IMG/VR virus record: IMGVR_UViG_3300042509_002293
Location: 1 to 64,000 of that record
Length of the DNA: 64,000 nt
Strand: one strand, 5' to 3'
DNA from: a virus
In this document: in pieces, positions 1 through 64,000 of the stretch
Position numbering within the stretch: position 1 is the first letter of the stretch
How the letters are laid out: every line of letters starts with the position of its first letter
Notes under the pieces: model-generated
What the model saw: the letters and a program-made list of their open reading frames with translations, nothing else
What the model was told of the DNA's origin: nothing
Database searches by the model: none
Position numbers and translations under genes: made by a program

Positions 1-2
1 TC

Positions 3-581
3 ACCAGCGGCATCATCGCAACCTCTCTGCTCGGCGGCGGGACGGCGTCGGCGTCGACGTGGCTCAGAGGTGATTCGTCGTGGCAATCTTTGCCGACAAG
101 TGGCACAAAGACTTTGGCAGTTTTTACACCGCAAGACAACCAGCCCCCATCGACGAACTTCGCCACGCTCGACACCCGAGGGACAGGCATCGCCGTCCTC
201 GACTTCGACGCGGCGACCGACGAGAGCGCCGTGTTTGCCGGCGTGATCCCCGAGGGTGCCACGCTGACCAGCGGGCTCATCGTCCGCATCGCCTGGATGG
301 CGACCTCGGCGACGAGCGGAAACTGCCGCTGGGGCGTGCAGTTCGAGAAGACCGGCACGGACCTCGACTCCGATTCGTTCGACGCGGCGACCGAGGCCAC
401 TGGTGCAGCGAACGGGACAAGCGGCATCGAGACGGTCACCTCGATCACGGCGACGGCGATTGACTCAATCGCAGCCGGGGATCGATTTCGATTGAAGGTG
501 TTCAGGAACGCCGACGACGCGACGAACGACACGATGACCGGGGACGCTGAACTCGTCGCCGTGGAAGTGCTGGTGGCGTGA
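3..581 (+). CDS. Tail fibre/adhesin, C-terminal part (cut by window start)
   Basis: The frame is open from base 3, so the start lies upstream of the window. The first residues include GTASASTWLRGDSSW, the Ser/Thr-rich LRGD-type segment commonly seen near the end of phage tail fibre repeats. The remaining ~170 residues are rich in Thr, Ala, Ser and Asp with no Cys, as in beta-rich fibre tips. The stop overlaps the ATG of the next gene (TGATG). Tail fibre is inferred from the LRGD segment and from the neighbouring virion genes; the exact receptor role is unknown. Confidence 0.6.
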   Translation, partial: TSGIIATSLLGGGTASASTWLRGDSSWQSLPTSGTKTLAVFTPQDNQPPSTNFATLDTRGTGIAVLDFDAATDESAVFAGVIPEGATLTSGLIVRIAWMATSATSGNCRWGVQFEKTGTDLDSDSFDAATEATGAANGTSGIETVTSITATAIDSIAAGDRFRLKVFRNADDATNDTMTGDAELVAVEVLVA

Positions 582-1216
582 TGGCGTATTCTTTCAACGG
601 GTCGAATCAATATCTTTCCACGGCTTCATCGCCCGTCGACGGGCCGCCGCTGACGATTGCCGCGTGGATGCGGACGACAGCAGCTTCAGCACCGGCGCGC
701 GTCGTCGCCGTTGGCGTCTCCGGGGAGACGCATCGGAACCAGTTGGGCCTTACAACGCAGTTTGCGCAAGTTCAGGCGGTGTCTGTTGGGCCATCCGTAA
801 CGACCGCTTCAAATTTTGAGGGGGGCGGTGTTGTTGCCAATGTGCGCATTCACGGCTGCGCAGTATTTCAGTCGCGATCCAACCGCCTCGCGTACATGAA
901 CGGAACCGCCGGAGCCCAAGACTTCACCGACGTAGGAATACAAAACACGGCCAACACAATCACTGTCGGCGCGGGCTGGGCGACTACCGTTGGCGTTTAT
1001 CTTGCGGGCGACGTCGCCGAGGTCGGCGTCTGGAACGTCGCCCTGACGGCCGCCGAGGTCGCCTCGCTCGCAAAGGGATTCACCTGCGACCGCGTGCGAC
1101 CGCAGTCGCTTGTGTTCTACGCCCCGCTGATCCGCGATCTTGTCGATCTTCGCGGCGGACTTGCGATCACGAACAACAACACGGCCACCGTCGCCAACCA
1201 CCCAAGGGTCTATTGA
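581..1216 (+). CDS. LamG/concanavalin-like virion protein
   Basis: 211 residues. The N-terminus MAYSFNGSNQYL followed by LTIAAWMRT and, later, GDVAEVGVWNVALTAAEV are the hallmark strands of laminin-G-like (LamG_3) jelly-roll domains, which bind glycans. In phages such domains sit in tail fibres or head fibres. I chose the ATG at 581, which overlaps the preceding stop, over an in-frame GTG one codon earlier. It is translationally coupled to its neighbours on both sides. The fold assignment is by recognised motif only; the ligand is unknown. Confidence 0.65.
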   Translation: MAYSFNGSNQYLSTASSPVDGPPLTIAAWMRTTAASAPARVVAVGVSGETHRNQLGLTTQFAQVQAVSVGPSVTTASNFEGGGVVANVRIHGCAVFQSRSNRLAYMNGTAGAQDFTDVGIQNTANTITVGAGWATTVGVYLAGDVAEVGVWNVALTAAEVASLAKGFTCDRVRPQSLVFYAPLIRDLVDLRGGLAITNNNTATVANHPRVY

Positions 1217-1632
1217 TGACGCTCTACTACAGCATCGAAGATCCGTCCGACGTGCGCGGCCTCGGCGAGCAGATCGCAGCCTGGACGGCAGCAGGCAACC
1301 CCAAGGCCGCAGCGTGGGCACCGCAGCCCCCGCAGCCCTCGCCCGAGTCCGTCTGGTCTGGTGGGCAGTGGGTGACGCCGACGCCGTCCGTGCCCGAGAG
1401 CGTCACGCCGTACCAGTTTCGGATGGCGCTTCTAAGGTCAGGAGTGTCGCTCGCTCAGGTGGACTCGCTCATTGACTCTCTGCCGCAGCCCGCCCGCGAT
1501 GAGGCTCGCGTAGCCTGGGAATACGGCTTAGAAGTGCGTCGCGATCACCCGCTCGTAGGCCAGTTCGCAGCCTCGCTCGGCATGACGGCAGAGCAGGTGG
1601 ACGCGGCGTTTGTCGAGGCCAAGAAGCTGTGA
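1216..1632 (+). CDS. Tail-fibre-associated protein
   Basis: 138 residues from the ATG at 1216, which overlaps the stop of the LamG gene. The C-terminal half (FRMALLRSGVSLAQVDSL and, later, ARVAWEYGLEVRRDHPLV) matches the general pattern of small proteins encoded after tail fibres in siphophages, in which a helical domain ends WEYATEVRRDSP. The middle is Pro-rich (APQPPQPSPESV). A role in fibre assembly is inferred from this resemblance and position, not shown. Confidence 0.45.
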   Translation: MTLYYSIEDPSDVRGLGEQIAAWTAAGNPKAAAWAPQPPQPSPESVWSGGQWVTPTPSVPESVTPYQFRMALLRSGVSLAQVDSLIDSLPQPARDEARVAWEYGLEVRRDHPLVGQFAASLGMTAEQVDAAFVEAKKL

Positions 1633-1676
1633 CGCAGACCGCGAAGATATACTTGAACCCAAAAGAGGCAGCCTAA

Positions 1677-2141
1677 ATGCCATTCTCATTCCCATCATCG
1701 CCGACAATCGGACAGCAATCCACGCAGAACGGTCGCGTCTATCAGTGGACTGGTTCAGCGTGGGAGATCGTCCCGATCCCGACGACAGTGGACGCCGGGA
1801 ATCTCACCGGCACCGTCGCTGCCGCTCGCCTCCCCGTCGTCCTTGAGCAAACCGTCACAGTCGGCAACTCCGGCACCTCCACGACTCTAAGCCTCACGAG
1901 TGGTAGCGTTCAGACCGTGACGCTGACCGGCAACTGCACGTTTACCATGCCATCCGCTACCGCAGGGGCGTCGCTCACTTTGATTCTCACGCAATCCGGC
2001 ACATTCACGGCGACGTTTACGGGCGTTTTGTGGCCTGGAGGAACGGCCCCGACGATCACAGCGACCAATGGCAAGGTGGACGTGCTGGTCTTCGTCAGCA
2101 ACGGCACGAACTGGTACGGCGCCGCCTCGCAGAATTATTAA
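1677..2141 (+). CDS. Small tail/virion protein, beta-rich
   Basis: 154 residues, beginning MPFSFPSSPTIGQ and then GRVYQWTGSAWEIVP, a short tip-like repeat common in phage and prophage fibre proteins. The rest is strongly Thr/Ser/Val-rich with alternating hydrophobic residues, as in fibre beta-helices. An AAAGAGG-like ribosome site lies just upstream, and a TATACT element at about 1648 could be a -10 box, although no good -35 box is visible. It is followed after five bases by the glycine-rich gene. Confidence 0.5.
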   Translation: MPFSFPSSPTIGQQSTQNGRVYQWTGSAWEIVPIPTTVDAGNLTGTVAAARLPVVLEQTVTVGNSGTSTTLSLTSGSVQTVTLTGNCTFTMPSATAGASLTLILTQSGTFTATFTGVLWPGGTAPTITATNGKVDVLVFVSNGTNWYGAASQNY

Positions 2142-2146
2142 CGCCA

Positions 2147-2986
2147 ATGCTTGCAGGCAAACTCGGATTTTTCCGCGCACCGGCAACGCCCGCCGCCACG
2201 GCTGTCGACGGCAGCAACAACACCATCTCGCCGGTGGATTACACGGCGGACGGCGTCCAGTGGCGAGCGTTTATCTTTCACACTAGCGGCACGCTCACGT
2301 TCTCTCGCGGCGGGGAAGTCGAGTATCTCATCGCAGCCGGCGGTGGTGGTGGTGGCTCGCACTATGCTGGTGGCGGCGGCGCTGGTGGTTTGCGTACTGG
2401 CAGCGCCACCGTGATCGCACAGGGCTACGCCGTTACGGTGGGCGCTGGAGGCTCCGGGGCGGCCTGGAATGGCACGTTCGGTGTGCAGGGCGGCGACGGC
2501 AATAGCTCCTCCGCACTGAGCATCTCGGCGACCGGCGGCGGTGGTGGCGGTGCGAGAGGTCTGTCCAACCAGCAGCAACCGGGCCGGTCTGGCGGTTCTG
2601 GCGGCGGCGGCGGAAACAATCCATCGGCGGCCACTTCGGCGGGCAGCGGAACATCAGGGCAGGGCAACAGTGGCGGCACCGGATTCGACTCGGGCGGTAA
2701 CTCTGCTGGTGGTGGTGGCGGCGGCGCTGGCGGTGCTGGCGGCAACGCTGCCAGTGCGTCCGGAGGAGCGCGTGGCGCTGGGTCGTCGTCCTCCATCTCT
2801 GGCACGGCGACAACCTATTGTCAGGGTGGCGGCGGCTCGTCGTCGGGAACTGCTGGCATTGGCGGCGGTGCCTCCAGCGGGCGAGGCGCGACCGCGAACA
2901 GAGGAGGCGGTGGCGCTGGCGGAAACAATAGCGTCACCGGCGGCGCTGGTGGGAGTGGCGTCGTTGTAGTGCGATTTCGGAGGTAG
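2147..2986 (+). CDS. Glycine-rich tail fibre tip protein
   Basis: About 279 residues from the ATG at 2147; the open frame extends further upstream, but that part is antisense or shadow sequence overlapping the previous gene. Residues 1-60 contain VDYTADGVQWRAFIFHTSG and GTLTFSRGGEVEYLIAAG, the usual entry strands of phage glycine-rich domains. The following ~200 residues are GGGGAGG-type repeats ending GGSGVVVVRFR, the standard closing strand of this family. Such domains form polyglycine-helix receptor tips in some phage adhesins. Strong local G/C repetitiveness explains the long false open frames on the other strand. Confidence 0.75.
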   Translation: MLAGKLGFFRAPATPAATAVDGSNNTISPVDYTADGVQWRAFIFHTSGTLTFSRGGEVEYLIAAGGGGGGSHYAGGGGAGGLRTGSATVIAQGYAVTVGAGGSGAAWNGTFGVQGGDGNSSSALSISATGGGGGGARGLSNQQQPGRSGGSGGGGGNNPSAATSAGSGTSGQGNSGGTGFDSGGNSAGGGGGGAGGAGGNAASASGGARGAGSSSSISGTATTYCQGGGGSSSGTAGIGGGASSGRGATANRGGGGAGGNNSVTGGAGGSGVVVVRFRR

Positions 2987-2988
2987 TG

Positions 2989-3174
2989 ATGGAGAGGTTT
3001 TGCGTGCAGATCGTGGAGGGCGTCGTTGCTCGCGTCATAGTCTGCGACAGTGCCGAGTGGGCAGCCACCACGCACGGTGGCGAGTGGGTGGAGACGGACA
3101 CGCTGCCGGGGATCGGCTGGGTCTACATGGACGGCGAGATTGTTCCGCCGCCCGACGAGGCAGGGACTGCGTGA
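2989..3174 (+). CDS. Small protein next to tail fibre genes
   Basis: 61 residues, MERFCVQIVEGVVARVIVCD followed by GIGWVYMDGEIVPPPDEAG. The pattern 'VQIV-G-V-VIVCD ... GIGWxY ... PP' is a small protein type frequently found beside phage fibres, function unknown. The ATG overlaps or abuts the previous stop. A further 19-codon GTG frame overlaps its end (3171-3230) and then stops, just before the integrase remnant, so the operon may be truncated there. Confidence 0.5.
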   Translation: MERFCVQIVEGVVARVIVCDSAEWAATTHGGEWVETDTLPGIGWVYMDGEIVPPPDEAGTA

Positions 3175-3242
3175 CCCGCAAGGCATACGCCCTGCTGGGC
3201 TACCGTGAGGCGAGAGGCCGCGTTCGTTGAGGCGGCGGGACT

Positions 3243-3359
3243 TTAGCTGACCTTCGGCAGCGCCGCGTGAACGTCTTTCGGCCGCACGATCCTGGGGTCC
3301 AGGTATCGCTGTGTCGTCAGGGGCGATGCGTGATCCATCACGGCCTGGGGGTCGAGCCC
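3243..3359 (-). pseudogene. C-terminal remnant of a tyrosine recombinase
   Basis: Read on the minus strand, the last ~37 residues before the stop are LDPQAVMDHASPLTTQRYLD plus a short tail. This is the His-box plus catalytic Tyr region of a phage integrase: compare LLLDHSSPRVTRAYLDPR in the intact integrase at 46429-47334. No N-terminal or Arg/Lys boxes can be read upstream in this frame, so only the end survives. It is antisense to the surrounding genes. It may mark an old integration or recombination junction. Confidence 0.6.
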
Positions 3360-3377
3360 GGCGGGTTGCTGCACGGC

Positions 3378-3491
3378 ATGTGGCAGGCCGCAGACAAAGC
3401 CGCGCTCATGGACGCAGTCGAGGTGATCCCGTGGGACGACGCCGTCGCCATGCTGCCGCCCGATCAGCCGATCGCCCGCCAATCGGCTTGA
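3378..3491 (+). CDS. Small ORF of unknown function
   Basis: 37 codons beginning MWQAADKAALMDAVEVIPWD and ending before the promoter-like TTGACA at 3488. The amino-acid composition (mixed charged and hydrophobic, no Arg runs) is more protein-like than the shadow frames here. No clear ribosome site is visible, and it could equally be the tail of a truncated gene whose 5' part was lost at the integrase remnant. Confidence 0.25.
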   Translation: MWQAADKAALMDAVEVIPWDDAVAMLPPDQPIARQSA

Positions 3492-3546
3492 CATACCAAT
3501 AGATCCTGGTAAAGTCTGGGCTCGCGTACCGCCAGGAGGGCGTCCC

Positions 3547-3903
3547 GTGGGCCGGATGAAGGAATTCGATCTTCGCATCAGGGGCGGCGGAGACGACGCG
3601 ATCCAGGCCATCTCCGAGTATCTGGAAGCCCAGGACAAAGACCTCGTCGCGAGGCTTCGTCGCTGGCTGGAATCGCCGAGCGGGGAGCACGACCCGGGCG
3701 GACTGGTTCAGGCCGCCATCGAGGAGATCGTGTCGCTCAGGGCCATGCTGACCAGGGAGCGGGAGTCGGCGAGCCTGTCCGTCAGGCTGATGACCGAGAA
3801 CGCGTACAAGGCCGGGTACATGGAGGGCGGCATGGAGATGATCCTCCTGGGGCAGGACGCCAAGAAGGTCGCGAAGTCGTGCCTGAAGAGGTTCAATCAA
3901 TGA
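3547..3903 (+). CDS. Small accessory protein, helical
   Basis: 118 residues. AGGAGG at 3534-3539, seven bases upstream, supports the GTG at 3547 rather than the ATG at 3556. The mostly helical protein has the block DLVARLRRWLESPSGEHDPG followed by AAIEEIVSLRAMLTRERE and a C-terminal YMEGGMEMILLGQDAKKV. The same two blocks reappear in the proteins starting at 5355 and 5772 (VARLRSW, EIVALRALL, LGGLEMVAAG), so these are paralogues. The function is unknown. A TTGACA at 3488-3493 and the recurrent GTCTGG element precede it. Confidence 0.7.
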   Translation: MGRMKEFDLRIRGGGDDAIQAISEYLEAQDKDLVARLRRWLESPSGEHDPGGLVQAAIEEIVSLRAMLTRERESASLSVRLMTENAYKAGYMEGGMEMILLGQDAKKVAKSCLKRFNQ

Positions 3904-4088
3904 GCTACGTCGACGACCCGAGCAGCGCCCTGCTCTACATCGACTTCATGGTTCGTTTCGGCCACGACAAGGACGTCGTGAGAAACATGGCCGGCGTCTC
4001 CGGGGTCATCCGAGACTTGATGCGACGCCTGGAAGAGCAGGCCATGCGGATGGAGAAGGCGGAGATGAAGAAGGGGGCCGGCGAATGA
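3900..4088 (+). CDS. Small hypothetical protein
   Basis: 62 residues with an ATGA overlap to the previous gene, so it is probably translationally coupled. MSYVDDPSSALLYIDFMVRF continues into a charged helix ending RRLEEQAMRMEKAEMKKGAG. It looks like a small helical protein. No family is recognised. Confidence 0.6.
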   Translation: MSYVDDPSSALLYIDFMVRFGHDKDVVRNMAGVSGVIRDLMRRLEEQAMRMEKAEMKKGAGE

Positions 4089-4336
4089 GCGGCGATCTCC
4101 AGATCGACGGATACCGGCTCCTCCTCACCTGCCCGGCCTGCCCCGAGCAGTACGACGTGCTCGACGGCACTGAGCAGGTCGGCTACCTGCGGCTCCGGCA
4201 CGGCTACTTCCGGGCCGACGCCCCGATGCACGGAGGCGAGACCGTCTACGAGGCCCACACCCGTGGAGTTGGGTCGGAGACGGCAAAGGTTACCCACTGG
4301 ATGCCGCTCCCGGCCCCGCCCGAGACGAGCAGGTAG
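4085..4336 (+). CDS. Small protein with DUF551-like C-terminus
   Basis: 83 residues with an ATGA overlap to the previous gene. The N-terminal half (GYRLLLTCPACPEQYDVLDG, then YLRLRHGYFRADAP) is a different module from the usual DUF551 start. The C-terminus VTHWMPLPAPPETSR is the DUF551 signature HWMPLPxPP and is nearly identical to the end of the protein at 4734-4976. A modular origin is likely. DUF551 function is not known. Confidence 0.65.
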   Translation: MSGDLQIDGYRLLLTCPACPEQYDVLDGTEQVGYLRLRHGYFRADAPMHGGETVYEAHTRGVGSETAKVTHWMPLPAPPETSR

Positions 4337-4366
4337 CCACAGAACTCGCAGGATCAGGAGCATAGC

Positions 4367-4705
4367 ATGAGCGACGAAACGAAACCGCAGGACGGTGCCG
4401 AGCCGTCTCCTGCATCCGCTGGTTCGCACGGGTCTGCATCTCGCTGGAACGGCGTGCCGGTAGCGTGGGCAGCGGTCGGCAGGAACGGCGTGCCGATGTG
4501 GCTGGCGTACCATCGACAAGACGCCGAAGGTGCTGTGGTCGGCATGGCCGAAGTTGTTCCGCTCTACCGCTCGCCCACGCTCACCGATGCGGAGCGGGAG
4601 GCGATTGAGAAGGCCATCGGGCGAGAGTTGGACGCTGAGTGGTACGGCGGGAAAGAGCCTGACCGAGTGGTGGCTCTTCGCGGGCTTCTTGAACGGACGA
4701 AGTGA
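4367..4705 (+). CDS. Small accessory protein with shared leader
   Basis: 112 residues. The first ~22 residues (MSDETKPQDGAEPSPASAGS) form a low-complexity leader that also starts the proteins at 4734 and 5355. The body (PVAWAAVGRNGVPMWLA ... VVPLYRSPTLTDAEREAIEK) is shared with the protein at 5021 (PVAWAVWSPAF ... IVPLYRKPMLEDEELKAI). It ends RGLLERTK, as its neighbours end GLLERLG and GLWQRTK. AGGAGCATAGC provides the ribosome site. The function is unknown. Confidence 0.65.
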   Translation: MSDETKPQDGAEPSPASAGSHGSASRWNGVPVAWAAVGRNGVPMWLAYHRQDAEGAVVGMAEVVPLYRSPTLTDAEREAIEKAIGRELDAEWYGGKEPDRVVALRGLLERTK

Positions 4706-4733
4706 GAACGACAAGGATCACGAGCGGCGAACT

Positions 4734-4976
4734 ATGAGCAATGACAACACGCGAGACGCGGCCGAGCCGTCTCTTGCATCCGCTGGTTCTGCGGCGTGGA
4801 TTTCGTCAAGCGATCGACTTCCGCCAGAAGGAGTGCTCGTCTTTGCCTACGGCAAGCGTGCGGAGTACGGGTTCCGCCGCGACGGCCAGTGGGTGGATAC
4901 GCTTTACGGCGGCGTGCTGGCGAACGGGCCGACTCACTGGATGCCGATGCCGCCGCCGCCCGAGACGAGCAAGTAG
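4734..4976 (+). CDS. DUF551 protein with shared leader
   Basis: 80 residues. The leader MSNDNTRDAAEPSLASAGS is followed by a complete DUF551 unit: AWISSSDRLPPEGVLVFAY ... WVDTLYGGVLANGPTHWMPM. The region just before its start is almost identical in sequence to that before 5355, indicating duplication of the gene together with its ribosome site. DUF551 proteins are small phage or prophage proteins of unknown role. Confidence 0.7.
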   Translation: MSNDNTRDAAEPSLASAGSAAWISSSDRLPPEGVLVFAYGKRAEYGFRRDGQWVDTLYGGVLANGPTHWMPMPPPPETSK

Positions 4977-5020
4977 CCACAGAACGCCAGCGATCAGCGG
5001 CATCGAACACAGGAGCAACC

Positions 5021-5326
5021 ATGAGTGACGAGGTTGATGAGATGTCCGCTGCATCGCGTGGTTCTCAGCCGGTGGCGTGGGCGGTCTGGTCGCCTGCCTT
5101 TGGCTACCCGTTTGGCGATGCGGCAATCTTCAAGCGGAACGAACTCGCAATCGAAATGTGCGTGATGAATGCGTACGGCGTGGACGACATTGTTCCGCTG
5201 TATCGCAAGCCGATGCTGGAAGACGAGGAGTTGAAGGCGATCCGAAGGGCGGCGGCAGTGGCGCGAGAGATGCACGACACGCGGCTAGAGGCTGCGTTGG
5301 GTGGCCTACTGGAACGACTAGGCTGA
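5021..5326 (+). CDS. Small accessory protein, paralogue of 4367
   Basis: 101 residues from the ATG at 5021, with AGGAG at 5011-5015. It begins MSDEVDEMSAASRGSQPVAW; the PVAWA...PLYRKPMLEDEELKAIRRA body matches the protein at 4367. It ends LEAALGGLLERLG. The region upstream repeats the AGTAGCCACAGAAC block found before 4367, so the genes arose by tandem duplication and divergence. The function is unknown. Confidence 0.65.
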   Translation: MSDEVDEMSAASRGSQPVAWAVWSPAFGYPFGDAAIFKRNELAIEMCVMNAYGVDDIVPLYRKPMLEDEELKAIRRAAAVAREMHDTRLEAALGGLLERLG

Positions 5327-5354
5327 GAACGTGAAGGATCAGGAGCGGCGAACT

Positions 5355-5642
5355 ATGAGCGATGACAACACGCAGGGCGGTGCCGAGCCGTCTCCTGCAT
5401 CCGATGGTTCTCACGGGGATGGCATGGTTGCGCGCCTCCGCAGTTGGAGGGACGAGCGCGGCTACCCAACGCCGGGAGAGATGCTGGACGAGGCGGCGGC
5501 CGAGATCGAGCGGCTGCGGCTCACCGACGCGGAGCGGGAGGCGATTTGGACTGTCGCGGAGGCGTATGCCGAGAACGACGGCGACCCGGAGTGCGAGAGG
5601 ATCGCCAGAATCATGCAAGGGCTGTGGCAACGGACGAAGTGA
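5355..5642 (+). CDS. Small accessory protein with shared leader
   Basis: 95 residues from the ATG at 5355, which has AGGAG nine bases upstream; an in-frame GTG at 5331 is less well placed. The leader MSDDNTQGGAEPSPASDGS is joined to a different body, MVARLRSWRDERGYPTPGEM ... AAAEIERLRL, which resembles 3547 and 5772. It then has the LTDAEREAI segment otherwise found in 4367. It is therefore a mosaic of two paralogue families. Confidence 0.65.
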   Translation: MSDDNTQGGAEPSPASDGSHGDGMVARLRSWRDERGYPTPGEMLDEAAAEIERLRLTDAEREAIWTVAEAYAENDGDPECERIARIMQGLWQRTK

Positions 5643-5771
5643 GAACCAGTGTTTCTACGGACCTGGATAATCTCCCCCTGTCGGATAACACTCCGGCGAT
5701 TTGCGCCGCGCGGCCGCTAGGCGCAACGTGCGGACGTTACGCAGCGAGGTAACGCCGCCGCTTGAGACGAG

Positions 5772-6086
5772 GTGAATGAGGTGTCCGCTGCATCGAGTGG
5801 TTCTCATGGGAGATTTGAAATGGACGTTGTGGCTCGCATCAACCGCTGGCTTGAGGACGAGGATGCTGCCGACGCAGACGAGACTCTGCACGATGCACGC
5901 GACGAGATCGTCGCCCTTCGGGCGTTGCTGAAGCGGCATAGTGAGGCGGCGCACCATGCGGTCAAGATGATGGGCGAGTACGCAGAACAAAGCGGGTTTC
6001 TGCTTGGCGGACTGGAGATGGTGGCGGCCGGGCACACCACAGCCGACAAGGTGCTAAAGGTGCTCAAGGCGAAGTACCGGGACTGA
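5772..6086 (+). CDS. Small helical accessory protein, eroded leader
   Basis: 104 residues from the GTG at 5772, or 88 from the ATG at 5820. The bases around the start are homologous to those of the 5021 gene, but single-base changes destroy the ancestral ATG and shift the frame, so the leader is in decay. The body MDVVARINRWLEDEDAAD ... EIVALRALLKRHSE ... LLGGLEMVAAGHTTADKV matches 3547. The 5643-5771 stretch upstream holds no gene that I can support. Confidence 0.6.
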   Translation: MNEVSAASSGSHGRFEMDVVARINRWLEDEDAADADETLHDARDEIVALRALLKRHSEAAHHAVKMMGEYAEQSGFLLGGLEMVAAGHTTADKVLKVLKAKYRD

Positions 6087-6102
6087 GAACACGGAAGACA
6101 AA

Positions 6103-6360
6103 ATGAACGACTTCTCCCTTTCCACAGCCGGGCTCATCTTCGCCACCTACGTCGCCGTTGACATCCTCTACGCCCTGTACATCATCGCGGTCGAAAAGCG
6201 GCGGGCCCTGGCGGCGGCGGCGATCTCGACGGTCCTGTACTCGCTCCTGGCGTTCGGGGTCATCACCTACTCAAAGAACCCGCTTTACCTCGTGCCGCTG
6301 GCTTCGGGGGCGTTCATTGGGACGTACCTGACCGTGCGGTTTCATCATCTCGTCAAATGA
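6103..6360 (+). CDS. Small integral membrane protein
   Basis: 85 residues with three hydrophobic segments: STAGLIFATYVAVDILYAL, ALAAAAISTVLYSLLAFGVI and LYLVPLASGAFIGTYLTV, separated by short loops containing EKRRA and YSKNP. This compact three-helix pattern with a GAFIGTYL-type last helix recurs in phage genomes. It could be a holin-like or other inner-membrane protein, but no lysin is visible nearby to support a holin call. Confidence 0.65.
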   Translation: MNDFSLSTAGLIFATYVAVDILYALYIIAVEKRRALAAAAISTVLYSLLAFGVITYSKNPLYLVPLASGAFIGTYLTVRFHHLVK

Positions 6361-6416
6361 ATCTCGACTGAGGCGGCCTAGCCAGAAAGTCCGGATACGG
6401 GTATCCTGCCGTTTCC

Positions 6417-6641
6417 ATGACCATGCCCAACGAGCGAACCCAGGCAGTTCTGCGGGCGAGGGAGTTCCTCGTTCGACTCTCGAACGTCTACGTCCCGGGC
6501 GGCATCAAGGGGATCAAGCGAGAGGTCCGCGAGGAGGCTCGCCGCGTGTTTCGGCACTTTCCGGCTGGATACGAACTGACGGACCCGAGGAGCTTCGACG
6601 AAAAGGCTGTCGACGAGTGGTACCAGAGATTCAAAACATGA
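6417..6641 (+). CDS. BPSL0761-like small protein
   Basis: 74 residues, MTMPNERTQAVLRAREFLVR ... EEARRVFRHFPAGYEL. The MTMPxERTxAxxxAxxFL start and the xxARxxxRHFP block match small proteins annotated as BPSL0761 family, function unknown. The recurrent element with GTCCGGATACG (6388-6398), part of a GGATAC-GG-GTATCC palindrome, lies just upstream. Two in-frame ATGs (6417, 6423) are possible. The stop overlaps the next ATG. Confidence 0.6.
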   Translation: MTMPNERTQAVLRAREFLVRLSNVYVPGGIKGIKREVREEARRVFRHFPAGYELTDPRSFDEKAVDEWYQRFKT

Positions 6642-6937
6642 GCCCCTTCTTCGCCCAGGCGCCTCACGAGGACGTGGCGAGATGGCTCCGGGCGTTCGCG
6701 AGCGACGAGCGGATCGTCCGGATGCCGGCCAAGGTCCGCTGGACGATGCTGCGGGCGGCAGAGCTTCTCGGCACACTCGACGACGCGATCAACACGATGA
6801 ATATCTGCATCCGCGAGTACCAGGAACTCCAGAAGGTCGCGATCGATGGGGACACGGACGTGGCCTATCAGCTTGGGGTCAGACACGGCGAACTAAGGCT
6901 GAACGCCAAGGGAGTGGGCGATGCAGACCAAGATTGA
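6638..6937 (+). CDS. Hypothetical protein
   Basis: 99 residues from the ATG at 6638, coupled to the previous stop. It begins MSPFFAQAPHEDVARWLRAF and contains ELLGTLDDAINTMNICIREY. It is mostly helical with no Cys cluster. The 3' end overlaps the start of the DUF551 gene by 17 bases. No family is recognised. Confidence 0.6.
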   Translation: MSPFFAQAPHEDVARWLRAFASDERIVRMPAKVRWTMLRAAELLGTLDDAINTMNICIREYQELQKVAIDGDTDVAYQLGVRHGELRLNAKGVGDADQD

Positions 6938-7151
6938 AGAGCGGGCTCAACGATGGATCCCCGTTGGCGAGCGGCTCCCGGAAATCAAGGACCGAGTCCT
7001 CGTTCACTCCGACCGCCGAGTGTTCATCGCCCATAGATGCAACGCCGTCAGCACCTACTGCGCCTGGATCGGAGAGGACGGGTATGCGTTGTGGCCACCG
7101 AGCCACTGGATGCCGCTGCCGGGGGGGCCGAACAACAGGGAGGTGAAGTGA
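6921..7151 (+). CDS. DUF551 protein
   Basis: 76 residues with the full DUF551 pattern: RWIPVGERLPEIKDRVLVHS at the start and SHWMPLPGGPNN at the end. It lacks the AEPSPASAGS leader of the copy at 4734 and is more divergent. Its stop overlaps the ATG of the next gene, so it is part of the same coupled run. The function is unknown. Confidence 0.7.
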   Translation: MQTKIEERAQRWIPVGERLPEIKDRVLVHSDRRVFIAHRCNAVSTYCAWIGEDGYALWPPSHWMPLPGGPNNREVK

Positions 7152-7549
7152 TGGGCGTCGACGCATTGATCTACATCCACACGACAGACGGACAGGACCC
7201 GAGCATTGAGTTCGGACTTCCGCCTGGAGTCGAGAGCGTGCGAAGGTGCGACAACGACGACTTCCTGGCCGACGCGATCGGAGAACACTGCGGAGTCAGG
7301 CCGACCCACGAGGTCCGGACTGGCTGGCGGCACTACGGGCCGGGCTACGAGCGTGGACCCTGGCCGGACATCGCGGCCGTGCTCATGCGCCTCATGCAGG
7401 CCCCGAACGTGGACATCGTCTGGTATGACGGCGACAGCGGGTGGGAACTGGCAAGGATGGACGCCAGCCGCCTGCTTGAGATCACGACTCACTGGCTCGC
7501 GAACGGAACGCAGCCTTATAGCAGGCTGTTCGAGGAGTTCCTCAAGTGA
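7151..7549 (+). CDS. Hypothetical protein
   Basis: 132 residues starting MGVDALIYIHTTDGQDPSIE, a start seen in small phage proteins that describe 'MGVDA' families. It contains WRHYGPGYERGPWPDIAAVL and NVDIVWYDGDSGWELARMDA. It looks like a compact alpha/beta protein. No catalytic motif is recognised. Confidence 0.6.
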   Translation: MGVDALIYIHTTDGQDPSIEFGLPPGVESVRRCDNDDFLADAIGEHCGVRPTHEVRTGWRHYGPGYERGPWPDIAAVLMRLMQAPNVDIVWYDGDSGWELARMDASRLLEITTHWLANGTQPYSRLFEEFLK

Positions 7550-7656
7550 CCCTCGGAATCCTGCTTCTCGCAGTCGGTGCCGTGGCCGTGTTCGCAGCAG
7601 TGACCCTCCCGGCCACGGCCGCGATCCGGAGGAGCAACGCGGAGCGGCTCCCGTAG
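7546..7656 (+). CDS. Tiny membrane protein
   Basis: 36 residues from a GTG that overlaps the previous stop (GTGA). The sequence is a single hydrophobic helix, LGILLLAVGAVAVFAAVTLP, followed by a short basic tail AAIRRSNAERLP. It fits a single-pass membrane peptide. It could be a lysis-related or signalling peptide, but nothing in the context decides this. Confidence 0.4.
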   Translation: MTLGILLLAVGAVAVFAAVTLPATAAIRRSNAERLP

Positions 7657-7665
7657 CCTGAAACC

Positions 7666-8004
7666 ATGCTTGGATGGCTCAGGAATCAGGCAGAGCAGTT
7701 GTTCGGGGCCGGTCGGTCTGGCCAGTGGGCCAGAGTCCGCCGGGATCACCTCGCCCGGGAGCCGGCCTGCGCGGCCTGCGGCCGAACCAAGGACCTCCAG
7801 GTCCACCACGTCACCCCAGTTCACGTCGACAAGGACGGCGAGCTTCGCGAGGACAACCTCGTGACCCTCTGCTCGGACCCGTGCCACCTCGTGTTCGGGC
7901 ACCTCCTGAGCTACGCGAAGCGGTGGAATCCACGGGTCCGGGAGGACTGCCGGCGGTACCGGGAAAGGCTCCGAGACTTCAGGTCAAGCCACCCAGGATC
8001 GTAG
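7666..8004 (+). CDS. HNH endonuclease
   Basis: 112 residues. It has paired Cys (ACAACGRT), then LQVHHVTPVHVDKDGELRED, NLVTLCSDPCHLVFGH: the HH, N and C-x3/4-H ligands of an HNH nuclease with structural zinc. It is a free-standing small HNH of the kind that accompanies terminase genes or acts in homing. An AGCCTG-type start region lies just upstream. A second HNH gene at 11207 sits directly before the terminase region, so this one is more likely a separate or homing enzyme. Confidence 0.8.
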   Translation: MLGWLRNQAEQLFGAGRSGQWARVRRDHLAREPACAACGRTKDLQVHHVTPVHVDKDGELREDNLVTLCSDPCHLVFGHLLSYAKRWNPRVREDCRRYRERLRDFRSSHPGS

Positions 8005-8013
8005 CCTGGAAGC

Positions 8014-8364
8014 ATGGCCGACTATCAGATCGTCCCGTCGCCACTCAACTTGCAATTCGTCCGTGGGGACGAATTCGGGATGCTGCTCGACTTCGACGTG
8101 GACCTTTCAGGTTACTCGTTCATCGCGGACATCTACGAGGTTGCGTCGGTGAGAAACGGCGTCGCCAGCAGCAGCGGCGTGCTCATGTCATTCACTCAGA
8201 CGCCGGTCGATCTCTCGTCTGGAAAGCTGAATCTGTCTCTCCAGGAGAACCAGACCGCAGCCTTCGACCTGACCAAAAGCTATCGCTGGTACCTGAGGTG
8301 GGTCGCCCCCGGCATTGTCACGAGGACCGTGCTTTCCGGCATTATTAGCATCGGGGACCCGTGA
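8014..8364 (+). CDS. Small virion/baseplate-type protein
   Basis: 116 residues. LNLQFVRGDEFGMLLDFDVD, LSGYSFIADIYEVAS and the later LNLSLQENQTAAFDLTKSYR follow the 'RGD-F ... DLSGYxFxAxI ... LSxxQTAAL' pattern of a beta-sandwich protein encoded just before tail fibres in many phages. The stop overlaps the ATG of the fibre gene. A role as fibre adaptor is inferred from that context. Confidence 0.55.
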   Translation: MADYQIVPSPLNLQFVRGDEFGMLLDFDVDLSGYSFIADIYEVASVRNGVASSSGVLMSFTQTPVDLSSGKLNLSLQENQTAAFDLTKSYRWYLRWVAPGIVTRTVLSGIISIGDP

Positions 8365-9815
8365 TGGCGGACATCAACGTCACAGTGTCGAACGGCACCG
8401 GAGGAACTCCCGTCAGCCTGACTGTCGGGGCGGGGATCGGCCCGGCTGCCATCGTGAGCGGGACCGCCACGACCGTGATCGGGGTCAACCCGATCGTGGC
8501 CGGGGCCAACATGACCGTCTCCACGACAGGAGGCGTGTTTTCGATCATCGGGCCCAGCGTGCCAGTCCAGTCTGTCCAGGGCAGGACCGGAAGCGTGGTC
8601 CTGACCCTCACGGACCTCACTGCGGCAGCCCAGACTCACACGCACTCGACCACCGAAGTCTCGGGTTTCACGGCGGCGGTGGCGGCCATCTCGCCAATCC
8701 AGTCTGTTCAGGGACGGACCGGGAACGTGGTCCTGTCCCTGGTCGACCTCACGGCGGCGGCCCAGACTCACACGCACTCGACGGCCAATATCGTGGGATT
8801 CACGGCCGCCGTGTCGGCGATCTCGCCCGTGCAGTCCGTGCAGGGTCGATCGGGGAGCGTCGTCCTGACCCTCGCCGACCTGACCGCAGCGGCCCAGGCC
8901 CACACGCACTCCACCACCGAGGTCTCGGGTTTCTCTGCGGCCGTGTCCGCCATTTCCCCCGTGCAGTCGGTCCAGGGAAGGTCCGGAAGCGTTGTCCTGA
9001 CTCTCACGGACCTCACAGCCGCAGCCCAGACTCACACGCACTCGACGGCCAATATCGTGGAATTCACGGCCGCCGTGGCGTCGATCTCGCCGATCCAGTC
9101 GGTTCAGGGGCGGACCGGGAACGTGGTCCTGACTCTCGCGGACCTCACGGCGGCAGCCCTGACTCACGGGCACTCGACGACTGACATCTCGGGGTTCACG
9201 GCGGCTGTGTCCGCTATTTCTCCCGTCCAGTCAGTCCAGGGCAGGTCAGGGAACGTCGTCCTGACCCTGACCGACCTCACGGCGGCGGCCGTTTCGCACA
9301 CGCACTCCACGTCCGACATCGTCGGAATCTCGACTCTTGCCGGGACTCCGGGGCCAGCGAACAAGCTCTCGATCGGCTTTGTGGTGACGGGCGCCGCTGG
9401 TTCCACGGCCACGGCCAGCATCACGGGCACCTCGCCGAACCAAGAGCTAAACCTCACCATCCCTCGCGGAGACCCGGGCGCCAGCGTGCAGGTCGCCGGG
9501 AGTGTTTCGAGTGCAATCTCGCTGCCGGCGGCCGGGAGCGTATCGCAGAATACGGCCTACGTTGCGAATGACACCGGGAATTTGCACATCTCCAACGGCG
9601 TGAACCAGTGGACCGACGTCGGCCAGTTCCGTGGGCAAAATGGGGCCAGTGGGCGAGAGGTCGAGTTGAGGTCCGGAGACGGGTACATCCAGTGGAGGTA
9701 CGCCGGGACCACTGCCTGGACGAACATCGTTTCACTTGCCTCGATCACCGGTGCGGCCGGCCCGCCGGGTGCGTCCGGAGGCATATCCATAGGAGCGCTC
9801 ATAGCGTTGTCTTGA
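8364..9815 (+). CDS. Tail fibre with six 43-residue repeats
   Basis: 483 residues. From about residue 65 there are six tandem copies of a ~43-residue unit: ISPVQSVQGRTGNVVLTL, DLTAAAQTHTHSTxDI, xGFTAAVSA. The HTHST element is the His-x-His type seen in fibres that bind metal along a trimeric axis. After the repeats come GTPGPANKLSIG, IPRGDPGASVQV and a C-terminal GAAGPPGASGG collagen-like stretch. The DNA repeats create long false open frames on the minus strand. The repeat number could vary between relatives. Confidence 0.8.
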   Translation: MADINVTVSNGTGGTPVSLTVGAGIGPAAIVSGTATTVIGVNPIVAGANMTVSTTGGVFSIIGPSVPVQSVQGRTGSVVLTLTDLTAAAQTHTHSTTEVSGFTAAVAAISPIQSVQGRTGNVVLSLVDLTAAAQTHTHSTANIVGFTAAVSAISPVQSVQGRSGSVVLTLADLTAAAQAHTHSTTEVSGFSAAVSAISPVQSVQGRSGSVVLTLTDLTAAAQTHTHSTANIVEFTAAVASISPIQSVQGRTGNVVLTLADLTAAALTHGHSTTDISGFTAAVSAISPVQSVQGRSGNVVLTLTDLTAAAVSHTHSTSDIVGISTLAGTPGPANKLSIGFVVTGAAGSTATASITGTSPNQELNLTIPRGDPGASVQVAGSVSSAISLPAAGSVSQNTAYVANDTGNLHISNGVNQWTDVGQFRGQNGASGREVELRSGDGYIQWRYAGTTAWTNIVSLASITGAAGPPGASGGISIGALIALS

Positions 9816-9816
9816 C

Positions 9817-10173
9817 ATGGCGAATCCCAACCTTGCGACAGCGGGAAGCATTTACGGCGGCACGGGCGTGCTCGCGGCCGGAACGTCCTCGGTGGCGATC
9901 GTGAGCAACTCCACGGCCAGCGGGAAGATCCTGAAGGTCAACTCCCTGCTCCTGGCCAACACGACGACCGGAAACGTCGACGTGACCGTGGACCTGTTCA
10001 GGTCGGGCACGGCCTACAAGATCGCCAACGCCGTGAGCGTGCCGTCCAACGCCACGCTGGCCGTGCTGTCCAAGGACAGCCCGGTCTACCTCGTCGAGGG
10101 CGACTCGCTCCGGGTCGTTGCCAGTGCGACGGCGTCGCTCTCGGCCGTGTGCTCTTACGAGGAACTCTCGTAA
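9817..10173 (+). CDS. Virion protein, probable
   Basis: 118 residues, MANPNLATAGSIYGGTGVLA ... SKDSPVYLVEGDSLRVVAS. This is a compact beta-sandwich type common in phages, with the pattern 'VNSLLLANTTTGNVDVTVDL' (a surface decoration or fibre base style). It lies between the fibre and an Ig-like protein. The stop overlaps the next ATG. The virion role is inferred. Confidence 0.5.
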   Translation: MANPNLATAGSIYGGTGVLAAGTSSVAIVSNSTASGKILKVNSLLLANTTTGNVDVTVDLFRSGTAYKIANAVSVPSNATLAVLSKDSPVYLVEGDSLRVVASATASLSAVCSYEELS

Positions 10174-10946
10174 TGCGAGGCCGGATCGGAGGGTGGATCG
10201 GCAAGAGCACGCTCCCGAACGGGACGGCGGCGAAGGGCTCCTGGGGGCTCGGTGAAGTTTTTCTGGCCAGGAAGGGCTACCTCGGCGCCTATTACGACGA
10301 CTATTACGGAGGGTACCAGCCACCCGGATCTGGCTCGACATGGCCAGCCGGAGACGTGTCGATTTCATGGCCTACGGCCAACTACTACCCGTATCCAGAG
10401 ATGAACTACTCTGATGCCACGGTCTCCGGAGAAGCAAGCTTCTCGCCGACCGTGACGTCCTCATACGGGTCCGTCTCCTACTCCTGGGAGCGGTCAACCA
10501 ATGGCGGAACCTCCTGGGCGGCTGTCCCAGGTGAAAGCTCCGCGTCGCTGGTCCTTCCAGGGCAGACGATCGACGAGGATGGCGACCAGTACAGGCTCGT
10601 GGTCAACGCCGGCCTGAAGCAGTTCCGTTCGTCGCCCGGGTTTCTCCGATTCGACACCGTGACGATCTCCAACATTTCCATCACCGCAGAAAGCTATTCT
10701 GGCGGCAGCATCTACCTGAGCGTGGTCTCTTATGACTGCGTTGGTACGGAGTACGGGGAGAGCTATGAAGCCAGCTTCCAGTGGCAACAGAGCACCAATG
10801 GGGGCGTCTCCTGGAGCAACATCAGCGGAGCCACCGGCGCATATACGTCGTTTGCTGGCAGCGTGTCGAACCTCTATAGGGTGAAGGCAACTTTCGCCAG
10901 CGTGGTCGCCTACTCGGCCGGCATTTCCGTGTACAGCTACGAATAG
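10173..10946 (+). CDS. Ig-like repeat virion protein
   Basis: 257 residues from the ATG at 10173. The N-terminus RGRIGGWIGKSTLPNG and a Tyr/Gly-rich stretch (YLGAYYDDYYGGYQPP) precede two Ig-like units, VSYSWERSTNGGTSWAAVPG and FQWQQSTNGGVSWSNISG. The 'WQxSTNGGxSWxxIxGA' motif is a familiar immunoglobulin-like repeat on phage surfaces, thought to bind carbohydrates weakly. No signal peptide. Confidence 0.65.
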   Translation: MRGRIGGWIGKSTLPNGTAAKGSWGLGEVFLARKGYLGAYYDDYYGGYQPPGSGSTWPAGDVSISWPTANYYPYPEMNYSDATVSGEASFSPTVTSSYGSVSYSWERSTNGGTSWAAVPGESSASLVLPGQTIDEDGDQYRLVVNAGLKQFRSSPGFLRFDTVTISNISITAESYSGGSIYLSVVSYDCVGTEYGESYEASFQWQQSTNGGVSWSNISGATGAYTSFAGSVSNLYRVKATFASVVAYSAGISVYSYE

Positions 10947-10956
10947 GATCTTACGA

Positions 10957-11214
10957 ATGAATCTTGAAAGCCCAGTGACGGTCCTGCGAGGCGAAGATCA
11001 GGCCACGTTTTCGGAACTCGACCTCACCGTCATCGACAACATGGCGAGGCGGGTGTGCCTAGTTCGGTTCCTGGGGTTCACCAGACCTCTCGTGCTCTGG
11101 TCTGGGGCCTCTTATGAGGCAGCGGGCGACTACACCCAGGCCCAGATCGAGGCCAGAGTTCGCGAGATCCTGGGCGAGAACCCGGGCGAAGTGCTCCAGT
11201 CGCTCTATGCCTGA
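10957..11214 (+). CDS. Hypothetical protein
   Basis: 85 residues, MNLESPVTVLRGEDQATFSE ... REILGENPGEVLQSLYA. It is small and acidic with a helical C-terminus (YTQAQIEARVREILG). It ends inside the start region of the HNH gene (8-base overlap). No family is recognised. Confidence 0.55.
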   Translation: MNLESPVTVLRGEDQATFSELDLTVIDNMARRVCLVRFLGFTRPLVLWSGASYEAAGDYTQAQIEARVREILGENPGEVLQSLYA

Positions 11215-11539
11215 GAGATTCAAGTTCTTCCGCCCCAAGAGGCCCAGGAAGCACAGGCCTGGGCCTGAATTCCATGTGGCCTATGGCGGGAAGAAATACT
11301 GGGCCGCCACCAGGAAGAGGATCCTGGTGAGGGACAACTGGCAGTGTCAGCACTGCGGGAGGGTCTGCTCCATGCCAGGGGAGGCCCAGTGTGATCACAA
11401 GAAACCCAAGGCCATAGGAGGGGATGATTCGGATGAAAATCTCCAGACCCTATGCCTGCCATGCCACTCCAAGAAGACCCGCGCTGAGCAAATGGCTGGA
11501 CTCCTGAAGCCATTGCAGCCAGAAGGGCACTCCAGGTAG
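11207..11539 (+). CDS. HNH endonuclease next to terminase region
   Basis: 110 residues from the ATG at 11207. The pattern is CQHCGRVC, then CDHKKPKAIGGDDSDENLQT and LCLPCHSKKT: two zinc CxxC pairs and the D-H...N...H catalytic set of an HNH nuclease. The N-terminus is very basic (RFKFFRPKRPRKHRPGP). HNH proteins beside terminase are part of the DNA-packaging cleavage machinery in many HK97-type phages, and this one lies just before the cos/pac candidate and the small terminase. Confidence 0.85.
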   Translation: MPERFKFFRPKRPRKHRPGPEFHVAYGGKKYWAATRKRILVRDNWQCQHCGRVCSMPGEAQCDHKKPKAIGGDDSDENLQTLCLPCHSKKTRAEQMAGLLKPLQPEGHSR

Positions 11540-12033
11540 CCCGAAAAAATCGGGGCCTTAGAAGTGAAGCCCTAGAAGATGGATTTCCCCTATATGGGTA
11601 CCCCCCAGGAGAAATCAATCCAGAACCAGAGATCCAAGATCCAGAGATCACCTAAGTCTATATCTACCAATGAGTTAGATATGGATTTAGAAGAGAATTC
11701 TAGAAGTCCAAAATCAAGGAATCATCAAAATTAACAGATTCGCGTAATGGGGGGGTCACTGGTTTTCCCTTTGGGTACCCCTATAGGGGAAATGTTTTTT
11801 TTGGTTTCCAGGGGAGGGGGATAGGCATAGCGGGCCAAGGGGCATTTTCCGGAAAAAAGATACTTTCAGTGGCCTGGAAGGCCCTGCTAGGCTGCAAGGA
11901 GAGCGGTCAGGACACCCCACCCGGAGGGAGTGTGTTCGCCGGCGAGCCCTGAGGCTAATTCGACGCCATCGGGGGCTTGCGTGAGCGCCTGCAAAAAACT
12001 GGGCCGGGGCTTTCCCGGCCGATTTTCAGACTT
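11540..12033 (+). other. Non-coding region, cos/pac candidate
   Basis: About 490 bases without a credible gene between HNH and TerS. It is locally much richer in A/T than the window. It holds an inverted repeat of 20 bases (11584-11603 and 11773-11792, 19 of 20 complementary), each arm containing GGGTACCC, and short direct repeats such as CCAGAGATC and TTAGATAT-like blocks. Its position immediately before terminase and its repeat content are typical of packaging initiation sites. No termini can be seen directly. Confidence 0.45.
11584..11792. repeat. Long inverted repeat upstream of terminase
   Basis: Arm 1 is 11584-11603 (TTTCCCCTATAT then GGGTACCC). Arm 2 is 11773-11792 (GGGTACCC then CTATAGGGGAAA). 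They are complementary at 19 of 20 positions across a 169-base spacer. Each arm also contains the 8-base palindrome GGGTACCC. The second arm is followed by a T-run and GGTTTCCAGGGG. It is most likely a protein-binding site for packaging, and less likely a replication or recombination site. Confidence 0.6.
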
Positions 12034-12513
12034 ATGGGCCGACCCGCCATCCCCACCGCGATCAAGCTCGTCCGGCAGAACCCGGGCTGCCGCCCGATCA
12101 ACGAGGCCGAGCCCACACCTCCCCCCGCCGACCTCGCCCCGCCTCCGTCCCTGGAGGGCGTCGCCCTGGAGAAGTGGCACGAGATGGCCGCCCTCCTCTC
12201 GGGAATGGGCGTCCTCACCCAGGCCGACCGCCAGACGCTGACCCGCTACTGCATGATGCACGAGCAGTGGGACGCGATGGAGCGGCACTGCCGGGAGCAT
12301 GGCTCCACACAGATCACTTCGACCGGCTACAGCCAGATCACTGCGGAGGCAACTCTCGCGAAGTCCCTCAGGAAGGAACTCCTGGAGATTGAGCGTCAGT
12401 TTGGCATGACTCCGGCTGCCCGGTCATCCATGAAGGTGGCTCCGAGTGCCTCTGCCCCCCAAAATCCTCTTGCCGCGTTTGCCCAAAGCCGACGCAGTCA
12501 AGCAGGGGCTTAA
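12034..12513 (+). CDS. terS: Terminase small subunit, P27 family
   Basis: 159 residues from the ATG at 12034. MGRPAIPTAIKLVRQNPGCR is the classic start of P27-family small terminases. It is followed by PPPSLEGVALEKWHEMAALL, LTQADRQTLTRYCMMHEQWD and the C-terminal helix EIERQFGMTPAARSSM. It recognises packaging sites in DNA and delivers them to the large subunit. Its 3' end overlaps the start of the large subunit by about 68 bases. The open frame continues upstream of 12034, but without family resemblance. Confidence 0.9.
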   Translation: MGRPAIPTAIKLVRQNPGCRPINEAEPTPPPADLAPPPSLEGVALEKWHEMAALLSGMGVLTQADRQTLTRYCMMHEQWDAMERHCREHGSTQITSTGYSQITAEATLAKSLRKELLEIERQFGMTPAARSSMKVAPSASAPQNPLAAFAQSRRSQAGA

Positions 12514-14118
12514 GTTCTACTTCGACGAAGACAAGGCCGCCCACGCGGTCCAGTTCTTCGAGCAGTTCCTGACCCACTCCAAGGGTCAGTTCGCCGGGAA
12601 GCCTTTCTCGCTCCTCTCCTGGCAGAAGCATGACATCATCGAGGAGCTTTTCGGGTGGATGCGGGTCGACACCGACACCAGGAAGTTCCGGGTCGGCTAC
12701 ATCGAGGTGCCTAAAAAAAATGGCGTCTTGGCCCCTGCGGCTGGTTGCCGTGGGGGCCAAGACGACCATCAGGAAAGTCAACTCTCCTCAGCGGCATAGG
12801 CCTCTACACCCTAGTCGCCGACGGCGAGCAGGCGGCCGAGTGCTTCGGGTGCGCGACAAGTCGTGAGCAGGCCTCGATCGTCTACAAGCAAATGAAGGAA
12901 CTGGTCCAGGCCAGCCCCTACCTCTCCGAGATGCTGGAGGTGGTCGACTCCAGGAAGACCATCGCCTACATCCCCACGAACAGCTTCTGGAAGGTCATTT
13001 CGAGTGACGCCGGACGCCAGGAAGGCCTCAACATCCACTCGCTCTGCTATGACGAGATCCATTCCGCCCGTGACGACAGGCTTTGGCGCGCCGTCCGGTA
13101 TGGTGGAATTTCCAGAGCCCAGAGCCTCATCCTCGCCATTACGACAGCCGGCGTGGACCGGAACTCGATCGGCTACGAACTGCACGACCACGCCATGAAG
13201 TGCCGGCTCGACCCGCACTACGACGAGCAGTTCTTCGCCTTCGTGGCGGCAGCGGCCCCCGAGGACGACTACCGGGACCCGGAAGTCTGGAAGGCCGCCA
13301 ATCCTTCCTGGGGCGTGACGATGGACGAGGAGTCCTTTCGGGCTGACGTCCGGGACGCCGAGCAGTCCAACGCCCGGCTCGCCAGCTTCCTCCGATACAG
13401 GCTCAATGTCTGGACACAGGGAGACGGCAACAAGTACATCCGGCTCGACCAGTGGGACCAGTGCAAGGGCCCTTCGGGGCACCTCGGACCCGAGCGGGTG
13501 TGGTACGCCGGCCTCGACCTTGCCCAGACCTGGGACTGCAACGCCTTCGTGGCCGTCAGCAAGGGGCCGGACGACGTGTTCGACGTGCTCTGCCGGTTCT
13601 GGATCCCAGGCGAGAATGCAGGCCTTCGTTCCCAGAAAGACGGCGTGCCCTACACGCTGTGGGCGAAGGAGGAGAAGAACGGCCTGACGCTGACTCCGGG
13701 AAACACCTGCGACTACTCGTTCATCAAGCGGGACATCCTCCAGTTCTGCAAGGAGCGGACCGTCCGCCTGATCGCGGTCGACCCCCACAACAGCCACTAC
13801 CTCGTCCAGCAACTTCAGGCGGAAGGCCTGAGTGTGCAAGGATTTTCACAAGGGTTCGCCAGCATGAACCCTGGCACGAAACTTTTGAGCACCCTGATCG
13901 CTCAGGGCCGCCTGCGGACCAACGACAACCCCATCCTGAACTGGATGGCCGGAAACGCGACGACCAAGGAATCCCCCGAGGGCTACGTCAAGGTGGTAAA
14001 GCCAAGTGCCATGAGCCCTCTGAGGGTTGACGGGATTGTCGCCCTCATCATGGCTACCGCCATTGCGAACGAGGCTCCGGCTGCGGTCGCTGCCGAGCCG
14101 GAGATCCTGATCCTATGA
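12446..14118 (+). CDS. terL: Terminase large subunit, interrupted in the P-loop
   Basis: HK97-type large terminase (ATPase plus nuclease) encoded in two frames. Residues 1-93 run from the GTG at 12446 to GGC at 12722-12724, ending YIEVPKKNG. The rest resumes one frame back at AAG 12775 with KSTLLSGIGLYTLVADGE. Joined, the P-loop reads VPKKNGKSTL, as expected for the family, and the protein is about 540 residues, the usual length. Walker B is CYDEIH at about residue 184; nuclease Asp residues lie in YAGLDLAQT, IAVDPHNS and DGIVAL. Without a rescue event the upstream frame stops at 12797. See the bypass-like element entry; alternatives are a -1 frameshift on the A8 run or a broken gene. Confidence 0.85.
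12722..12774 (+). promoter_or_regulatory. 50-nt bypass-like hairpin element in terL
   Basis: Bases 12725-12774 (50 nt) interrupt the P-loop codons. They follow a Gly codon, GGC (12722-12724), and end in another, GGA (12772-12774). Immediately after the first Gly codon there is a perfect 11-bp inverted repeat, 12725-12735 with 12753-12763, topped by CGGC/GCCG (12738-12741 with 12747-12750) and a five-base loop. An A8 run (12713-12720) precedes it. Removing exactly these 50 nt restores both frame and motif. The geometry (Gly take-off, hairpin, 50-nt gap, Gly landing) mirrors T4 gene 60. Confidence 0.55.
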
Positions 14119-17100
14119 GTCGAGAAGAGAACGCCGCACTCAGCGACATTGTCTGGACACCCGCACGGGGCGAGAACGAGCCGGAGCTTCGCAGCATCTC
14201 CTGGAACAACCTCCTCCTCTCGGACGAGGTGTTCGGCGGGAAGTTCCTGACTGCCGCCGAGATTCGGATCAATCCGGAGACTGCGCTTCAGTCGACCGTG
14301 CTCCTGGCCTGCTGCCGGATCCTCGCCGAAACGGTTTCGGTCCTTCCCCTCCACGTCTACCGGAAGCTCAAGAACGGCCACGAGGAGATTGCCGAGGACA
14401 TCCCCCTGGCCCACGTCCTCGGGTTCGCTCCCAACGGGTGGCAGACGAAGTTCGAGTTCTTCGAGCAGGTGATGATGAACCTGACTCTCTGGGGGAACTC
14501 CTACACCGAGATCAAGTCTGGCAAGTACGGGTCCGTCACCGAACTGAACAACCTGCACCCGAGTAACATGCGGGTCGAGCGGCTGGAGAACGGCCGGCTC
14601 AAGTACACCTACAACGACCCGCAGACTGGTCGGGCCCTGGAGTACACCCAGGATCAGGTCATGCACATCCGCTGGACGCCCCAGCCGGATGGCGTGAAGG
14701 GCATGATGCCCGTCGAGATCGCTCGCGACGCCATTGCCCTGGCCCGCGCGTGCGAAATCTACGCCTCGAAGTTCTGGGCGAACATGGGCCGCCCCGGCGT
14801 GGTCCTCCAGACGGATGGCGCCATCTCGGCGGAGACGGCCGAACGCCTCCGGGACAACTGGGAGCGAATTCATAGAGGCGTGTCCAACGCCTATAAAACC
14901 GCGATCCTCACCAACGGGCTCCGCGTCGAACAGTTCGGCGCCACGAATACCGACAGCCAGTACCTCGATGTAAGAAAATTTCAGGGCGAGGAGATCGCGA
15001 GGTGCTACCGGTTGCCGTTGCACCTTATTCAGGGGCAGTCGGGCGGCAACCTGGAAGTCCAGGGCCGCGAGTTCGTCGACTACACGCTCATGCCCTGGCT
15101 CGCCCGCATCGAGCAGGCGATCAGTCGGTCGCTCATCTACGACGACGCCACCTACAAGGCCCGCTTCGACGTGCGTGGCCTGCTCCGTGGGGACAGCGCG
15201 AGCCGGGCGAGCTACTACTCCACGATGATGGGGCTCGGGATTTTCTCGATCAACGACGTGAGGCGACAGGAGGGGATGGCCCCGCTTGGACCCGACGCCG
15301 ACAAGCACTTCGTGGCGATGAACCTCCAGACGCTGGAGGACGCGGTCAAGCCGAAGCCCGACCCCTCGCAGATGCCGGGCGCTCCGCCCCCCGCCCCTGG
15401 CGGCCCGCCGAGCCTGCCCGAGGTCAAGCCCGGGAAGGCTCCGATGGAGTCACCCAAGGGCGAGGCCTCGGTGAAGAAGCTCCCGGAGAAGGCCTCGGCC
15501 GAGGCTCGCGAGCTACTGCCCCAGGACGAGAAGCTCGAAGAGGCTCAGCAGGAGATCGCGGAGGAGGACGGGAAGTGGGAGAAGGAAGCGGCCCACTACA
15601 TCGAGAAGAACCCGTTCGCCGCTCGTGGCATCAAGTGCCACAACTGCACGCACTACTTCGAGGAGGCCGGGTGCAAGATCGTCCGTGGCCTGATCGCGGG
15701 CGACGCGATCTGCAAGCTGTGGGTGATCCCGCCTGAGAAGATCGCCCCGGAGCCCGAGCAGCGGGCGTTCTGCCCGACGGGAGAGGGCAACGGCATCAAG
15801 AATGACTGCTCCCCAGGCGGCAGCTATCCGGTGGCCGACTCTATGCCTCGCGAGGTCGAGGCTGGTCACCCAGCCCTCGCCGCGAGAGCGCCGTTCAGTC
15901 CGGTTCCAGAGGGCAGTGGGAACTCAGCCTTTGCCGTGCCTCCGTCTGACTCGGACCTGTCTCAGGCGTTGATTGGGTCGAACAAGACGAAGGGCACGAA
16001 GATCGGCAAGGCCAGGGAGCTTCCGGAAGGGACTCCTGTCGCCCTTCGCATCGACATCCCGGCGTTCAATCACTCAACCGAGAGGATGGGGAAGGCGGTA
16101 TACGCCATCACCATTCACGAAGACAAGGGCGGCAAGTCGTTTGGCAGCCCGATCGGATACGACTCGATGGCCCGCCTCTCCGGACCGGTCAGGTTTGAGG
16201 CGAAAGAGAACGAAGCCATCCGCGTGGCGACAGGCGAGTCCACGAAGACACCTCTCGCGACCGTGAAAGGCAAGATTTCGCAGGATCGCACGATCCCGAA
16301 GGACGTGGATTCGTGGACCCCTGTCGGGTACGACCCGAAGAAGGCCGCCTACTTCTACGACAAGAGGACCGGGCAGGAGGTGAAGAGCGGAGTCGACGCA
16401 CTGAGCGTCGGCAATACGGTCTTCACCCGCAGGCCACAGTACGGCGACCGCAACGTCAAGGAGCACTACCGCTCCGCCGACGAGATGTTCGCGAGCGACT
16501 CGTGGGGCCTAGAGTCCCGTGGTTTCTGTCCCACTGGAGAGGGCGGCGGGATCGACAACTCTTGCGGTCGCGGAGACTCGTCAGGAGGAGACTCGCCCGA
16601 CGGGCCCGAGCCAAAGCGTGCCTCCACTCGCGAGGTCCTCGATGAAATCCTTCGGAGCATCGAGGAAACCGGCGGATATTCGGTTCACCCAGTGACGGCC
16701 GAGAGTCCCACGACCGGATTCATGTGTTCGACGGTCCCAGGTGCCGAGAAGATTATCGACGGCAAGGATCAAGTCACCGAGGCGGTCGTCGACGCCTACT
16801 TCGATGAGCACCGGGACTACCTTTCTTCGCGGCCGAAGCTACACTTAGGTGGTTGGATTGACGGGTCTGACGGGAAGGTCTACCTGGACCTCTCGGAGAG
16901 GTTTGAGACGCAGGAAGAGGCCGAGAAGGCTGCGGTCGAGCACAACCAGCTTGCGATCTGGGACATCGCCAACAAGAAAGAGATCAGGATCAAGAATGAG
17001 CGAGCAGCCGAAGAAGATGGTGAGGTTCGACTTCAAGCCCGGCGCGACCTCGAAGGAGATCGCCGAGGCGATCGAGCGGGCCAGGAAGAAGGTCGTTCAG

Positions 17101-20100
17101 GAGTACGCCGAGGCGAAGGCCAAGGCGGATGCGGATCGCCAACTGGGCGAGTAGAGTCTCGCGAAGGCTCGGACTGCGGCCGAGACGACGGCGGAAAGTT
17201 CGGCCCTGGCAACAAGTGCCAGGAGGACGCCGGAGACGGCGAGCAGGAGTCCAGTGGCGGCGACACTGCCACTGCCACTCTGGCGCCGCCTCAGGTCCAC
17301 CCCGGCTCGCCGTCTCACGAGGGCCGCGTCTCTGCTCTTACGACCGGCTCCCTGCTGGACGGAAGCGAGCGTCTTGACGTCCCGACGATCCGTGGCCGTG
17401 TCCTTGAGACCGACCTGTCTCAGGCACTGACCCAGCGGGCCATCGCGGCCCACGGCGGAAGGGTCATCGACATAAACGACCGCGTGAGCGACGCGGACAT
17501 GGACGTCTGCTCCGACGCGCTGGCCGAGGATCTCGACCGGGCCGCAAAGGACCTCGGGCGTCATTCGGGCTGGTACTCCGAGGACGTTGGCCGGGCTGTT
17601 GAAATCGCCAGGAGCATGCCCGGGAACGAGAAGATCGGGGACGGCACTCGCGACGGCGAGCTTCACGACTTCGTTTTCAGCACGGCCCTCGGGATTCTCT
17701 CCCAGGAAAACACGGTCCCACAGAATGCCCGATACGCAGACGCGATGTATCGGAACTGGGTTCAGACCGGCAGCCTGATCATTCCCGAGGAACACCACTC
17801 GGCCCTGGGAAGAAGCTTCAACGCAAAGGCATTCGAGGTCGTCCAGACACTCGCCGACAGGCATGGGTGGGACGACGTGATGAAGTTCTTCTCCAAGTCC
17901 GACACTGTCGGGAACCTCGTGAAGACTGCCAACACGATGCTCCCCGACTCGCCGTACTCGCTCGGCGTCAGCAATGAACTCGTGTCGACGCGGGTGCCGA
18001 CGTTCGCGCTGTTCGGCCCCAAGATCGGCGCCTTCACCCATGCAGTCGCCAACCGGGAGCGAGCCGACGATGCTTTTGACTTTGTGGTCAAGGATCGGTG
18101 GCTCATGCGTCAGGCTGGCTCCATCTTCGGGACTCTCATGTCGCCGACGGACGGGGAGAAGTCGTCCGAGCATATGTCGAGAGTCCTGGATAGCATCAAG
18201 GGCCTTCGCACAGGAAGCCCCCTCCTTCACGGCCTGAGCGCTTCGGAGGTCAAGGCGAGCCTCCAGGAGGCCATCCGGCTGAAGACAACGCCGGACGACG
18301 ACTCCCCCGCGATGGAGTACATCCGGAGGACGGTCAAGGCTTACGCGAAAAGCTCAAGCTCGACAAACTCCACATACGCCGACAAGACTGAGCGGAATCT
18401 CGCGGCCAATAACGCCTTCAAGAACAGAACGCAGATCCTGATCGCCCCAGGGAACGGAACGCAGTCACTAAACCTTCACCGTCTCTTCGAGGAGGCGGCG
18501 AAAAAGTCTGGACGAGGTAACGTCTGCGAGGCGCAGGCGCTTGGGTGGGTGGACACGCAGCGTCTCTGGCAGAGCCTGGGCTATAAGCTGAAGACTCCGC
18601 CGGATCAGAATACGTTTAGCTCCGCGTTCTCTGCGCTCGCGTCCGGTAGGTCGGCCAGCGGAAGAATCACGGACATCGCAGCGGAGGCGGAAAGGCAACG
18701 CCGCGAGGCGGCACAGGCCAGCGGCAGGAAGTCTCGCCGAGACGCCACTGGCTCGGATGAGTGGGATTCCACCCGGGACATCAATGCAATCGGAGAGGAT
18801 CCGCAGATTCTTTTCAACGAGTCGCTGAGCGATCCTGATACCTTTAATGCGTTGCTTGAGCACATCAGCGCGTTGATCTCTCGCGACTCCTCGTCCGAGC
18901 GTCGCGCCTTCTGCCCCACCGGCGAAGGCGGCGGTGTGAAGAACGACTGCCCCCCCAGCGAGGGCGGCAGCGGTGGCGACGAAGATGACGACAAGGGCGG
19001 AGACATCGCAAAGGCTGACGATGACTCTGGGCCTCGCCCATCCTCCGGCCCCGAGATCAAGATCGGCGACAAGCCCGAGGAGATCGACCGCCGCCTGGAG
19101 GCTATGGGCATCAAGCAGGACGACGCCATCGGCATGGTGGGCGGAAGCCGCGACGGAACCTACGTCTTCGTCCGCCGCGACCACGATCGCGACGGAGGCG
19201 ACGGCCTCCACATTGAGACCACCCGCGACGTGGCCGGCGTGAAAGACGGCCTGTTCAGCCAGTCCGTCGTCTACAACGCTGGCCCGCCGCAGTCGCCTGA
19301 GCTTGTCGTCGATCACAAGCTCATGGACGTGAAGACCGACGTGAGCCGTGACCCCGAGAAGAGGCACGCCGCCGCTCGCGAGTTCTTCCGAATTATGACC
19401 GACAGCGTTCAGGAGTCGCTCAAGCGAGGAGTCTCGAAGATCACGCTCAACGCCGCCGGCGACCCCAAGCAGGCCCGCGACGGCATGTTCCGTGGGTACA
19501 CGATCTGGCCCCGGATGGGATTCAACGCTCCGATCCCGAACCACATCCGCAACAAGCTGCCGCCCGACCTGGGGCACTGCCGCACCCTCCTCGACCTCCA
19601 CGCGACCCCGGACGGAACGCGGTGGTGGAAGAAGAACGGCACGGACCTCGACGTCCAGCTTGACCTGACCAAGGCCGACAGCCCGCAGATGCAGGTCTTC
19701 GGTCGGTTCGTTCGTCACTTCGAGCGTGACCGCCGAGACCTTGCCTATGGGACCGGAGACGAATGGCTCTCGCCGGCCGACGAGGTCAAGCTCGACGAGT
19801 TGTGGCAGGAGGTCTGGGACGAGGGCCTGCTCGACGACTACACGGGCGAGGACGAAGACTTCAGGGTTTTGGAGAAGCGGGCCTTCTGCCCCACCGGCGA
19901 AGGCGGCGGGGTGAAGAATGACTGCTCGCCAAACGACGAAGGTGGCGGCGATACGGCCACGGCCCCCAGGCCGAACACTATGCCTAAGGCGAAGTACGAC
20001 GACCCCAGGAACAAGGAGTCGTGGCTGAGCACCGGAGGGGATTTTCACCCGTTCGATCGGGCGAAAGAGCCGGCCGATCGACTGAAGTCTCCGATCGGCT

Positions 20101-21284
20101 TCAATACCCACGACTTCTGGGCCAAGAAGCACGGCGTGGACGGCGGAGAGCCCGAACTGCTCGGCAAAGGCTGGATGCGGGTAACTGCTTCTGGCCGAAC
20201 GCTCTACCTCAGCAACTCCAGCGGCAATCCCCCGACCGATCGCCAGCGAAAGGTTGCGATTGACCACGCCATCGCGACGGACAAGTACGACGACATCGTC
20301 TTCGATGCCGGCTACGGCAAGCAGCCCAGGACGATCTGGAGCAAGAGGTCGAAGAAAGTACGAGGCGAGTCTCGTGCCTTCTGCGCGACAGGCGAAGGCG
20401 GCGGAATCGACAACTCGTGCGGCGCCGGCGAGAAGATGGCCGCCGACAAGGACTCCGGGGGCGGATCTTCTTCTCGATGGGGCGGGAAAGAGGAGAAGTG
20501 GGGCCGATCGAGCGAGACAGAAATCTGGACTCCGGGCAAGCCGCTCTTCCCCGGGGCCGAGAGCCTTGCCTCCATCAAGATCACGAGGCCAAACGACGTC
20601 CGGGGCATCATCGAGGACGGCCTGAAGATGAAGATTGCGGACGCCGTACTGGCCTCTGGCCCGGTAGCGGATTCCGCAGATCGATCGAGCATCACCCGCC
20701 CTCGGCTTGAGATTGTCCCAACCGGCCACGGCATCGAGATGCGGTGGACTTCAATGGGCGTCGCCACCGGAGAGGGCTTCAAGGGCGAGGAGGAGCAGTT
20801 CAAGAGTCAGCCGGGGACCGCCGTGAAGGCTGCCGCAGCCTCTCGCGACCTCTGGATCACGAATCAAGGGCCGGTCCTTAACATGGGCGGATTCTTCATT
20901 CATCCAGACTTCCAGGGCAAGGGCTTGGCGCTTGAGTCTGTGGCCAAGTCGTCGTCCTCGGGCGTCATCCGCATGGAAATGCAGGCCGAGCGATTTGATG
21001 CGGATGACCCGAATCTTCGCATGACCGGATACAAGGTGTGGCCGAAGTACGGATACGACGCCCCACTCTCTCTCGTCCGTGGGACTCTGAGGTCTCAGGA
21101 CCAGGAAATCCCCAAGGAATTTTCTGGTGCCAGGACTTTGGCCGACATTTTCCGCATGCCGGGCGGCCGTGAGTGGTGGTCCCAAAGCGGCGATTCGATC
21201 CGGCTCGTCTTCGACTGCCGCCCCAGAAGCAAGAGCGTCGAAACTCTGCTAAAATTGCAGGACCGTTACCGCAAAGGGAGGTAG
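14115..21284 (+). CDS. Portal protein fused to a string of cargo domains
   Basis: 2389 residues in one uninterrupted frame; a usual HK97 portal is about 400. Residues 1-400 are the portal (ALQSTVLLACCRILAETVSV, FFEQVMMNLTLWGNSYTEI, FQGEEIARCYRLPLHLIQG). A Cys cluster follows at about 506-540 (CHNCTHYFEEAGC). Then come segments separated by Cys motifs at residues 552, 804, 1020, 1599, 1924 and 2089. Segment 605-800 resembles a polyvalent-protein associated domain (VALRLDIPAF, AAYFYDKRTG). Segment 835-965 has HLGGWIDGSDGKVYLDLS. Segment 1065-1590 resembles phage DUF7178-type proteins (GPKIGAF, DRWLMRQ). Segments 1630-1900 and 2120-2389 are GNAT-like (GYTIWPRMGFNA; GYKVWPKYGYDA). ATGA overlap with terL. 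The domain names are by resemblance. Confidence 0.85.
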   Translation: MSREENAALSDIVWTPARGENEPELRSISWNNLLLSDEVFGGKFLTAAEIRINPETALQSTVLLACCRILAETVSVLPLHVYRKLKNGHEEIAEDIPLAHVLGFAPNGWQTKFEFFEQVMMNLTLWGNSYTEIKSGKYGSVTELNNLHPSNMRVERLENGRLKYTYNDPQTGRALEYTQDQVMHIRWTPQPDGVKGMMPVEIARDAIALARACEIYASKFWANMGRPGVVLQTDGAISAETAERLRDNWERIHRGVSNAYKTAILTNGLRVEQFGATNTDSQYLDVRKFQGEEIARCYRLPLHLIQGQSGGNLEVQGREFVDYTLMPWLARIEQAISRSLIYDDATYKARFDVRGLLRGDSASRASYYSTMMGLGIFSINDVRRQEGMAPLGPDADKHFVAMNLQTLEDAVKPKPDPSQMPGAPPPAPGGPPSLPEVKPGKAPMESPKGEASVKKLPEKASAEARELLPQDEKLEEAQQEIAEEDGKWEKEAAHYIEKNPFAARGIKCHNCTHYFEEAGCKIVRGLIAGDAICKLWVIPPEKIAPEPEQRAFCPTGEGNGIKNDCSPGGSYPVADSMPREVEAGHPALAARAPFSPVPEGSGNSAFAVPPSDSDLSQALIGSNKTKGTKIGKARELPEGTPVALRIDIPAFNHSTERMGKAVYAITIHEDKGGKSFGSPIGYDSMARLSGPVRFEAKENEAIRVATGESTKTPLATVKGKISQDRTIPKDVDSWTPVGYDPKKAAYFYDKRTGQEVKSGVDALSVGNTVFTRRPQYGDRNVKEHYRSADEMFASDSWGLESRGFCPTGEGGGIDNSCGRGDSSGGDSPDGPEPKRASTREVLDEILRSIEETGGYSVHPVTAESPTTGFMCSTVPGAEKIIDGKDQVTEAVVDAYFDEHRDYLSSRPKLHLGGWIDGSDGKVYLDLSERFETQEEAEKAAVEHNQLAIWDIANKKEIRIKNERAAEEDGEVRLQARRDLEGDRRGDRAGQEEGRSGVRRGEGQGGCGSPTGRVESREGSDCGRDDGGKFGPGNKCQEDAGDGEQESSGGDTATATLAPPQVHPGSPSHEGRVSALTTGSLLDGSERLDVPTIRGRVLETDLSQALTQRAIAAHGGRVIDINDRVSDADMDVCSDALAEDLDRAAKDLGRHSGWYSEDVGRAVEIARSMPGNEKIGDGTRDGELHDFVFSTALGILSQENTVPQNARYADAMYRNWVQTGSLIIPEEHHSALGRSFNAKAFEVVQTLADRHGWDDVMKFFSKSDTVGNLVKTANTMLPDSPYSLGVSNELVSTRVPTFALFGPKIGAFTHAVANRERADDAFDFVVKDRWLMRQAGSIFGTLMSPTDGEKSSEHMSRVLDSIKGLRTGSPLLHGLSASEVKASLQEAIRLKTTPDDDSPAMEYIRRTVKAYAKSSSSTNSTYADKTERNLAANNAFKNRTQILIAPGNGTQSLNLHRLFEEAAKKSGRGNVCEAQALGWVDTQRLWQSLGYKLKTPPDQNTFSSAFSALASGRSASGRITDIAAEAERQRREAAQASGRKSRRDATGSDEWDSTRDINAIGEDPQILFNESLSDPDTFNALLEHISALISRDSSSERRAFCPTGEGGGVKNDCPPSEGGSGGDEDDDKGGDIAKADDDSGPRPSSGPEIKIGDKPEEIDRRLEAMGIKQDDAIGMVGGSRDGTYVFVRRDHDRDGGDGLHIETTRDVAGVKDGLFSQSVVYNAGPPQSPELVVDHKLMDVKTDVSRDPEKRHAAAREFFRIMTDSVQESLKRGVSKITLNAAGDPKQARDGMFRGYTIWPRMGFNAPIPNHIRNKLPPDLGHCRTLLDLHATPDGTRWWKKNGTDLDVQLDLTKADSPQMQVFGRFVRHFERDRRDLAYGTGDEWLSPADEVKLDELWQEVWDEGLLDDYTGEDEDFRVLEKRAFCPTGEGGGVKNDCSPNDEGGGDTATAPRPNTMPKAKYDDPRNKESWLSTGGDFHPFDRAKEPADRLKSPIGFNTHDFWAKKHGVDGGEPELLGKGWMRVTASGRTLYLSNSSGNPPTDRQRKVAIDHAIATDKYDDIVFDAGYGKQPRTIWSKRSKKVRGESRAFCATGEGGGIDNSCGAGEKMAADKDSGGGSSSRWGGKEEKWGRSSETEIWTPGKPLFPGAESLASIKITRPNDVRGIIEDGLKMKIADAVLASGPVADSADRSSITRPRLEIVPTGHGIEMRWTSMGVATGEGFKGEEEQFKSQPGTAVKAAAASRDLWITNQGPVLNMGGFFIHPDFQGKGLALESVAKSSSSGVIRMEMQAERFDADDPNLRMTGYKVWPKYGYDAPLSLVRGTLRSQDQEIPKEFSGARTLADIFRMPGGREWWSQSGDSIRLVFDCRPRSKSVETLLKLQDRYRKGR
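16996..17154 (+). CDS. Nested small ORF inside the portal fusion
   Basis: 52 residues in the +1 frame relative to the portal fusion, starting MSEQPKKMVRFDFKPGATSK and continuing EIAEAIERARKKVVQEYAEA. It looks like an ordinary helical protein. Over the same bases the portal frame gives an Arg/Gly/Glu-rich string (ARRDLEGDRRGDRAGQEEG), which looks like out-of-frame translation. The start overlaps the end of the preceding cargo domain in ATGA style. It may be a former separate gene swallowed by the fusion or a true overlapping gene. Confidence 0.4.
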   Translation: MSEQPKKMVRFDFKPGATSKEIAEAIERARKKVVQEYAEAKAKADADRQLGE

Positions 21285-21286
21285 GC

Positions 21287-21475
21287 ATGGGCGACGAAAA
21301 GATCGGCTGCGATTCTGACCGGGACGATGCCGTTGACGCGGCGTGGGAAGAAATCCAGAAGGAGGGCCTGACTGGCGAGTCACCGACTCAGGAGGAGTGG
21401 GACCGCTGGGCGGCCGAAGCCAACGAGAGGAAGAAGGCCAAGGATGGCAACGCCGGAGAAGTACAGTCACATTAG
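21287..21475 (+). CDS. Small acidic protein before protease
   Basis: 62 residues, MGDEKIGCDSDRDDAVDAAW ... TQEEWDRWAAEANERKKAK. AAAGGGAGG at 21273-21281 gives a strong ribosome site for the ATG at 21287. It is acidic and helical, and overlaps the protease start by 32 bases. No family is recognised; small acidic proteins here may be head assembly helpers or unrelated. Confidence 0.6.
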   Translation: MGDEKIGCDSDRDDAVDAAWEEIQKEGLTGESPTQEEWDRWAAEANERKKAKDGNAGEVQSH

Positions 21476-23042
21476 CTTCACGCCCCCGTCGGGGGTTCGC
21501 AGGGAAGCGGAGTACGGACTGAAGCTGCGTCGCGAGCATGGCCGTGGCGGCACCGCCGTCGGCATCGCCCGCGCCCGGGATCTGTCGAACGGCAGGGAGG
21601 TGTCGCCGTCGACCGTCAAGCGAATGAAGGCCTACTTCGATCGCCACGACTCGGACCAGCAGGCCGAGGGTTTCAATCGCGGCGACAAGGGCTGGCCCTC
21701 CAACGGCTATATCGCCGCCAAGCTCTGGGGCGGATTCCAGAGCGGCTATTCCTGGGCAAAGAAGGTCGTCGCCCAGATGGAGGCCGCCGACGGGAAGGAG
21801 TCGTCTCGCTCTTATAGTCCGGATACGGAAACCCGTAGCCTGAACGGCATGGAAACCACCGAAAGCCGATTCGTCGCCACCGACACGCCTGAGCCCGAGG
21901 CCACCGAGATGCCCCAGGTCGAGCGGCGGTATCTGGCCTCCGCCGGTACTGAGAGCTCAACCGAGGGCACGCTCGGCGTCGAGCACCGCGCCGACCCGCA
22001 GACGGGCGAGAGGCGGACGTACCTTGTCGGGTATGCGGCAAAATTTGGAACTGACTCTTTGCTGCTCGGGGACTTCATCGAGCAAATTGCCCCGTCCGCA
22101 TTCGAGATCGTCACCAAGGGAAAGGACCTCGAAGGAAATCCCCTAGAGACTCGCGGCCTTTTCAATCACGACCCGAACCACCTCATCGGTCGGTTTCCGA
22201 ACACGATGAAGCTCACGGTCGACAAGATCGGCCTGAAGTACGAGATCCTCCTTCCCGAGAGTCGGCAGGATATCGCCGAAATGGTAGCTCGCGGGGACCT
22301 CAAGGGATCGAGCTTCAGCTTCGTCGTGGCAGAGGGCGGGGAAAAGTGGACCCGCGAGGGCGGCAGGAGCCGCCGCCTCGTCACCCGCATCAAGTCCCTC
22401 CTGGATTGTGGCCCCGTCACATACCCGGCCTATAAAAATTCTTCCGTTGCCGTCGCCAAGCGGAGCTACGAGCAGTTCATCTCGGCGCAGGATCCGAAGC
22501 CAGCCGAGCCGCTGAAGCCGAAGACCGACGTCGCTGCGGAGATGCGGAAGTACCAGGAGTTCATCGCCGAGCGACGCGGCTTCTGTCCGACGGGCCCAGG
22601 CGGCGGCGTCGACAACTCGTGCGGCGCGTCCGCCAGTGGTGGAGATTCCGGAAAATACAAAGAGTGGAAGAAGGGCGATCACCTCGACAAGTCGAAGGAG
22701 AAAGACGCCCAGGACTTCCTCGATAAGGCCCGAACTGACCAACTCGCCCGTGGTGGCAAGGACGGCGGAAAGTCCGACGACGGCGGCGGCGTGCAGACCT
22801 GGAGCAAGGGCGACCACTTTCCCTGGACGGCCAAGCAGGTCGGCGACACCGACGGCTACGTTCAGGGCCTGCACCCGGATGGAAGCAAGACGGAGAAGTA
22901 TCCGTTCGCCGGCGGCAAGACGGCCGACGCCTACGCGAAGCTCTCCGAGGAGTTGAAGGGCCGGGTCAAGAAGGACAAGAGGTCCACCGATCCGTCTGCC
23001 GTCGCATCGGAGATGCTGAGGTTCCTCAAGGACCGCCGGTAA
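21444..23042 (+). CDS. HK97-family prohead protease with extra domains
   Basis: 532 residues. Residues 1-115 are an N-terminal domain often found before such proteases (FTPPSGVRREAEYGLKLRRE, GTAVGIARARDLSNG, GWPSNGYIAAKLWGGF). Residues 180-340 are the HK97 prohead protease, with His242 in GLFNHDPNHLIGRF and Ser289/290 in LKGSSFSFVV as the catalytic pair. Residue 380 starts the Cys motif FCPTGPGGGVDNSC, followed by a ~140-residue Lys/Asp/Gly-rich tail with paired WSKGDHFPW and WKKGDHLD elements. The protease cleaves scaffold and capsid N-termini. The tail is unusual and shares its Cys motif with the portal fusion. The stop overlaps the next ATG. Confidence 0.9.
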   Translation: MATPEKYSHISFTPPSGVRREAEYGLKLRREHGRGGTAVGIARARDLSNGREVSPSTVKRMKAYFDRHDSDQQAEGFNRGDKGWPSNGYIAAKLWGGFQSGYSWAKKVVAQMEAADGKESSRSYSPDTETRSLNGMETTESRFVATDTPEPEATEMPQVERRYLASAGTESSTEGTLGVEHRADPQTGERRTYLVGYAAKFGTDSLLLGDFIEQIAPSAFEIVTKGKDLEGNPLETRGLFNHDPNHLIGRFPNTMKLTVDKIGLKYEILLPESRQDIAEMVARGDLKGSSFSFVVAEGGEKWTREGGRSRRLVTRIKSLLDCGPVTYPAYKNSSVAVAKRSYEQFISAQDPKPAEPLKPKTDVAAEMRKYQEFIAERRGFCPTGPGGGVDNSCGASASGGDSGKYKEWKKGDHLDKSKEKDAQDFLDKARTDQLARGGKDGGKSDDGGGVQTWSKGDHFPWTAKQVGDTDGYVQGLHPDGSKTEKYPFAGGKTADAYAKLSEELKGRVKKDKRSTDPSAVASEMLRFLKDRR

Positions 23043-24850
23043 TGAGTGCCGCGACGGACTGCCGGATCGCGAGCCTGCACGCCTTCGCCCAGGCGAGGGC
23101 GATGGGATCGGCGACGAATGCAGGTGGCGGAGCAGTCTCCGGCGGAGCCGACTGCGGGCGGGATTCGGACGGGAAGTTTGGCGCTGGCAACACCTGCCGC
23201 ATCGGAATCAATATCAACGACTCTACCCAGGCCTTCACGACGCAGATTCTTGCCGGCCAGAAGACGATCGAGACTCGGCCAACAAACTCGCTTCGCCCCT
23301 ACGTCGGCAAGACGGTCGGAATCGTTCGGACTGGCCAGGGCAAGGCCACGCTCGTGGGCACGATGAAGATCGGCGAGCCTAAGTTCTACAAGACGAAGAA
23401 AGACTTCGACGCGGACCGCAAGAAGCACCTCGTCTCCCCGGGCAGCCCGCACTACATCACGGCCGCCGGGAAGTACGGTTACCCTCTCTCCGAAGTGCGT
23501 CCCGTAAAGCCCATCGAACTCGACACGAAGGGGATCGTCGGGAGGGTGATCGCGAAGTCGAGCCGCAGCGAAGAGCTTGAGTATGACCTAGATGGAGTTG
23601 AGCTTCGCGCATTCTGCCCCACGGGCGAAGGCGGTGGACTCGACAACTCATGCGGCAGCGGAGAGACAGCCTCTACGCCGCCGGAAAAAACTCAGAAGCC
23701 AAGATGGATGGGTGCCGTAGACGCGGCGGGTGAGACCAAGCACGGAACGTGGTTCCTGGAGAAGAACGAAGACGGGAGCAAATCGCCAGGACACGACGAA
23801 GCCACGTCCCACGTTGTTAGCCTTGTTGGCGGCAAGGATGAGGTTAAGGCGTTCGTGTTTGCTGACGCTCACGATGATCGTCTCTACATCAACTACTCTC
23901 AGGTTGCGGAGCCTCATCGCGGCAAGGGAGTTTACAAAGAGCTTCTTTCGTCGCTGCAAGAGCAATTCACGATTCATTCGGACGAACAGCACAACGTCGC
24001 CACCGCCGCAAAAAAGGCTTACGAGTCGCTCGGCGCGAGGCTGAATCAGTACGGGCAGTACGTCCTCGAACGGAAGCGTCGCGATTCTCGCGGCTCATCC
24101 CTCGGCGCTCGCCACGCCAGCCTCCTCGCCTTCGCCCAGTCTCGCGACTGCGGGCGAGACCCGGACGGCAAGTTCTCGTCCGGCAACACCTGCGCCGGTG
24201 GAGTGGCCGCAGACGCCGCCAAGGGGGCCATCAAGGGCGCCGCCGAGGGCGGGCTGCTCGGCCTCTGGGTTGCTGGCCCCCCGGGGGCCAAGACCGGTGC
24301 GGTCGCTGGGGCCGCTGTCGGGGCCGCGAAGGGGATCTACGACAATCAGATGCGGCCGACCCGCGTGAAGAAGGCGATCGACAGGCTCGGCCTCACGGAC
24401 CAGAAGGTCGGGAGGCTTGTCGAAAAGCTCGGCGGCACCCCGGAGTCGTCGGCGAACGCGAAGCGAGGCGTTCTGACCCTCACGATTCGAGACAAGGACA
24501 ACAAGAAAACCTTCCACGTCGAGGTCACGAAGAAGGGCGTCACCGTGTACCCCAGGCGGGCAACCGGGGAGTTGAGCGGCAAGGAGATCGCCCGGATCAA
24601 GCAGGTCGCGAAGGACCTGTCCCCGCGCCCGGTCAGCGTCACAGTCAAGCAAAGCTCGTCCGCCTATGTGGCCAAGCTCGTGAAGAGCGGCTTCAAGGTG
24701 ACCGCCGGCAAGGTTGCCGGCACGCTCGTCGCGAACTATGTGGTCCCGACGGCGATTGGGCTTGCGGTCACCGCCTCGGAAGGGGCGGCGGCCGCAGCGG
24801 GAGTCGCGGCGGCCAAGGTCGTCGCCAAAATTCCGAAGAAGCGTTCGTAA
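23042..24850 (+). CDS. Multi-domain cargo protein (ASCH-like, GNAT-like, glycine-zipper)
   Basis: 602 residues. Cys motifs at residues 37 (DCGRDSDGKFGAGNTC), 191 (FCPTGEGGGLDNSC) and 369 (DCGRDPDGKFSSGNTC) split it into three parts. Residues 52-185 resemble an ASCH/PUA-like domain (ILAGQKTIETRPTN, GKTVGIVRTGQGKA, ITAAGKYGYPL). Residues 210-345 look like a GNAT acetyltransferase with the acetyl-CoA loop RGKGVYKELL. Residues 385-602 begin with an Ala/Gly membrane-like stretch (GAIKGAAEGGLLGLWVA, GAVAGAAVGAAKG) and end with a long hydrophobic Ala-rich tail. SLLAFAQSR elements precede two of the motifs. Probably a virion or ejected protein. Confidence 0.7.
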   Translation: MSAATDCRIASLHAFAQARAMGSATNAGGGAVSGGADCGRDSDGKFGAGNTCRIGININDSTQAFTTQILAGQKTIETRPTNSLRPYVGKTVGIVRTGQGKATLVGTMKIGEPKFYKTKKDFDADRKKHLVSPGSPHYITAAGKYGYPLSEVRPVKPIELDTKGIVGRVIAKSSRSEELEYDLDGVELRAFCPTGEGGGLDNSCGSGETASTPPEKTQKPRWMGAVDAAGETKHGTWFLEKNEDGSKSPGHDEATSHVVSLVGGKDEVKAFVFADAHDDRLYINYSQVAEPHRGKGVYKELLSSLQEQFTIHSDEQHNVATAAKKAYESLGARLNQYGQYVLERKRRDSRGSSLGARHASLLAFAQSRDCGRDPDGKFSSGNTCAGGVAADAAKGAIKGAAEGGLLGLWVAGPPGAKTGAVAGAAVGAAKGIYDNQMRPTRVKKAIDRLGLTDQKVGRLVEKLGGTPESSANAKRGVLTLTIRDKDNKKTFHVEVTKKGVTVYPRRATGELSGKEIARIKQVAKDLSPRPVSVTVKQSSSAYVAKLVKSGFKVTAGKVAGTLVANYVVPTAIGLAVTASEGAAAAAGVAAAKVVAKIPKKRS

Positions 24851-24861
24851 CAGGAGCGACG

Positions 24862-25053
24862 ATGGCGGTTTGCAGCGGTGACAAGTGTTCTCGCCCGGGT
24901 TGCCAGGGACTCATGGCGACCAGGAGCAGCAGGCAGAGCGGAGTGCTCCAGGTTCGGTACCTCCGCTGCACTCGGTGTGGCACTCAGGCCCGATCGGTCG
25001 TCGAGGCCAACAACGTGCGGTCCATCTCCTGGCGTCGCGCGACGCAGAAATAG
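24862..25053 (+). CDS. Small zinc-ribbon protein
   Basis: 63 residues, MAVCSGDKCSRPGCQGLMAT ... YLRCTRCGTQARSV. Two Cys knuckles (CxxxxC/CxxxC and CTRC) suggest one zinc ribbon. It lies 11 bases after the cargo protein and just before a transcription terminator, whose stem begins at its stop codon. The function is unknown; nucleic-acid or protein binding is possible. Confidence 0.6.
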   Translation: MAVCSGDKCSRPGCQGLMATRSSRQSGVLQVRYLRCTRCGTQARSVVEANNVRSISWRRATQK

Positions 25054-25080
25054 TGTTGTGTCACACAACACTTTTTTCTT
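25052..25080 (+). terminator. Rho-independent terminator before capsid gene
   Basis: AGTGTTGTGT (25052-25061) and ACACAACACT (25063-25072) form a perfect stem, followed by a T-run at 25072-25077. It would end the terminase-portal-protease transcript just before the capsid gene, so the capsid gene should have its own promoter or rely on partial readthrough. The stem starts inside the stop codon of the preceding gene. Confidence 0.8.
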
Positions 25081-25096
25081 GGCCCTCTTCGGGCAA

Positions 25097-25179
25097 GTGA
25101 TCGCCTCCTTTTAGGGTGAACGTGTGGCCGCTGTTTTGCGGTCGCCACACGAAACACACACCCGCAAGGAAGCGATCAC
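25097..25179 (+). promoter_or_regulatory. Structured leader of the major capsid gene
   Basis: The 5' region folds into nested stems. The outer stem pairs GTGATCGC (25097-25104) with GCGATCAC (25172-25179). Inside it CGTGTGGC (25121-25128) pairs with GCCACACG (25144-25151). The ribosome site AAGGA lies at 25167-25171, directly abutting the 3' outer arm, and the ATG follows at 25182. Such folding could protect the mRNA or modulate capsid translation. No -10/-35 pair is obvious between the terminator and the leader. Confidence 0.5.
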
Positions 25180-25181
25180 AG

Positions 25182-26654
25182 ATGGAAGCCTCCGCCAAGG
25201 TCAAGCAGCTTCTCGACGAACTGGCCGCCGTTCTCGCAGAGATGGGCGCCCTCCAGGAGCAGGGCGACATCGAGGACACCGAGGCCGGTGACGAGATGGC
25301 CGAGAAGGCCGGCATGGAGGAGGACGAGACCGAAGCCGAGTCCCCCGAGCAGGTCGCCGAGGAGGAGGAGGCGAAGGAGAAGAAGATTCGCTGCCTCTGC
25401 GAGCGTGCCGAGAAGATCCGCGACCGCATCAAGTTTTACGAGTCTGTGGCCGCCAAGGAGCTTGAACTCCGAACGGTCCTGGACAAGGCGACCCCCGCGT
25501 CGGAGGCCGCCGTCGTTTCTCGAAACACCCCGGCCAAGGAGGGCCGTTCCGTGACGCAGATTTATCACAACCTTCCCGGTGCCGGTCGTCTCCGTGGTTT
25601 CCGTGGCCCGAACGCCGAGGAGCGTGCCTATCGTGCTGGCATGTTCTACAAGTCGGCCCTGTTCGGCGACCGTGAGGCGACCCGGTGGTGCGCTGACCAC
25701 GGCGTGATCGACAGCCGCGCGATGGGCGAGGGCGTCAACTCGCTCGGCGGCGTGAGCGTGGCCGAGGAGGTGCTCAACGAGATCATCGTGCTGGTTGAGC
25801 AGTACGGCGTGTTCGTTCAGAACGCCCGCAACGTGAACATGCAGTCGGACACCCTCGTGGTGCCTCGGCGAGTTGGCGGTCTCCAGGCCTATTTTATTGG
25901 CGAGAACACGAGCATCCCGGATTCCGACGCGAGTTGGGATCGGGTTCAGCTTATCGCCAAAAAGGTGGCTGTCTCTAATAGGATTTCTTCGGAGCTTTTG
26001 CAGGACTCCGTACTGGCTTTGGGCGATTATTTGACTATGGAGACAGCAAGGGCCATTTCGATCCTCACGGATCGCGTGGGCTTTGTGGGCACGGGCTCCG
26101 GCGAAGACGGTGGTATCGTCGGTGCCGCGACGAAGGTCGCTGACGGCAGCCACAACGCCGGCCTCGTGACGGCCGCGACCGGCAACACGTCGGCTACGAC
26201 CCTCACGATCGACGACTTCGTGAACACCGCAGCCCGTCTCCCCGTGTACGCACGGGCTCGGGCCGCGTGGTACTGCTCGCCCGCCGTGTTCGCGGCCAGC
26301 GTGCAGCGTCTCGGCCTGACCAACAACGGCAAGCTGACGGGCGGCAACAGCGCCTCGAACCTCGCCGATGCTCCCGAGATGCGTCTGCTCGGATACCCTG
26401 TGAATTTCGTGCATACGATGCCGAGCAACCTGGGTGTCGATGCCGGGAAGGTGCAGTTCCTGCTCGGCGACCTCAGCCTCAGCACGATGTACGCGACCCG
26501 TCGCGGCCTCCAGATCAAGACCTCGGTCGACCGCTACGCGGAACTCGACCAGACCCTGATCGTGGCGACCACGCGTTTCGACGCGGTGACGCATGACTGC
26601 GGCGACAACACGAAGGCTGGCCCGCTCGTTGGTCTCCGCACGGCTCTTTCTTGA
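25182..26654 (+). CDS. Major capsid protein, HK97 fold, with N-terminal delta domain
   Basis: 490 residues from the ATG at 25182. Residues 1-110 are a highly charged coiled coil (AKVKQLLDELAAVLAEMG, VAEEEEAKEKKIRCLCERAE), the scaffold-like delta domain removed by the prohead protease. The mature shell follows: YRAGMFYKSALFGDREATRW, GVNSLGGVSVAEEVLNEIIV, FVQNARNVNMQSDTLVVPRR, SNRISSELLQDSVLALGDYL and the C-terminal VDRYAELDQTLIVATTRFDA. This is a standard HK97-like major capsid protein. The likely cleavage is near residues 115-140. It is preceded by a structured leader. Confidence 0.9.
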   Translation: MEASAKVKQLLDELAAVLAEMGALQEQGDIEDTEAGDEMAEKAGMEEDETEAESPEQVAEEEEAKEKKIRCLCERAEKIRDRIKFYESVAAKELELRTVLDKATPASEAAVVSRNTPAKEGRSVTQIYHNLPGAGRLRGFRGPNAEERAYRAGMFYKSALFGDREATRWCADHGVIDSRAMGEGVNSLGGVSVAEEVLNEIIVLVEQYGVFVQNARNVNMQSDTLVVPRRVGGLQAYFIGENTSIPDSDASWDRVQLIAKKVAVSNRISSELLQDSVLALGDYLTMETARAISILTDRVGFVGTGSGEDGGIVGAATKVADGSHNAGLVTAATGNTSATTLTIDDFVNTAARLPVYARARAAWYCSPAVFAASVQRLGLTNNGKLTGGNSASNLADAPEMRLLGYPVNFVHTMPSNLGVDAGKVQFLLGDLSLSTMYATRRGLQIKTSVDRYAELDQTLIVATTRFDAVTHDCGDNTKAGPLVGLRTALS

Positions 26655-26706
26655 TGTACGGACACGGTAACCCCTCAACCAACCACTCCCTGGGAGCAGA
26701 TTTTCG

Positions 26707-27138
26707 ATGAACCACCTCGAAGCCACGAAGTCCGACGTCAAGGTCTCGGCCTCGGTTGCTACGAACGCCACCCACAGCCACGAGATTGACACGGTCGGCT
26801 ACGGCTACCTGTCGGTCGACGTGGCCTTCAGCCCGTTCGCCACGGCGACGTCGAGCTACGCGACCGTCCTGAAGCTCCAGGAGAGCGACACGGCCGGCAG
26901 CGGTCAGGTCGACATTCCGGGCATGACTGTGACGGCCGGCGCCGGCTCGACGACCGGTGCCAAGGCTGGTGCCGTGGCCCGGTTCAACGTCGACCTGCGT
27001 GGCAGCAAGCGGTACGTCACCGTGGTCGCTACCCCTGGCAACTCGGCCTCGGTGGTCACGGCCGCTCGCCTCGGGAAGGCGAACGACATGCCGTACAAGG
27101 CTGCCAACGCCGGCGTGAACGACTGGGTCTCGGGCTGA
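26707..27138 (+). CDS. Head decoration-type protein
   Basis: 143 residues, MNHLEATKSDVKVSASVATN ... YLSVDVAFSPFATATSSYAT, LKLQESDTAGSGQVDI and YVTVVATPGNSASVVTAARL. Small Thr/Ala/Val-rich beta proteins of this size placed right after the capsid gene often decorate the head, or act as head fibre bases. The recurrent GTACGGACACGG element lies upstream. The role is inferred from position. Confidence 0.5.
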   Translation: MNHLEATKSDVKVSASVATNATHSHEIDTVGYGYLSVDVAFSPFATATSSYATVLKLQESDTAGSGQVDIPGMTVTAGAGSTTGAKAGAVARFNVDLRGSKRYVTVVATPGNSASVVTAARLGKANDMPYKAANAGVNDWVSG

Positions 27139-27204
27139 GTCAAGGACGACTCGTCTGGGCACGGAAGCCCAAGCCTATTTCCACGGAGGGCTTGGAGCAG
27201 ATGG

Positions 27205-27978
27205 ATGAAGGTTGTTGTCGGTAACTTCGAGCACGACGTAAAAGTCGCTGCTTGCCTGAGCGTCCCCCGGCTGGGCTTTCAGGATAATTTTTTCACGGCC
27301 TATGCGGGGCTGGCCCCGCACGGCATCCAGATCACCAAAGGCGCCGGGGCCTTCTGGGATCAGACCATGTCCCGCATCCTCACGGATCTATCCAGTGAGG
27401 AGGCCGGGAATGATCTCGTCATCACGCTCGACTACGACAGCGTGTTCGAGCCCGACTGCGTCGTTCGGCTCGTCTCTGCGCTCCTGGTCAGCGGCGTCGA
27501 CGCCATCGCCCCGCTTCAGACCAAGCGGGACGACAAGAACCTGATGTTCACGCCGGCCGGTCTGGCCAGCGACACGGACGGCCCTGTGACCGTCACGCTG
27601 CCCGCCGAGTGGTGGGAGAAGCCGGCCCAGTTGGCGGACACGGCCCACTTCGGCCTGACTGTGATCCGCACGTCCGCCCTCCGCAGGACGCCCAAGCCCT
27701 GGTTCGTGGGAATCCCGAACGAGAAGGGCGACTGGGGTGACGGCCGGCGAGACCCGGACATCGGATTCTGGCATCGCTTCCGCGAGGCCGGGAACACCGT
27801 GGCCGTGTGCCCCCAGGTGGCGATCGGGCATGCCGAGCTTGTCATCACTTGGCCAGACCAGCGGCTCGGAGCCATCCACCAGTACCCGACCCACTACTGG
27901 GAGGCCGGCGGCAGGCGTCCTCCGGAGGCCTGGGGGAGCGACGACCACGCCGAGAAGTCCATGAGAGGCAGGAAATGA
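27205..27978 (+). CDS. GT-A type glycosyltransferase in the head operon
   Basis: 257 residues with a GT2/GT-A arrangement: a nucleotide-binding start MKVVVGNFEHDVKVAACLSV, then NDLVITLDYDSV with the D-x-D-type metal motif at residues 76-78, and a central PDIGFWHRFREAG acceptor-side helix. It would transfer a sugar from a nucleotide sugar. It lies between the decoration-type protein and the connectors and is coupled (ATGA) to the next gene, so glycosylation of virion proteins is a natural but unproven idea. A CCAAGCC/GGCTTGG hairpin spans the region just before its ribosome site. Confidence 0.75.
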   Translation: MKVVVGNFEHDVKVAACLSVPRLGFQDNFFTAYAGLAPHGIQITKGAGAFWDQTMSRILTDLSSEEAGNDLVITLDYDSVFEPDCVVRLVSALLVSGVDAIAPLQTKRDDKNLMFTPAGLASDTDGPVTVTLPAEWWEKPAQLADTAHFGLTVIRTSALRRTPKPWFVGIPNEKGDWGDGRRDPDIGFWHRFREAGNTVAVCPQVAIGHAELVITWPDQRLGAIHQYPTHYWEAGGRRPPEAWGSDDHAEKSMRGRK

Positions 27979-28190
27979 AGGTCAGACTTTTGAAGACTTG
28001 GGGCTGGTACAAGGTCGGTGACGTCGCCGACGTGTTCGAGCCACTGGGGGCGAATTGGATCCAGACCGGCATTGCCGAGGCCGTTCGCGAGGATCGGTCC
28101 ATGCCCGTGGAGCGGGCCGACGAGGTCGAGGACCGGGTCGAGCGGGCTGTCGTGAGCGAGAAGCGTCGCGTCCCCAAGGAAAGGGCGTGA
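27975..28190 (+). CDS. Small protein between glycosyltransferase and connector
   Basis: 71 residues with an ATGA overlap to the previous gene. It starts MKVRLLKTWGWYKVGDVADV and ends with a charged helix ADEVEDRVERAVVSEKRRVP. The first half has the SH3-like look of small 'KxGDVxDV' phage proteins found near heads. The function is unknown. Confidence 0.55.
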   Translation: MKVRLLKTWGWYKVGDVADVFEPLGANWIQTGIAEAVREDRSMPVERADEVEDRVERAVVSEKRRVPKERA

Positions 28191-28191
28191 C

Positions 28192-28842
28192 GTGTATCCA
28201 TCGAGGTTCGACCGATATCTCGACGTCGTATCCAGGGCGAACCTTCGGTATCGGTCTCTCGTTCGAGTCACCGAGCCGACGGTCGAGCCGGTCAGCCTGT
28301 CTGAGGTGAAGCAGCACCTCAGAATCGACCAAGAGTTCAACGACGACGACTCGTACCTGCTCTCCCTGGTAACCGCCTCGCGGCAGTACGTCGAGAACTA
28401 CGTTGACCGGACCCTGATCCGGACCCAGCTTCGCATGAAGCTCGACTTTTTCCCTGTCTGGGACCTGCCCCTGCCCCGCCCGCCGGTCATGCCGGACGCG
28501 GTGATTGTCCAGTACACGCCCTCGGACGTGGCACTCGGGTACGCATTGACTGAGTACGCGAACTTCCGCACGGACCGGGACTCCACTCCGTGCATTCTGC
28601 GGCCCCAGTGGAATGGCACTTGGCCGTCGTGCCGGGGCGCTGAGAACGACGTGGTCATCTCGTGGTGGGCGGGATACGGAACCACCGGGGCAGACGTGCC
28701 AGTCCCCGCCCGCCACGCGATGCTTTTGATCCTCAGCCACTGGTATCGCAACCGCGAGGCGGTCTCCGAGTCGCGATTCGCACCCGTCCCCATGTCCGCC
28801 GAGACGCTACTCGGGACCGTCAACTGGGGGCAGTACCGGTGA
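28192..28842 (+). CDS. Head-tail connector, gp6-like
   Basis: 216 residues from the GTG at 28192. LVRVTEPTVEPVSLSEVKQH, LRIDQEFNDDDSYLLSLVTA, SRQYVENYVDRTLI is the standard N-terminal block of HK97 gp6-type connector proteins; later HAMLLILSHWYRNREAVSES completes the family pattern. It attaches under the portal as a 12- or 13-fold ring. It is slightly longer than usual, with a 60-residue insertion rich in Pro, Tyr and Arg. It overlaps the next gene by four bases. Confidence 0.85.
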   Translation: MYPSRFDRYLDVVSRANLRYRSLVRVTEPTVEPVSLSEVKQHLRIDQEFNDDDSYLLSLVTASRQYVENYVDRTLIRTQLRMKLDFFPVWDLPLPRPPVMPDAVIVQYTPSDVALGYALTEYANFRTDRDSTPCILRPQWNGTWPSCRGAENDVVISWWAGYGTTGADVPVPARHAMLLILSHWYRNREAVSESRFAPVPMSAETLLGTVNWGQYR

Positions 28843-29171
28843 TCAATGCCGGCGAACTCCGCGAGTCCGTGACCGTCCAGGTGGCGAGCAAGGCCACCAA
28901 CGCCTACGGGGAGACGGTCATGTCCTGGTCGACGTTCGCCAGCCGGCGGGCCTCGATCGACGGCCGGACGATCACCGAGACGATGAACGCCGAGCAGCCC
29001 TACACGAGCGGTGCCTACAACGTCCGGTTTCGGTATCTCCCGGGCCTGACGTCCGAGATGCGACTGGTTTGGACGAGCCGGAAGCCGAACCGAGTCCTGG
29101 ACATCGTGGCCGTCACCGAGAAGGGCATGAGGGAAGAGCACGAACTGGTGTGTAAGGAGTGGAAGGGGTGA
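28839..29171 (+). CDS. Head-tail adaptor protein
   Basis: 110 residues from the GTG at 28839 (GTGA overlap). It begins INAGELRESVTVQVASKATN and contains AYGETVMSWSTFASRRASID, VRFRYLPGLTSEMRLVWTSR and LDIVAVTEKGMREEHELVCK. This is the SPP1 gp16 / phage head-tail joining family, a small beta-barrel stopper. It lies in the expected order after the gp6-like connector. Confidence 0.85.
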   Translation: MINAGELRESVTVQVASKATNAYGETVMSWSTFASRRASIDGRTITETMNAEQPYTSGAYNVRFRYLPGLTSEMRLVWTSRKPNRVLDIVAVTEKGMREEHELVCKEWKG

Positions 29172-29545
29172 TCCTCGGCCTCGAAGAGACGAAGCAGGCC
29201 CTCCTGGACTTCCCGTCCGTGCTCGACACGGACCGGGCACTTCGCGACGTGGCCTCCCAGTTCCGGGCCAGGATCTCCAGCGTCACCCCCGTCGGCTACA
29301 GCGGCCGTCTCAAGCGGTCCGTCATGGCTGAGTTCGACGAGGGCGTCGCCAGGGTTGGGTACGAGGAGGGCGTCGAAACGTCCGGGAATCCGGAACTCGA
29401 CAGCGTCCTGAGGCCCAGGACCAGGGGCCGCAGCGTTCTGTGGGTTCCGGCCGAGGACCTGGGCGAGTTGCTGGCCCAGGAGTTCGAGGACTTCGAGGGT
29501 GTGGCCATGTCTGTCCTGGAGGACGCCTTCGATGGCCGCTCCTGA
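29168..29545 (+). CDS. HK97 gp10-like tail/neck protein
   Basis: 125 residues. AAGGAG at 29154-29159 supports the GTG at 29168, which overlaps the previous stop, over an in-frame GTG at 29159. VILGLEETKQALLDFPSVLD, LRDVASQFRARISSVTPVGY, SGRLKRSVMAEF is the helical core of HK97 gp10-type proteins, and the C-terminal AEDLGELLAQEFEDFEGVAM closes it. It takes part in head-tail joining. Confidence 0.75.
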   Translation: MILGLEETKQALLDFPSVLDTDRALRDVASQFRARISSVTPVGYSGRLKRSVMAEFDEGVARVGYEEGVETSGNPELDSVLRPRTRGRSVLWVPAEDLGELLAQEFEDFEGVAMSVLEDAFDGRS

Positions 29546-29927
29546 GGCTTGGCTCCGCAACGCGATCACCCAGGCGACCACGGCCGGGGTCCACCCGGTC
29601 CTCGCCCCGCAGAATTCGCCATTCCCGCTCGTGGTGTACCGGCGTTCCGCGACACGCCGCGAACGAGGCTTGACCGGGAATTTCGGGGTCCCGGTAGCCA
29701 CGTTTTCCGTCTCGATCGTCTCCCAGTCCTACTCGGAGGTGAAGGACATCTCCGACGCGATCCGAAGGCGGGTCGACAACTTTACGGGCGACTACTCTGG
29801 GGTGAAAATTGTGACAGTGGCGCTCACTGCCGAGAGCGACAACATGGAACGTCCTCCGGACGGTCAGGCGAAGCCACTTTACAGGGTCGACCAAGTCTAC
29901 GACGTTCGATTTCAGGAAACCATTTAG
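29532..29927 (+). CDS. Tail terminator/completion protein, DUF3168-like
   Basis: 131 residues. APEAWLRNAITQATTAGVHP, PFPLVVYRRSATRRERGLTG, VATFSVSIVSQSYSEVKDIS, DAIRRRVDNFTGDYSGVKIV and a final YRVDQVYDVRFQETI match the DUF3168 tail completion fold. It caps the tail tube at the head end. The first 14 bases overlap the preceding gene. Confidence 0.8.
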   Translation: MAAPEAWLRNAITQATTAGVHPVLAPQNSPFPLVVYRRSATRRERGLTGNFGVPVATFSVSIVSQSYSEVKDISDAIRRRVDNFTGDYSGVKIVTVALTAESDNMERPPDGQAKPLYRVDQVYDVRFQETI

Positions 29928-29948
29928 CGTCCAAGGAGGGACGGCAAC

Positions 29949-30320
29949 ATGGCTTACGAGTCCTCGCAGGGCATTTCGTTCACCTTCTCCGGTCAGGCGT
30001 TTACCGCCAACCAGATTCAGATGACCAAGAAGTTGTCTGAGATCGACGTCACGAGCCTTGGCGACAAGACTGGCTCATTTCGTTCATACCGCCCGTCCCC
30101 GATCGTCGACGCCCCGGAACTGAAGGTCGACTTCGTCGGTCTCACCTTGCCCCAGATGACCTCCACCGGCGCCATCACCTGGACCGTGGACGCCAGCGGC
30201 TCGAACGCGGCCTTCACGGCGAACATGCCGACGGTTGCGCTCTGCACCTCGGCCGACGTGACGGCTCAGGTTGGCGAACTCATCAAGGGCTCCGCGACTT
30301 TCCGCCTGACTCAGAACTAA
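29949..30320 (+). CDS. Tail tube protein paralogue 1
   Basis: 123 residues, MAYESSQGISFTFSGQAFTA ... AQVGELIKGSATFRLTQN. The pattern 'SQGIxFxFxxxxYTAxQIxxxR ... EFDVTS ... IKVDWVG ... LxIxAQAGELIKGSATFKV' defines five consecutive genes here. The beta-rich fold and position between tail terminator and assembly chaperones point to tail tube proteins. This first copy has a perfect SD (AAGGAGG) and is likely the main tube subunit. Confidence 0.65.
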   Translation: MAYESSQGISFTFSGQAFTANQIQMTKKLSEIDVTSLGDKTGSFRSYRPSPIVDAPELKVDFVGLTLPQMTSTGAITWTVDASGSNAAFTANMPTVALCTSADVTAQVGELIKGSATFRLTQN

Positions 30321-30339
30321 CACCCCGCCGAGTCTGACA

Positions 30340-30690
30340 ATGCAGGACTCGCAAGGGATTACGTTCTCGTTTGGTGGCAATGCTTACACGGCGACCCAGA
30401 TCGCCGTGTCGCGAGGCCGCGCTGAGTTTGACGTCTCCAGCACAGACTTGTCATCGAAGTCGCTCAGGCGGCTTCGGCTGGGGAAGATCAACGAGGTCTC
30501 AATAAAGGTCGACTGGATCGGCAAGGTGACTCCGACGGTCACGGCCACGGCCAACTTCACTGTCACTGGGACTGACCTCGGAGCAAATTCATTCTCCGGG
30601 AAGCCCGCCATCTGCACGGGCCTGAGCATCACCGGAAACGCGGGCGACCTCGTTCGCGGTTCGGCGACGTTCAAGGTGTCACACGACTAA
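30340..30690 (+). CDS. Tail tube-like paralogue 2
   Basis: 116 residues, MQDSQGITFSFGGNAYTATQ ... SIKVDWIGKVTPTVTATANF ... AGDLVRGSATFKVSHD. It is a close paralogue of the copy that follows, sharing the ATQIxVSRGxAEFDV segment and the LRRxRLxxxxxxxIKVDW centre. No clear SD, but the start is fixed by alignment to its paralogues. It may form a minor or alternative tail ring. Confidence 0.6.
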   Translation: MQDSQGITFSFGGNAYTATQIAVSRGRAEFDVSSTDLSSKSLRRLRLGKINEVSIKVDWIGKVTPTVTATANFTVTGTDLGANSFSGKPAICTGLSITGNAGDLVRGSATFKVSHD

Positions 30691-30707
30691 AAGTCTGGGT
30701 ACGCGTC

Positions 30708-31073
30708 ATGGCAGTCGAATTTGACTCGATCGTTGGCGTGACGTTCACGTTCGATGGCGACCCGTACACGGCAACCCAGATCAGCGTGTCCCGTGGTGCG
30801 GCCGAGTTTGACGTCACGAGCACGGCGATTCCGGACAACGGGCTCAGGAGGTTTCGGCTGAGCGAGGTCCAGTCGTGTGACATCAAGGTCGACTGGGTTG
30901 GCCTCACGATACCTCCGATCGACGCGGTGAAGTCTTTCACTATTTCGGGCGGCACGGCGGTGTCCGCCCTGTACGCCACCGGCTCGATGGCCCTCTGCAC
31001 CGGCCTGACCATCACCGCCCAGGCCGGCGAGCTAATCAAGGGCTCCGCGACATTTAAGGTGAGCTACGACTGA
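30708..31073 (+). CDS. Tail tube-like paralogue 3
   Basis: 121 residues, MAVEFDSIVGVTFTFDGDPY ... VDWVGLTIPPIDAVKSFTIS ... AGELIKGSATFKVSYD. Upstream lies AAAGTCTGGGTACGCG, one copy of the recurrent intergenic element, rather than a strong SD. The stop overlaps the ATG of copy 4. Most similar to copy 2 in the ATQISVSRGAAEFDVTST block. Confidence 0.6.
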   Translation: MAVEFDSIVGVTFTFDGDPYTATQISVSRGAAEFDVTSTAIPDNGLRRFRLSEVQSCDIKVDWVGLTIPPIDAVKSFTISGGTAVSALYATGSMALCTGLTITAQAGELIKGSATFKVSYD

Positions 31074-31447
31074 TGGCTTACGAGTCCTCCCAGGGAATCA
31101 TCTTCAAGTTCAACAACGTGGTCTACACGGCCACGTCGGTGTCCGTGTCGAGGTCAATGGGCGAGTACAACGTCACGAGCCTGAATATCCCCAAAGGCCC
31201 GAACTGCATGACCCGGTACAGGCCCGGCGGGCTCAAAAGCATCGAGATCAAGGTTGACTGGGTTGGATCCACCCTGCCCCCAACGGATGCGCCGTATTCA
31301 ATCGCCTTTGATGGCGACGGCCCTGGTTCTGGCTCCGGGCTGACTGAAGACTCGATCAGCAAGGCAATCGCCACGGGAGTCACGCTCACAGCGCAGGCCG
31401 GGGACTTGATCAAGGGCACTGCCACCTTCAAGGTCACGGTGGACTGA
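31073..31447 (+). CDS. Tail tube-like paralogue 4
   Basis: 124 residues, MAYESSQGIIFKFNNVVYTA ... IEIKVDWVGSTLPPTDAPYS ... AGDLIKGTATFKVTVD. Its first seven residues are identical to copy 1. It has a Gly/Ser-rich loop (GDGPGSGSG) at the position where copies 1-3 are shorter. It overlaps its neighbours at both stop/start junctions. Confidence 0.6.
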   Translation: MAYESSQGIIFKFNNVVYTATSVSVSRSMGEYNVTSLNIPKGPNCMTRYRPGGLKSIEIKVDWVGSTLPPTDAPYSIAFDGDGPGSGSGLTEDSISKAIATGVTLTAQAGDLIKGTATFKVTVD

Positions 31448-31878
31448 TGGCAGGCGAATTGCCGGCTGGATTTCCTGAAGTCGTCGAGTCGCAGGGCATC
31501 ACCGTGCGGTGGGGCGGAGTGAACATTGTCGTCACCGGGATTCGCTACAACCGATCCGCAGCGGGCGAGGTCGACGTTACGGGCATTCGCTCGTTCGCGT
31601 GGACAGACGCAGCTAACTCAGACAATCGTCGAGTTGTCAAGGAGGTCGAGTACAGCGTCATCGACCCTGGCGAGGTGGAGTGCGACTTCGTTGGGCCGAG
31701 CACGTTTGACGAAAGCTGGGTGGGCAATCGCAGACTCCTGACGATCTCAGGGCTCGACAACGCCCCGAGCGGCGTCCAGGCCTATCTCACGAATCTTTCA
31801 ATACAGGCACGAGCCGGGGAACTGGTCACCGGCTCTTGCACGTTTCGTTTGTCGAGCGACATGACCGGTGTTTTTTAG
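31447..31878 (+). CDS. Tail tube-like paralogue 5, most divergent
   Basis: 143 residues. EVVESQGITVRWGGVNIVVT, GEVDVTGIRSFAW and LSIQARAGELVTGSCTFRLS preserve the family frame, but the N-terminus is extended (MAGELPAGFPE) and the centre has an acidic insert (YSVIDPGEVECDFVGPSTF). It may serve at a tube end. It starts on the stop of copy 4. Confidence 0.55.
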   Translation: MAGELPAGFPEVVESQGITVRWGGVNIVVTGIRYNRSAAGEVDVTGIRSFAWTDAANSDNRRVVKEVEYSVIDPGEVECDFVGPSTFDESWVGNRRLLTISGLDNAPSGVQAYLTNLSIQARAGELVTGSCTFRLSSDMTGVF

Positions 31879-31904
31879 TCTGGATATCAGGAGTAGGTAG
31901 GCAT

Positions 31905-32270
31905 ATGGGATTCTTGAACAAGGCGGCGATTCTGGCGGCGAAGGACAAGAAGATGGTCGAGGTTTCCGTGCCCGAGTGGCCCGACGACAAGGGCGAGCCG
32001 GGCGTGGTGAACCTCCGGGTTCTCACCGGCACCGAGCGTGACCGTTTCGAGTCGGAGTTTGTGGGCGGCAACAAGTCCGTCGACATGGTCCGGGCGAAGC
32101 TGGTGGCGAAGTGTCTGTGTGACTCGGATGGCAACCGCCTCTTCACTGAGCAGGAGATTCCTGCACTGAGCGACAAGAGCGCGGCCGTCCTCGACCGTCT
32201 CTTCGCGAAGTGCATGAAGCTCAACCGGTTCACCAAGGACGACGTGGAGGAACTCGCGGGAAACTCCTGA
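31905..32270 (+). CDS. Tail assembly chaperone G-like
   Basis: 121 residues from the ATG at 31905, preceded by GGAGTAGG. It begins MGFLNKAAILAAKDKKMVEV and includes VVNLRVLTGTERDRFESEFV and SAAVLDRLFAKCMKLNRFTK. It has the size, position and helical character of lambda gpG-type chaperones that coat the tape measure. A -1 slippery site near its stop creates the longer GT product. Confidence 0.8.
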   Translation: MGFLNKAAILAAKDKKMVEVSVPEWPDDKGEPGVVNLRVLTGTERDRFESEFVGGNKSVDMVRAKLVAKCLCDSDGNRLFTEQEIPALSDKSAAVLDRLFAKCMKLNRFTKDDVEELAGNS

Positions 32271-32566
32271 GCCGTCCGAGGCGGCGATTTGAGTATCGAC
32301 TGGCGTTGGCACTCGGGAAGACGCACAGGCAACTCCTGGAGGAGTGCGACGCTGAAGAACTAGCCGAGTGGGAGGCCTATTGGCTGATAGAGCCGTGGGG
32401 GGACGAATGGCGACAGATTGCCCGTCTCACCACGGCTCTATGCACTGCATGGGGCAGTAAGAACCTCGAAGAGGAAATGATCATGCCGAGCAGCCGCAAG
32501 CCTCCCCAGTCGAAGGATCAGATGATGAGCGAGCTTATGAAGGTCCCAGGGCTCTTTCAGAATTAG
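31905..32566 (+). CDS. Tail assembly chaperone GT-like fusion by -1 frameshift
   Basis: Slipping at GGGAAAC (32258-32264) moves the ribosome into the frame that reads LLSRPRRRFEYRLALALGKT, avoids the TGA at 32268 and ends at 32566. The T-like part contains LLEECDAEELAEWEAYWLIE, the usual 'EWxAYxxxEP' region of gpT-type proteins. The final product is about 220 residues. The ratio of G to GT controls tail assembly in lambda. Confidence 0.8.
32258..32264 (+). promoter_or_regulatory. -1 ribosomal frameshift site
   Basis: GGGAAAC in the frame G GGA AAC, one base different from the lambda G/T site GGGAAAG. It lies four bases before the zero-frame TGA (32268-32270). Both tRNAs can re-pair at their first two positions after a -1 slip. 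The shifted frame is open for a further ~100 codons and gives the expected gpT-like sequence. Confidence 0.8.
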
Positions 32567-32568
32567 CG

Positions 32569-35500
32569 ATGGCCACGATCGGATCACTCGTCGTCGAGTT
32601 TGGGGCAGACCTTCGCGGGCTGAGCGAGGGGATCGGCGCCGCCGTCGACTTATTCGATCAGGTCGCGGAGAGGGCCGAGAGGCTCGCTGAGCAGCTTGAG
32701 TCGTTGGCCCGGCGTGACACCAGGATCAGCATTTCCGCAGACTCGTCCGAGGTCGACTCGGCCACCCAGAGCGTCGAGGACCTCGGGGAGGCTATTGAGT
32801 CTGCCTCGGACGTCGGCGGCGTGTCGGGCGGGCTGTCGGAGGTTTCCTCCGCCGCGCAGGCTGTCGCCACGTCATCTCGCGACGCGACCACCTTCATCAG
32901 CAGGTTCGGCGAGGTTGCTTCGGAGGCTATCCGCCGTCCGGCCAGCGACGCCCTTCGCGGGACGGAGTCCTACATCGAGATGCGGGACTCGATATCCGGG
33001 ATTGGCTCCACCGCATCCCAGTCCCTTGAGGCCGTCTCTTCGGCGACGGAGACGACGGCTTTCGCGGCTCGCGGATGCGCCGAGGCCTTCACGTCGCTCG
33101 CCTCCGGAAACTCTGCCGGCCAGTTTGCCGACGCCGCCATCGTTGCGGCCGGGAGGGTCGTGTCAGCGTACCGGGAGGTTAGTACGCTTTTCTCGGCTGT
33201 CCTGCCGCAGGCCATCGGCGAGGGCGTTACGGCATTCGGAGCCTTGACCGCAACCGTGGGCGGAGGCGGGGCCGTTCTAGCTGCGTTCCAGGGCAGTTCG
33301 GCAGCCACGGCGATTGTTATCGGGTCTCTCGCGAGGTCGTTTGTCGGCGTCGGCGTCGCCTTGGCAACCTATTCCGCAATCATGGCGGCAGCTAGGGTCG
33401 TGCTTTCGGGGCTGAGCGACGAGGCTCGCGCGTATGCCGAGGCCGGAGTGTCGGTCGTCGCGATGATTGTGTCGGGAGCCGCTGCCGCGAGGGCCGGGGC
33501 TGCGGCATACCAGATCGTCGCCTCGGCCATGTTCCGCTCGGGGTCTGCGTCCGCCCTCCTGTCTCAGGTCCTGGGAACTGTCTCATCCGCCACGTCCAGG
33601 CTGCTCGGGCCGACGACGAGGCTGGTTTCTTCCTACGCGACGCTGACGAGCATCATCGGCGTGGCGTCCACGGCGTTCCAGGGCTTCAGCGACAGGCAGC
33701 AGAGCGTTTCGCAGACGTTCACCCAGATTGCAGGCTCGGTGGCGAGGTTCGCGGCCACGTCGGTGGCGATCGGCGCCGTGTCAGGTGGCCTGAATGCCCT
33801 CCGCGCGTACGCTGTGGCCGCCGGCGGCGCAATGACCTCGGCGGGTGCAGGCTCGGCGGCCCTCTCCGGGGCTTTCGGCGGCGCCACGGCAGCCGCCGGC
33901 GGGCTGATCGCGACGTTCCCCGCCGTGGCCGCCGCCATATCCGTGGCCGCCGTCGCATCCGGGAGGTTCGAGCAGCAGCTTGAGTCTCTTGCGTCGAAGG
34001 CCGAGTCCATCGAGCAGATGGCCGATCGCTTTGGGTCATCCAACGAAGGCGTGGAGAAACTGAGGATCGCAGCCTCGAACGCCAACGTCTCGATGATGGC
34101 CCTGATCCGATCGCAGCAGAACTTCTACACCAACCTGAGCAAGGTCAAGTCGGGCCAGTTCGACAGCCAGAACACCCGAGAGGCCAAGCTGGCCTTCGAC
34201 GAGCTTGGCATACCGGTCGAGAAGCTGAAGTCCCTCAAGCCGGAAGAGTCGTTCAGGCTCGTCGCCAAGTCTCTCTCCGAGGTCAAGAACGCGGCCGACA
34301 AGACCAGGATCGCCGTCGACCTGTTCGGCGCTCGTGGAGCGTTCGCCCTGCCGGCCTTGAAGGAGATCGGAGAGCTTGAGGAGGACTTTGGGCGACTCGG
34401 CGGCGCCATCCGGGCCGTCGACTTCGGGAACATTATGAGCATGGAGGCCTCGTTCGACCGGCTCAAGGTCGCGTCGGACGCCCTCAGCCGAACCATGCTC
34501 GTTCCGTTCGTCTCACTCCAGAGGGCCTTCAATAACTTCGCCGCAGACCTCAAGGGTGGGCTCGCCTCGGCCCTTGCCCCCCTGGCCACAATGCTCAACG
34601 CCATCGCGGAGCCGCTTGCCGTGATCATTGAGGCCTTCGGCCGGATGATCAACGTGACGCTCAGGCTGATCGGCATCTTCACGGGTATCGCGGCGTTCTT
34701 CCAGATATTCGCCAGCGTGGCCATGATTTTCCAGGGCATCGGCGAGGGCTTCCGCGCTGCGATGAAGCCCCTGGAAGGCCTGATCGATATGTTCTCCTCT
34801 GCCGGCAACGAGGCCGGCATCTTCAGCGGCGTGATCAGTGTCGTCGAGACGGTCCTCAACGGGATCGGCGTGGCGATCGGCTATGTGATCGGCATCCTCG
34901 CGAACGCGGCCATCGTGATCGTAGCCGGCGCTGCGGCGTGGGCGATCTACTCGGCGGCGATGGCGTTGGCCTCTGCCACGTCCATCACGGCAGCCTTTTC
35001 TTTCGCGGCCGCCTGGGCTGCGGCTCTCGGTCCGTTCCTTCCCGTCATCGGGCTGATCGCCGGAGGAATCGCCCTCATCGGCGGTGCGGTGATGCTTCTT
35101 GCCGTTGGCATCAAGGCCGCATTCGGGTACTTGGTCGGCCTCGGGCAGGCTTTTGGTCTCGTCAGCAAGCAGCGGGATCCGATTGACGCCTCCGCAGCCT
35201 CGACCAAGGACCTCGCCGCCGCAGCCCGAGAAGCCCAGGACGCCGCCTCGTGGTTCAGCGACGGCGAGAACGAGAGCGTGATCGCCGAGTCGGTCAGCGA
35301 AGCCAGGGACGCCTTCAACGGTCTCGTCACCGAGTCGATTAAGTACGGCAAGGCGGGCTCGGACTCTATTGCGTCCGTTCAGAAGCGGTACGCCGACCTT
35401 GAGCAGTCTCTCGCGGACGGCAAGATCAGCACCGAAGAGTTCACCAGCAAGACCGAGGGCCTGTTCGAGTCTGCCGAGAAGGGCATGAAGGACTACGAGC

Positions 35501-37782
35501 AGAGCGCAGCGGTCACGCTCCAGAAGAACCTGGAACTGTACAAGCAGCTTGACGACTCGGTGCGTCAGGTCGAGAAGTCGGTCCGGGACCTCAACTCTGG
35601 CACGGTCGTCGACGGGAAGCTGTTTCCGGCTTCCGAAGAGGTGAAAAAGCGGGCGGCAGAGTACAAGGCGGAGTACACGGCCGCCATCGATGGGATTAAG
35701 AAGAAGCAGCAGTCCGGCGGCTTCCAGGACGAACTCAACGAGCGGCGGAGTCAACTCACGGCCGACCTGGAGTCCGGCAAGATCAATGCCGAGCAGTACG
35801 CCACCATGAAGGTGGAGCTTGACTCCACGAACGCGCAGGAGCAGGCCAAGTTTGCCGCCGAGGACGTTCAGCGGGAGTTTGACCGCAAGACCGCAAAGCT
35901 CAAGGCGGACATCTCGTTCGCTGACGACATTCGGAAGAAGCTCGACGAGGCCTTCCTGTCTCCGGTCGAGAAGTTCCAGAAGGAACTCCAGAAGGTACTC
36001 GACAACCCGCAGCTAACAGACGCCGAGAAGGGTTCCGCAGAGAAGATGCTCCGCCGGGATGCCAAGGAGGATCTCTTCGGCAAGACGGCCCAGCAGAACC
36101 TCACGGACCGGACTCGCGACATCATGCAGGCCAACAGGGCCGGCATTCTCGGTTCGCCGATGGCCGAGGCCGGTGGCGACGGGACGGTGCCTCCGGAGGT
36201 GGCTGCCGAACTGAAGTCCGCCGCCGAGGAATTCGCCTCTGCGGTTGGGGTCACCAGGACTCCTTTCGAGGAATTCTCGTCTCGGCTCGACGGGGTCGCG
36301 AAGCAGTTCGGATTCGCCGGGCAGCCACTCGACGAGGTCCGCAAGAAGCTGGCCGGCAACGCCGAGCAACTCGCCCTCTTCGATCGTGCCGTCCAAGAGG
36401 CTCGCGACAGCCTTCTTCAGTCCTTGGGCATCGAGAAGACGCCCGAGGAGGCCTTCAACGAGCAGATGAAGAAGATCGACGAGGCCGTCAACGCGACGGA
36501 CCCGAACAAGAGGATCACCGCCGAGCAGGCCGAGCAGGCCAGGACCGTCGCCCGCCGCAGACGGGACGCGGAACTGGGAGCCGGCGAGGACCTCGGCGGT
36601 CAGTTCGCCGAGCGTCAGCGGAAGATCGAGGAGTCGTTCGGTGGCGGCAAGGACCCGGCCCGGCAGGGCGTCGCCATGAACAAGCTGGCGATGGACCGCC
36701 GGCAGGCGGCCGGCCTGGACGCGACGGCTGGGCAGACGCTCAAGGCCGGCGTCGACAAGATCAACGACGCGTTCGGCGTTACCGGAAAGTCGATGGCCGA
36801 GATCCAGGCCACCCTCTCTCCGGCTGATTTTGCCGAGTACCAGGAGGCCGTCAAGGCAAACGCCGACAAGGTGAAGCAAAGTCTCGGCATCGAGAAGACC
36901 GGAGCCGAGCAGCTTGCCGAGACTCGGAAGAAGTACCAGAAGGCCGTCGCGGACAAGGTCATCACGGAGGAGGAGGCCGGCAAGGCCCTGAAGCGGCAGA
37001 GGGACAGCCTCCTGTCTTCGCTCGGGATCTCGAAGACACCGGCCCAGGACTTCGAGGACGCCGTCGAGCGAATCAAGGAAAACGCTGCCGAGCTTTCTCC
37101 GGACGAACTGGCGAAGGGAATGAAGGAGGCGAAGGACAAGCTCTTGTCGAGCCTGGGCATCGACAAGTCTCCGGTCCAGGCTGCTTCCGAGCAGATGGAA
37201 AAGCTGACGGAAGCCTTCGAGAAGGGCCAGATCAGCACAGAAGAGTTCGCGGACGGCATGCAGAAGACTCGCGACACCATGCTTCAGTCTCTCGGGATCC
37301 CGCTCGACCCGGTGACGCAACTCGCTGAGAAGATGAAGAATCTCCGGGAGGCTATGGACGCCGACCAGATTACGCCCGAGGAGTTCGCCCGTGGCGAGGA
37401 GGAGGCCAAGAGGGCCCTCCTGCCCGGTGGCGAAGAGGAGAGCCCGATCAAGAAGTTCCAGCGGGACCTGGAGACTCTGGAACGAGCCAACCAGGACAAG
37501 CTCATCTCGGACGACGACTTTGCGCAGCGGAAGCTCAACCTCCAGGCGGAGCTTGAGGAGTCCCTCGCCCCGGCCCTGGACAAACTGGCCCCAGACCGCC
37601 GTGGCGTCGACGGCTCTGACGCCCGCAGCAAGGCCGGCGTCGACACGTTCTTCCGGATTCTTCGCGGCAACGACAACCCGTCGCTCAAGGCCCAGCTTGA
37701 GATCGCCAAGAACACCCGCCTCCTCGCCGAGGCCTCGCGGGAGCCCGAGGCGGCTCCGTTCATCGCCCAGCTTCCTCGATAG
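32569..37782 (+). CDS. Tail tape measure protein
   Basis: 1737 residues, beginning MATIGSLVVEFGADLRGLSE. The first 600 residues are Ala/Ser-rich helices, and residues ~640-880 include long hydrophobic stretches (VIGYVIGILANAAIVIVAGA, GPFLPVIGLIAGGIALIGGA) typical of tape measures that interact with the membrane during DNA entry. From about residue 1210 to 1690 there is a repeated coiled-coil unit with the recurring phrase LLxSLGIxKTPxxxF. The size implies a tail of roughly 250 nm, by the usual ~0.15 nm per residue. The gene follows G/GT as expected. Confidence 0.9.
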   Translation: MATIGSLVVEFGADLRGLSEGIGAAVDLFDQVAERAERLAEQLESLARRDTRISISADSSEVDSATQSVEDLGEAIESASDVGGVSGGLSEVSSAAQAVATSSRDATTFISRFGEVASEAIRRPASDALRGTESYIEMRDSISGIGSTASQSLEAVSSATETTAFAARGCAEAFTSLASGNSAGQFADAAIVAAGRVVSAYREVSTLFSAVLPQAIGEGVTAFGALTATVGGGGAVLAAFQGSSAATAIVIGSLARSFVGVGVALATYSAIMAAARVVLSGLSDEARAYAEAGVSVVAMIVSGAAAARAGAAAYQIVASAMFRSGSASALLSQVLGTVSSATSRLLGPTTRLVSSYATLTSIIGVASTAFQGFSDRQQSVSQTFTQIAGSVARFAATSVAIGAVSGGLNALRAYAVAAGGAMTSAGAGSAALSGAFGGATAAAGGLIATFPAVAAAISVAAVASGRFEQQLESLASKAESIEQMADRFGSSNEGVEKLRIAASNANVSMMALIRSQQNFYTNLSKVKSGQFDSQNTREAKLAFDELGIPVEKLKSLKPEESFRLVAKSLSEVKNAADKTRIAVDLFGARGAFALPALKEIGELEEDFGRLGGAIRAVDFGNIMSMEASFDRLKVASDALSRTMLVPFVSLQRAFNNFAADLKGGLASALAPLATMLNAIAEPLAVIIEAFGRMINVTLRLIGIFTGIAAFFQIFASVAMIFQGIGEGFRAAMKPLEGLIDMFSSAGNEAGIFSGVISVVETVLNGIGVAIGYVIGILANAAIVIVAGAAAWAIYSAAMALASATSITAAFSFAAAWAAALGPFLPVIGLIAGGIALIGGAVMLLAVGIKAAFGYLVGLGQAFGLVSKQRDPIDASAASTKDLAAAAREAQDAASWFSDGENESVIAESVSEARDAFNGLVTESIKYGKAGSDSIASVQKRYADLEQSLADGKISTEEFTSKTEGLFESAEKGMKDYEQSAAVTLQKNLELYKQLDDSVRQVEKSVRDLNSGTVVDGKLFPASEEVKKRAAEYKAEYTAAIDGIKKKQQSGGFQDELNERRSQLTADLESGKINAEQYATMKVELDSTNAQEQAKFAAEDVQREFDRKTAKLKADISFADDIRKKLDEAFLSPVEKFQKELQKVLDNPQLTDAEKGSAEKMLRRDAKEDLFGKTAQQNLTDRTRDIMQANRAGILGSPMAEAGGDGTVPPEVAAELKSAAEEFASAVGVTRTPFEEFSSRLDGVAKQFGFAGQPLDEVRKKLAGNAEQLALFDRAVQEARDSLLQSLGIEKTPEEAFNEQMKKIDEAVNATDPNKRITAEQAEQARTVARRRRDAELGAGEDLGGQFAERQRKIEESFGGGKDPARQGVAMNKLAMDRRQAAGLDATAGQTLKAGVDKINDAFGVTGKSMAEIQATLSPADFAEYQEAVKANADKVKQSLGIEKTGAEQLAETRKKYQKAVADKVITEEEAGKALKRQRDSLLSSLGISKTPAQDFEDAVERIKENAAELSPDELAKGMKEAKDKLLSSLGIDKSPVQAASEQMEKLTEAFEKGQISTEEFADGMQKTRDTMLQSLGIPLDPVTQLAEKMKNLREAMDADQITPEEFARGEEEAKRALLPGGEEESPIKKFQRDLETLERANQDKLISDDDFAQRKLNLQAELEESLAPALDKLAPDRRGVDGSDARSKAGVDTFFRILRGNDNPSLKAQLEIAKNTRLLAEASREPEAAPFIAQLPR

Positions 37783-37797
37783 TACGGATACTCATAC

Positions 37798-38700
37798 ATG
37801 GCTGTCGTTCGATGCCGAGAGATGTACCGTGGCCGCCAGAGGTCCAACAGCTACGGAGACGTGCCGACGTACACCAGGATCTGGATGGTCACGGTCGACG
37901 ACGCGAACACACCTTTCCAGGAGATATCCGAGGCGCCCAAAATTGCGTGGCTGGCCGCGCACCCCGAGGACTCTAGCGCGTTCCTTTTTGACTCCCAGGT
38001 CCAGCAGGATGGCGACAGCCCGTTCCACTACCGGGTGACGTTCTCGTACAAAGGCCTGACCGACAAGGATCCTACGCCGACAGACAGGCCACCACAGTTC
38101 TCGTTCTCGGGCTCCCTGGCGTCGGCGCCATGCTTCTGGCACTACCCGTTCGCCAACAACAACACGGACAAGAGGGTGATCCTCAACTCCGCAGGGGACC
38201 CCATCGGAGGCCTCGACCGGGACGAGGGCGAGTTCACGGTGACGATCACCTACAACGAGATCGCTCCGTTCAATTACGCCAAGGCGCAGCAGTACGTCGG
38301 CGCCATCAACAGCGACACCTGGAGTGGCGGGGATCCGAAATGCTGGAAGTGCATGTCGATCAGCGCCAACAGGAAAATTGAGCGAGCGCCCGACGAAGCT
38401 CCGCCTCTAATACCGGGCGAGCCACGAGTCTGGAAGACATACATCTACTACGAATTGAGCGAGGTGCTCGCGTATCGGGCGACGGGCTGGGACCTCCAGA
38501 CGTGGGACGTGGGCTTCAATCAGATAGTCGGCGGTCAGCGGATGAAGATCATGGCAGGAGGCGACCCGGTGAGTGAGCCGGTCGCACTGAGCGGGGGGGC
38601 GGCGAAGGCTCCCGGCCAGCCGCCGGACCTGCTCTCGTTCCGCATCTACAAGATGCTTCCGTTCAGCGGGACGTTCCCTGTGATCCCAGACACGGTGTAA
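37798..38700 (+). CDS. Tail tip-region protein, unknown family
   Basis: 300 residues after the tape measure, where distal tail or baseplate hub proteins are usually encoded. The sequence begins MAVVRCREMYRGRQRSNSYG and contains YTRIWMVTVDDANTPFQEIS, DEGEFTVTITYNEIAPFNYA and YIYYELSEVLAYRATGWDLQ. It is mixed beta. No known distal tail signature is obvious. GTACGGATAC lies just upstream (recurrent element). Confidence 0.55.
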   Translation: MAVVRCREMYRGRQRSNSYGDVPTYTRIWMVTVDDANTPFQEISEAPKIAWLAAHPEDSSAFLFDSQVQQDGDSPFHYRVTFSYKGLTDKDPTPTDRPPQFSFSGSLASAPCFWHYPFANNNTDKRVILNSAGDPIGGLDRDEGEFTVTITYNEIAPFNYAKAQQYVGAINSDTWSGGDPKCWKCMSISANRKIERAPDEAPPLIPGEPRVWKTYIYYELSEVLAYRATGWDLQTWDVGFNQIVGGQRMKIMAGGDPVSEPVALSGGAAKAPGQPPDLLSFRIYKMLPFSGTFPVIPDTV

Positions 38701-38704
38701 CGGC

Positions 38705-39073
38705 ATGGCATACGGACCATCACCCAGCTATCGCGCAGACTCCGGCTCGGCGTCCAGGCCTGTTCAGTTCACGCTCCAGGATGCGGAGCGAATCGGAAGA
38801 GTGGTGTCCGCCTACGAGCGAAGTCGTCGGGGCAGGAATCCCAGCACGCTGCCGAGGGCGGCTGGCGGCGGCGCGGCAATCCGGGAGGCGACGTTCGTGG
38901 GGTCGTGGGCGTTGGGGTCTCAGAAAGTCGTCGACCTAGCCGGCGGCGGGGGCACTGCGGTCGCGGTCAACAAGCTGTTCAACATCATCGGCGTTGGCTC
39001 CTTCGGCTGGAGGACCTGCTACATCTCTCGGTCCGGCGACGGGCCGTATGTTCTCGTCAACTCGGAGTGCTGA
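38705..39073 (+). CDS. Small tail tip-region protein
   Basis: 122 residues, MAYGPSPSYRADSGSASRPV ... LQDAERIGRVVSAYERSRRG and a Gly-rich C-terminal half with a Cys pair (CYIS, SEC). 'LQDAERIxxVVxxYER' is a phrase seen in small proteins around baseplate genes of related phages. The function is unknown. Its stop precedes the next start by two bases. Confidence 0.55.
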   Translation: MAYGPSPSYRADSGSASRPVQFTLQDAERIGRVVSAYERSRRGRNPSTLPRAAGGGAAIREATFVGSWALGSQKVVDLAGGGGTAVAVNKLFNIIGVGSFGWRTCYISRSGDGPYVLVNSEC

Positions 39074-39075
39074 CG

Positions 39076-42000
39076 GTGGGCTCCCCTGATCGAGGCTGTC
39101 ACTCGCCGCGAGCCTACACCTGGGGGGAGGGGGCATCGGCGTCGTCCACCTACGGAAGGTACAGGGGCTCGTGGCCGTACCGCCAGGGGTCATACTTGCC
39201 TGGATTCTTCGGGGACTTCCGAGACCCGCCGATTGCGGGCGATTGCCAGATCCCTCCGTCCATGCAGGGAGACTGGATTGATTTCTCGTCAACGGGCTGG
39301 ACGTCGTATGCCATCGACTCTTCTGGCCAGTTGTGGGCGTGGGGAGACGGTCCGCTCGGGGACGGAACGCTCTACGGCTCCATGCACCCAATCAGGATCC
39401 CCGGGGGTCCCTGGAAAAGTGTGTCGACGTGCGGGCCCCACACCGTGGCCGTCACCACAGACGGCGACGTCTATACATGGGGCGGAAACTCTTACGGTGA
39501 GCTTGGCAACGGGACGGCGAGGGCACCTGAATCGTGGTCGCCTCGGCTGATGCTTAACTCGTCGATCGAGTACGTCAGGACAGGTCCCGGGACCGAATTC
39601 AACCCTTCATTTAATCTGAATTCCCCGCAGATTGTGAAGGCTAATCAAGACGACCCCGGCGGCGGTGCCATCCTCCGGGTCAACCGCGAATTTTTCATAG
39701 AGCGGTTTACCAACATATCGGCCTCCGGAATCTCTTTTGGGGAATTATTTAGCCTGCCCGTCCTGAGCGTTGAAGGCTCCCCTGTTATTGAGCCCGCCGA
39801 GCTTGCGCCCAACGTCTCCCTGAGGGTGCTGCGGGTGGAGGTCGTGTCTGGCGGACAAGGCTACGAAAACGGCGCGGCCGTGGTTTTCTCTCCGAACGCC
39901 GCCGGCATTGCCGCAACCGGCCGAGTCGTTGTCTATGGGGGGGCCGTGCTTTATGTCCTGGTCGACTACAGGGAAGAGCCGGTCCTCTACGACAAGATGC
40001 CGACGGCGACGATCGTGGGGTCAGGAGGCGGCGCCGTTGTGCAGGTGGTGGCAACCGGAAGAATGACCGGGATCGATCTTCGATCGAAAGGCCGATATCA
40101 GGCATCAGGCCTGTCTGTCGCCTGGAAGCTCCTCGGCCGCGACCACTCCACCGTGGTGTCGCAGGGCGACACGTCTGGGGCTTTCCTTCCGTTCGTCGTC
40201 GCTCGCATCACCGGCATCGACGTCATCGACGGCGGCAGCGGGTACACATGCCCATCAGGCCTTCCGCTGAAGGTGCATTGCAGCGGCGTCGAGGTTGGCG
40301 AGTGCGTTCTCTCGCCGTCGGGCGTGGCGTCGGTGACTCCGTCGACGGTCCAGGCGGCCGACCGGTCGCTCGGCGAGTTGTCGCCGTTCTCGGTAGGAAT
40401 CTATCAGTCGGGTGCTTCATTGACTTACAAGTACCCGCCCAAAGGCGCCGAGCTTCGCTTCACCGGCAGCGGGCTGGCGGTGCCGCTTGAAATCTCCTTG
40501 TCGTCAGCGCCTTTTGCCACGTCGCTCGACGCGGAAGCCGTTAATTATCCTGACGAGAAGTCGAAGGCCAGCGTGAACAAAGTTTTCGTTGTCCACAGCA
40601 AGGGAAGTTTTTCTATTGACGTCGCTGGGCGGAACGTCCGTGAAGAAAGCAAGGTTGAAATCTGGGTTCCCTACGAGGGAGAGCCGAATCCAGAAGTCCC
40701 GAAGGCCTACCTCACGTTCCAGGATGGATACCCAGAAATCGAACTGGTCGTCTGGTTTGACTATCCGCAGTGGTCGGCTCGCTTGACGGAGTCGATCTAC
40801 GGAGTGACGAGCAGGCCTTACGTTGTGGTGAGACAATCCGAGGAGCAGTACGGCCCCGGGACGAGGCCATCCACAGTCCTGCCGCTGCCGGTGGCTGCGG
40901 TTGATCCTACGGGATTCCCCTCTGCGATACCTCACGCCCCCTACAACCGACCCTTGAATCCATCCCGGGGCGGGCTCCTGCTGTGGGGCCAGAGGGCTTA
41001 CGACCAGCGACCTCTCACTGGGGGGCAGTGTTTCTGGCTGGGTCCTGGCATTACGGTGAGCGACTACGCTACGTCCGAAGGGGACCGGTGTTACGAGGTC
41101 GTCGACAACGTGTACGGCGGAGACGTCCTCGGGCTCGTGAGGGGCGTGCCGGCGACACTCACCGGCGCTGAAGCTCGAACCCACCACCAGACGAGCAGGT
41201 TACTGACTGGCTACGGCGTCACTGTCTACACATATCTTGGCGGGCAACGCTACTCATGGCCAGACTTCCAGACTCAGAGCGTTTATCCGGAGAGGCGGTC
41301 CGTAATAAGCAACTTAGGTGAGTCCTGGGAGGGACCGCCGACGCTGCCCCCGCAGGTCACCGCCGTATACGACGATGCCGGAACATACGGCGATCGGGTC
41401 TCAATCGCCTGCTCGGTCGGCACTCAAGGAAGGTCCGTAGGCCTATCCTTCTCGATATCCGACCCCGGCTCAGGATACAGGGAGGAGCCGAGCGTTGTGT
41501 TCACGACCCTGGCCCTGTCGCCCACCAGGATTTCCTCGATCTCCGGCGTCGACAAGGCCGTGGCCGTTTACGGTCGGACAACTCTCCTCAAGGACGGCGT
41601 CCTGTACTGGTGCGGCGCCGAGCACATCGGCTACAGCAATGGCACAGTCGCGTCGCTCATCTCGACGACCCCCACACGCCAGGGGTACTCGCTGCGGGTC
41701 TATTCCAATGGCTTGCTCGGAGGCATGCCCTGGAACCTGATCGATTACTGGGCTCCCAACCCCCCGGACGAAACGTACATCCTGAACATGCTGACGCAGG
41801 CGTTCCTGCCCCAGGCCAGGACGTCGGGGTGTGACGCCACTCCCCGGCAGGGGGACGGCCACAGCGATTCGTATGTCTCTCCGGGGCCCGTCGACGTCGG
41901 GCCGCCGTCGCCGCTGACTGGGGTTCCGATCTTTTGGCCGCCTGAGGGGTATGTGCCTCCTCCGCCGCCGACGGGGTGGCAGCCGCCCCCTCCGCCGCTG

Positions 42001-45000
42001 GGGGATCCTCCGCCCGGATCTATAGTCGTGCCTCGCGGAGTTTATGCCGGTTCGAGTCAGATATTCGACGTCCCAAACAAGAACGACCGTGTCGTCGTGC
42101 CCGTCGACTACTCCGACCGAGAGAGTATTTTCGGGGTTAAAAAGAGCAGCTATCCCGTCGCCGAGACTTTATTCGGCAGCCACTTCAGCGTGCCCGACCT
42201 GCCAGCCGGCTTCTACGGCGTCCTCGATTCGCCGGGATACGTCCGCGACATCATCCAGACGAGCCCGTGGGGATTCCACGCCATAGGTCAGGATGGAGGC
42301 AAGTGGATCGTCGGATCCGGCCCCGGGCCGGGGAGGTTCTGGCCCGTCCAGCGAAAGACAATTTTCGCACCTGAGGGCGCGGTGAGCGTGTCACGGACGT
42401 GGTCTCTGGAGGACAAGCAGGCCAAGTTGCAGCTTATTGTCAACAATGAGGTCTGCCGCGAGCAGCAGATTCAATGGAAGGCCCTCAAGGCTGAGGAGAA
42501 CAACGAAGACGTTCAGTTTTCGTGGAGGGACTTCGGGGATGTTGTGGCAGACTCACCCCAGGAGCTTGCGCTCTTGTTCCCCGCATATCCGGCCGGCTTT
42601 CGCCCAGGCGGGCTCGTCAAGCTGCGGATCTCTGGCGGCAGTAAGGTGACGATCTGGCCCGCCTCGTCGGGAACGCCCAGCGTCGCGACCTACGACTACG
42701 AGTCGTGTCCCAATAAGTATTTTGAATGGAAAAGATTTTACAGAGATGGGGAGAACAAAAATCCAGTCGGAGCGGGCGGCGTTACGCTCTTGCCCCTCGC
42801 CATTCCCACGGCCGAGATCCCCGAGGGCGGTGTGATCCTTAGGGCAGTCGCCGGGAGGATTCCGGGCGAATACTACGAGCCCACCTGCGAAGGCGAGGAC
42901 ACGGGCCCCGGAAGCACTTTTTGGGAAGGCCCAACCGCGACCACGATAGGCCACTTTTACACGCCCAAGTCCCACACCTGGAGCACGTCCTTCTGGTGGG
43001 AACATCACGATGCACCGATTTACGAGATACCAACGGAGGTGGACCTTCCCTCCATCAACTACCTCGGGGCTTACGCCGGCGGCCTCTACCTCACGCAGCC
43101 TCTTGCGATTGGCCAGATGGGTTACCTTGGCCAGATCGGTTATGTGAACGGCGACGGAATCTATGTTTCCCAGCCCTGGACTTCGCCGGCCCTGCCGAAA
43201 GATGTTGTGCTGTCTTCGCTTATTGAAACAAAAACCTACGTCACGCAACTTCCGACGGTGGTGTTGGTTTCTCCTTCTGGGGCTACGGTGACTGGACAGT
43301 GGGTCGCTCGCCCCACCTCCGGAAGCGGCATCGCGCCGTACAAAATCTCGAACGTCGTGGATGCGGCCGGGAAGTCGTTGTCGACTCAAGTCCAAAACGG
43401 AAGTACCAGCCTTGCCGTCACGAGCCAGGGCTCGACTGTCCTTTTGGGCAGCGGCCAGGAGGTCCCGTCCGCATACCAGCGAAGCTTCCAGAAGCTCGGC
43501 CGATCGTTCGGCTTATCGGGCGGGTCGATTTACACAACCGAGTCCATTCGACCCAGAGCCACGCAGAACGTGGCCGTGCAGGTCGTCAATCCTGGGTACG
43601 GATACACGGACGTCCCGGAGGTGCGTGCCAGCCACCAGCCGGACTCCAGCATCGCGAGGGTCACTCCGCAGTTCTCCGGGTCCGTCGTCTCCGTCGGCGT
43701 GATCAAGGGCGGCTCTGGATTTCAGTTCCCGCCCAGGGTGGCGTTCGCGAACGGGTTCGCCTCGGCCGAGGCCGTGATCGAGGGCCCAATCGGTCGCGTC
43801 GTAGTCGTGAACCGTGGGGCCGGCTACCTCTCGCCGCCGCTTGTTTATTTCGATGGCCCCGGAATCCCCGCGAAGGCAGTCGCAGTCCTTGGCCCCGGTG
43901 GCTCCGTTCAGTCGGTCACGATCATCGACGGAGGCAGGTATCGACAGCCTCCAGTAGTTCAACTGATTCCTACCAACTTTTGGGGCGAAGGTGCGATCGG
44001 GGCAGCGGCGGAGGCACATATCGACGGGCGGGTGCTGTACGCGACCGTGTCCAGCGGAGGCCAGTACGACAGCCCGCCTCTGGTTTTTGCCGTTCGTCAG
44101 ATTCCCCTCACTGAGACGTCCTTCACGGACGACGACCAAGACTACCGGGACTACAGAAACGGCCTGATCACGCTCCAGGAGTACCACGCAAGGCCCGGCG
44201 TATGCGTTCTTGAGGCCAGGGTCGAGGGGACGGTGACAGACATCGACGTCAACTCCGGCGGAAATTGGTACAGCGATTGGTACTGGAACGACACGGCGAA
44301 GGTCGAGAACTCACCGACTACCGAGGGCCTCGCGATCCACCCCCTCGTCTGCGACGATCCGTACAAGTCTTCCTTGCTTCCCCTGGGCACGCTCTCGGCC
44401 AACTTTCCGTACCCTGGCGGACCAGTCAGCAAGGGCAACATCTATTCCGGCAGGGTGTACCGCAGGAGACCCGAGTTTCCGCTCGTCAACTCGCAGACGT
44501 TCTTCGTCGAGATGGTGAATTGCGCCAGGAATCGTGCCCGGGGGCTGCGGTCCCAGGTTCCCGTCTCGCCGTGGCAATGGGTCAACGGGAGCATTCACGT
44601 CAAGGACATCTCCGGCAAGAGCCTCAAGACTGCGGTGTCGCACACCGAGATCACACTCCCGGGCGGGTCAAAGGCCAAGCTCAGCGACATCCCCATGACC
44701 CAGCGGTGGTACAAGCTCTTGGACGTCCTCGGAACCGGTGCCGAGATTAGTGAGTCCGGTCGCATTCTTTCGATCTCCGCGCAGGGGGGAGGCTACACTG
44801 ACGCCGTCTGCTTGCAGCTTGTGTCCGCAAGGCCTCCGGCCTACGGCGCCTATGCAACGACTGAGGTGGACAGTTCTGGCTCTGTTTCTGGGGTATCGCT
44901 CGATTCCGGCGGTTTCGGATACCTCAATCCGGTCGCCTTCGTGTACGGCGGCAGGCGAATGCCGGGTGTTCCGTATCGGCAGGCAAAGCTGGGCATCGTC

Positions 45001-45576
45001 ATGGCTGGCGGGTCGATGCCCAGGTCGATTGCTGGAGTCGTCGTCCTGGACGGAGGCTCCGGGTACGATCCTCGCGATCCCCCGAGTGTTCAGATCACCG
45101 AAGGCACCGAGAACATTGTCGACACCGAACTCGGCGAAGCCATCAACAAGGCACTCAGGGCAATCCCTTTCTCGTCCCTGATGGACTGGACTTCTGCCGT
45201 GGCCGAGTACGCTCGGGCCCCAGGAGACGCCCCGCCAGGGTACGTCGGTGAGCTTTCAAGTGCGTTCCGTTCGTGCGAGTCCGCGACCTCGTTCTCCGAA
45301 AGGCTCCAAGTCGCAACGCTCGGCGACCTCAAGATCGACACGTTTGCTTTCTTTGAGAGCATCCACTCAGTCAACACGCTGACCGGTCGCCCATACAACT
45401 TTGCCAGCTACAGTTCCCCACCCTCGCTGAGCGTCATCGGGGGCTGCTACACGCCCGCTGTTGTCTCGGCCACGCTCGCATCGTGGTCGGCCGTGGAGAT
45501 GGTCGACGATTATGCTCCTTCCGGCTGGTACAACCCGTGGAACGAATCGTATTTTGTCGCGAAAAGGGTGTCCTGA
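39076..45576 (+). CDS. Very large tail protein with RCC1-like and GGSGY repeats
   Basis: About 2166 residues; I chose the GTG at 39076, with CGGAG nine bases upstream. The N-terminal part has RCC1-like blades (SYAIDSSGQLWAWGDG, HTVAVTTDGDVYTWGGNSYG, later LYWCGAEHIGYSNGT), suggesting a beta-propeller. Much of the rest carries 'VVSGGQGYENG', 'DVIDGGSGY' and 'VNRGAGYLSPPLVYF' elements, a recurrent GGxGYxxPPxVxF unit. A Pro-rich linker (PPPPPTGWQPPPPP) sits at about residue 960. It is probably a receptor-binding or tail tip protein; the family as a whole is not recognised. Beta content is very high throughout. Confidence 0.65.
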   Translation: MGSPDRGCHSPRAYTWGEGASASSTYGRYRGSWPYRQGSYLPGFFGDFRDPPIAGDCQIPPSMQGDWIDFSSTGWTSYAIDSSGQLWAWGDGPLGDGTLYGSMHPIRIPGGPWKSVSTCGPHTVAVTTDGDVYTWGGNSYGELGNGTARAPESWSPRLMLNSSIEYVRTGPGTEFNPSFNLNSPQIVKANQDDPGGGAILRVNREFFIERFTNISASGISFGELFSLPVLSVEGSPVIEPAELAPNVSLRVLRVEVVSGGQGYENGAAVVFSPNAAGIAATGRVVVYGGAVLYVLVDYREEPVLYDKMPTATIVGSGGGAVVQVVATGRMTGIDLRSKGRYQASGLSVAWKLLGRDHSTVVSQGDTSGAFLPFVVARITGIDVIDGGSGYTCPSGLPLKVHCSGVEVGECVLSPSGVASVTPSTVQAADRSLGELSPFSVGIYQSGASLTYKYPPKGAELRFTGSGLAVPLEISLSSAPFATSLDAEAVNYPDEKSKASVNKVFVVHSKGSFSIDVAGRNVREESKVEIWVPYEGEPNPEVPKAYLTFQDGYPEIELVVWFDYPQWSARLTESIYGVTSRPYVVVRQSEEQYGPGTRPSTVLPLPVAAVDPTGFPSAIPHAPYNRPLNPSRGGLLLWGQRAYDQRPLTGGQCFWLGPGITVSDYATSEGDRCYEVVDNVYGGDVLGLVRGVPATLTGAEARTHHQTSRLLTGYGVTVYTYLGGQRYSWPDFQTQSVYPERRSVISNLGESWEGPPTLPPQVTAVYDDAGTYGDRVSIACSVGTQGRSVGLSFSISDPGSGYREEPSVVFTTLALSPTRISSISGVDKAVAVYGRTTLLKDGVLYWCGAEHIGYSNGTVASLISTTPTRQGYSLRVYSNGLLGGMPWNLIDYWAPNPPDETYILNMLTQAFLPQARTSGCDATPRQGDGHSDSYVSPGPVDVGPPSPLTGVPIFWPPEGYVPPPPPTGWQPPPPPLGDPPPGSIVVPRGVYAGSSQIFDVPNKNDRVVVPVDYSDRESIFGVKKSSYPVAETLFGSHFSVPDLPAGFYGVLDSPGYVRDIIQTSPWGFHAIGQDGGKWIVGSGPGPGRFWPVQRKTIFAPEGAVSVSRTWSLEDKQAKLQLIVNNEVCREQQIQWKALKAEENNEDVQFSWRDFGDVVADSPQELALLFPAYPAGFRPGGLVKLRISGGSKVTIWPASSGTPSVATYDYESCPNKYFEWKRFYRDGENKNPVGAGGVTLLPLAIPTAEIPEGGVILRAVAGRIPGEYYEPTCEGEDTGPGSTFWEGPTATTIGHFYTPKSHTWSTSFWWEHHDAPIYEIPTEVDLPSINYLGAYAGGLYLTQPLAIGQMGYLGQIGYVNGDGIYVSQPWTSPALPKDVVLSSLIETKTYVTQLPTVVLVSPSGATVTGQWVARPTSGSGIAPYKISNVVDAAGKSLSTQVQNGSTSLAVTSQGSTVLLGSGQEVPSAYQRSFQKLGRSFGLSGGSIYTTESIRPRATQNVAVQVVNPGYGYTDVPEVRASHQPDSSIARVTPQFSGSVVSVGVIKGGSGFQFPPRVAFANGFASAEAVIEGPIGRVVVVNRGAGYLSPPLVYFDGPGIPAKAVAVLGPGGSVQSVTIIDGGRYRQPPVVQLIPTNFWGEGAIGAAAEAHIDGRVLYATVSSGGQYDSPPLVFAVRQIPLTETSFTDDDQDYRDYRNGLITLQEYHARPGVCVLEARVEGTVTDIDVNSGGNWYSDWYWNDTAKVENSPTTEGLAIHPLVCDDPYKSSLLPLGTLSANFPYPGGPVSKGNIYSGRVYRRRPEFPLVNSQTFFVEMVNCARNRARGLRSQVPVSPWQWVNGSIHVKDISGKSLKTAVSHTEITLPGGSKAKLSDIPMTQRWYKLLDVLGTGAEISESGRILSISAQGGGYTDAVCLQLVSARPPAYGAYATTEVDSSGSVSGVSLDSGGFGYLNPVAFVYGGRRMPGVPYRQAKLGIVMAGGSMPRSIAGVVVLDGGSGYDPRDPPSVQITEGTENIVDTELGEAINKALRAIPFSSLMDWTSAVAEYARAPGDAPPGYVGELSSAFRSCESATSFSERLQVATLGDLKIDTFAFFESIHSVNTLTGRPYNFASYSSPPSLSVIGGCYTPAVVSATLASWSAVEMVDDYAPSGWYNPWNESYFVAKRVS

Positions 45577-45851
45577 TGCACGACCACCACTTCCACATCG
45601 GGCTGAACAACGAAAAGTGGCTCTGGCGGTACTCGCCCCTCAAGGGCGGCGCCGACGGGTGGACCGAGTACGCCAAGCGTAAGGTCCTCATCCACTCGAA
45701 GCTCAAGGGCCGCCAACGCCTCGAATGCGAACTCCACGAAGGGCTCCATGCAACTCTCGGTCCAACCGTCAGCGAGTCTTGCGTCGAGCAGGCCGCCAAG
45801 GACCTCGCCAAGATCCTCCACTCGCTCGGATACAGGCTGCATGAGTCTTAG
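45576..45851 (+). CDS. Small HExxH metallopeptidase-like protein
   Basis: 91 residues from the ATG at 45576. It has LECELHEGLHATLGP with H54-E55-x-x-H58, a zinc peptidase signature, in the minimal context found in small phage proteins with IHSKLKGRQRLE before and LAKILHSLGYRLH after. An upstream HDHHFHIG stretch adds more His. It could be a metallopeptidase or a zinc-binding protein; it is shorter than characterised peptidases. It begins right on the stop of the giant tail gene. Confidence 0.55.
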   Translation: MHDHHFHIGLNNEKWLWRYSPLKGGADGWTEYAKRKVLIHSKLKGRQRLECELHEGLHATLGPTVSESCVEQAAKDLAKILHSLGYRLHES

Positions 45852-45909
45852 TCTGGAAAAGATAACCCCGCCCTGCTACAGTGGTCTCACCCAGTCACGG
45901 AGGCGAGGC

Positions 45910-46407
45910 ATGCGAGACGGCGACGAGTTCCTGGAGGAACTGAAGGAGGAGTTGGTCCGCGAGGACCTCCGCCCCGGGATCTTTGACCTGAACCCGAAGG
46001 ACGCCGTGGGGGCCACGAAGCTCCCGCTCCACCTCTGGCCGATGACGGCCACGGCGATGGGCTCGATCGCGATGCTCAACGGGGCCCTGAAGTACGGACG
46101 ATCCAACTGGAGGGTCGCCGGAGTCCGGGCAAGCATCTACGTCGACGCCTGCCAGCGTCACCTCGCCGCGTGGTTCGAGGGCCACGAGGCCGACGAGGAG
46201 GGCGTCCCCCACCTCGCCAGCGCCCTGGCCTGCATCGCGATCGTGATCGACGCCCAGGCCGCCGGAAAGCTTCGCGATGACCGACAGGTCCAGGGCGGGT
46301 ATCGCGAACTCGTGGCGTCCCTGACTCCGCACGTCTCGCGGCTCAAGGAACGACACGAAGCTCGCGGCCCGCGACACTGGACCATCGCTGACAACAGCCA
46401 GCCGTGA
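45910..46407 (+). CDS. dATP/dGTP diphosphohydrolase-like (DUF5664)
   Basis: 165 residues. LNPKDAVGATKLPLHLWPMT, GALKYGRSNWRVAGVRASIY, VDACQRHLAAWFEGHEADEE and HLASALACIAIVIDAQAAGK form the DUF5664 signature, related to the MazZ dATP/dGTP diphosphohydrolases of phages. The conserved Lys/Asp/Glu clusters that bind Mg2+ are present. It would remove dATP or dGTP from the pool. No PurZ is seen in this window, so the aminoadenine genome known from MazZ phages cannot be claimed. Confidence 0.75.
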   Translation: MRDGDEFLEELKEELVREDLRPGIFDLNPKDAVGATKLPLHLWPMTATAMGSIAMLNGALKYGRSNWRVAGVRASIYVDACQRHLAAWFEGHEADEEGVPHLASALACIAIVIDAQAAGKLRDDRQVQGGYRELVASLTPHVSRLKERHEARGPRHWTIADNSQP

Positions 46408-46428
46408 GAGGCGGCCACTCGCCCTCGC

Positions 46429-47334
46429 CTACCCCGAGTGGTCGCCCCCGGCTGGCCTGTTGTCGCGGTGAAGCGACGGCAGGACGTGGCAGGGCGGAGT
46501 TCCCAGGTCTGCATAGCGAGGATCTAGGTATGCCCTCGTGACGCGTGGGCTACTGTGATCAAGCAGGAGGGTGGCATTGCCTCCCCGGGCAGCGAAGTGT
46601 GACGCCGCGCAGCGTCTCAGTTGATGAAATTTCGCTCGCCGACCTCCGGGAAGTCCGGCCGCCTGGACGATATCGCCGAACCGCTTCCAGATGTGCGCGT
46701 AGCAGCGGTCCCACTTGAAGATCAGGTCCGTCGGTGACTTCCCTCGGCACATCGCGTCGACGAGTTCGCACGTCTCGTCGGTGAGCGTGTAGAGCCGGTC
46801 CCGTTTCCCGCCCTTGCGGTGCTCGGCCTTCACGAGGAGCCTCGGGCTGCTCCAGTCCTCGACGCGAGCGGCGAAGATCGCGCCGCACCGTTCTGCGGTC
46901 TCGTAGAGCACACAGATCAGGGTCCGCCAAAAGAGCCCCGCCGGAATGCCGCTGATCCTCCCCGGCGTCGCCCCGGCGACCAGGGCGAGATGCTGGAGTT
47001 CTGCGACGGACCAGCATGACGGAACCCGTTCGGGGAGACGGGCGGAGGGGGGCACGCACGGCGCGGTGGGGACGATGCCGCGATCACGAGCGAACCGCCA
47101 GAGCGAACACAACTGATTGCGTTCTTTCTCGCTCGTGTAGGGGCTCCTCTCCCTCGATCGCTTGTCGAGGAACCTCGACAGCACGAGGTCGTCAAAGTCA
47201 GCCGTCGTCGCCGGCCTGCCGAGGAATTTGTCGAAAGTCCTCAGTGTGCAGTGGTAGAGCCGGGTGGTGTTCTCAGATCGGCCCCGCAGACGAAGCGGGC
47301 GGAAGTGTTCCTCGAATAACTCGTTGAGTTTCAT
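46429..47334 (-). CDS. int: Tyrosine integrase
   Basis: 301 residues on the minus strand. The start at 47334 has TTTTGGAGG upstream; the frame continues further but only with shadow sequence. Residues 1-90 form the SAM-like core-binding domain (MKLNELFEEHFRPLRLRGRS, ENTTRLYHCTLRTFDKFLGR). The catalytic part shows Arg I (LYETAERCGAIF), Lys (KAEHRKGGKRDR), the HxxR box (HQLRRCAASH), His in LLLDHSSPRVT and the Tyr in RAYLDPR. It integrates the phage into the host chromosome, so the phage is or was temperate. No att core can be identified. Confidence 0.9.
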   Translation of the reverse strand: MKLNELFEEHFRPLRLRGRSENTTRLYHCTLRTFDKFLGRPATTADFDDLVLSRFLDKRSRERSPYTSEKERNQLCSLWRFARDRGIVPTAPCVPPSARLPERVPSCWSVAELQHLALVAGATPGRISGIPAGLFWRTLICVLYETAERCGAIFAARVEDWSSPRLLVKAEHRKGGKRDRLYTLTDETCELVDAMCRGKSPTDLIFKWDRCYAHIWKRFGDIVQAAGLPGGRRAKFHQLRRCAASHFAARGGNATLLLDHSSPRVTRAYLDPRYADLGTPPCHVLPSLHRDNRPAGGDHSG

Positions 47335-47444
47335 TGTGCGTACCTCCAAAAGGAAAAGGGGGAGAATACGCGTCCTTGCGGTGAGAACATCCCTGCGTTG
47401 GGGGGCCCTGACCAAGCGTGCCGAGTGACGGTGCCGTTTTACCG

Positions 47445-47732
47445 CTACGACCGACACCCGCGACGGTCTCCTTTCACGGCTACTCGAATGTCTTCTCCGA
47501 TCGCGAGCGCGGCGTACTCGATCGTGTTCATCGGCGGCTCGTCGCGGCTCCCGTCGAACATGAGAACGAGGTGATACGGGATCACCTCCCGGACGATCTT
47601 CCGCACAGCCTCGTTGCCGACGACGCGTCCAACTCTGGACTCGACGATCTCGGCGATTCGCTCGACGTCCTTGTCGAAGTCTCTGAGTGGATGCGTCTCG
47701 GTTTCTTTGACGTCATCCCAGAAGGGCTTCAT
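47445..47732 (-). CDS. Small protein upstream of integrase
   Basis: 95 residues on the minus strand, ahead of the integrase and in the same direction. MKPFWDDVKETETHPLRDFD, VERIAEIVESRVGRVVGNEA, YHLVLMFDGSRDEPPMNTIE. It is mixed alpha/beta with a hydrophobic centre. Position and direction suggest a partner or regulator of the integrase, but no excisionase-like helix-turn-helix is visible. Confidence 0.5.
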   Translation of the reverse strand: MKPFWDDVKETETHPLRDFDKDVERIAEIVESRVGRVVGNEAVRKIVREVIPYHLVLMFDGSRDEPPMNTIEYAALAIGEDIRVAVKGDRRGCRS

Positions 47733-47824
47733 GGCAGAGCCTCACGCCTGAGTGTTTTTTGCGTCGAGAGAAGTTCCCGCCGCCGTCTCAATACTGGTGT
47801 CCCCGCCACTTGAATGTCAAGCCT

Positions 47825-47857
47825 GGGGGTTCCGGAAGGTCCGGAACCCCCGGTTTT
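47825..47857 (+). terminator. Hairpin terminator or operator in the divergent region
   Basis: GGGGGTTCCGGA (47825-47836) and TCCGGAACCCCC (47840-47851) form a perfect 12-bp stem with a three-base loop, followed by GG and TTTT. On the plus strand this reads as an intrinsic terminator. It lies in the divergent region between the minus-strand integrase operon and the plus-strand regulator at 47891, so it may instead be an operator. Nothing upstream on the plus strand seems to need a terminator here. Confidence 0.55.
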
Positions 47858-47890
47858 AGCCCGGAAAGTACGGACAGACGGAGGTTTCCC

Positions 47891-48334
47891 GTGCCAAAGG
47901 ACAGAATCGTGTCGATCGGCGAGGCGGCGGCCCTCAGGGGGCTGACGGAGGAGGCCATCATCAAGGCGATTGCCTCCGGGAGGCTCTTCGTCCACCAGTT
48001 GTCCGGGAAGGGGTACATGCTCTCGGAGAGGCAGGTCCTCGGGCGGAGTTTCGACAAGCAGGAATTCCAGCGAATGTGCCGGCAGTACGTCTCGGTTCCC
48101 GAGGCCTGCAACATCGTCTGGAAGACCGACGCGGCCGTCATGCGGGACATCCGCAAGGGGAGGATCAAGGGATTCCGGCTCAACAGCCGGTGCTGGGCGG
48201 TCCTCAAGGCCAGCGCCGAGGACGAGTTCCGCGACTACCTGGAGAACGGGCGTCGCCGGGTCGGCCGGCCCAGGGCCGTCGGCGAGACCCGGTCCCCCCG
48301 GGACCTGAGACGGAAGATTTTGCGGAAACGCTGA
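47891..48334 (+). CDS. DNA-binding regulator with two helix-turn-helix units
   Basis: 147 residues from the GTG at 47891, with GGAGG six bases upstream. Two similar excisionase/MerR-like modules are visible: VSIGEAAALRGLTEEAIIKA (then SGRLFVHQLSGKGYMLSERQ) and VSVPEACNIVWKTDAAVMRD (then KGRIKGFRLNSRCWAVLKAS). The C-terminus is very basic (NGRRRVGRPRAVGETRSPRD). First gene of the rightward operon, divergent from the integrase, so a lysogeny regulator or an excision factor is plausible. Upstream lies a copy of the recurrent GTACGGAC element. Confidence 0.7.
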   Translation: MPKDRIVSIGEAAALRGLTEEAIIKAIASGRLFVHQLSGKGYMLSERQVLGRSFDKQEFQRMCRQYVSVPEACNIVWKTDAAVMRDIRKGRIKGFRLNSRCWAVLKASAEDEFRDYLENGRRRVGRPRAVGETRSPRDLRRKILRKR

Positions 48335-48347
48335 TCTGGGGTACAAT
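48320..48347 (+). promoter_or_regulatory. Promoter for the small HTH gene
   Basis: TTGCGG (48320-48325), a 16-base spacer and TACAAT (48342-48347). Transcription would start about seven bases later, around 48354, immediately before the GTG at 48355, implying a leaderless or nearly leaderless message. It lies at the end of the previous regulator gene. Confidence 0.55.
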
Positions 48348-48354
48348 CGGCACG

Positions 48355-48558
48355 GTGTTGCGAATACTGACCACTGTCGAGGCGGCGGCCGAACTCGGGA
48401 CCAGTCCGTCGAGCATTTCTCGCGCCGCGAGGAGGGCCGACGTCGGGCTGCGTCGCGAGGACGGTCGCCTCGTCGGCATCAGCCGCAGCGACATGGCGAA
48501 GATCAGGAAGCTGCTCCGGTACAAGGCCGGCAACCCCAACTTCGGAAAGAAGAAGTGA
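48355..48558 (+). CDS. Small helix-turn-helix DNA-binding protein
   Basis: 67 residues. VEAAAELGTSPSSISRAARR is a classic helix-turn-helix, followed by GLRREDGRLVGISRSDMAKI. The GTG at 48355 follows the TACAAT box so closely that a leaderless mRNA is likely; no SD is visible. Small transcription factor of the Cro/excisionase size class. The last two bases overlap the deacetylase start. Confidence 0.65.
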   Translation: MLRILTTVEAAAELGTSPSSISRAARRADVGLRREDGRLVGISRSDMAKIRKLLRYKAGNPNFGKKK

Positions 48559-49424
48559 TGCCGCACACCGTGTACTACAGCGACGACTTCTGCCGTGCCA
48601 CCCACGCGTTCGACACGACAAGGAAGTCGAGGTGGGTCGCCGACTCGCTCCGCACTCGTCCGGTGGACGGGGTCTCGCTGGAGGCACCGGCTCCGGCTGC
48701 GGTCGCTGACGTCGAGGCCGTCCACGCCCCGGAGTACGTCGCGGCCATCCGGGACGGCGAGCCCGACGGCGTCGCCAGCAGCAGCGGGCTGGCATGGTGC
48801 GAGTCCATGCTCGGATCGGTTCTGGCAAGCACGGGAGGCATGGTCGCGGCGGTGACGCGGGCCGCCCGGAGCGGCGTCGCCGGCTCGCTGTCGTCCGGCA
48901 TGCACCACGCCCGGCGGAGCCACGGTCTCGGATTCTGCACGTTCAATGGGCTCGTCGTCGCCGCGAGGGCAGCCGAGGCTCTGGGGTACGAGCGGATCCT
49001 GATTCTCGACCTCGACGCCCACGGTGGAGGCGGGACGGCTTCTCTTATTTCCGGAAATGTACGGATAAGCCACCTCGACCTCGTCGTCGACCCGTTCGAC
49101 GTTCACGAAGACTCGATCGACCTGTCCCGGAGAAGCCCGCTCGACTACCTGACCGTGCTCTCGGCCTCCCTGGAGGCCCTCCGCCCGGACTTCGTCATCT
49201 ACAACGCCGGCATGGACGTCGCCGAGGGGGACTGCGGCCCCGGCGGCTTCGACTCGCGGATCATCGCCGCCCGCGAGGTGACGGTCTTCGAGTGGGCTCA
49301 GCGGATCGGGGTGCCCATCTGCTACGGACTCGCCGGCGGGTACGAGTCGCCGACCCGGTCGCGGGAGTCGCTCGTGGCTCACCATCGCTCGACCATCAGG
49401 GCCGCAGAGCGGATCTGCGGCTGA
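48558..49424 (+). CDS. Histone-deacetylase-fold (HDAC/AcuC superfamily) enzyme
   Basis: 288 residues. It has the conserved arginase-deacetylase landmarks: the His pair at 116-117 (SLSSGMHHARR), zinc ligands D153 and H155 (ILDLDAHGGGGTA) and D220 (YNAGMDVAEGD), and a C-terminal GLAGGYES with the catalytic Tyr. It would remove acetyl groups from lysine or an acetylated polyamine. Enzymes of this class are rare in phages. Two GNAT-like domains in the virion cargo proteins make acetylation chemistry a theme. A copy of the GTACGGATAA element lies within it. Confidence 0.8.
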   Translation: MPHTVYYSDDFCRATHAFDTTRKSRWVADSLRTRPVDGVSLEAPAPAAVADVEAVHAPEYVAAIRDGEPDGVASSSGLAWCESMLGSVLASTGGMVAAVTRAARSGVAGSLSSGMHHARRSHGLGFCTFNGLVVAARAAEALGYERILILDLDAHGGGGTASLISGNVRISHLDLVVDPFDVHEDSIDLSRRSPLDYLTVLSASLEALRPDFVIYNAGMDVAEGDCGPGGFDSRIIAAREVTVFEWAQRIGVPICYGLAGGYESPTRSRESLVAHHRSTIRAAERICG

Positions 49425-49447
49425 TCACCAAGGAAGGAGAGTTCGTC

Positions 49448-49675
49448 ATGGAAAAGACGTGTGAACGCTGCGTGTTCTGGACCGCCCCGTCCGGGCCGTC
49501 GCCGTGGCATCAGCCCGGCATGCCTCCGGTCGGCGGGGGGCAGTGCCGCCGAAACGCCCCGATTGCCGTTCCGATGCCTCCGATGGCCGGCATGCCTCCC
49601 CCGGGCACGCACTGGCCGCTCACGGCCCCCACGGACTTCTGCGGAGAGTTCTCCCCGCGAGAGGCCTCGTCGTGA
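49448..49675 (+). CDS. Small Cys/Pro/Met-rich protein
   Basis: 75 residues. MEKTCERCVFWTAPSGPSPW opens with CERCVFW, and GQCRRNAP plus TDFCGEFSP supply further Cys. This 'CxxCxFW...GxCRRxxP...FCGE' pattern is typical of small phage proteins that seem to bind zinc. Between the Cys pairs lies a Pro/Met-rich loop (MPPMAGMPPPGTHW). The role is unknown. Confidence 0.6.
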   Translation: MEKTCERCVFWTAPSGPSPWHQPGMPPVGGGQCRRNAPIAVPMPPMAGMPPPGTHWPLTAPTDFCGEFSPREASS

Positions 49676-50064
49676 GCGGAGTCGACCATCCCTCGCACTA
49701 CAACTCGCACCCCAGCGGCGTCGAGGCGATCGACATCGTCGAGCACCTGCCGTTCAACGTCGGCAACGCTCTGAAGTACGTCTTCAGGCGAGAGCACAAG
49801 GGCCGGGAACGCGAGGACCTGGAGAAGGCCGTCTGGTACCTGAGGCGGGAACTGGAGCGGATCCGCAAGTCTCGCGATTTTGATCGATGGACGCCGACGG
49901 ACGGATACCTGAAGGCGGTCGCGGCCGCGTCGGCCAGGGACCCGTCCCCGGAGATCGGCGAGGTGATCTCGCTGCTCGCCACGTCCAGGTTCGACGAAAG
50001 CCCGGAGGCCGCATCGATCCGAGAGAGCCTCCGCATCCTCTGCCGAATCCTGGAGTCGACATGA
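49672..50064 (+). CDS. DUF3310 protein
   Basis: 130 residues from a GTG that overlaps the previous stop. VDHPSHYNSHPSGVEAIDIV and GNALKYVFRREHKGREREDL, EKAVWYLRRELER form the DUF3310 signature; such proteins are frequent in phage nucleotide-metabolism regions. The C-terminal 50 residues (EIGEVISLLATSRFDESPEA) are an extension to the usual length. The function is not established. Confidence 0.8.
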   Translation: MSGVDHPSHYNSHPSGVEAIDIVEHLPFNVGNALKYVFRREHKGREREDLEKAVWYLRRELERIRKSRDFDRWTPTDGYLKAVAAASARDPSPEIGEVISLLATSRFDESPEAASIRESLRILCRILEST

Positions 50065-50282
50065 GAGACCACGACCGCAACGTCCGCCGTGTCGCCGAGT
50101 GGTTCGCGCTCGCCGTGTTCGTCGCCCTCCCCGTGGCGTCACTCTTCGGCGACGAAGGGCTCAAGGCGTTCACGGTCGCAGCGGCGGCCACCAGCATTGT
50201 CGCCGTGTCGCCGATCTTCTACGAACTCATGGAACTGACGATCGAAACCTCGACTAGAAAGGAATCCGATGATCACGTTTGA
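50061..50282 (+). CDS. Small membrane protein
   Basis: 73 residues with two hydrophobic segments, VAEWFALAVFVALPVASLF and AFTVAAAATSIVAVSPIFYE, flanked by charged ends. It overlaps both neighbours. The function is unknown. Confidence 0.55.
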   Translation: MRDHDRNVRRVAEWFALAVFVALPVASLFGDEGLKAFTVAAAATSIVAVSPIFYELMELTIETSTRKESDDHV

Positions 50283-50580
50283 CGAACTCGTCGACCTCGT
50301 GGAGCGGTGGGCGAGCGACCGGAGGATCGTTCCGAACAGCACCCCCCAGGCCCAGCTTCTCAAGACAGTGAGCGAACTCGGGGAACTCTCCGACGCGACG
50401 CTCAAGGGAGACGAGGCCGAGGTCGTCGACGGAGTCGGGGACGTGCTCGTGACTCTGATCATCTACGCGAAGCTCCAGGGGCTCGACCTCACCCACTGCC
50501 TGAACTCCGCCTACCAGACGATCCGCAACCGGCGGGGCACGCTCACGCCCGAGGGCGTGTTCGTGAAGGAGGGGGCGTGA
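50269..50580 (+). CDS. MazG-like nucleotide pyrophosphohydrolase
   Basis: 103 residues. LLKTVSELGELSDATLKGDE and AEVVDGVGDVLVTLIIYAKL provide the E-x-x-E-L...E...D-x-x-GD set of the MazG superfamily, which hydrolyses nucleoside triphosphates to monophosphates with Mg2+. It would clear nucleotides or the alarmone pool in infected cells. It lies one step upstream of the RNA ligase and shares four bases with it. Confidence 0.85.
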   Translation: MITFDELVDLVERWASDRRIVPNSTPQAQLLKTVSELGELSDATLKGDEAEVVDGVGDVLVTLIIYAKLQGLDLTHCLNSAYQTIRNRRGTLTPEGVFVKEGA

Positions 50581-51164
50581 GGAAGATCATCTCGCTCTTC
50601 CAGCGAAACTACGGCGGCGACCATCTCGTTCGGGGCGAGGTCGTGCCCGGGGCCGAGTGGGTGATTGCCGGAGAGGGCACCCCGACGCGAAAGTACGACG
50701 GGACGTGCTGCCTCATCAGGGACGGCAGGCTCTACAGGCGGTTCGACGCCAAGCGGGGGAAGTCGCCTCCCGGTGGGTTCATTCCGGCCCAGGACCCGGA
50801 CCCCGTGACCGGGCACTGGCCCGGATGGTTGCTCGTCGACTTCGACAACCCGGCCGACCGCTGGCATGCCGTGGCATCGATTGGACGCTCGCTCGTCGGC
50901 ATGGACGGGACCTGGGAACTGTGCGGACCCAAGATCAACGGCAACCCGGAGGGTCTCCTCGAACACCAACTGCTCCGGCACGGATACCCGCTAGACGACT
51001 GCGACGCGAGGGACTACCTGTCCATCCGGGACTACCTCTCAGGCAAGGACATCGAGGGCATCGTCTGGCATCACCCGGACGGCCGCATGGTGAAGATCAA
51101 GAAGCGGGACTTCGGGCTTGACCGTAATACGGATACGAGTACACTCTCGGCCGCTGTCCCGTAG
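50577..51164 (+). CDS. RNA ligase
   Basis: 195 residues from a GTG overlapping the MazG stop. GEGTPTRKYDGTC has the nucleotidyl-transfer motif I, with K39 as the adenylated Lys (KYDG). Later, LYRRFDAKRG and IEGIVWHHPDGRMVKIKKRD give motifs III and IV/V of RNA ligases (covalent nucleotidyltransferase fold, RNA ligase 1/DUF5565 type). It is compact, with little C-terminal extension. The stop codon at 51162 lies inside the first Y-RNA-like module, and the promoter for that array lies in its last 16 codons. RNA repair is the likely job. Confidence 0.85.
   Translation: MRKIISLFQRNYGGDHLVRGEVVPGAEWVIAGEGTPTRKYDGTCCLIRDGRLYRRFDAKRGKSPPGGFIPAQDPDPVTGHWPGWLLVDFDNPADRWHAVASIGRSLVGMDGTWELCGPKINGNPEGLLEHQLLRHGYPLDDCDARDYLSIRDYLSGKDIEGIVWHHPDGRMVKIKKRDFGLDRNTDTSTLSAAVP
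51118..51145 (+). promoter_or_regulatory. Promoter for the Y-RNA-like array
   Basis: TTGACC (51118-51123), a 16-base spacer and TACACT (51140-51145) lie within the end of the RNA ligase gene. The start of transcription would fall near 51152, six bases before the first closing helix of module A (51158). The spacer contains TACGGATACG, a copy of the recurrent element. Confidence 0.6.
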
Positions 51165-51224
51165 TGAAGAGCGCGGTTACTCCACAATTGCTAGGAAAGA
51201 ACACCGCACTCGCTTGTTCTCGGG
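51158..51224 (+). ncRNA. Y-RNA-like module A
   Basis: CCCG (51158-51161) pairs with CGGG (51221-51224), flanking TAGTG (51162-51166) and GTTCT (51216-51220). Inside, GTAG pairs with TTAC (one wobble pair), and GCGGT (51173-51177) pairs with ACCGC (51203-51207). It has no T-arm. The module overlaps the stop of the RNA ligase. The repeated frame TAGTG...GTTCT with a covarying helix is shared with modules B-D. It could be the minimal Ro60-binding unit. Confidence 0.55.
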
Positions 51225-51240
51225 CGATAAATCAATCCAC

Positions 51241-51339
51241 AGGCGTAGTGATATGGGTCGGCTACTTCATGGATGAACGATCGGCCTCGTGCTGATTGGC
51301 CGGTTCGAGCCCGGCATCCGCCCCAGCCCGTTCTCGCCT
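51241..51339 (+). ncRNA. Y-RNA-like module B
   Basis: AGGCG (51241-51245) pairs with CGCCT (51335-51339), enclosing TAGTG (51246-51250) and GTTCT (51330-51334). Inside are GTAG/CTAC, a TTCAT/ATGAA mini-stem and a tRNA-like T-arm: GCCGG (51299-51303), loop TTCGAGC, CCGGC (51311-51315). The loop fits the TTCRANY T-loop rule. It lacks an acceptor helix or a D-arm after the T-arm, so it is a partial tRNA mimic. Confidence 0.6.
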
Positions 51340-51346
51340 CTCGATA

Positions 51347-51473
51347 CAGGGACGTAGTGTTGTTCGCGGCTACTTCAAGTGGACGCAAGTTCGAGTCTTG
51401 CCGCCTGGGGCTGCGCTGCCTTCGGCGACGCCGGTGCTGGCTCCCGGCACCGCGAGCAGTTGTTCTCGCCCTG
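51347..51473 (+). ncRNA. Y-RNA-like module C
   Basis: CAGGG (51347-51351) pairs with CCCTG (51469-51473) and the adjacent CG (51353-51354) with CG (51467-51468), leaving A51352 bulged. These enclose TAGTG (51355-51359) and GTTCT (51462-51466). Inside are a T-arm (GCAAG 51385-51389, loop TTCGAGT, CTTGC 51397-51401) and a GC-rich hairpin, CGGTGC/GCACCG near 51432-51453. A seven-base-pair closing helix with a bulge makes this the strongest of the four closing stems. Confidence 0.6.
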
Positions 51474-51482
51474 ACAATCCTC

Positions 51483-51620
51483 GGCTGTAGTGAAGAGGTC
51501 GGCTACTTCTTTTAGGAAGACGAGACGCCGGTTCGACTCCGGCCCCCTCCACTGCAAAGGCCCCGGAGGGGTAGCTCAACGGTAGAGCGCGATACGTTCC
51601 GTCCTCGCCTGTTCTCGGCC
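51483..51620 (+). ncRNA. Y-RNA-like module D with permuted tRNA-like domain
   Basis: GGCTG (51483-51487) pairs with CGGCC (51616-51620) around TAGTG (51488-51492) and GTTCT (51611-51615). The inner part is a tRNA in permuted order: T-arm GCCGG/TTCGACT/CCGGC (51527-51543), acceptor 3' strand CCCCTCC (51544-51550), a 14-base loop, acceptor 5' strand GGAGGGG (51565-51571), then TA and a D-arm GCTC/AACGGTA/GAGC (51574-51588). All seven acceptor pairs are Watson-Crick. GGAA (51515-51518) can pair with TTCC (51597-51600) as an anticodon-like stem joining it to the closing helix. This is the YrlA type of architecture. Confidence 0.75.
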
Positions 51621-51652
51621 TTGGTTTTCCTCCAGTCCAGAAAGGGATCCCG

Positions 51653-52951
51653 ATGAAGCTCAACGTCGCAGACTACTCCCGCCAGACGACCCACGAGGGC
51701 GGGCCAGCCAAGCGGATCTCGCCCGAGCAGGAACTCCGTCGGAGCGTCCTCTCGTGCCTCTTGTGGGAGAAGCAGTTCTACGAGGACGGCCAGGACATCG
51801 CCGATCGCATCGAGAGTCTCTGCGAGAAGGTCGATCCCAGCGTGATCGCGGCCCTCGCTGTCGAGGCCAGGACGGCATTCCACCTCCGGCATGTTCCGCT
51901 CCTCCTGGCGTCGTGCCTCGCCAAGCGGGGCGGAGGACGTCTCGTGGCCGACACGGTCGAGGCCGTGGTCCAGCGTGCAGACGAGTTGGCCGAGATCCTC
52001 GCCGTCTACTGGCGGAACGGCCGGTGCCCGATCTCGAACGGCCTGAAGAAGGGCCTCGCCCTCGCGTTCACGAAGTTCTCGCCGTACCAACTGGCAAAGT
52101 ACAACCGAGACGGAGCGATCAAGCTCCGGGACGTCCTGTTCCTCGTCCACGCCAAGCCCAAGGACGCCGATCAGGCGGAGACCTGGAAGAAGCTCGTCGA
52201 CGGCACCCTTGAGTCTCCCGATACCTGGGAGGTCTCGCTCTCCGCCGGTGCCGGCAAGCGTGAGACGTTCGAGAGGCTCATCCGAGAGGGGAAGCTCGGC
52301 TATCTCGCCCTCCTGCGGAACCTCCGCAATATGGCCGAGGCCGGGGTCGACTCCTCGGCGGTCAAGAATGCGATCCTCTGCCGTGCCGGCGCCGGCCGGG
52401 TGCTGCCGTTCCGCTACGTTGCGGCGGCGAGGGCCTGCCCGCAGTACGAGACGACGCTCGACATCGCCCTGCTTGCGGCCATCTCGGAACTGCCGGCCCT
52501 GCCGGGCAAGACGCTCGTGCTCGTCGACATCTCCGGGAGCATGGACTCCGCATTGTCTGGAAAGAGTGACCTGAGGCGGATCGACGCGGCGGCCGCCCTG
52601 GCGAGCATCATTCCCGGGGACGTGCGGGTCTTCTCGTTCACCGACGCAGTCAAGGAGGTCCCGCCCAGGCGGGGCATGGCGGGGGTCGACGCGATCCTCT
52701 CGTCTCAGCCCCACGGCGGGACGTACCTTGGCCATGCCGTGAAGGCGATGAATGCGATCGAGCACGACCGGCTCGTGGTCATCACCGACGAGCAGTCGGC
52801 GGACTCCGTCCCGGACCCGCTCGCGAAGCATGCCTACATGATCAACGTGGCCTCGCACCGCAACGGTGTCGGCTACGGACGCTGGACCCACCTCGACGGA
52901 TTCTCCGAGAACGTCATCCGCTTCATCGCAGAGAGCGAGGCGGGCCGATGA
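51653..52951 (+). CDS. rsr: Ro60/Rsr protein: TROVE plus VWA domains
   Basis: 432 residues. The N-terminal ~270 form the TROVE ring of HEAT-like helices (NVADYSRQTTHEGGPAKRIS, LLWEKQFYEDGQDIADRIES, HLRHVPLLLASCLAKRG, YQLAKYNRDGAIKLRDVLFL). The C-terminal VWA domain has the MIDAS D292-x-S-x-S motif in LVLVDISGSM and the Thr in HGGTYLG. Ro60 binds misfolded RNAs in its central hole and Y RNAs on its rim. The ATG at 51653 has AAAGGG seven bases upstream. It lies 32 bases after module D, downstream of four Y-RNA-like modules and an RNA ligase. The length is slightly below the animal protein. Confidence 0.9.
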   Translation: MKLNVADYSRQTTHEGGPAKRISPEQELRRSVLSCLLWEKQFYEDGQDIADRIESLCEKVDPSVIAALAVEARTAFHLRHVPLLLASCLAKRGGGRLVADTVEAVVQRADELAEILAVYWRNGRCPISNGLKKGLALAFTKFSPYQLAKYNRDGAIKLRDVLFLVHAKPKDADQAETWKKLVDGTLESPDTWEVSLSAGAGKRETFERLIREGKLGYLALLRNLRNMAEAGVDSSAVKNAILCRAGAGRVLPFRYVAAARACPQYETTLDIALLAAISELPALPGKTLVLVDISGSMDSALSGKSDLRRIDAAAALASIIPGDVRVFSFTDAVKEVPPRRGMAGVDAILSSQPHGGTYLGHAVKAMNAIEHDRLVVITDEQSADSVPDPLAKHAYMINVASHRNGVGYGRWTHLDGFSENVIRFIAESEAGR

Positions 52952-53154
52952 TGAAGCTCGCAGCATCGGCGACGGTGGGAGTCCTGGCGATCATTTTCCT
53001 GGTCGCGATCTATCTCGCGGCCGGTCTCGCCGCCATGATCGCCTGGAATCTCTGCATGCCGTCGCTGTTCGCCCTGCCACGGGCGACGTTCGCCAACGGA
53101 GTCGGGCTTGCGATCCTGTCCAGCCTCATGCAGGTGCGTTTCCCGGCCAAATAG
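52948..53154 (+). CDS. Small membrane protein after Ro60
   Basis: 68 residues with two hydrophobic segments (ASATVGVLAIIFLVAIYLAAGLA runs into MIAWNL; then FANGVGLAILSSLMQV). It starts on the Ro60 stop (ATGATG), so it is translationally coupled to Ro60. The role is unknown; coupling hints at a partner of the Ro60 locus. Confidence 0.5.
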   Translation: MMKLAASATVGVLAIIFLVAIYLAAGLAAMIAWNLCMPSLFALPRATFANGVGLAILSSLMQVRFPAK

Positions 53155-53161
53155 CTGCCTA

Positions 53162-53190
53162 TTGCATCGGCTTGCCGATAGTGCTATGAT
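53162..53190 (+). promoter_or_regulatory. Promoter with spacer palindrome ATCGGC-TT-GCCGAT
   Basis: TTGCAT (53162-53167), a 17-base spacer and TATGAT (53185-53190). A perfect 14-base palindrome, ATCGGC-TT-GCCGAT (53166-53179), overlaps the end of the -35 box. This is the same layout as the CACCG-type promoters further right but with a different operator sequence, so another repressor may act here. Confidence 0.65.
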
Positions 53191-53216
53191 CGGGCACCAA
53201 CCCAAGGAGGTGCCCG
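53191..53216 (+). promoter_or_regulatory. RBS hairpin before 53217
   Basis: CGGGCACC (53191-53198) pairs with GGTGCCCG (53209-53216) around a 10-base loop holding the start of AAGGAGG (53204-53210). The ribosome site is thus partly in the stem directly before the ATG. With transcription starting close by, the 5' end of this message is probably mostly this hairpin. It could control translation. Confidence 0.5.
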
Positions 53217-53597
53217 ATGCCCGCAACTAAGAGCCTGACCAAGTCCGACGAAATCGAGACGCTGCACGGCTTCGTGCAGTCCCTTCCTCGCTTCTCGTAC
53301 CTGCGATCGGCCCTGGAGCCGTTCCTGGTCGACTTCGAGCGGGGCGTCTACTCGGACTACGTTCCGAGTGTCCGCGAGTCCTGGGACGCCAGGATCGCCG
53401 CCGACAAGGAGGCCTCCGAGGCCAGAGCGAAGGCCCAGGAGGCACGCAACGACGCCGAGAAGGCTCGTCGCGAGGGGTGCCTTGTCCACGCCCAGCTTCA
53501 GAAGCTCGTCGAGGCCCTTCGTGAAGTGAAGGTCTCGGCCGAGGTCGCCGAGCGTTCGGCCAAGGGCGTGGCGTCCAAGCTGTCTTCATCCCTCTGA
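53217..53597 (+). CDS. Coiled-coil hypothetical protein
   Basis: 126 residues. Residues 1-55 include SDEIETLHGFVQSLPRFSYL; from about residue 60 there is a long Ala/Glu/Lys coiled coil (RIAADKEASEARAKAQEARN, VEALREVKVSAEVAERSAKG). The function is unknown. It has its own promoter with an operator-like palindrome and an RBS hairpin. Confidence 0.6.
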   Translation: MPATKSLTKSDEIETLHGFVQSLPRFSYLRSALEPFLVDFERGVYSDYVPSVRESWDARIAADKEASEARAKAQEARNDAEKARREGCLVHAQLQKLVEALREVKVSAEVAERSAKGVASKLSSSL

Positions 53598-53617
53598 AAG
53601 TACGGAAAGGGGCACCG

Positions 53618-54010
53618 ATGGCCATCACGCTGCACGAACCGTTCTTCATCTCGTCACGACTGCTGCCGGCGATCCGGGTCGGCGGCGCGACGGTGAGCAT
53701 CGAGTACGCGGCCATCCCGCCCCGGGGGGGTGTCCGCTACCGCTACCACATCGATTTCCCGGACGGAACAACGCACTCCTCGGAAGACCTCAGGTCCGGA
53801 GTGAAGGGAGGGAGCCTCAAGTCGGGCATGGAAGCCCTTTTGTCATTTCTGGCGGCCTGCGGGGAGTCGAGAGCCCCGTCGGCGACATACCCAGGCGAGA
53901 ACGCAGACCTGTTCCCCGACACGGTCGGCGAGTGGGCCTACCAGCACAAGGACGAGATCGAGGCCCTCAGCCTGTGGATCGAGGAGGCCCGGGACTGCTG
54001 CATCGAATGA
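53618..54010 (+). CDS. Conserved phage-type hypothetical protein
   Basis: 130 residues, MAITLHEPFFISSRLLPAIR ... YRYHIDFPDGTTHSSEDLRS and a helical end TVGEWAYQHKDEIEALSLWI. The 'ITLHEPF...YRYxIDxPDG' pattern recurs in phage early regions. No enzymatic motif is visible. It is preceded by AAAGTACGGAAAGGGGC, which contains a copy of the recurrent element. Confidence 0.6.
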   Translation: MAITLHEPFFISSRLLPAIRVGGATVSIEYAAIPPRGGVRYRYHIDFPDGTTHSSEDLRSGVKGGSLKSGMEALLSFLAACGESRAPSATYPGENADLFPDTVGEWAYQHKDEIEALSLWIEEARDCCIE

Positions 54011-54201
54011 AACTCGTGCGAGTGTCCCGGGGATGGTTTGAGACTCAGGACGGGAGGTACGCGGTCCTCAAGTCTCACGACGTGTGGCGTGTCGCCACGC
54101 TCGTGGACAGGGGGACGTGGACCAGCGAGGTGTACCGGACGAAGCGGGACGCCGTCGCGAGTGTGGCACGGAGGCTGACGCAAGAACGCACGGACTCGTA
54201 G
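54007..54201 (+). CDS. Small hypothetical protein
   Basis: 64 residues, ATGA-coupled to the previous gene: MKLVRVSRGWFETQDGRYAV, VWRVATLVDRGTWTSEVYRT, KRDAVASVARRLT. It has the look of a small beta-sheet protein with a C-terminal helix. After its stop, AGGAGGGGGC precedes a seven-codon ATG frame (54211-54234) that is too short to interpret. Confidence 0.5.
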   Translation: MKLVRVSRGWFETQDGRYAVLKSHDVWRVATLVDRGTWTSEVYRTKRDAVASVARRLTQERTDS

Positions 54202-54340
54202 GAGGGGGCATGGGTACCGACTTATTAGATTAACGCTCCGCCGTGAGCGTCAGCGGCCGCCTCGCATGGCGGTCTCCGCAGCGGTCGCCCAGCCGGGAGG
54301 TGGCGAGTAACGCCCGGCGCATGGCAAGTCCTTTCGACTC

Positions 54341-54380
54341 GGGGCCGGCGGTCTTTCGGGGCTGCCGGCCCCGTTTCTTG
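54341..54380 (+). terminator. Rho-independent terminator
   Basis: GGGGCCGGC (54341-54349) pairs with GCCGGCCCC (54364-54372), followed by GTTTCTT. It ends the preceding early operon and is followed within a few bases by a new promoter. The 54202-54340 stretch before it contains no gene that I can support. Confidence 0.7.
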
Positions 54381-54384
54381 CCGT

Positions 54385-54413
54385 TTGACAATGCTGCGGA
54401 GTCGGAGTATATT
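54385..54413 (+). promoter_or_regulatory. Near-consensus sigma70 promoter
   Basis: TTGACA (54385-54390), a 17-base spacer and TATATT (54408-54413). Transcription would start about 54420. It drives the small-gene run from 54446 or 54499 to 55832. No spacer dyad of the CACCG type is present, so this operon should be expressed differently from the regulon starting at 55885. Confidence 0.75.
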
Positions 54414-54445
54414 CGAGTGACCCCCGGAGAAATCACATCGACGGC

Positions 54446-54502
54446 GTGAGCATCGAGCACACCGAGGTCATCCAGACCGTCCTGCATTGGAGGAAGAAGT
54501 GA
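54446..54502 (+). CDS. Possible leader peptide
   Basis: 18 codons from a GTG: MSIEHTEVIQTVLHWRKK, ending TGA at 54500-54502, which overlaps the GTG of the next gene. It sits in the 5' region after the 54385 promoter. It could couple translation of the next gene. The evidence is only frame and position. Confidence 0.25.
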   Translation: MSIEHTEVIQTVLHWRKK

Positions 54503-54837
54503 CCCAAGACATCAAGTTCGGAGAGTGGGTCGGCGGCTCCAGCCACGGCAGAAATGCCGGCGGCGACGCCCAGAACTTCCCAGCCTTGTCGTCTGTGCTG
54601 GTCGACGGATGGCACACGGGCTGGCTGGTCAGGCCGCACGGCGAGCGTCGGTTCGTGCTCCGCCTGGGGTGGTATCCCAGCGAGCGAGACTTTGACCTGG
54701 GGGTTCGCTACGACCCTGGCGACGGCGGGCGGAGCGCCGCCCGTGCCCGGAAGCGGGCCCTGCCGCTGATCGAGTGCTGGCTGTTCGGATTCCAGTGTGG
54801 TGACAGCAAGAAGGGAGGGTCCCGTGCCAAAGTCTGA
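54499..54837 (+). CDS. Hypothetical early protein
   Basis: 112 residues from the GTG at 54499, with GGAGG at 54489-54493. It contains FALRL-like beta strands: VLVDGWHTGWLVRPHGERRF, VLRLGWYPSERDFDLGVRYD, AARARKRALPLIECWLFGFQ. A TTG four codons upstream is an alternative start. It overlaps the next gene by 14 bases. No family is recognised. Confidence 0.5.
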   Translation: MTQDIKFGEWVGGSSHGRNAGGDAQNFPALSSVLVDGWHTGWLVRPHGERRFVLRLGWYPSERDFDLGVRYDPGDGGRSAARARKRALPLIECWLFGFQCGDSKKGGSRAKV

Positions 54838-55270
54838 CTACGCGATCGTGGCCTACAGGCCGAGCATGTTCGGTAATGTCGTCTTCATCGTCGACCTCGA
54901 CCGTGGTGGCCGGAGCGTCACGAACGATGCCGAGAGGGTCTGGGCCGACGTCCAGGCGGAATACCCCGGCGCCCGGCTCGTCTACCGAGACACGATGGGG
55001 CGGTGGGACGAGATCGTGGGCGGCTCCAAGTTCAAGCCGTACCACGGCGACCGGCCGGCCGTCGAGGTCTGCGAGTGCTGCGAGCGAGTGTTTCATCGAT
55101 GGGACCGCTGCACGAACGGACGGTGCTCGTCCTGCCATCGGGAGCACTGCACAAGCGGCGGGGCGACCTGCCCCGGCCACGGCCGCCGGTGGCCAGAGGG
55201 CGTCTCGGGCGACGTCGAGCACGAGCGGAAGATCGGGAGCCTCCGGAAGAAGTACGGGGTGAAGGCATGA
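54824..55270 (+). CDS. Zinc-finger-like early protein
   Basis: 148 residues from the GTG at 54824, with GGGAGG just upstream. Residues 1-75 form a small alpha/beta part (YAIVAYRPSMFGNVVFIVDL, ERVWADVQAEYPGARLVYRD). Then come several Cys/His: VCECCERVFHRWDRCTNGRC, SSCHREHCTSGGATCPGHG, consistent with two zinc sites. The function is unknown; nucleic-acid binding is plausible. Confidence 0.6.
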   Translation: MPKSDYAIVAYRPSMFGNVVFIVDLDRGGRSVTNDAERVWADVQAEYPGARLVYRDTMGRWDEIVGGSKFKPYHGDRPAVEVCECCERVFHRWDRCTNGRCSSCHREHCTSGGATCPGHGRRWPEGVSGDVEHERKIGSLRKKYGVKA

Positions 55271-55563
55271 AACGCCGCCTCTCTGTCCAGAAATCCATGA
55301 ACGCCACCGGCGGCATCGTCGACGGCTGCCCGCCGTGTCGGCGGTGTGGCGGGCAGCTACGGTGTGACCGGAGGGCGGACTTCGATCCTCTGAAGCCTGA
55401 GTTCAGAGACTGGCACGAGTCCTGGGAGTGCTACGAGTTCGACCACGACGGAAAAACCTTCGAGGCCTTTTTCGTTCGGTGCGACTCGTGCTCCCGGACG
55501 AGCAACTACTGGCAGGAAAAACCGTTGACCAATACACCGATCCAGGAGACAATAGAGACATGA
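55267..55563 (+). CDS. Zinc-ribbon early protein
   Basis: 98 residues with an ATGA overlap. CPPCRRCGGQLRCDRR and later FVRCDSCSRTSNYW supply four to six Cys, a zinc-ribbon pattern around a DWHESWECYEFDHDGKTF segment. It lies between another Cys-rich protein and a helix-turn-helix gene. The function is unknown. Confidence 0.55.
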   Translation: MKRRLSVQKSMNATGGIVDGCPPCRRCGGQLRCDRRADFDPLKPEFRDWHESWECYEFDHDGKTFEAFFVRCDSCSRTSNYWQEKPLTNTPIQETIET

Positions 55564-55832
55564 TTAAGAAACCCAAGTACGTCCTCGAACCGTCCACCGA
55601 GCGTCGCATCGCGGCCCGGGAGGCGGCCCGGATCCTCGACCTCTCGATGGGGCACCTGCGAAGCTTGGCTCGCAAGGAGATTCTCCGATCGTGGAAGATC
55701 GGCCCCAGCACCGTGCTGTACAGCCTCGACGAGATCGTGGCCTACGGCAAGGAGAAGGCCGAAGGCCGCCGGAAGGGGAAGGTCCGAGGCGCCCGCCCGC
55801 AGGGGTTCTCCCCGGACGCATCCGGCGAATAG
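55560..55832 (+). CDS. Helix-turn-helix protein, excisionase-like
   Basis: 90 residues with an ATGA overlap. IAAREAARILDLSMGHLRSL, ARKEILRSWKIGPSTVLYSL, DEIVAYGKEKAEGRRKGKVR is a winged helix-turn-helix of the excisionase/MerR type with a basic tail. It is the last gene before the first CACCG-dyad promoter, so it could regulate that regulon or excision. Confidence 0.65.
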   Translation: MIKKPKYVLEPSTERRIAAREAARILDLSMGHLRSLARKEILRSWKIGPSTVLYSLDEIVAYGKEKAEGRRKGKVRGARPQGFSPDASGE

Positions 55833-55884
55833 GCCTGTTTTTGCGGGCTTTTTGTGACCAGTGTCATAGAGACTTGCCCCACAC

Positions 55885-55913
55885 TTGCAATGCACCGAGG
55901 CCGGTGCTATACT
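55885..55913 (+). promoter_or_regulatory. Dyad promoter 1 of the early regulon
   Basis: TTGCAA (55885-55890), 17 bases, TATACT (55908-55913). The spacer contains CACCG-AGGC-CGGTG. It precedes the MoxR-like gene by about 45 bases. Confidence 0.8.
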
Positions 55914-55957
55914 CTTGGGGTCGGACGAAACCACCCGCCAACGAAGGACTGAAACCC

Positions 55958-57064
55958 ATGAACAACGTCGCCGCCGCCCCCGCCTGGAAGAGCTACTACG
56001 TCGGAGCCACCGTCGCCACCCCTGACGGCATCGAGTGGAAGATCATCGAGTGCCAGAAGCGGCCCACGGCCAAGGGCTACCAGAGCCGCGTGTTCACGCT
56101 GCTCGGTCCTGACGGACGCAAGGTCCGGAAGACCGCCCGTGGCATCACCCTGTTCTCAGCGGGGGTCGAGGTCAGCGAGGCGAAGCCCCAGGTCGTCGAG
56201 TTCGCCCCGGCGGAGCCTGTCGCTCCGGCCCCCGTGGTGGAGCCCGTCCCGGGTCAGGTCCGGCATGCCAACTACGGGGCCCTCCTACGGGCGGTCGCCG
56301 CGAAGTGCAACGTCTGGCTCGTCGGCCCGGCCGGCTCCGGCAAGACCTCGGCCGCCGAGAACGTGGCCAAGGACCTCGGCCTGCCCTTCTACTCGAAGAG
56401 CGTCGGCCCGCAGACCAGCGAGTCGAGCCTCCTGGGCTACCAGGACGCCAACGGACGCACGGTCCGGACGCTCCTCCGCGAGGCGTTTGAGCACGGCGGC
56501 GTGTTTCTCCTGGACGAGGTCGACGCGGCCAACCCGGCCGTCCTCGTCGTGATCAACGCCCTGCTCGCGAACGGCCACTGCGCGTTCCCGGACGGGGTCG
56601 TCGAGAAGCATCCGGACTTCACGCTGATCGCCGGCGCCAACACGATCGGCCAGGGTGCGGACCGCCAGTACGTCGGCCGGCAGCAGATCGACGCCGCGAC
56701 GCTCGACCGGTTCGTGAATCTCGTGTGGGACTACGATCCGGCGATCGAGGCCGCCGCCGCCGGCGTCCCGCTCGCCGCCGTGGCCGACGCCCCCAGGCCT
56801 GCGGCCATCGCGTTCGAGGTCGGCGTCACGCCCGCCGAGACCGAGCGGCGGGCCGCCGAGTACGTCCGGTACGTCGTGGCGGTCCGCAACGCCGTGGCGT
56901 CGTTCGGCAAGTCTGTCCGGTTCATCGTCAGCCCTCGGGCCAGCAAGCATGGGGCCGCCCTGGTCCGGGCCGGGTTCTCGATCGCGGACGCCTGCGAACT
57001 GGCGATCTGGAAGGGGCTCGACTCCGACACCCGGGCCAAGCTGGAGGCGGCCGCCGCACGCTAG
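55958..57064 (+). CDS. MoxR-like AAA+ ATPase
   Basis: 368 residues. Residues 1-95 are a beta-rich N-terminal part (YVGATVATPDGIEWKIIECQ), then a Pro/Val linker. The AAA+ core has Walker A GPAGSGKTS (123-131), Walker B FLLDEVD (183-189), a sensor-like LIAGANTIGQGADRQYVGRQ and a C-terminal FGKSVRFIVSPRASKHGAAL lid. MoxR ATPases remodel partner proteins, usually with a VWA protein. The next gene is a candidate partner. Dyad promoter 1 drives it. Confidence 0.85.
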   Translation: MNNVAAAPAWKSYYVGATVATPDGIEWKIIECQKRPTAKGYQSRVFTLLGPDGRKVRKTARGITLFSAGVEVSEAKPQVVEFAPAEPVAPAPVVEPVPGQVRHANYGALLRAVAAKCNVWLVGPAGSGKTSAAENVAKDLGLPFYSKSVGPQTSESSLLGYQDANGRTVRTLLREAFEHGGVFLLDEVDAANPAVLVVINALLANGHCAFPDGVVEKHPDFTLIAGANTIGQGADRQYVGRQQIDAATLDRFVNLVWDYDPAIEAAAAGVPLAAVADAPRPAAIAFEVGVTPAETERRAAEYVRYVVAVRNAVASFGKSVRFIVSPRASKHGAALVRAGFSIADACELAIWKGLDSDTRAKLEAAAAR

Positions 57065-57093
57065 TTGCAATGCACCGAGGCCGGTGGTATACT
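57065..57093 (+). promoter_or_regulatory. Dyad promoter 2 of the early regulon
   Basis: TTGCAA (57065-57070), 17 bases, TATACT (57088-57093). The spacer contains CACCG-AGGC-CGGTG, identical in its centre to promoter 1. The promoter starts one base after the TAG stop of the MoxR gene. Confidence 0.8.
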
Positions 57094-57118
57094 CACACGA
57101 CCCCCAGGAGGAATGCCC

Positions 57119-57946
57119 GTGATCCACAAGTTTGAGTCGTTCGAGAAGTTCATCGAGCAGGCCCTGGTCGTCCCGTCCAGGCAGGACAGTTCGAGCAGCC
57201 GGCAGACGCGAGAAGGCAAGGACCCGTGGCACGGGACGAACACCTTCGAGCAGGCTGTCGAGATCGCCCGGAAGGGGTGGCCGGAAGGGGCCGCCAAGGC
57301 CCTGGAGCTACGGGCCGAGGTCGAGTCGGCGGTCCGGGACCTGATCAACGCCCGGTCGAGTTCGTACACGTTCGACCTTGTCGGCGAGTACGTCGACATC
57401 GGCCGGCACCTGTCCGGCGAGCCGGAATGCTTCGGCACCGAGGTGACCGACGGCAGCAGCGTGTCGCGGCCGGTGGTCAAGATCGTGGCGAACCTCGCCG
57501 CCAGCGGCTCGATCAGCCCGAGGAGCCTGTTCGTCCGGGGGGCCGCGATCGTGGCCGCCATCGACATCCTGGAGGCCCTCGGCCGCCGTGTCGAGGTGTG
57601 GGTCGCCCACGGGTCCGCGACGCGTCGGGGCGGCGGCGCCACCCACGAGTCTCACGTCCTGGTCAAGAGTGCCGACCAGCCCCTCGACGTTGACAGGCTC
57701 AGCTTCGCCGTGGCCCACCCGGCCTGCCTGCGGCGGCTGTGTTTCTCTGTGATGGAGCAGCGTGGGCACCTGCCCAACTCGACCTACCCCCACAGCGTCA
57801 CGGTCGAGGGCGACGCCATCGTCACCAAGCACTCACTCCGGGGGTCCGACTTCTCGAAGCGGGAACTCCTGGAACTCGTGGCCGAGCTTTGCGGGCAGGC
57901 GGGGGTCGAGATTGACGAGGAAGAGGTGGATGCGGCCTGCCACTAG
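57119..57946 (+). CDS. DUF7192-like protein, probable MoxR partner
   Basis: 275 residues. AGGAGG at 57106-57111 favours the GTG at 57119 over the ATG at 57113. Its start VIHKFESFEKFIEQALVVPS, the SSSSRQTREGKDPWHGTNTF box and EIARKGWPEGAAKALELR resemble phage DUF7192 proteins. Its centre, VRGAAIVAAIDILEALGRRV followed by EVWVAHGS, resembles the second half of a VWA-like fold, though no MIDAS D-x-S-x-S is visible. Placement next to the MoxR ATPase under the same type of promoter suggests they work together. Confidence 0.6.
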   Translation: MIHKFESFEKFIEQALVVPSRQDSSSSRQTREGKDPWHGTNTFEQAVEIARKGWPEGAAKALELRAEVESAVRDLINARSSSYTFDLVGEYVDIGRHLSGEPECFGTEVTDGSSVSRPVVKIVANLAASGSISPRSLFVRGAAIVAAIDILEALGRRVEVWVAHGSATRRGGGATHESHVLVKSADQPLDVDRLSFAVAHPACLRRLCFSVMEQRGHLPNSTYPHSVTVEGDAIVTKHSLRGSDFSKRELLELVAELCGQAGVEIDEEEVDAACH

Positions 57947-57972
57947 ACAATGCACCGAGCCCGGCGTATACT
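57945..57972 (+). promoter_or_regulatory. Dyad promoter 3, degenerate
   Basis: AGACAA (57945-57950), 16 bases, TATACT (57967-57972). The dyad is weakened (CACCG-AGCC-CGGCG), and the spacer is one base shorter than in the other copies, so both promoter strength and operator binding should be lower. Confidence 0.6.
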
Positions 57973-57997
57973 TGGGAAGTCACGAGGAGACATCGAC

Positions 57998-58213
57998 ATG
58001 AAAACGGTTCGCCCAATCTCGTTCTTCCCGCCGTCGTCCGGCAAGGGCAAGTGGCATGCAGCCGCAGCGTGCAGCACCCTGTCGGCGTGCGGCTCGGGGG
58101 CGACGGTCAACTCGCTCGGGTTTCAGCGGATTCAGGTCGAGGGTGGAGTCGAGGCGAAGTGGGTTCATCCGATTTGTTGCCGTCGGTGTCTGAAGCAAGC
58201 CTGTGGGGAGTAA
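57998..58213 (+). CDS. Small Cys-rich early protein
   Basis: 71 residues from the ATG at 57998. MKTVRPISFFPPSSGKGKWH and a C-terminal VHPICCRRCLKQACGE with four Cys. CSTLSAC in the middle adds two more. Probably one zinc site. The function is unknown. Confidence 0.55.
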   Translation: MKTVRPISFFPPSSGKGKWHAAAACSTLSACGSGATVNSLGFQRIQVEGGVEAKWVHPICCRRCLKQACGE

Positions 58214-58217
58214 CGCG

Positions 58218-58733
58218 ATGCACTACAAATTCCTGCGAGTCACGAGCAACGAGGGCCGCTGCGAGAAGTGCGGCACCGTCTGCCCGAAGCGGCGTGTCGA
58301 GGTCCTGCCGGTCGACGCCGATGGCAATGCCTGCGGTGAAGTGCAACTCTGGGGCGTCAACTGCGCGGCCCAGGCCCGCTACGGCTCGAAGGCCCGCAAG
58401 TACCAGGAGCGGGTCGTGGTCGAGGCCGACACGGCCGAGCGGGAGCGGGCCTACCAGGAGCGGCAGAAGCTGGCTCGGGTCGCGGTCGTCGGCCAGAGCT
58501 ACGACTTCGGCGGGCCGGCCACGGTCGTCTTCTGCCGTGACGGGCTCGACAGCGAGGGCCTCGCCAACCGGCTCTACCGCCGGACCGGCCGCAGCCTCGT
58601 CGGCAGCTACTTCGCCCGTGGCCCCCGGGGAGAGGTCGTGCGGGTCGACGGCAGCGATGCCGCCGACGTGGCGTTCTTCGCGGAGCGGGGGTACGTTCAG
58701 GTCTCGAACCCGGTCGAGGAGGTGCTCCACTGA
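58218..58733 (+). CDS. Cys-containing early protein
   Basis: 171 residues from the ATG at 58218. CEKCGTVCPKRRVEVLPVDA forms a zinc knuckle; QLWGVNCAAQARYGSKARKY follows, then a charged helix (AERERAYQERQKLARVAVVG) and an alpha/beta C-terminus (VGSYFARGPRGEVVRVDGSD). The N-terminal region resembles the first part of small phage proteins that carry a 'CxKCGTxCPKR' box. The function is unknown. Confidence 0.55.
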   Translation: MHYKFLRVTSNEGRCEKCGTVCPKRRVEVLPVDADGNACGEVQLWGVNCAAQARYGSKARKYQERVVVEADTAERERAYQERQKLARVAVVGQSYDFGGPATVVFCRDGLDSEGLANRLYRRTGRSLVGSYFARGPRGEVVRVDGSDAADVAFFAERGYVQVSNPVEEVLH

Positions 58734-58924
58734 GCGACCTGCGCCACGGCGACAAAGTGAAGGTCCTGGTCGACGGCCAGTGGGTCGAGGCGACGCTCAC
58801 CCACCCGTCCCTACAGCTTCCCAGGGGCATGGGGGAGGCGTGGCACTTCACGCTCGATCCCGAGTGTCCGGCCGAGCCCGGCCGAGACTGGGCCCCGGCA
58901 AAAGACATCAAAAAGGCCGACTAA
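58730..58924 (+). CDS. Small early protein with a CTG start
   Basis: 64 residues: SDLRHGDKVKVLVDGQWVEA ... AWHFTLDPECPAEPGRDW. The frame is open from a CTG at 58730 that overlaps the previous stop, seven bases after a perfect AGGAGG (58717-58722). The first ATG or GTG in frame lies well inside the domain. The 'GDKVKVLVDGQWVEATL' start looks like an SH3-like fold. CTG initiation is inferred from the SD spacing and the homology-like start. Confidence 0.5.
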   Translation: MSDLRHGDKVKVLVDGQWVEATLTHPSLQLPRGMGEAWHFTLDPECPAEPGRDWAPAKDIKKAD

Positions 58925-58933
58925 AGCCCGGGG

Positions 58934-58962
58934 TTGCAATGCACCGATAACGGTGGTATACT
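58934..58962 (+). promoter_or_regulatory. Dyad promoter 4 of the early regulon
   Basis: TTGCAA (58934-58939), 17 bases, TATACT (58957-58962). The spacer contains CACCG-ATAA-CGGTG. Confidence 0.8.
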
Positions 58963-58985
58963 TGGGCCACCCCAGGAGAAAAGCC

Positions 58986-59945
58986 ATGACCGACCTCACC
59001 AAGCTTTCGCCGTCCGAAGTCGACACGATCTACCTGGAGCGGCTTGCGGCCCTCCAGCGGGCATGGAGGGAGGTCGAGTACGCCTCCCTCGCCGTCCTGC
59101 GTGAGTCTGGCCGAGGCATCACCGTCGAGGTCGCGAACCGCAAGGGCTACCCGGTCCACGAGACCGTCTACGTCCACCCGTCGTTCGGGCAGACGCTCCA
59201 GGCGTGGTATCGGACCTACAAACTCGACGACGTCCGCGTCCACGTCCTGACCGTCGAGCGGTGCCTCGCCGAGGGGCTCGCCCCCGCCGCCGCCGCAAAG
59301 CTGGCCCAGGCCGAGGCCGCCTGCCGCGACGCCCAGGCGGCCTGCCACGAGGTCGAGACGGAGTACGATCGCCGCCCCTGGAGCCGCTACTGGCTCGTCA
59401 CGTCAAGCGACGGGCACATCCACCGGTCGACGTGCTGCTCGACCTGCAACAAGGGCCTCAACCGCACCGGGTTCGCCCTGACGCCGTTTCTGAGCGGCAA
59501 GGCCGACTCCGATGCCGTGGCGGACCTGGGCCCGGCCCTGTGCTCGGTCTGCTTCCCTGAGGCCCCTGTCGAGTCGAAGGAGCAGGCCCGCATCCCGGCC
59601 CGGCTCGCCCTGGCCCTCGCCGAGGAGGGCGTCGAGGCCTTCCAGAAGGCCCGCCAGGAGGCCGCCGCCAAGCAGGCCGCCCGGTGCCCCGGCTCGGGTC
59701 AGCAGGGCCTCCCAGGCAGCCACAGGGCCTTCCACAAGTGCCCGGTCTGTGGCGAGTCTCAGCGGGCCACCCCGGGCGGCAAGTTCCGGCCCCACAAGCC
59801 GGCCCGGTTCAACGTCGAGAACGCCGACTACAAGGCCTGGAACGGCTCGGCCTGGGGCCCGAAGACGAAGGCCGCGATCTACGGGTCGCTCGAAGAGGCC
59901 GAGGCGGTGGCGGCCCAGGTCGGCGGCACGGCGAGGAGGAAGTGA
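58986..59945 (+). CDS. Zinc-binding early protein, phage-type
   Basis: 319 residues from the ATG at 58986. The centre WSRYWLVTSSDGHIHRSTCC, STCNKGLNRTGFALTPFLSG, LGPALCSVCFPEAP is a conserved zinc-binding block known from many actinophage-type proteins. The C-terminal half has a second Cys pair (FHKCPVCGESQ) near residue 260. A helical region (LAQAEAACRDAQAACHEVET) precedes the block. The function is unknown. Confidence 0.7.
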   Translation: MTDLTKLSPSEVDTIYLERLAALQRAWREVEYASLAVLRESGRGITVEVANRKGYPVHETVYVHPSFGQTLQAWYRTYKLDDVRVHVLTVERCLAEGLAPAAAAKLAQAEAACRDAQAACHEVETEYDRRPWSRYWLVTSSDGHIHRSTCCSTCNKGLNRTGFALTPFLSGKADSDAVADLGPALCSVCFPEAPVESKEQARIPARLALALAEEGVEAFQKARQEAAAKQAARCPGSGQQGLPGSHRAFHKCPVCGESQRATPGGKFRPHKPARFNVENADYKAWNGSAWGPKTKAAIYGSLEEAEAVAAQVGGTARRK

Positions 59946-59947
59946 GG

Positions 59948-60145
59948 ATGAACAAAATCACCTGGGATGACTGCCGCAAGGGCGACGAACTATCGGCCAG
60001 CCTGGACGGACGATTCACGATCCGCTTCCGCCTAGCTGCCGATGGCAAGCCTGTCCGGCTGAGGATGAATGGCGAGTACATGGGGTCGTTCAGCACGATC
60101 GCGGCGGCCAAGAGACACGCCTCAAGACTGGCGAAGGTGAAGTGA
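59948..60145 (+). CDS. Small early protein
   Basis: 65 residues, MNKITWDDCRKGDELSASLD ... GSFSTIAAAKRHASRLAKV. A small beta-strand start and a C-terminal helix. It overlaps the following gene by one base. No family is recognised. Confidence 0.5.
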   Translation: MNKITWDDCRKGDELSASLDGRFTIRFRLAADGKPVRLRMNGEYMGSFSTIAAAKRHASRLAKVK

Positions 60146-60390
60146 TGGAACTCGAAGAACCTCTCGATCCGAAGGAAGCCGCCGCCGCCATCCGAGGCAT
60201 CGTGACGAACTGGCGGACCTGCACCCAGGCCGCCGGGCTCGCCAGGAAGGCCGGGAGGGGCCAGGACGCCGTCGAGCCCCTGGCGACCGCCGTGGCCGCG
60301 ATCATCGAGGCGGCGGCGTGGCTGTCCCAGGGCGACGGCGAGGACCGGCTCACCCTGGCCCGAGCCGTGGCGGAGAGCCTTGTGTCATAG
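60145..60390 (+). CDS. Small helical early protein
   Basis: 81 residues from the ATG at 60145 (a GTG one codon earlier is possible). MELEEPLDPKEAAAAIRGIV, CTQAAGLARKAGRGQDAVEP, ATAVAAIIEAAAWLSQGDGE. It is all helical and Ala-rich. The function is unknown. Confidence 0.5.
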   Translation: MELEEPLDPKEAAAAIRGIVTNWRTCTQAAGLARKAGRGQDAVEPLATAVAAIIEAAAWLSQGDGEDRLTLARAVAESLVS

Positions 60391-60406
60391 GCCGAAAACG
60401 GCCCCC

Positions 60407-60435
60407 TTGCAATGCACCGACATCGGTGCTATACT
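60407..60435 (+). promoter_or_regulatory. Dyad promoter 5 of the early regulon
   Basis: TTGCAA (60407-60412), 17 bases, TATACT (60430-60435). The operator is a perfect inverted repeat, CACCGA-CA-TCGGTG. The stretch to the GTG is nearly identical to that after promoter 6. Confidence 0.85.
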
Positions 60436-60477
60436 TGGGGCAGACGGGACGAGACACCACTAACCAGGAGACGACCA

Positions 60478-61212
60478 GTGAACACCGCCACCAGCTACAC
60501 CGCCGCCCAGGGGTTCGCCGCTCTCGCCGCCATCAAGTCGGCCAAGGCCAAGTACGACGCCATCGCTTCGCGAGACGCGGTCGGCGGGTTCCGCCACTGC
60601 CCCGACGCGAAGGTCGCTGCCGAGTACCACTCGGCTGGCCAGAAGCTGTTCGAGGTCGCCGACTACTTCTTCGCGACACTCACCGGCTTCAAGACGCTGA
60701 ACGAGTGCCTCGACGCCCAGGGGCACGGCTACCGCCCGACGTTTCGCGAGGAAGGCGGCAAGGACGCCGAGGTCGTGTTTCTCGCCGAGGTCTACGACTA
60801 CCTCGCCGAGACTCGCGGATTGCCGCTTCGGGCCTACCGGCCCGAGCAGGCTGTCCCGGCCAAGCTGACCCTCGCCTCGATCAAGGCGAAGCTTCGAGAC
60901 CTTCGCGAGGAAGCGCACCGCGAGACTCGGTCGATCGACGCTAAGTATTTTCGATCGAGCGGCCACGAGGTTCGCCTCGGCGGCGGCCCGGACGGCTATT
61001 ACGAGTACGGCGGCGCCTGGGACGGGACGCTCAAGGACCTGAAGGACCACGCCGAGCGGTGCCGCAGCAAGGGAGGGGACACCGTCGACATCGGGGGGCA
61101 ATGGCTCTGCGGAAACGACCTCAACGACACGTTCGACCCCACCGACTGCGAGTGGTTCGTCAGCCTGACCGTCGACGAGATCCTGGGGATCGGCAGGAAG
61201 GCCGTGTCATAG
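60478..61212 (+). CDS. Early protein of unknown function
   Basis: 244 residues from the GTG at 60478, with AGGAG seven bases upstream. It begins VNTATSYTAAQGFAALAAIK and contains HSAGQKLFEVADYFFATLTG, LRDLREEAHRETRSIDAKYF and EVRLGGGPDGYYEYGGAWDG, with a C-terminal GGQWLCGNDLNDTFDPTDCE. Mixed alpha/beta, no recognised motif. Driven by promoter 5. Confidence 0.55.
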   Translation: MNTATSYTAAQGFAALAAIKSAKAKYDAIASRDAVGGFRHCPDAKVAAEYHSAGQKLFEVADYFFATLTGFKTLNECLDAQGHGYRPTFREEGGKDAEVVFLAEVYDYLAETRGLPLRAYRPEQAVPAKLTLASIKAKLRDLREEAHRETRSIDAKYFRSSGHEVRLGGGPDGYYEYGGAWDGTLKDLKDHAERCRSKGGDTVDIGGQWLCGNDLNDTFDPTDCEWFVSLTVDEILGIGRKAVS

Positions 61213-61216
61213 CCCC

Positions 61217-61245
61217 TTGCAATGCACCGAGACCGGTGCTATACT
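61217..61245 (+). promoter_or_regulatory. Dyad promoter 6 of the early regulon
   Basis: TTGCAA (61217-61222), 17 bases, TATACT (61240-61245). The spacer contains CACCG-AGAC-CGGTG. The 74 bases from TTGCAA to the start codon differ from those of promoter 5 almost only at the dyad centre. Confidence 0.85.
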
Positions 61246-61287
61246 TGGGGCAGACGGGACGAGACACCACTAACCAGGAGACGACCA

Positions 61288-61557
61288 GTGAACGCCACAA
61301 ACGCCTTCCGCGACCAAGTCAATCAGCGAATCACGCTCGTCGTCCGCATTGCCAAAGACGAAAGCGGCCGCCCGAGGGCGCACACGTTCAACGAAGCCCG
61401 ATATGCGATTCTTGAAGGCCAGGACAGAGTCAAGTTTAGCGCTCGCATCCCGATGTTCGGGCTGTCTGAATTCCGGGAGGTTTCCGCTCGCGTCCACCAC
61501 GTCGGATTCGACGGCACTGTCTACCTCAAGAATGTTCGCCTGCGAAAGTCCCGCTGA
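61288..61557 (+). CDS. Small early protein
   Basis: 89 residues from the GTG at 61288. VNATNAFRDQVNQRITLVVR, RPRAHTFNEARYAILEGQDR, FREVSARVHHVGFDGTVYL. Beta-rich, no recognised family. The start region is a copy of the promoter-5 leader, so the upstream sequence was duplicated onto an unrelated gene. Confidence 0.5.
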   Translation: MNATNAFRDQVNQRITLVVRIAKDESGRPRAHTFNEARYAILEGQDRVKFSARIPMFGLSEFREVSARVHHVGFDGTVYLKNVRLRKSR

Positions 61558-61588
61558 TTGTCCGGACACGCCAACCAGGAGCCCGCTC

Positions 61589-61891
61589 GTGACCACCTTC
61601 AAAACCACCATCCGCTGCGGAGACACGCTCCACGTCCTCGTGGCGGGCACGGCCCAGGAACTGGCCTCCCTGGCTTCCAGGACGGCCTCGAAGCTCCTGA
61701 GGGCCAACGGCGACGCCGTCCAGGCCCAGGACGGCTCGTCGACCTGGATCGTCGACGAGGAGGTCCACCCGGCGGTCTGGCACCAGGACGGCAACCGGGT
61801 CCGGGCGGTCCGGGTCCAGTACCACCGGGACACGGCCGGGAAGGTCTCGAAACAGGCCCTCCGGAACGTGTGGATTTCGGCCGTGTCATAG
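61589..61891 (+). CDS. Small early protein
   Basis: 100 residues from the GTG at 61589, with CAGGAG seven bases upstream. It begins VTTFKTTIRCGDTLHVLVAG and continues TAQELASLASRTASKLLRAN, WIVDEEVHPAVWHQDGNRVR. A copy of the recurrent GTCCGGACACG element lies just before it. No family is recognised. Confidence 0.5.
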   Translation: MTTFKTTIRCGDTLHVLVAGTAQELASLASRTASKLLRANGDAVQAQDGSSTWIVDEEVHPAVWHQDGNRVRAVRVQYHRDTAGKVSKQALRNVWISAVS

Positions 61892-61896
61892 CCCCC

Positions 61897-61925
61897 TTGC
61901 AATGCACCGAGGTCGGTGCTATACT
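61897..61925 (+). promoter_or_regulatory. Dyad promoter 7 of the early regulon
   Basis: TTGCAA (61897-61902), 17 bases, TATACT (61920-61925). The operator CACCGA-GG-TCGGTG is a perfect repeat. The leader to the GTG repeats that of promoters 5 and 6 with a few changes. Confidence 0.85.
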
Positions 61926-61967
61926 TGGGGCAGACGGGACGAGAAACCACCAACCGGGAGACGGCCA

Positions 61968-62660
61968 GTGAATATCCACTTCGACATCAACGCGACCAGC
62001 CAGACCGAGTGGTACGACATCCGGTGCGACAAACTGCCCGGCCAGGAACTTGGCTACATCTACCTCTGCCCCGGCTACGGCGGCAGCTACTGCTACACCA
62101 TCAAGACGCAGTCGGCATACAAGCGGCATCGCGGCGCCCTCCGCAGCCGCCTGTTCAAGACCCTCGACGAGGCAAAGCAGGCCGCGAAAGCCACCGTCGC
62201 CCGTCGGCTGAAGCAGGAGCGGGACGCGGAGCCCGTCAAGCACGGCTGCGGCCACTACTACAAGGGCGGCCCGAGGTGGTACTACGTCTACGTCGGGAGC
62301 AAGGGAGAGGCCCTCTGCTACCCGCAGCCGGCGGCCTCGAAGAAGGACGCCCTGGCGAAGCTCCAGACCCTGCCGCTCTGGGTCAAGCACCCGGTGGACG
62401 TCGTCGAAGGCGTAGTCCGCTGGAAGTCGAACGGCAGCGTGCCGCCGGCTGACTGCCGGGAGAAGCTCCGGGCCGAGGGGGTCCGATTCGACGAGGCCAA
62501 GTCTGCGGCCGCCGACAAGGCCGACTTGGAGGCTCTGCTCGCCGAGTGCCGCAGCCGCCCCCGGGACGACAGCCCCGAGGCCCAGTTCGAGCGACGGGCC
62601 GCGTTCGGGCCTGGGCAGACGATCGTCGACGTCCTCGGCGGTCATCGGTACGAGACCTGA
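61968..62660 (+). CDS. Early protein of unknown function
   Basis: 230 residues from the GTG at 61968. It contains EWYDIRCDKLPGQELGYIYL, CPGYGGSYCYTIKTQSAYKR, HYYKGGPRWYYVYVGSKGEA and a C-terminal charged helix (EKLRAEGVRFDEAKSAAADK). Rich in Tyr and Lys. No family is recognised. Driven by promoter 7. Confidence 0.55.
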   Translation: MNIHFDINATSQTEWYDIRCDKLPGQELGYIYLCPGYGGSYCYTIKTQSAYKRHRGALRSRLFKTLDEAKQAAKATVARRLKQERDAEPVKHGCGHYYKGGPRWYYVYVGSKGEALCYPQPAASKKDALAKLQTLPLWVKHPVDVVEGVVRWKSNGSVPPADCREKLRAEGVRFDEAKSAAADKADLEALLAECRSRPRDDSPEAQFERRAAFGPGQTIVDVLGGHRYET

Positions 62661-62669
62661 GGAGCCCCC

Positions 62670-62698
62670 TTGCAATGCACCGGCCTCGGTGATATACT
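62670..62698 (+). promoter_or_regulatory. Dyad promoter 8 of the early regulon
   Basis: TTGCAA (62670-62675), 17 bases, TATACT (62693-62698). The spacer contains CACCG-GCCT-CGGTG. The leader that follows is different from that of promoters 5-7. Confidence 0.8.
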
Positions 62699-62736
62699 GC
62701 CCCCAGTCGCCCACCACTCACGAAAGGACCTGACCC

Positions 62737-63600
62737 ATGAGCAACGCCCGCACCGACGTCCATGCCCCGGCCGCCGCTGGCTTCGACCCCGAGGCTTACG
62801 CCTGCTACGGCTGCTTCGACAACGGCGAGCCGTTCTCGGCCCGCGAGCGGCATGAGGCCGTGAAGTCCCTCCGGGATCGCGGATTCAAGTGCGGCCACGG
62901 CTCCAGCGGTCAGTGCGGCCACTGCGGTGCCCATATCCGCTACACCGCCCTGCTCGCCCGCGAGGACGTGAAGGAGTTCATCTTCGTCGGCGAGGACTGC
63001 CTGGGGAACCGGTTCTCCGGCATCACCGCCGGGCAGTTCCAGGAGCTTCGCCGGCGGGCCGCGCTCAATCGGGAGCGGGCCGGCAAGGAAGAGCGGATCG
63101 AGCGGCTCCAGGCCGAGCACGCCTGCCTCAAGCGGCTCGTCGAGGACGGCAGCCACGGCAGCGAGTTCCTGTCCGACGTCCGATCCAAGTTCCTCGCGAA
63201 CGGTCGCCTGAGCGACGCCCAGGTCGCCGCCGTTGGCCGGGCGTTCGAGGGCATCGACCGTCGCGCCAAGTGGGACGCCGAGCGTCGCGAGCGGGCCGCC
63301 GCCCTGGTGGCCGCCGGGGTCCGGGCCCCGCAGGGGCGGGTCGAGGTGGTCGGCCAGATCGTCTCGGCCAAGTCTCAGCTTAACGCCGTCGGCGAGCCCT
63401 GCGTGAAGATCGTGATCCGCACCGACGCCGGCTGGTCGGCCTGGGTCACGCTCCCGTCGGCCCTCGACGACGGCAGCGACGTGAAGGGGCGACGGATCAA
63501 GCTGTCCGCGACCCTGACGCCGTCGGACAAGGACGCCACGTTCGCGTTCGGGAAGAGGCCGACGAAGGCGGCTTTTCTCGACGCGGCGGCCACTGCCTGA
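62737..63600 (+). CDS. Zinc-ribbon early protein, phage-type
   Basis: 287 residues from the ATG at 62737. GFKCGHGSSGQCGHCGAHIR is a zinc-binding segment near residue 50, followed by YTALLAREDVKEFIFVGEDC, LGNRFSGITAGQFQELRRRA. A long charged helix follows, then a beta-rich C-terminus (RVEVVGQIVSAKSQLNAVG, VKIVIRTDAGWSAWVTLPS). The arrangement is common in actinophage-type early proteins; the function is not known. Confidence 0.65.
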   Translation: MSNARTDVHAPAAAGFDPEAYACYGCFDNGEPFSARERHEAVKSLRDRGFKCGHGSSGQCGHCGAHIRYTALLAREDVKEFIFVGEDCLGNRFSGITAGQFQELRRRAALNRERAGKEERIERLQAEHACLKRLVEDGSHGSEFLSDVRSKFLANGRLSDAQVAAVGRAFEGIDRRAKWDAERRERAAALVAAGVRAPQGRVEVVGQIVSAKSQLNAVGEPCVKIVIRTDAGWSAWVTLPSALDDGSDVKGRRIKLSATLTPSDKDATFAFGKRPTKAAFLDAAATA

Positions 63601-63642
63601 TTGTCTGGATACGTCACCCATCAAGAACAGGAGACACGACTC

Positions 63643-64000
63643 ATGCTGATTCGCAATGACCAGGACAAGGCCCAGGCCAAGCTGCTCGACGCCATCAACT
63701 GGAAGGTGGTCGAGGCCCATCGGGCCGAGATCGCAGCCAAGGACAAACTCGCCGAGAAGGTCGCCCTGTGTGCCGCCAGCGGCGTCCAGGCGGCCGGCGA
63801 GGCGGTGAGACTCGCCCGCGTCGCGAAGAACTGGCAGTGGGTCCTCAAGTGTGCGGGCAAGGCCTGTGCGGACGGCAGCAACGACGTGTCCGGCGCCGTG
63901 GCCCAGTGCGTCGCCAGCATCCGCCGGTCGATCGAGTTGGCCGCCGAGACCGGGCCCTCGACGTGCCCGTTCCACAACGCCGTCGACTTTGCGGAGGCCC
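63643..64000 (+). CDS. Early protein, cut by window end
   Basis: At least 119 residues from the ATG at 63643, with CAGGAG ten bases upstream; the frame is still open at the window edge. It begins MLIRNDQDKAQAKLLDAINW and is helical with scattered Cys (CAASG, KCAGKACADG, QCVASI, TCPFHNA). The function is unknown. A copy of the recurrent GTCTGGATACG element (63603-63613) precedes it. Confidence 0.5.
   Translation, partial: MLIRNDQDKAQAKLLDAINWKVVEAHRAEIAAKDKLAEKVALCAASGVQAAGEAVRLARVAKNWQWVLKCAGKACADGSNDVSGAVAQCVASIRRSIELAAETGPSTCPFHNAVDFAEA

Follow-up and report, generated by a model that had tools for sequence, protein, structure and literature searches.

A hairpin insert in the terminase P-loop of uncultured phages is a probable programmed ribosomal bypassing element

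Introduction

To our knowledge, efficient programmed ribosomal bypassing in bacteria and phages essentially rests on a single gene, gene 60 of phage T4. A hairpin in the ribosomal A site impedes the binding of A-site tRNA, and in gene 60 such a hairpin blocks RF1 and induces bypassing (PMC7282821); the sliding is processive up to 56 nt (PMC11194080). The gene 60 insert is thought to protect against a homing nuclease (PMC5009743). In the portion of the same source that deals with phage Hau3, a gap in the terminase gene is attributed to bypassing and reported only as likely; this case is linked to a UUA codon and involves a much shorter gap than the one analyzed here (PMC5009743). The P-loop of the large terminase subunit (TerL) is already known as a hot spot for inteins (PMC5050341).

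We analyzed a stretch of 64,000 nucleotides (the window) from the 96,079-base virus record IMGVR_UViG_3300042509_002293, in which a 50-nt gap (12725-12774) splits the terL gene within the codons for Walker A. The arrangement resembles T4 gene 60 in that a phage gene contains a gap of about 50 nt, which would be left untranslated, with a hairpin at the take-off site and a Gly take-off codon matched by a Gly landing codon. Unlike gene 60, the element comes in lengths of 46-51 nt, has an Asn/Asn version and resides in terL. With the byp elements of Magnusiomyces/Saprochaete mitochondria it shares the character of a short, mobile-looking insert that is skipped in translation (as we propose for terL). 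The mitochondrial byps are found at 81 positions in 12 genes of one mitochondrial genome, whereas the terL element occurs once per phage record, at one site, and in contrast to the byps has a strongly conserved hairpin. It shares the TerL P-loop hot spot with the TerL1-a/b inteins of mycobacteriophages (PMC5050341), but TerL inteins are in-frame and removed at the protein level, whereas the hairpin element codes for nothing. A search of the open literature returned no paper describing a terL hairpin element.

Results

The 5' part of terL (12446-12724) encodes the N-terminal ATPase part and ends in ...YIEVPKKN-G, with a PHROG terminase large subunit match extending over 12446-12796. Read on in the 0 frame (12446-12799), the sequence becomes ...YIEVPKKNG VLAPAAGCRG... 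and terminates after 117 residues at a TAG codon (12797-12799). The 3' part (12772-14118) covers the ATPase from Walker A onwards and the nuclease (PF03354 TerL_ATPase, PF20441 TerL_nuclease) and lies in the -1 frame relative to the 5' part. The upstream ORF matches positions 178-235 of phrog_9 and the downstream ORF positions 235-669, and the two are thus adjacent pieces of one terminase profile. The sequence AAAAAAAAT (AAA AAA AAT, Lys-Lys-Asn; 12713-12721) directly precedes GGC (12722-12724), the proposed Gly take-off codon. The gap is counted as in T4, beginning after the take-off codon and including the landing codon. It consists of a 17-bp RNA hairpin, assigned by covariation and minimum free energy (12725-12741 paired with 12747-12763 around the loop TGGTT, 12742-12746), of a spacer, GACCATCA (12764-12771), whose sequence and length vary between alleles, and of GGA (12772-12774), the proposed Gly landing codon, which is GGN in 31 of the 32 Gly-class inserts. 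Deleting the gap gives back NGKST, and the TerL reading picks up again at AAG 12775, followed by TCA. All of these features lie on the plus strand. The original prediction had located the gap, the GGC before it, the GGA at its end and the 0-frame stop at 12797 correctly, and its statement that gap deletion restores the P-loop is true in the window and in relatives. It had also placed a hairpin directly after the GGC, where we find it, but with a stem of 11 bp rather than 17 bp.

The gene for the small terminase subunit, terS (PF05119 Terminase_4), is found at 12034-12513 and an HNH endonuclease gene (PF01844) upstream of the terminase genes at 11114-11539, both on the plus strand. The ORF at 14115-21284 (2389 residues) has a phage portal domain and, after it, about 1900 residues that match no Pfam entry. 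A RAFCPTGEGGGxxNxC-like motif recurs several times in this ORF, and motifs of a similar kind are seen in 23042-24850 and in the ORF of the prohead protease (21444-23042). In another ORF (8361-9815), a unit of about 43 residues (AISPVQSVQGRSGSVVLTLADLTAAAQTHTHSTTEVSGFTAAVS) is repeated many times in tandem; this ORF may be tail-fibre-like, as hinted at by a weak match to PF12789 phage tail repeat.

We gathered related inserts via the TerL protein, via the hairpin core and via the coding pattern 'I-E-x-P-K-K-N-G then base other than A', the last of which carries no bias about a hairpin. Together with that of the window, 36 distinct inserts were recovered, all at one terL site, from a large family of uncultured phages. 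All matches in the coding-pattern scan were hairpin inserts, except for one unrelated sequence (L237). Three further IMG/VR records (L003, L004, L005), each with its own metagenome identifier, contain the window allele in identical form. Because of these identical copies and of the 36 inserts at the same site, the observation is not an artefact, and an assembly error, a concern raised at the outset, or a chance occurrence is ruled out. A search for the hairpin in other phages had also been suggested; among isolated phages, none matched the element. When IMG/VR was scanned with the hairpin core, other hairpins came up, but the element was seen in no gene besides terL. A covariance model (CM) search of 24 records located the full-length element at most once per record and always in terL, which rules out a host repeat or palindrome family.

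The closest cellular TerLs come from a Phycisphaerales metagenome-assembled genome (48-49% identity), in which the genes are intact. Among 392 genomes from the phylum of this relative, the sole match is L257 (G249:C47:216900-216956), a terminator-like hairpin located 3' of a stop codon; its stem resembles that of the element with a score of 39 bits. Terminator-like hairpins of this type are a possible source for such GC-rich hairpins.

Gap lengths in the 36 alleles are 46 (5), 47 (11), 48 (7), 49 (3), 50 (6) and 51 nt (4), and the residue classes 0, 1 and 2 modulo 3 hold 11, 8 and 17 alleles, respectively. The gap hence belongs to no fixed reading frame, and no single shift fits. Deletion of the gap regains NGKST and the P-loop in 36 of 36 cases, with L033 requiring that the take-off Gly be retained. 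In 21 of the 36 alleles, including all 11 with a gap length divisible by three, a stop in the KKN codons plus insert closes the frame that would rejoin the 3' part of terL. In 19 of 36 alleles the 0 frame meets a stop at codon 7-8, in the loop region; this is the case in all 11 with multiple-of-three gaps versus 8 of the 25 others (Fisher p 1.5e-4, kinship not corrected).

Take-off and landing codons are synonymous in 35 of the 36 inserts, with all three bases identical in 20 and the third bases differing in 15. The pair is Gly/Gly in 31 alleles, with one GGN before the hairpin and a second at the gap end (third bases differ in 11), and Asn/Asn in four (L072, L075, L080, L088). In the Asn class no GGN precedes the hairpin; AAT adjoins it, the gap ends in AAC and the GGN of the P-loop follows. 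The element here sits one codon upstream, and take-off and landing codons have both switched to Asn. The sole non-synonymous allele, L033 (5947-6000), combines a GGC take-off with a TGC landing codon. We searched for Ala (GCN) and Gln-context versions and for inserts in PKKQG or PKKNA contexts, and found none.

The A-rich sequence AAAAAAAAT precedes 27 of the 36 unique inserts, and intact alleles mostly read AAGAAGAAC. In independent tree pairs the A-rich context is tied to the insert (AAT, p about 0.008; AAAAAA, p about 0.03), and the A8 run is absent in L039, L072, L075, L080, L088 and L124. The preference for AAA AAA AAT may stem from a part that these A-rich codons play in the mechanism, from flanking DNA transferred along with the element or from what the element requires of its target. 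Three features of gene 60 (PMC5009743) are lacking in the terL element: the UAG after the take-off codon, the KKYK signal and the 5' stem-loop. The codon after take-off is a sense codon in 36 of 36 inserts, a KKYK-like peptide 25-30 residues before take-off is absent from the upstream ORF of the window, and an alifold analysis of 35 upstream 60-mers revealed no conserved pairing and thus no conserved 5' stem-loop. We found no Shine-Dalgarno sequence before the landing codon that is consistent across alleles.

Each insert forms a covarying RNA hairpin of 17-20 bp, whose first base immediately follows the take-off codon. It is much longer than the short A-site hairpin of gene 60 and, unlike that hairpin, does not include the take-off codon. 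The hairpin in the window has two G-U pairs and a 5-nt loop, and the surrounding 131-nt region folds with -66 kcal/mol (z = -5.7, 0 of 200 shuffles as stable); gap minimum free energies range from -34 to -48 kcal/mol across all alleles. In an alignment of 35 inserts, 98.2% of the cells in the 17-bp stem are paired and 9 of the 17 pairs show changes on both sides. Stem covariation is 0.303 compared with 0.176 after shuffling (0 of 500 as high), and sliding the partner strand by a single column makes the signal collapse. The stem has many G-U pairs, which are retained, and the window scores 79 bits with the CM on the coding strand versus 33 bits on the other strand. Selection therefore acts on a coding-strand RNA fold and not on a DNA palindrome. 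No Rfam family matches at E <= 1. The insert in L124 (near 2953-3003; also in L232) contains a stem of quite different sequence (GCTGCCCCCCGC...) in the same placement, which suggests either deep divergence or an independent origin.

Both halves of terL are under purifying selection, with dN/dS values between insert-bearing relatives of 0.06-0.33 for the 5' part and 0.01-0.27 for the 3' part, and the 96-kb record contains no second terL. Close relatives, which the original prediction had pointed to as informative, indeed lack exactly the insert (L148 beside L087, L132 beside L075, L028 beside L020, L031 beside L044). On a TerL tree of 90 rows the insert is patchily distributed, which takes 18 changes or more, 12 of them forced by well-supported branches according to a count that predates the correction of one row label. 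Gain, loss or transfer is therefore frequent, and the site-specific element is probably mobile, as judged from this distribution. Upstream HNH nucleases had been taken as a hint to mobility, but HNH homologues are found at 22 of 25 insert loci and also at 13 of 17 intact loci, and the upstream HNH gene thus neither supports HNH-driven mobility nor counts as an element-linked endonuclease.

Inteins interrupt TerL at GK|ST in L017 (1-983), L043 (ending at 6000) and L188 (ending at 1923), two codons from the hairpin site, and a LAGLIDADG domain is matched in the L017 intein. The TerL of L043 differs very little from those of the empty loci L028 and L031 and of the hairpin-bearing loci L020 and L044. 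Empty, hairpin and intein states thus share this one terL hot spot. By analogy with the protection ascribed to the gene 60 insert, we hypothesize that the hairpin may shield the terL site against inteins.

Discussion

Our comparison suggests that the interruption is probably a cis-acting programmed ribosomal bypassing element in terL. Bypassing fits best because the gap length is independent of frame, take-off and landing codons switch together, the hairpin covaries, relatives with empty sites exist and terL is under purifying selection. The original prediction, according to which terL is made by ribosomes hopping over a byp-like insert, thereby agrees best with the comparative data from 36 alleles. 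Once the ribosome has the take-off codon in its P site, the A-site codon would be where the stem begins, and the hairpin in the A site would hinder binding of the A-site tRNA. The peptidyl-tRNA could then release the take-off codon, and the ribosome would slide past the hairpin; all 36 gaps are shorter than the 56-nt sliding range of gene 60. The same tRNA may re-pair a few nucleotides past the stem, where it meets the synonymous landing codon, two of three bases being enough, and decoding would restart at the following codon (AAR in the Gly class, the Lys of Walker A) to yield an uninterrupted TerL. Ribosomes that do not jump would stop in the loop or shortly after.

Removal of the gap from the transcript would be another way of obtaining a continuous message. 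A minimal hairpin intron that a phage or host enzyme cuts at the base of the stem and religates would restore the frame exactly at every gap length, a 17-20-bp hairpin is plausible as an RNase substrate, and the position is a hot spot for elements. Such excision predicts the same DNA pattern as bypassing, codon synonymy excepted, and by sequence alone the two are inseparable, so that bypassing stands as the probable reading. We nevertheless regard RNA excision as unlikely, as there is no match to an Rfam family and the Gly and Asn classes have no common boundary nucleotides; what they have in common is a synonymous codon pair in register. Excision would leave a single exonic copy of each codon, but both copies are retained. 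Gaps of 46-51 nt are also shorter than any self-splicing intron we know of. We prefer bypassing mainly because the codon rule would be needed for the re-pairing of one peptidyl-tRNA but not for RNA excision, and it is from this rule that we infer bypassing. A gap-free message could also arise at the DNA or transcription level, by programmed deletion between short repeats or by an RNA polymerase that skips the hairpin. The hairpin does lie between short direct repeats (GG..GG, AA..AA), but these are only 2-3 nt long and in codon register, and L033 keeps just GC. Here, too, the G-U pairs and the strand-specific scoring point to a coding-strand RNA fold, and we consider an event of this kind very improbable.

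Hairpin-stimulated -1 frameshifting (or polymerase slippage) on the A8 run would produce a TerL with about 17 extra P-loop residues. The position of AAAAAAAAT before most of the hairpins and a -1 frame that is open through the insert in the window would be in line with this. As a general mechanism, frameshifting is refuted by the gap lengths, which fall into all three classes modulo 3, and by the stops in relatives, the -1 cases L006, L034, L037, L042 and L019 being among the 21 alleles in which the restoring frame is closed. Several alleles moreover miss the A8 run, and the resulting TerL would have an insertion within Walker A, which together leaves this explanation extremely improbable. The short 0-frame product would also be expected if the insert simply inactivated terL, either in defective phages or in phages with terL complemented from elsewhere. 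Against this stand the strong purifying selection on both halves in many insert-bearing lineages, the lack of a second terL in the record, the covariation of the hairpin itself and the identical alleles in several metagenomes, and we judge inactivation to be highly improbable.

Beyond the bypassing of terL itself, the element could be viewed, more tentatively, as a site-specific parasite of the terL P-loop, which would be spread by recombination and would hide the site from inteins. For the full picture, in which cis-acting non-coding mobile elements on the terL P-loop survive by ribosome hopping with Gly or Asn landing, do without a stop codon and without the peptide signal of gene 60 and act as rivals of inteins, we see the arguments as evenly balanced.

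If bypassing is indeed used, the single case of gene 60 would be extended to a comparative system of 36 sequence-distinct elements plus relatives with empty sites. Length, loop, spacer and wobble base vary across these elements, and the hairpin flush with the P-site codon and the synonymous landing codon are constant, so that the minimal requirement for ribosome release and re-pairing would become directly testable. In L033, a Gly at the product junction would test tRNA re-pairing. Gene finders would take such terL genes for broken, when in fact an essential motor gene would tolerate an insert at its ATP-binding site.

Follow-up and report, generated by a model that had tools for sequence, protein, structure and literature searches.

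The window analysed here is a stretch of 64,000 nucleotides of viral DNA, positions 1 to 64,000 of the 96,079-base IMG/VR record IMGVR_UViG_3300042509_002293. It carries five complete open reading frames arranged head to tail on the + strand between positions 29949 and 31878, where an earlier sequence-only reading had placed them. We call them A to E. The features of the locus are the following.

25116-26654: major capsid protein
29532-29927, + strand: tail terminator (Tail_completion_gp17; PF11367 8.9e-9, phrog_347 4.5e-10)
29933-29939, + strand: Shine-Dalgarno AAGGAGG of A, from the sequence (duplex -10.5 kcal/mol)
29949-30320, + strand: A, tail-tube-type protein of 123 aa; probable major tube protein
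30340-30690, + strand: B, tail-tube paralogue of 116 aa, net positive
30708-31073, + strand: C, tail-tube paralogue of 121 aa
31073-31447, + strand: D, tail-tube paralogue of 124 aa; start overlaps the stop of C
31447-31878, + strand: E, divergent tail-tube-type protein of 143 aa; start overlaps the stop of D
30330-31889, + strand: exchangeable cassette B-C-D-E, delimited by breaks of DNA similarity with the related loci L007 and L010
31905-32270, + strand: gpG-type tail assembly chaperone (phrog_344 3.9e-25)
32210-32566, + strand: gpT-type reading frame (PF06223 6.6e-8)
32569-37782, + strand: tape measure protein of 1737 aa (phrog_9483 6e-8, size and position)

The gene order is major capsid protein, connector, head closure, HK97 gp10-like, terminator, A-E, gpG-type, gpT-type and tape measure. 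It corresponds to the order of lambda, with five genes standing in for the tube gene. Lying between the terminator and the chaperones with the tape measure, the array occupies the position expected for a tail-tube gene. A slippery heptamer (G GGA AAC, 32258-32264) is in frame at the end of the gpG-type gene, and the gpT-type frame is in -1. Because a canonical in-frame heptamer (GGGAAAC, AAAAAAC or GGGAAAA) is kept in 86 of 94 relatives, a lambda-style G/GT -1 frameshift is probably used at this site. A tail sheath gene (PF04984), which a siphophage lacks, was not found in the 96 kb record, possibly incomplete, while control genomes were positive.

Upstream, the open reading frame at 14115-21284 encodes 2389 aa. 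Its first ~490 residues correspond to a portal protein (phrog_12, 1.2e-106) and the remaining ~1900 are nearly without annotation, making an unusually large portal fusion. Between the capsid and connector genes, the gene at 27205-27978 is conserved at 64-85% in relatives and shows a weak glycosyltransferase-2 similarity, below the cut-off.

The five proteins range from 116 to 143 aa and the divergent member is E, in agreement with the differing lengths and the single divergent copy described previously. E presents an extra N-terminal extension and a longer β2-β3 loop. Paralogue searches covered the whole 96,079-base record. With copy D as the query, the matches were exactly the sites of A-E: C had an E-value of 2.6e-28, A of 1.7e-23 and B of 1.5e-22, and copy E only 1.7e-3. 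An E-class profile likewise matched only A-E (4e-44 for E, 9e-18 to 1e-12 for A-D), and neither search gave a further candidate tube gene in this record. The alignment of A-E has 14 invariant columns, and the similarity is well beyond chance. The five genes are one family. The frame SQGIxFxF...KVDWVG, proposed as common to them, holds only approximately: KVDFVG and GSATFRL are found in A, KVDWIG and GDLVRGSATFKV in B, and C is without SQG.

We predicted structures with AlphaFold2 for A and E, using alignments of 68 and 51 relatives (pLDDT 81.8 and 76.1, respectively). This check, suggested by the sequence-only reading, gives a tail-tube/Hcp-type β-sandwich for both proteins; B-D are assigned to the fold through homology only. 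The Foldseek lists for A and E consist almost entirely of tube-type proteins, including T6SS Hcp and tube-like baseplate rings. For A, every top structural match is a tail tube, a GTA tube, a tube initiator or an Hcp, and the same is true of most matches of E. With VIA-align, A matches the R4C tube (Z 8.8; 3.1 Å, 112 aligned), the monocin tube (8.6) and GTA (8.4), and E matches 9vne (Z 9.9) and GTA (9.0), values of 8-10 being near the level that the tool itself rates as middling.

Scans of 119 family members with Pfam and PHROGs gave no convincing tube-family match above cut-off, and a PDB sequence search gave no credible match. The link to a curated family, PF16461, comes via profile-profile comparison only. 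A search with the chaperone led to Streptomyces Dubu, phiSASD1 and Yara and to Thermobifida P1312. In these nearest named relatives, the locus between the terminator and the homologous chaperone encodes a single tube protein of PF16461 (lambda-type), compared with five copies here. The A-D and E profiles align with PF16461-type proteins over nearly their full length, with E-values of 6e-6 (85.0%) and 6e-9 (95.9%). Given the consistent match list, the gene position and this profile link, the assignment of A-E as tail-tube proteins is firm despite Z values of 8-10, through models for A and E and through sequence for B-D; their role in the virion is predicted. By homology, inferred fold and position, A-E are paralogous tail-tube proteins. 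The claim of five tandem tail-tube paralogues is thus upheld by the fold of A and E, the profile link, the gene position and the lack of any other candidate tube gene.

Internal stops are absent from A-E, and all five genes have orthologues in other phages. The dN/dS values are about 0.07-0.35 at every array position, considering non-saturated comparisons. It means that every copy is under purifying selection, and this contradicts the earlier caveat that the additional copies might be pseudogenic. With no internal stops, orthologues elsewhere and these dN/dS values, all five copies look functional. Redundant or decaying copies with no function of their own would fit the variable copy number and the lack of B-D in close siblings, but purifying selection on all copies, deep orthology by position and conserved order make them very improbable.

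The expression signals are not uniform along the array. A strong Shine-Dalgarno sequence precedes A in nearly all loci, B-D are mostly without one, and E is variable. In the window, D and E have a moderate Shine-Dalgarno-like sequence (-6 to -7) together with translational coupling, and in some two-copy phages the E-class gene, E', is preceded by a strong one. Among the copies, codon usage comes closest to that of the capsid gene in A, and this holds in 7 of 7 five-copy genomes. A is also the most conserved copy and E the fastest evolving (mean identity 64% vs 42%). Strong Shine-Dalgarno, capsid-like codon usage and highest conservation together suggest that A is probably the bulk tube protein, and B-E would be made in smaller amounts. 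The net charge tracks array position across phages: about -2 to -4 in A, mostly +2 to +4 in B, -3 to -5 in C, about -1 to 0 in D and -3 to -8 in E.

Related loci were collected by scanning the public viral contigs of IMG/VR. Every relative has at least two tube copies, and the number goes from 2 to 6. Most relatives have two, one branch has three, L119 and L122 have four, and L019 and L020 have six; L065 and L077 only seem to have four, because their arrays run into the end of the contig. Five copies are present in the window and in L008, L012, L015, L016/L017, L018, L021/L023, L024 and L030. In the distant branch formed by L119 (7596-9111) and L122 (4895-6389), there are four tube-type domains, and the fourth lies in a 474-aa open frame that overlaps the others. 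Outside this group, a pattern scan for A in genomes from 84,980 species gave no relative that would point to a host, and A with two distant relatives had no match among 50,697 phage records. The actinophages REQ1 and Madraxi have extra small genes at the equivalent locus. By visual inspection, P0009 and P0011 among these seem unrelated, and P0008 and P0010 had no match in Pfam.

In a tree of 122 members, the copies cluster by array position rather than by genome. The array order is fixed across relatives, each position forms its own orthologous lineage, and E is a class of its own throughout. This grouping by position indicates that the duplications are old and that the order was kept. Two-copy phages hold one A and one E-class gene, so A and E are the common core and B-D an accessory part. 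From these comparisons, B, C, D and E are each a separate, selected and position-specific part, not spares.

Close siblings of the window are L007, L010 and L013 (terminator 79-85% and chaperone G 89-90% identical). DNA similarity between them and the window extends up to the end of A (30319-30329), breaks off there and returns at 31890, immediately after E. Between these points, E' alone replaces B-C-D-E, with ~40% identity to E. On the backbone tree (terminator and chaperones), 4 changes between the two-copy and five-copy states are needed. On the E tree, the cassette state changes once, in a well-supported split (94/95 support, 96% of bootstraps), and the AU test of a backbone-like E topology gives p 0.095, short of formal rejection. 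From four changes against one, E of five-copy phages and E' of two-copy phages are two old types travelling with the cassette. Judging by breaks and trees, B-C-D-E is one of at least two alternative cassettes, E' being another, and each is exchanged whole between the conserved A and the conserved chaperone gene. The suggestion that the genes are swapped to alter tail properties therefore stands as far as the swapping is concerned, which concerns the whole B-C-D-E block between close relatives.

For the whole array, we favour with about even confidence a reading in which these are tandem-duplicated tube paralogues, with A as the body of the tube and B-E as low-copy specialised rings in exchanged cassettes. 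A-E would come from tandem duplication of one gene with the lambda/Hcp tube fold. A would be the bulk tube, stacked around the tape measure, as expression signals and conservation suggest. B-E may assemble into a short segment or into specialised rings, one or a few in number, most likely at one tube end. The earlier idea of distinct tail segments is compatible with this and preferred, considering the fixed order, the position-specific orthologues and one apparently highly expressed copy. Decoration variants are less likely, because all copies are core-sized (116-143 aa) and no added decoration domain is seen.

One tube end is favoured because a fixed order and the longer strand 2-3 loop of E would fit a transition to another structure. 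In known tubes, this loop is the main contact between rings (PMC8718954). There are also precedents in T4 gp48/gp54 and XM1 gp11. These low-copy proteins lie at the junction of baseplate and tube, and the tube polymerises on them; for XM1 gp11, homology with the tube protein gp7 has been described (PMC3004832, PMC10457771). They resemble B-E as low-copy tube-type parts, as proposed here from the genes alone. However, the genes of these initiators lie apart from that of the tube protein (gp19 in T4), and their tails are contractile. We know of no recombining array of genes of these types. Against an end position, the usual initiator-ring genes are near the baseplate genes rather than beside the major tube gene.

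The type of E varies with the presence of B-D. This would fit a place for E physically after B-D in the tail, and linkage alone could also explain it. A mirror-tree analysis gave no specific partner for E, whose distances correlate alike with all tail and head genes. The tape measure has 1737-1911 aa in five-copy phages and about 1544-1872 in two-copy phages and does not track copy number. We reject for this reason that the extra copies simply lengthen the tail. An early hint that tape-measure residues about 200-600 follow the cassette type was undone by the two-copy L025, L026, L029 and L039, which resemble five-copy phages.

The main rival is a hetero-oligomeric tube, in which the paralogues share rings or take turns along its length, so that the whole tube is a co-polymer. 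We consider it unlikely. The best VIA match of A and E is a chain of the Hcp2-Hcp3 heterohexamer (9vne_B), tied with many homomeric tubes. At least two copies in every relative are in line with mixed rings, and the position-specific net charge would suit hetero-contacts. However, the conservation of A far exceeds that of its partners, and A remains in place even where all of them have been exchanged as a cassette, whereas strict co-polymers should co-evolve. A also looks much more strongly expressed. The heterohexamer comes from the T6SS of Bacteroides fragilis (PDB 9vne) and shares with the window the presence of tube-fold paralogues in one organism. It differs in belonging to a secretion system with mixed rings, while here the paralogues are known from genes and single-chain models.

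On the other hand, B-E might be sparse subunits with differing exposed loops, which alter adhesion or resist host surface defences and are swapped as adhesins are. Horizontal exchange of the cassette and the rapid evolution of E agree with such surface variation. Nevertheless, the lengths are core-only, with no Ig-like or carbohydrate-binding domain added, the dN/dS values show no overall positive selection, and mere surface variants need neither fixed order nor position orthology. We regard it as improbable.

Still less probable are roles in assembly or after infection, with some copies acting as decoys, chaperone partners or ejected proteins outside the mature tail. There is a parallel in Hcp of the T6SS, which doubles as a secreted chaperone for effectors. 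However, A-E lie inside the tail-building operon, and no cargo gene was recognised alongside.

The array is real, intact and unusual. For contractile phages, groups of three tube paralogues have been described before. Among the open-access literature, the closest case is the tube-gene triplet of Vandenendeviridae (PMC12846349). In the Pseudomonas phage Adele, the tail tube genes TPP1-TPP3 have 24-29% identity, each in its own clade. They are proposed to be specialised and differently placed in the tail of contractile myoviruses, with three stable copies and a sheath gene (PMC12846349). Both systems have adjacent tube-fold paralogues in their own clades and a -1 frameshifted chaperone gene. The window does not belong to this type of triplet, stable at three copies and contractile: there are 2-6 copies here (five in the window), a sheath gene was not found, and closely related phages exchange the block. 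Another known case is the long flexible tail of SPP1, with two forms of the major tail protein, gp17.1 and gp17.1* (PMC8718954). These come from one gene by a frameshifted C-terminal extension, in a 3:1 ratio. In contrast, each of A-E has its own separate start and the full domain, which speaks against a frameshifted second form of that type.

The usual picture of a long flexible tail is a stack of one protein. Several different tube parts seem to make up tails of the present type. In a large uncultured group, the tube-type genes always number between two and six; B-D may be present or absent and are traded together. The preferred reading could be extended to a tail that is a heterogeneous polymer, with up to six tube paralogues in defined places (hetero-rings or ordered segments) and the minor set swapped as a recombining cassette. 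We put this forward as possible rather than likely. If true, the tail would be re-engineered with the major tube protein and the length ruler untouched. The natural gains and losses in near-identical backbones, as between the window and L010, are a ready comparison for the roles of minor tube subunits, such as tube start, symmetry adaptation to the tip or changed mechanics.

Two further observations concern the genes downstream. The tape measure (32569-37782) is strongly mosaic between siblings, with C-terminal repeats around LGIEKTP-like motifs and stretches out of register in the alignment with L010 and L012. Finally, the open reading frame at 38905-45576 encodes 2223 aa, with an RCC1-like region at residues 129-212 and a baseplate-wedge-like region at residues 1535-1735 (approximate limits).
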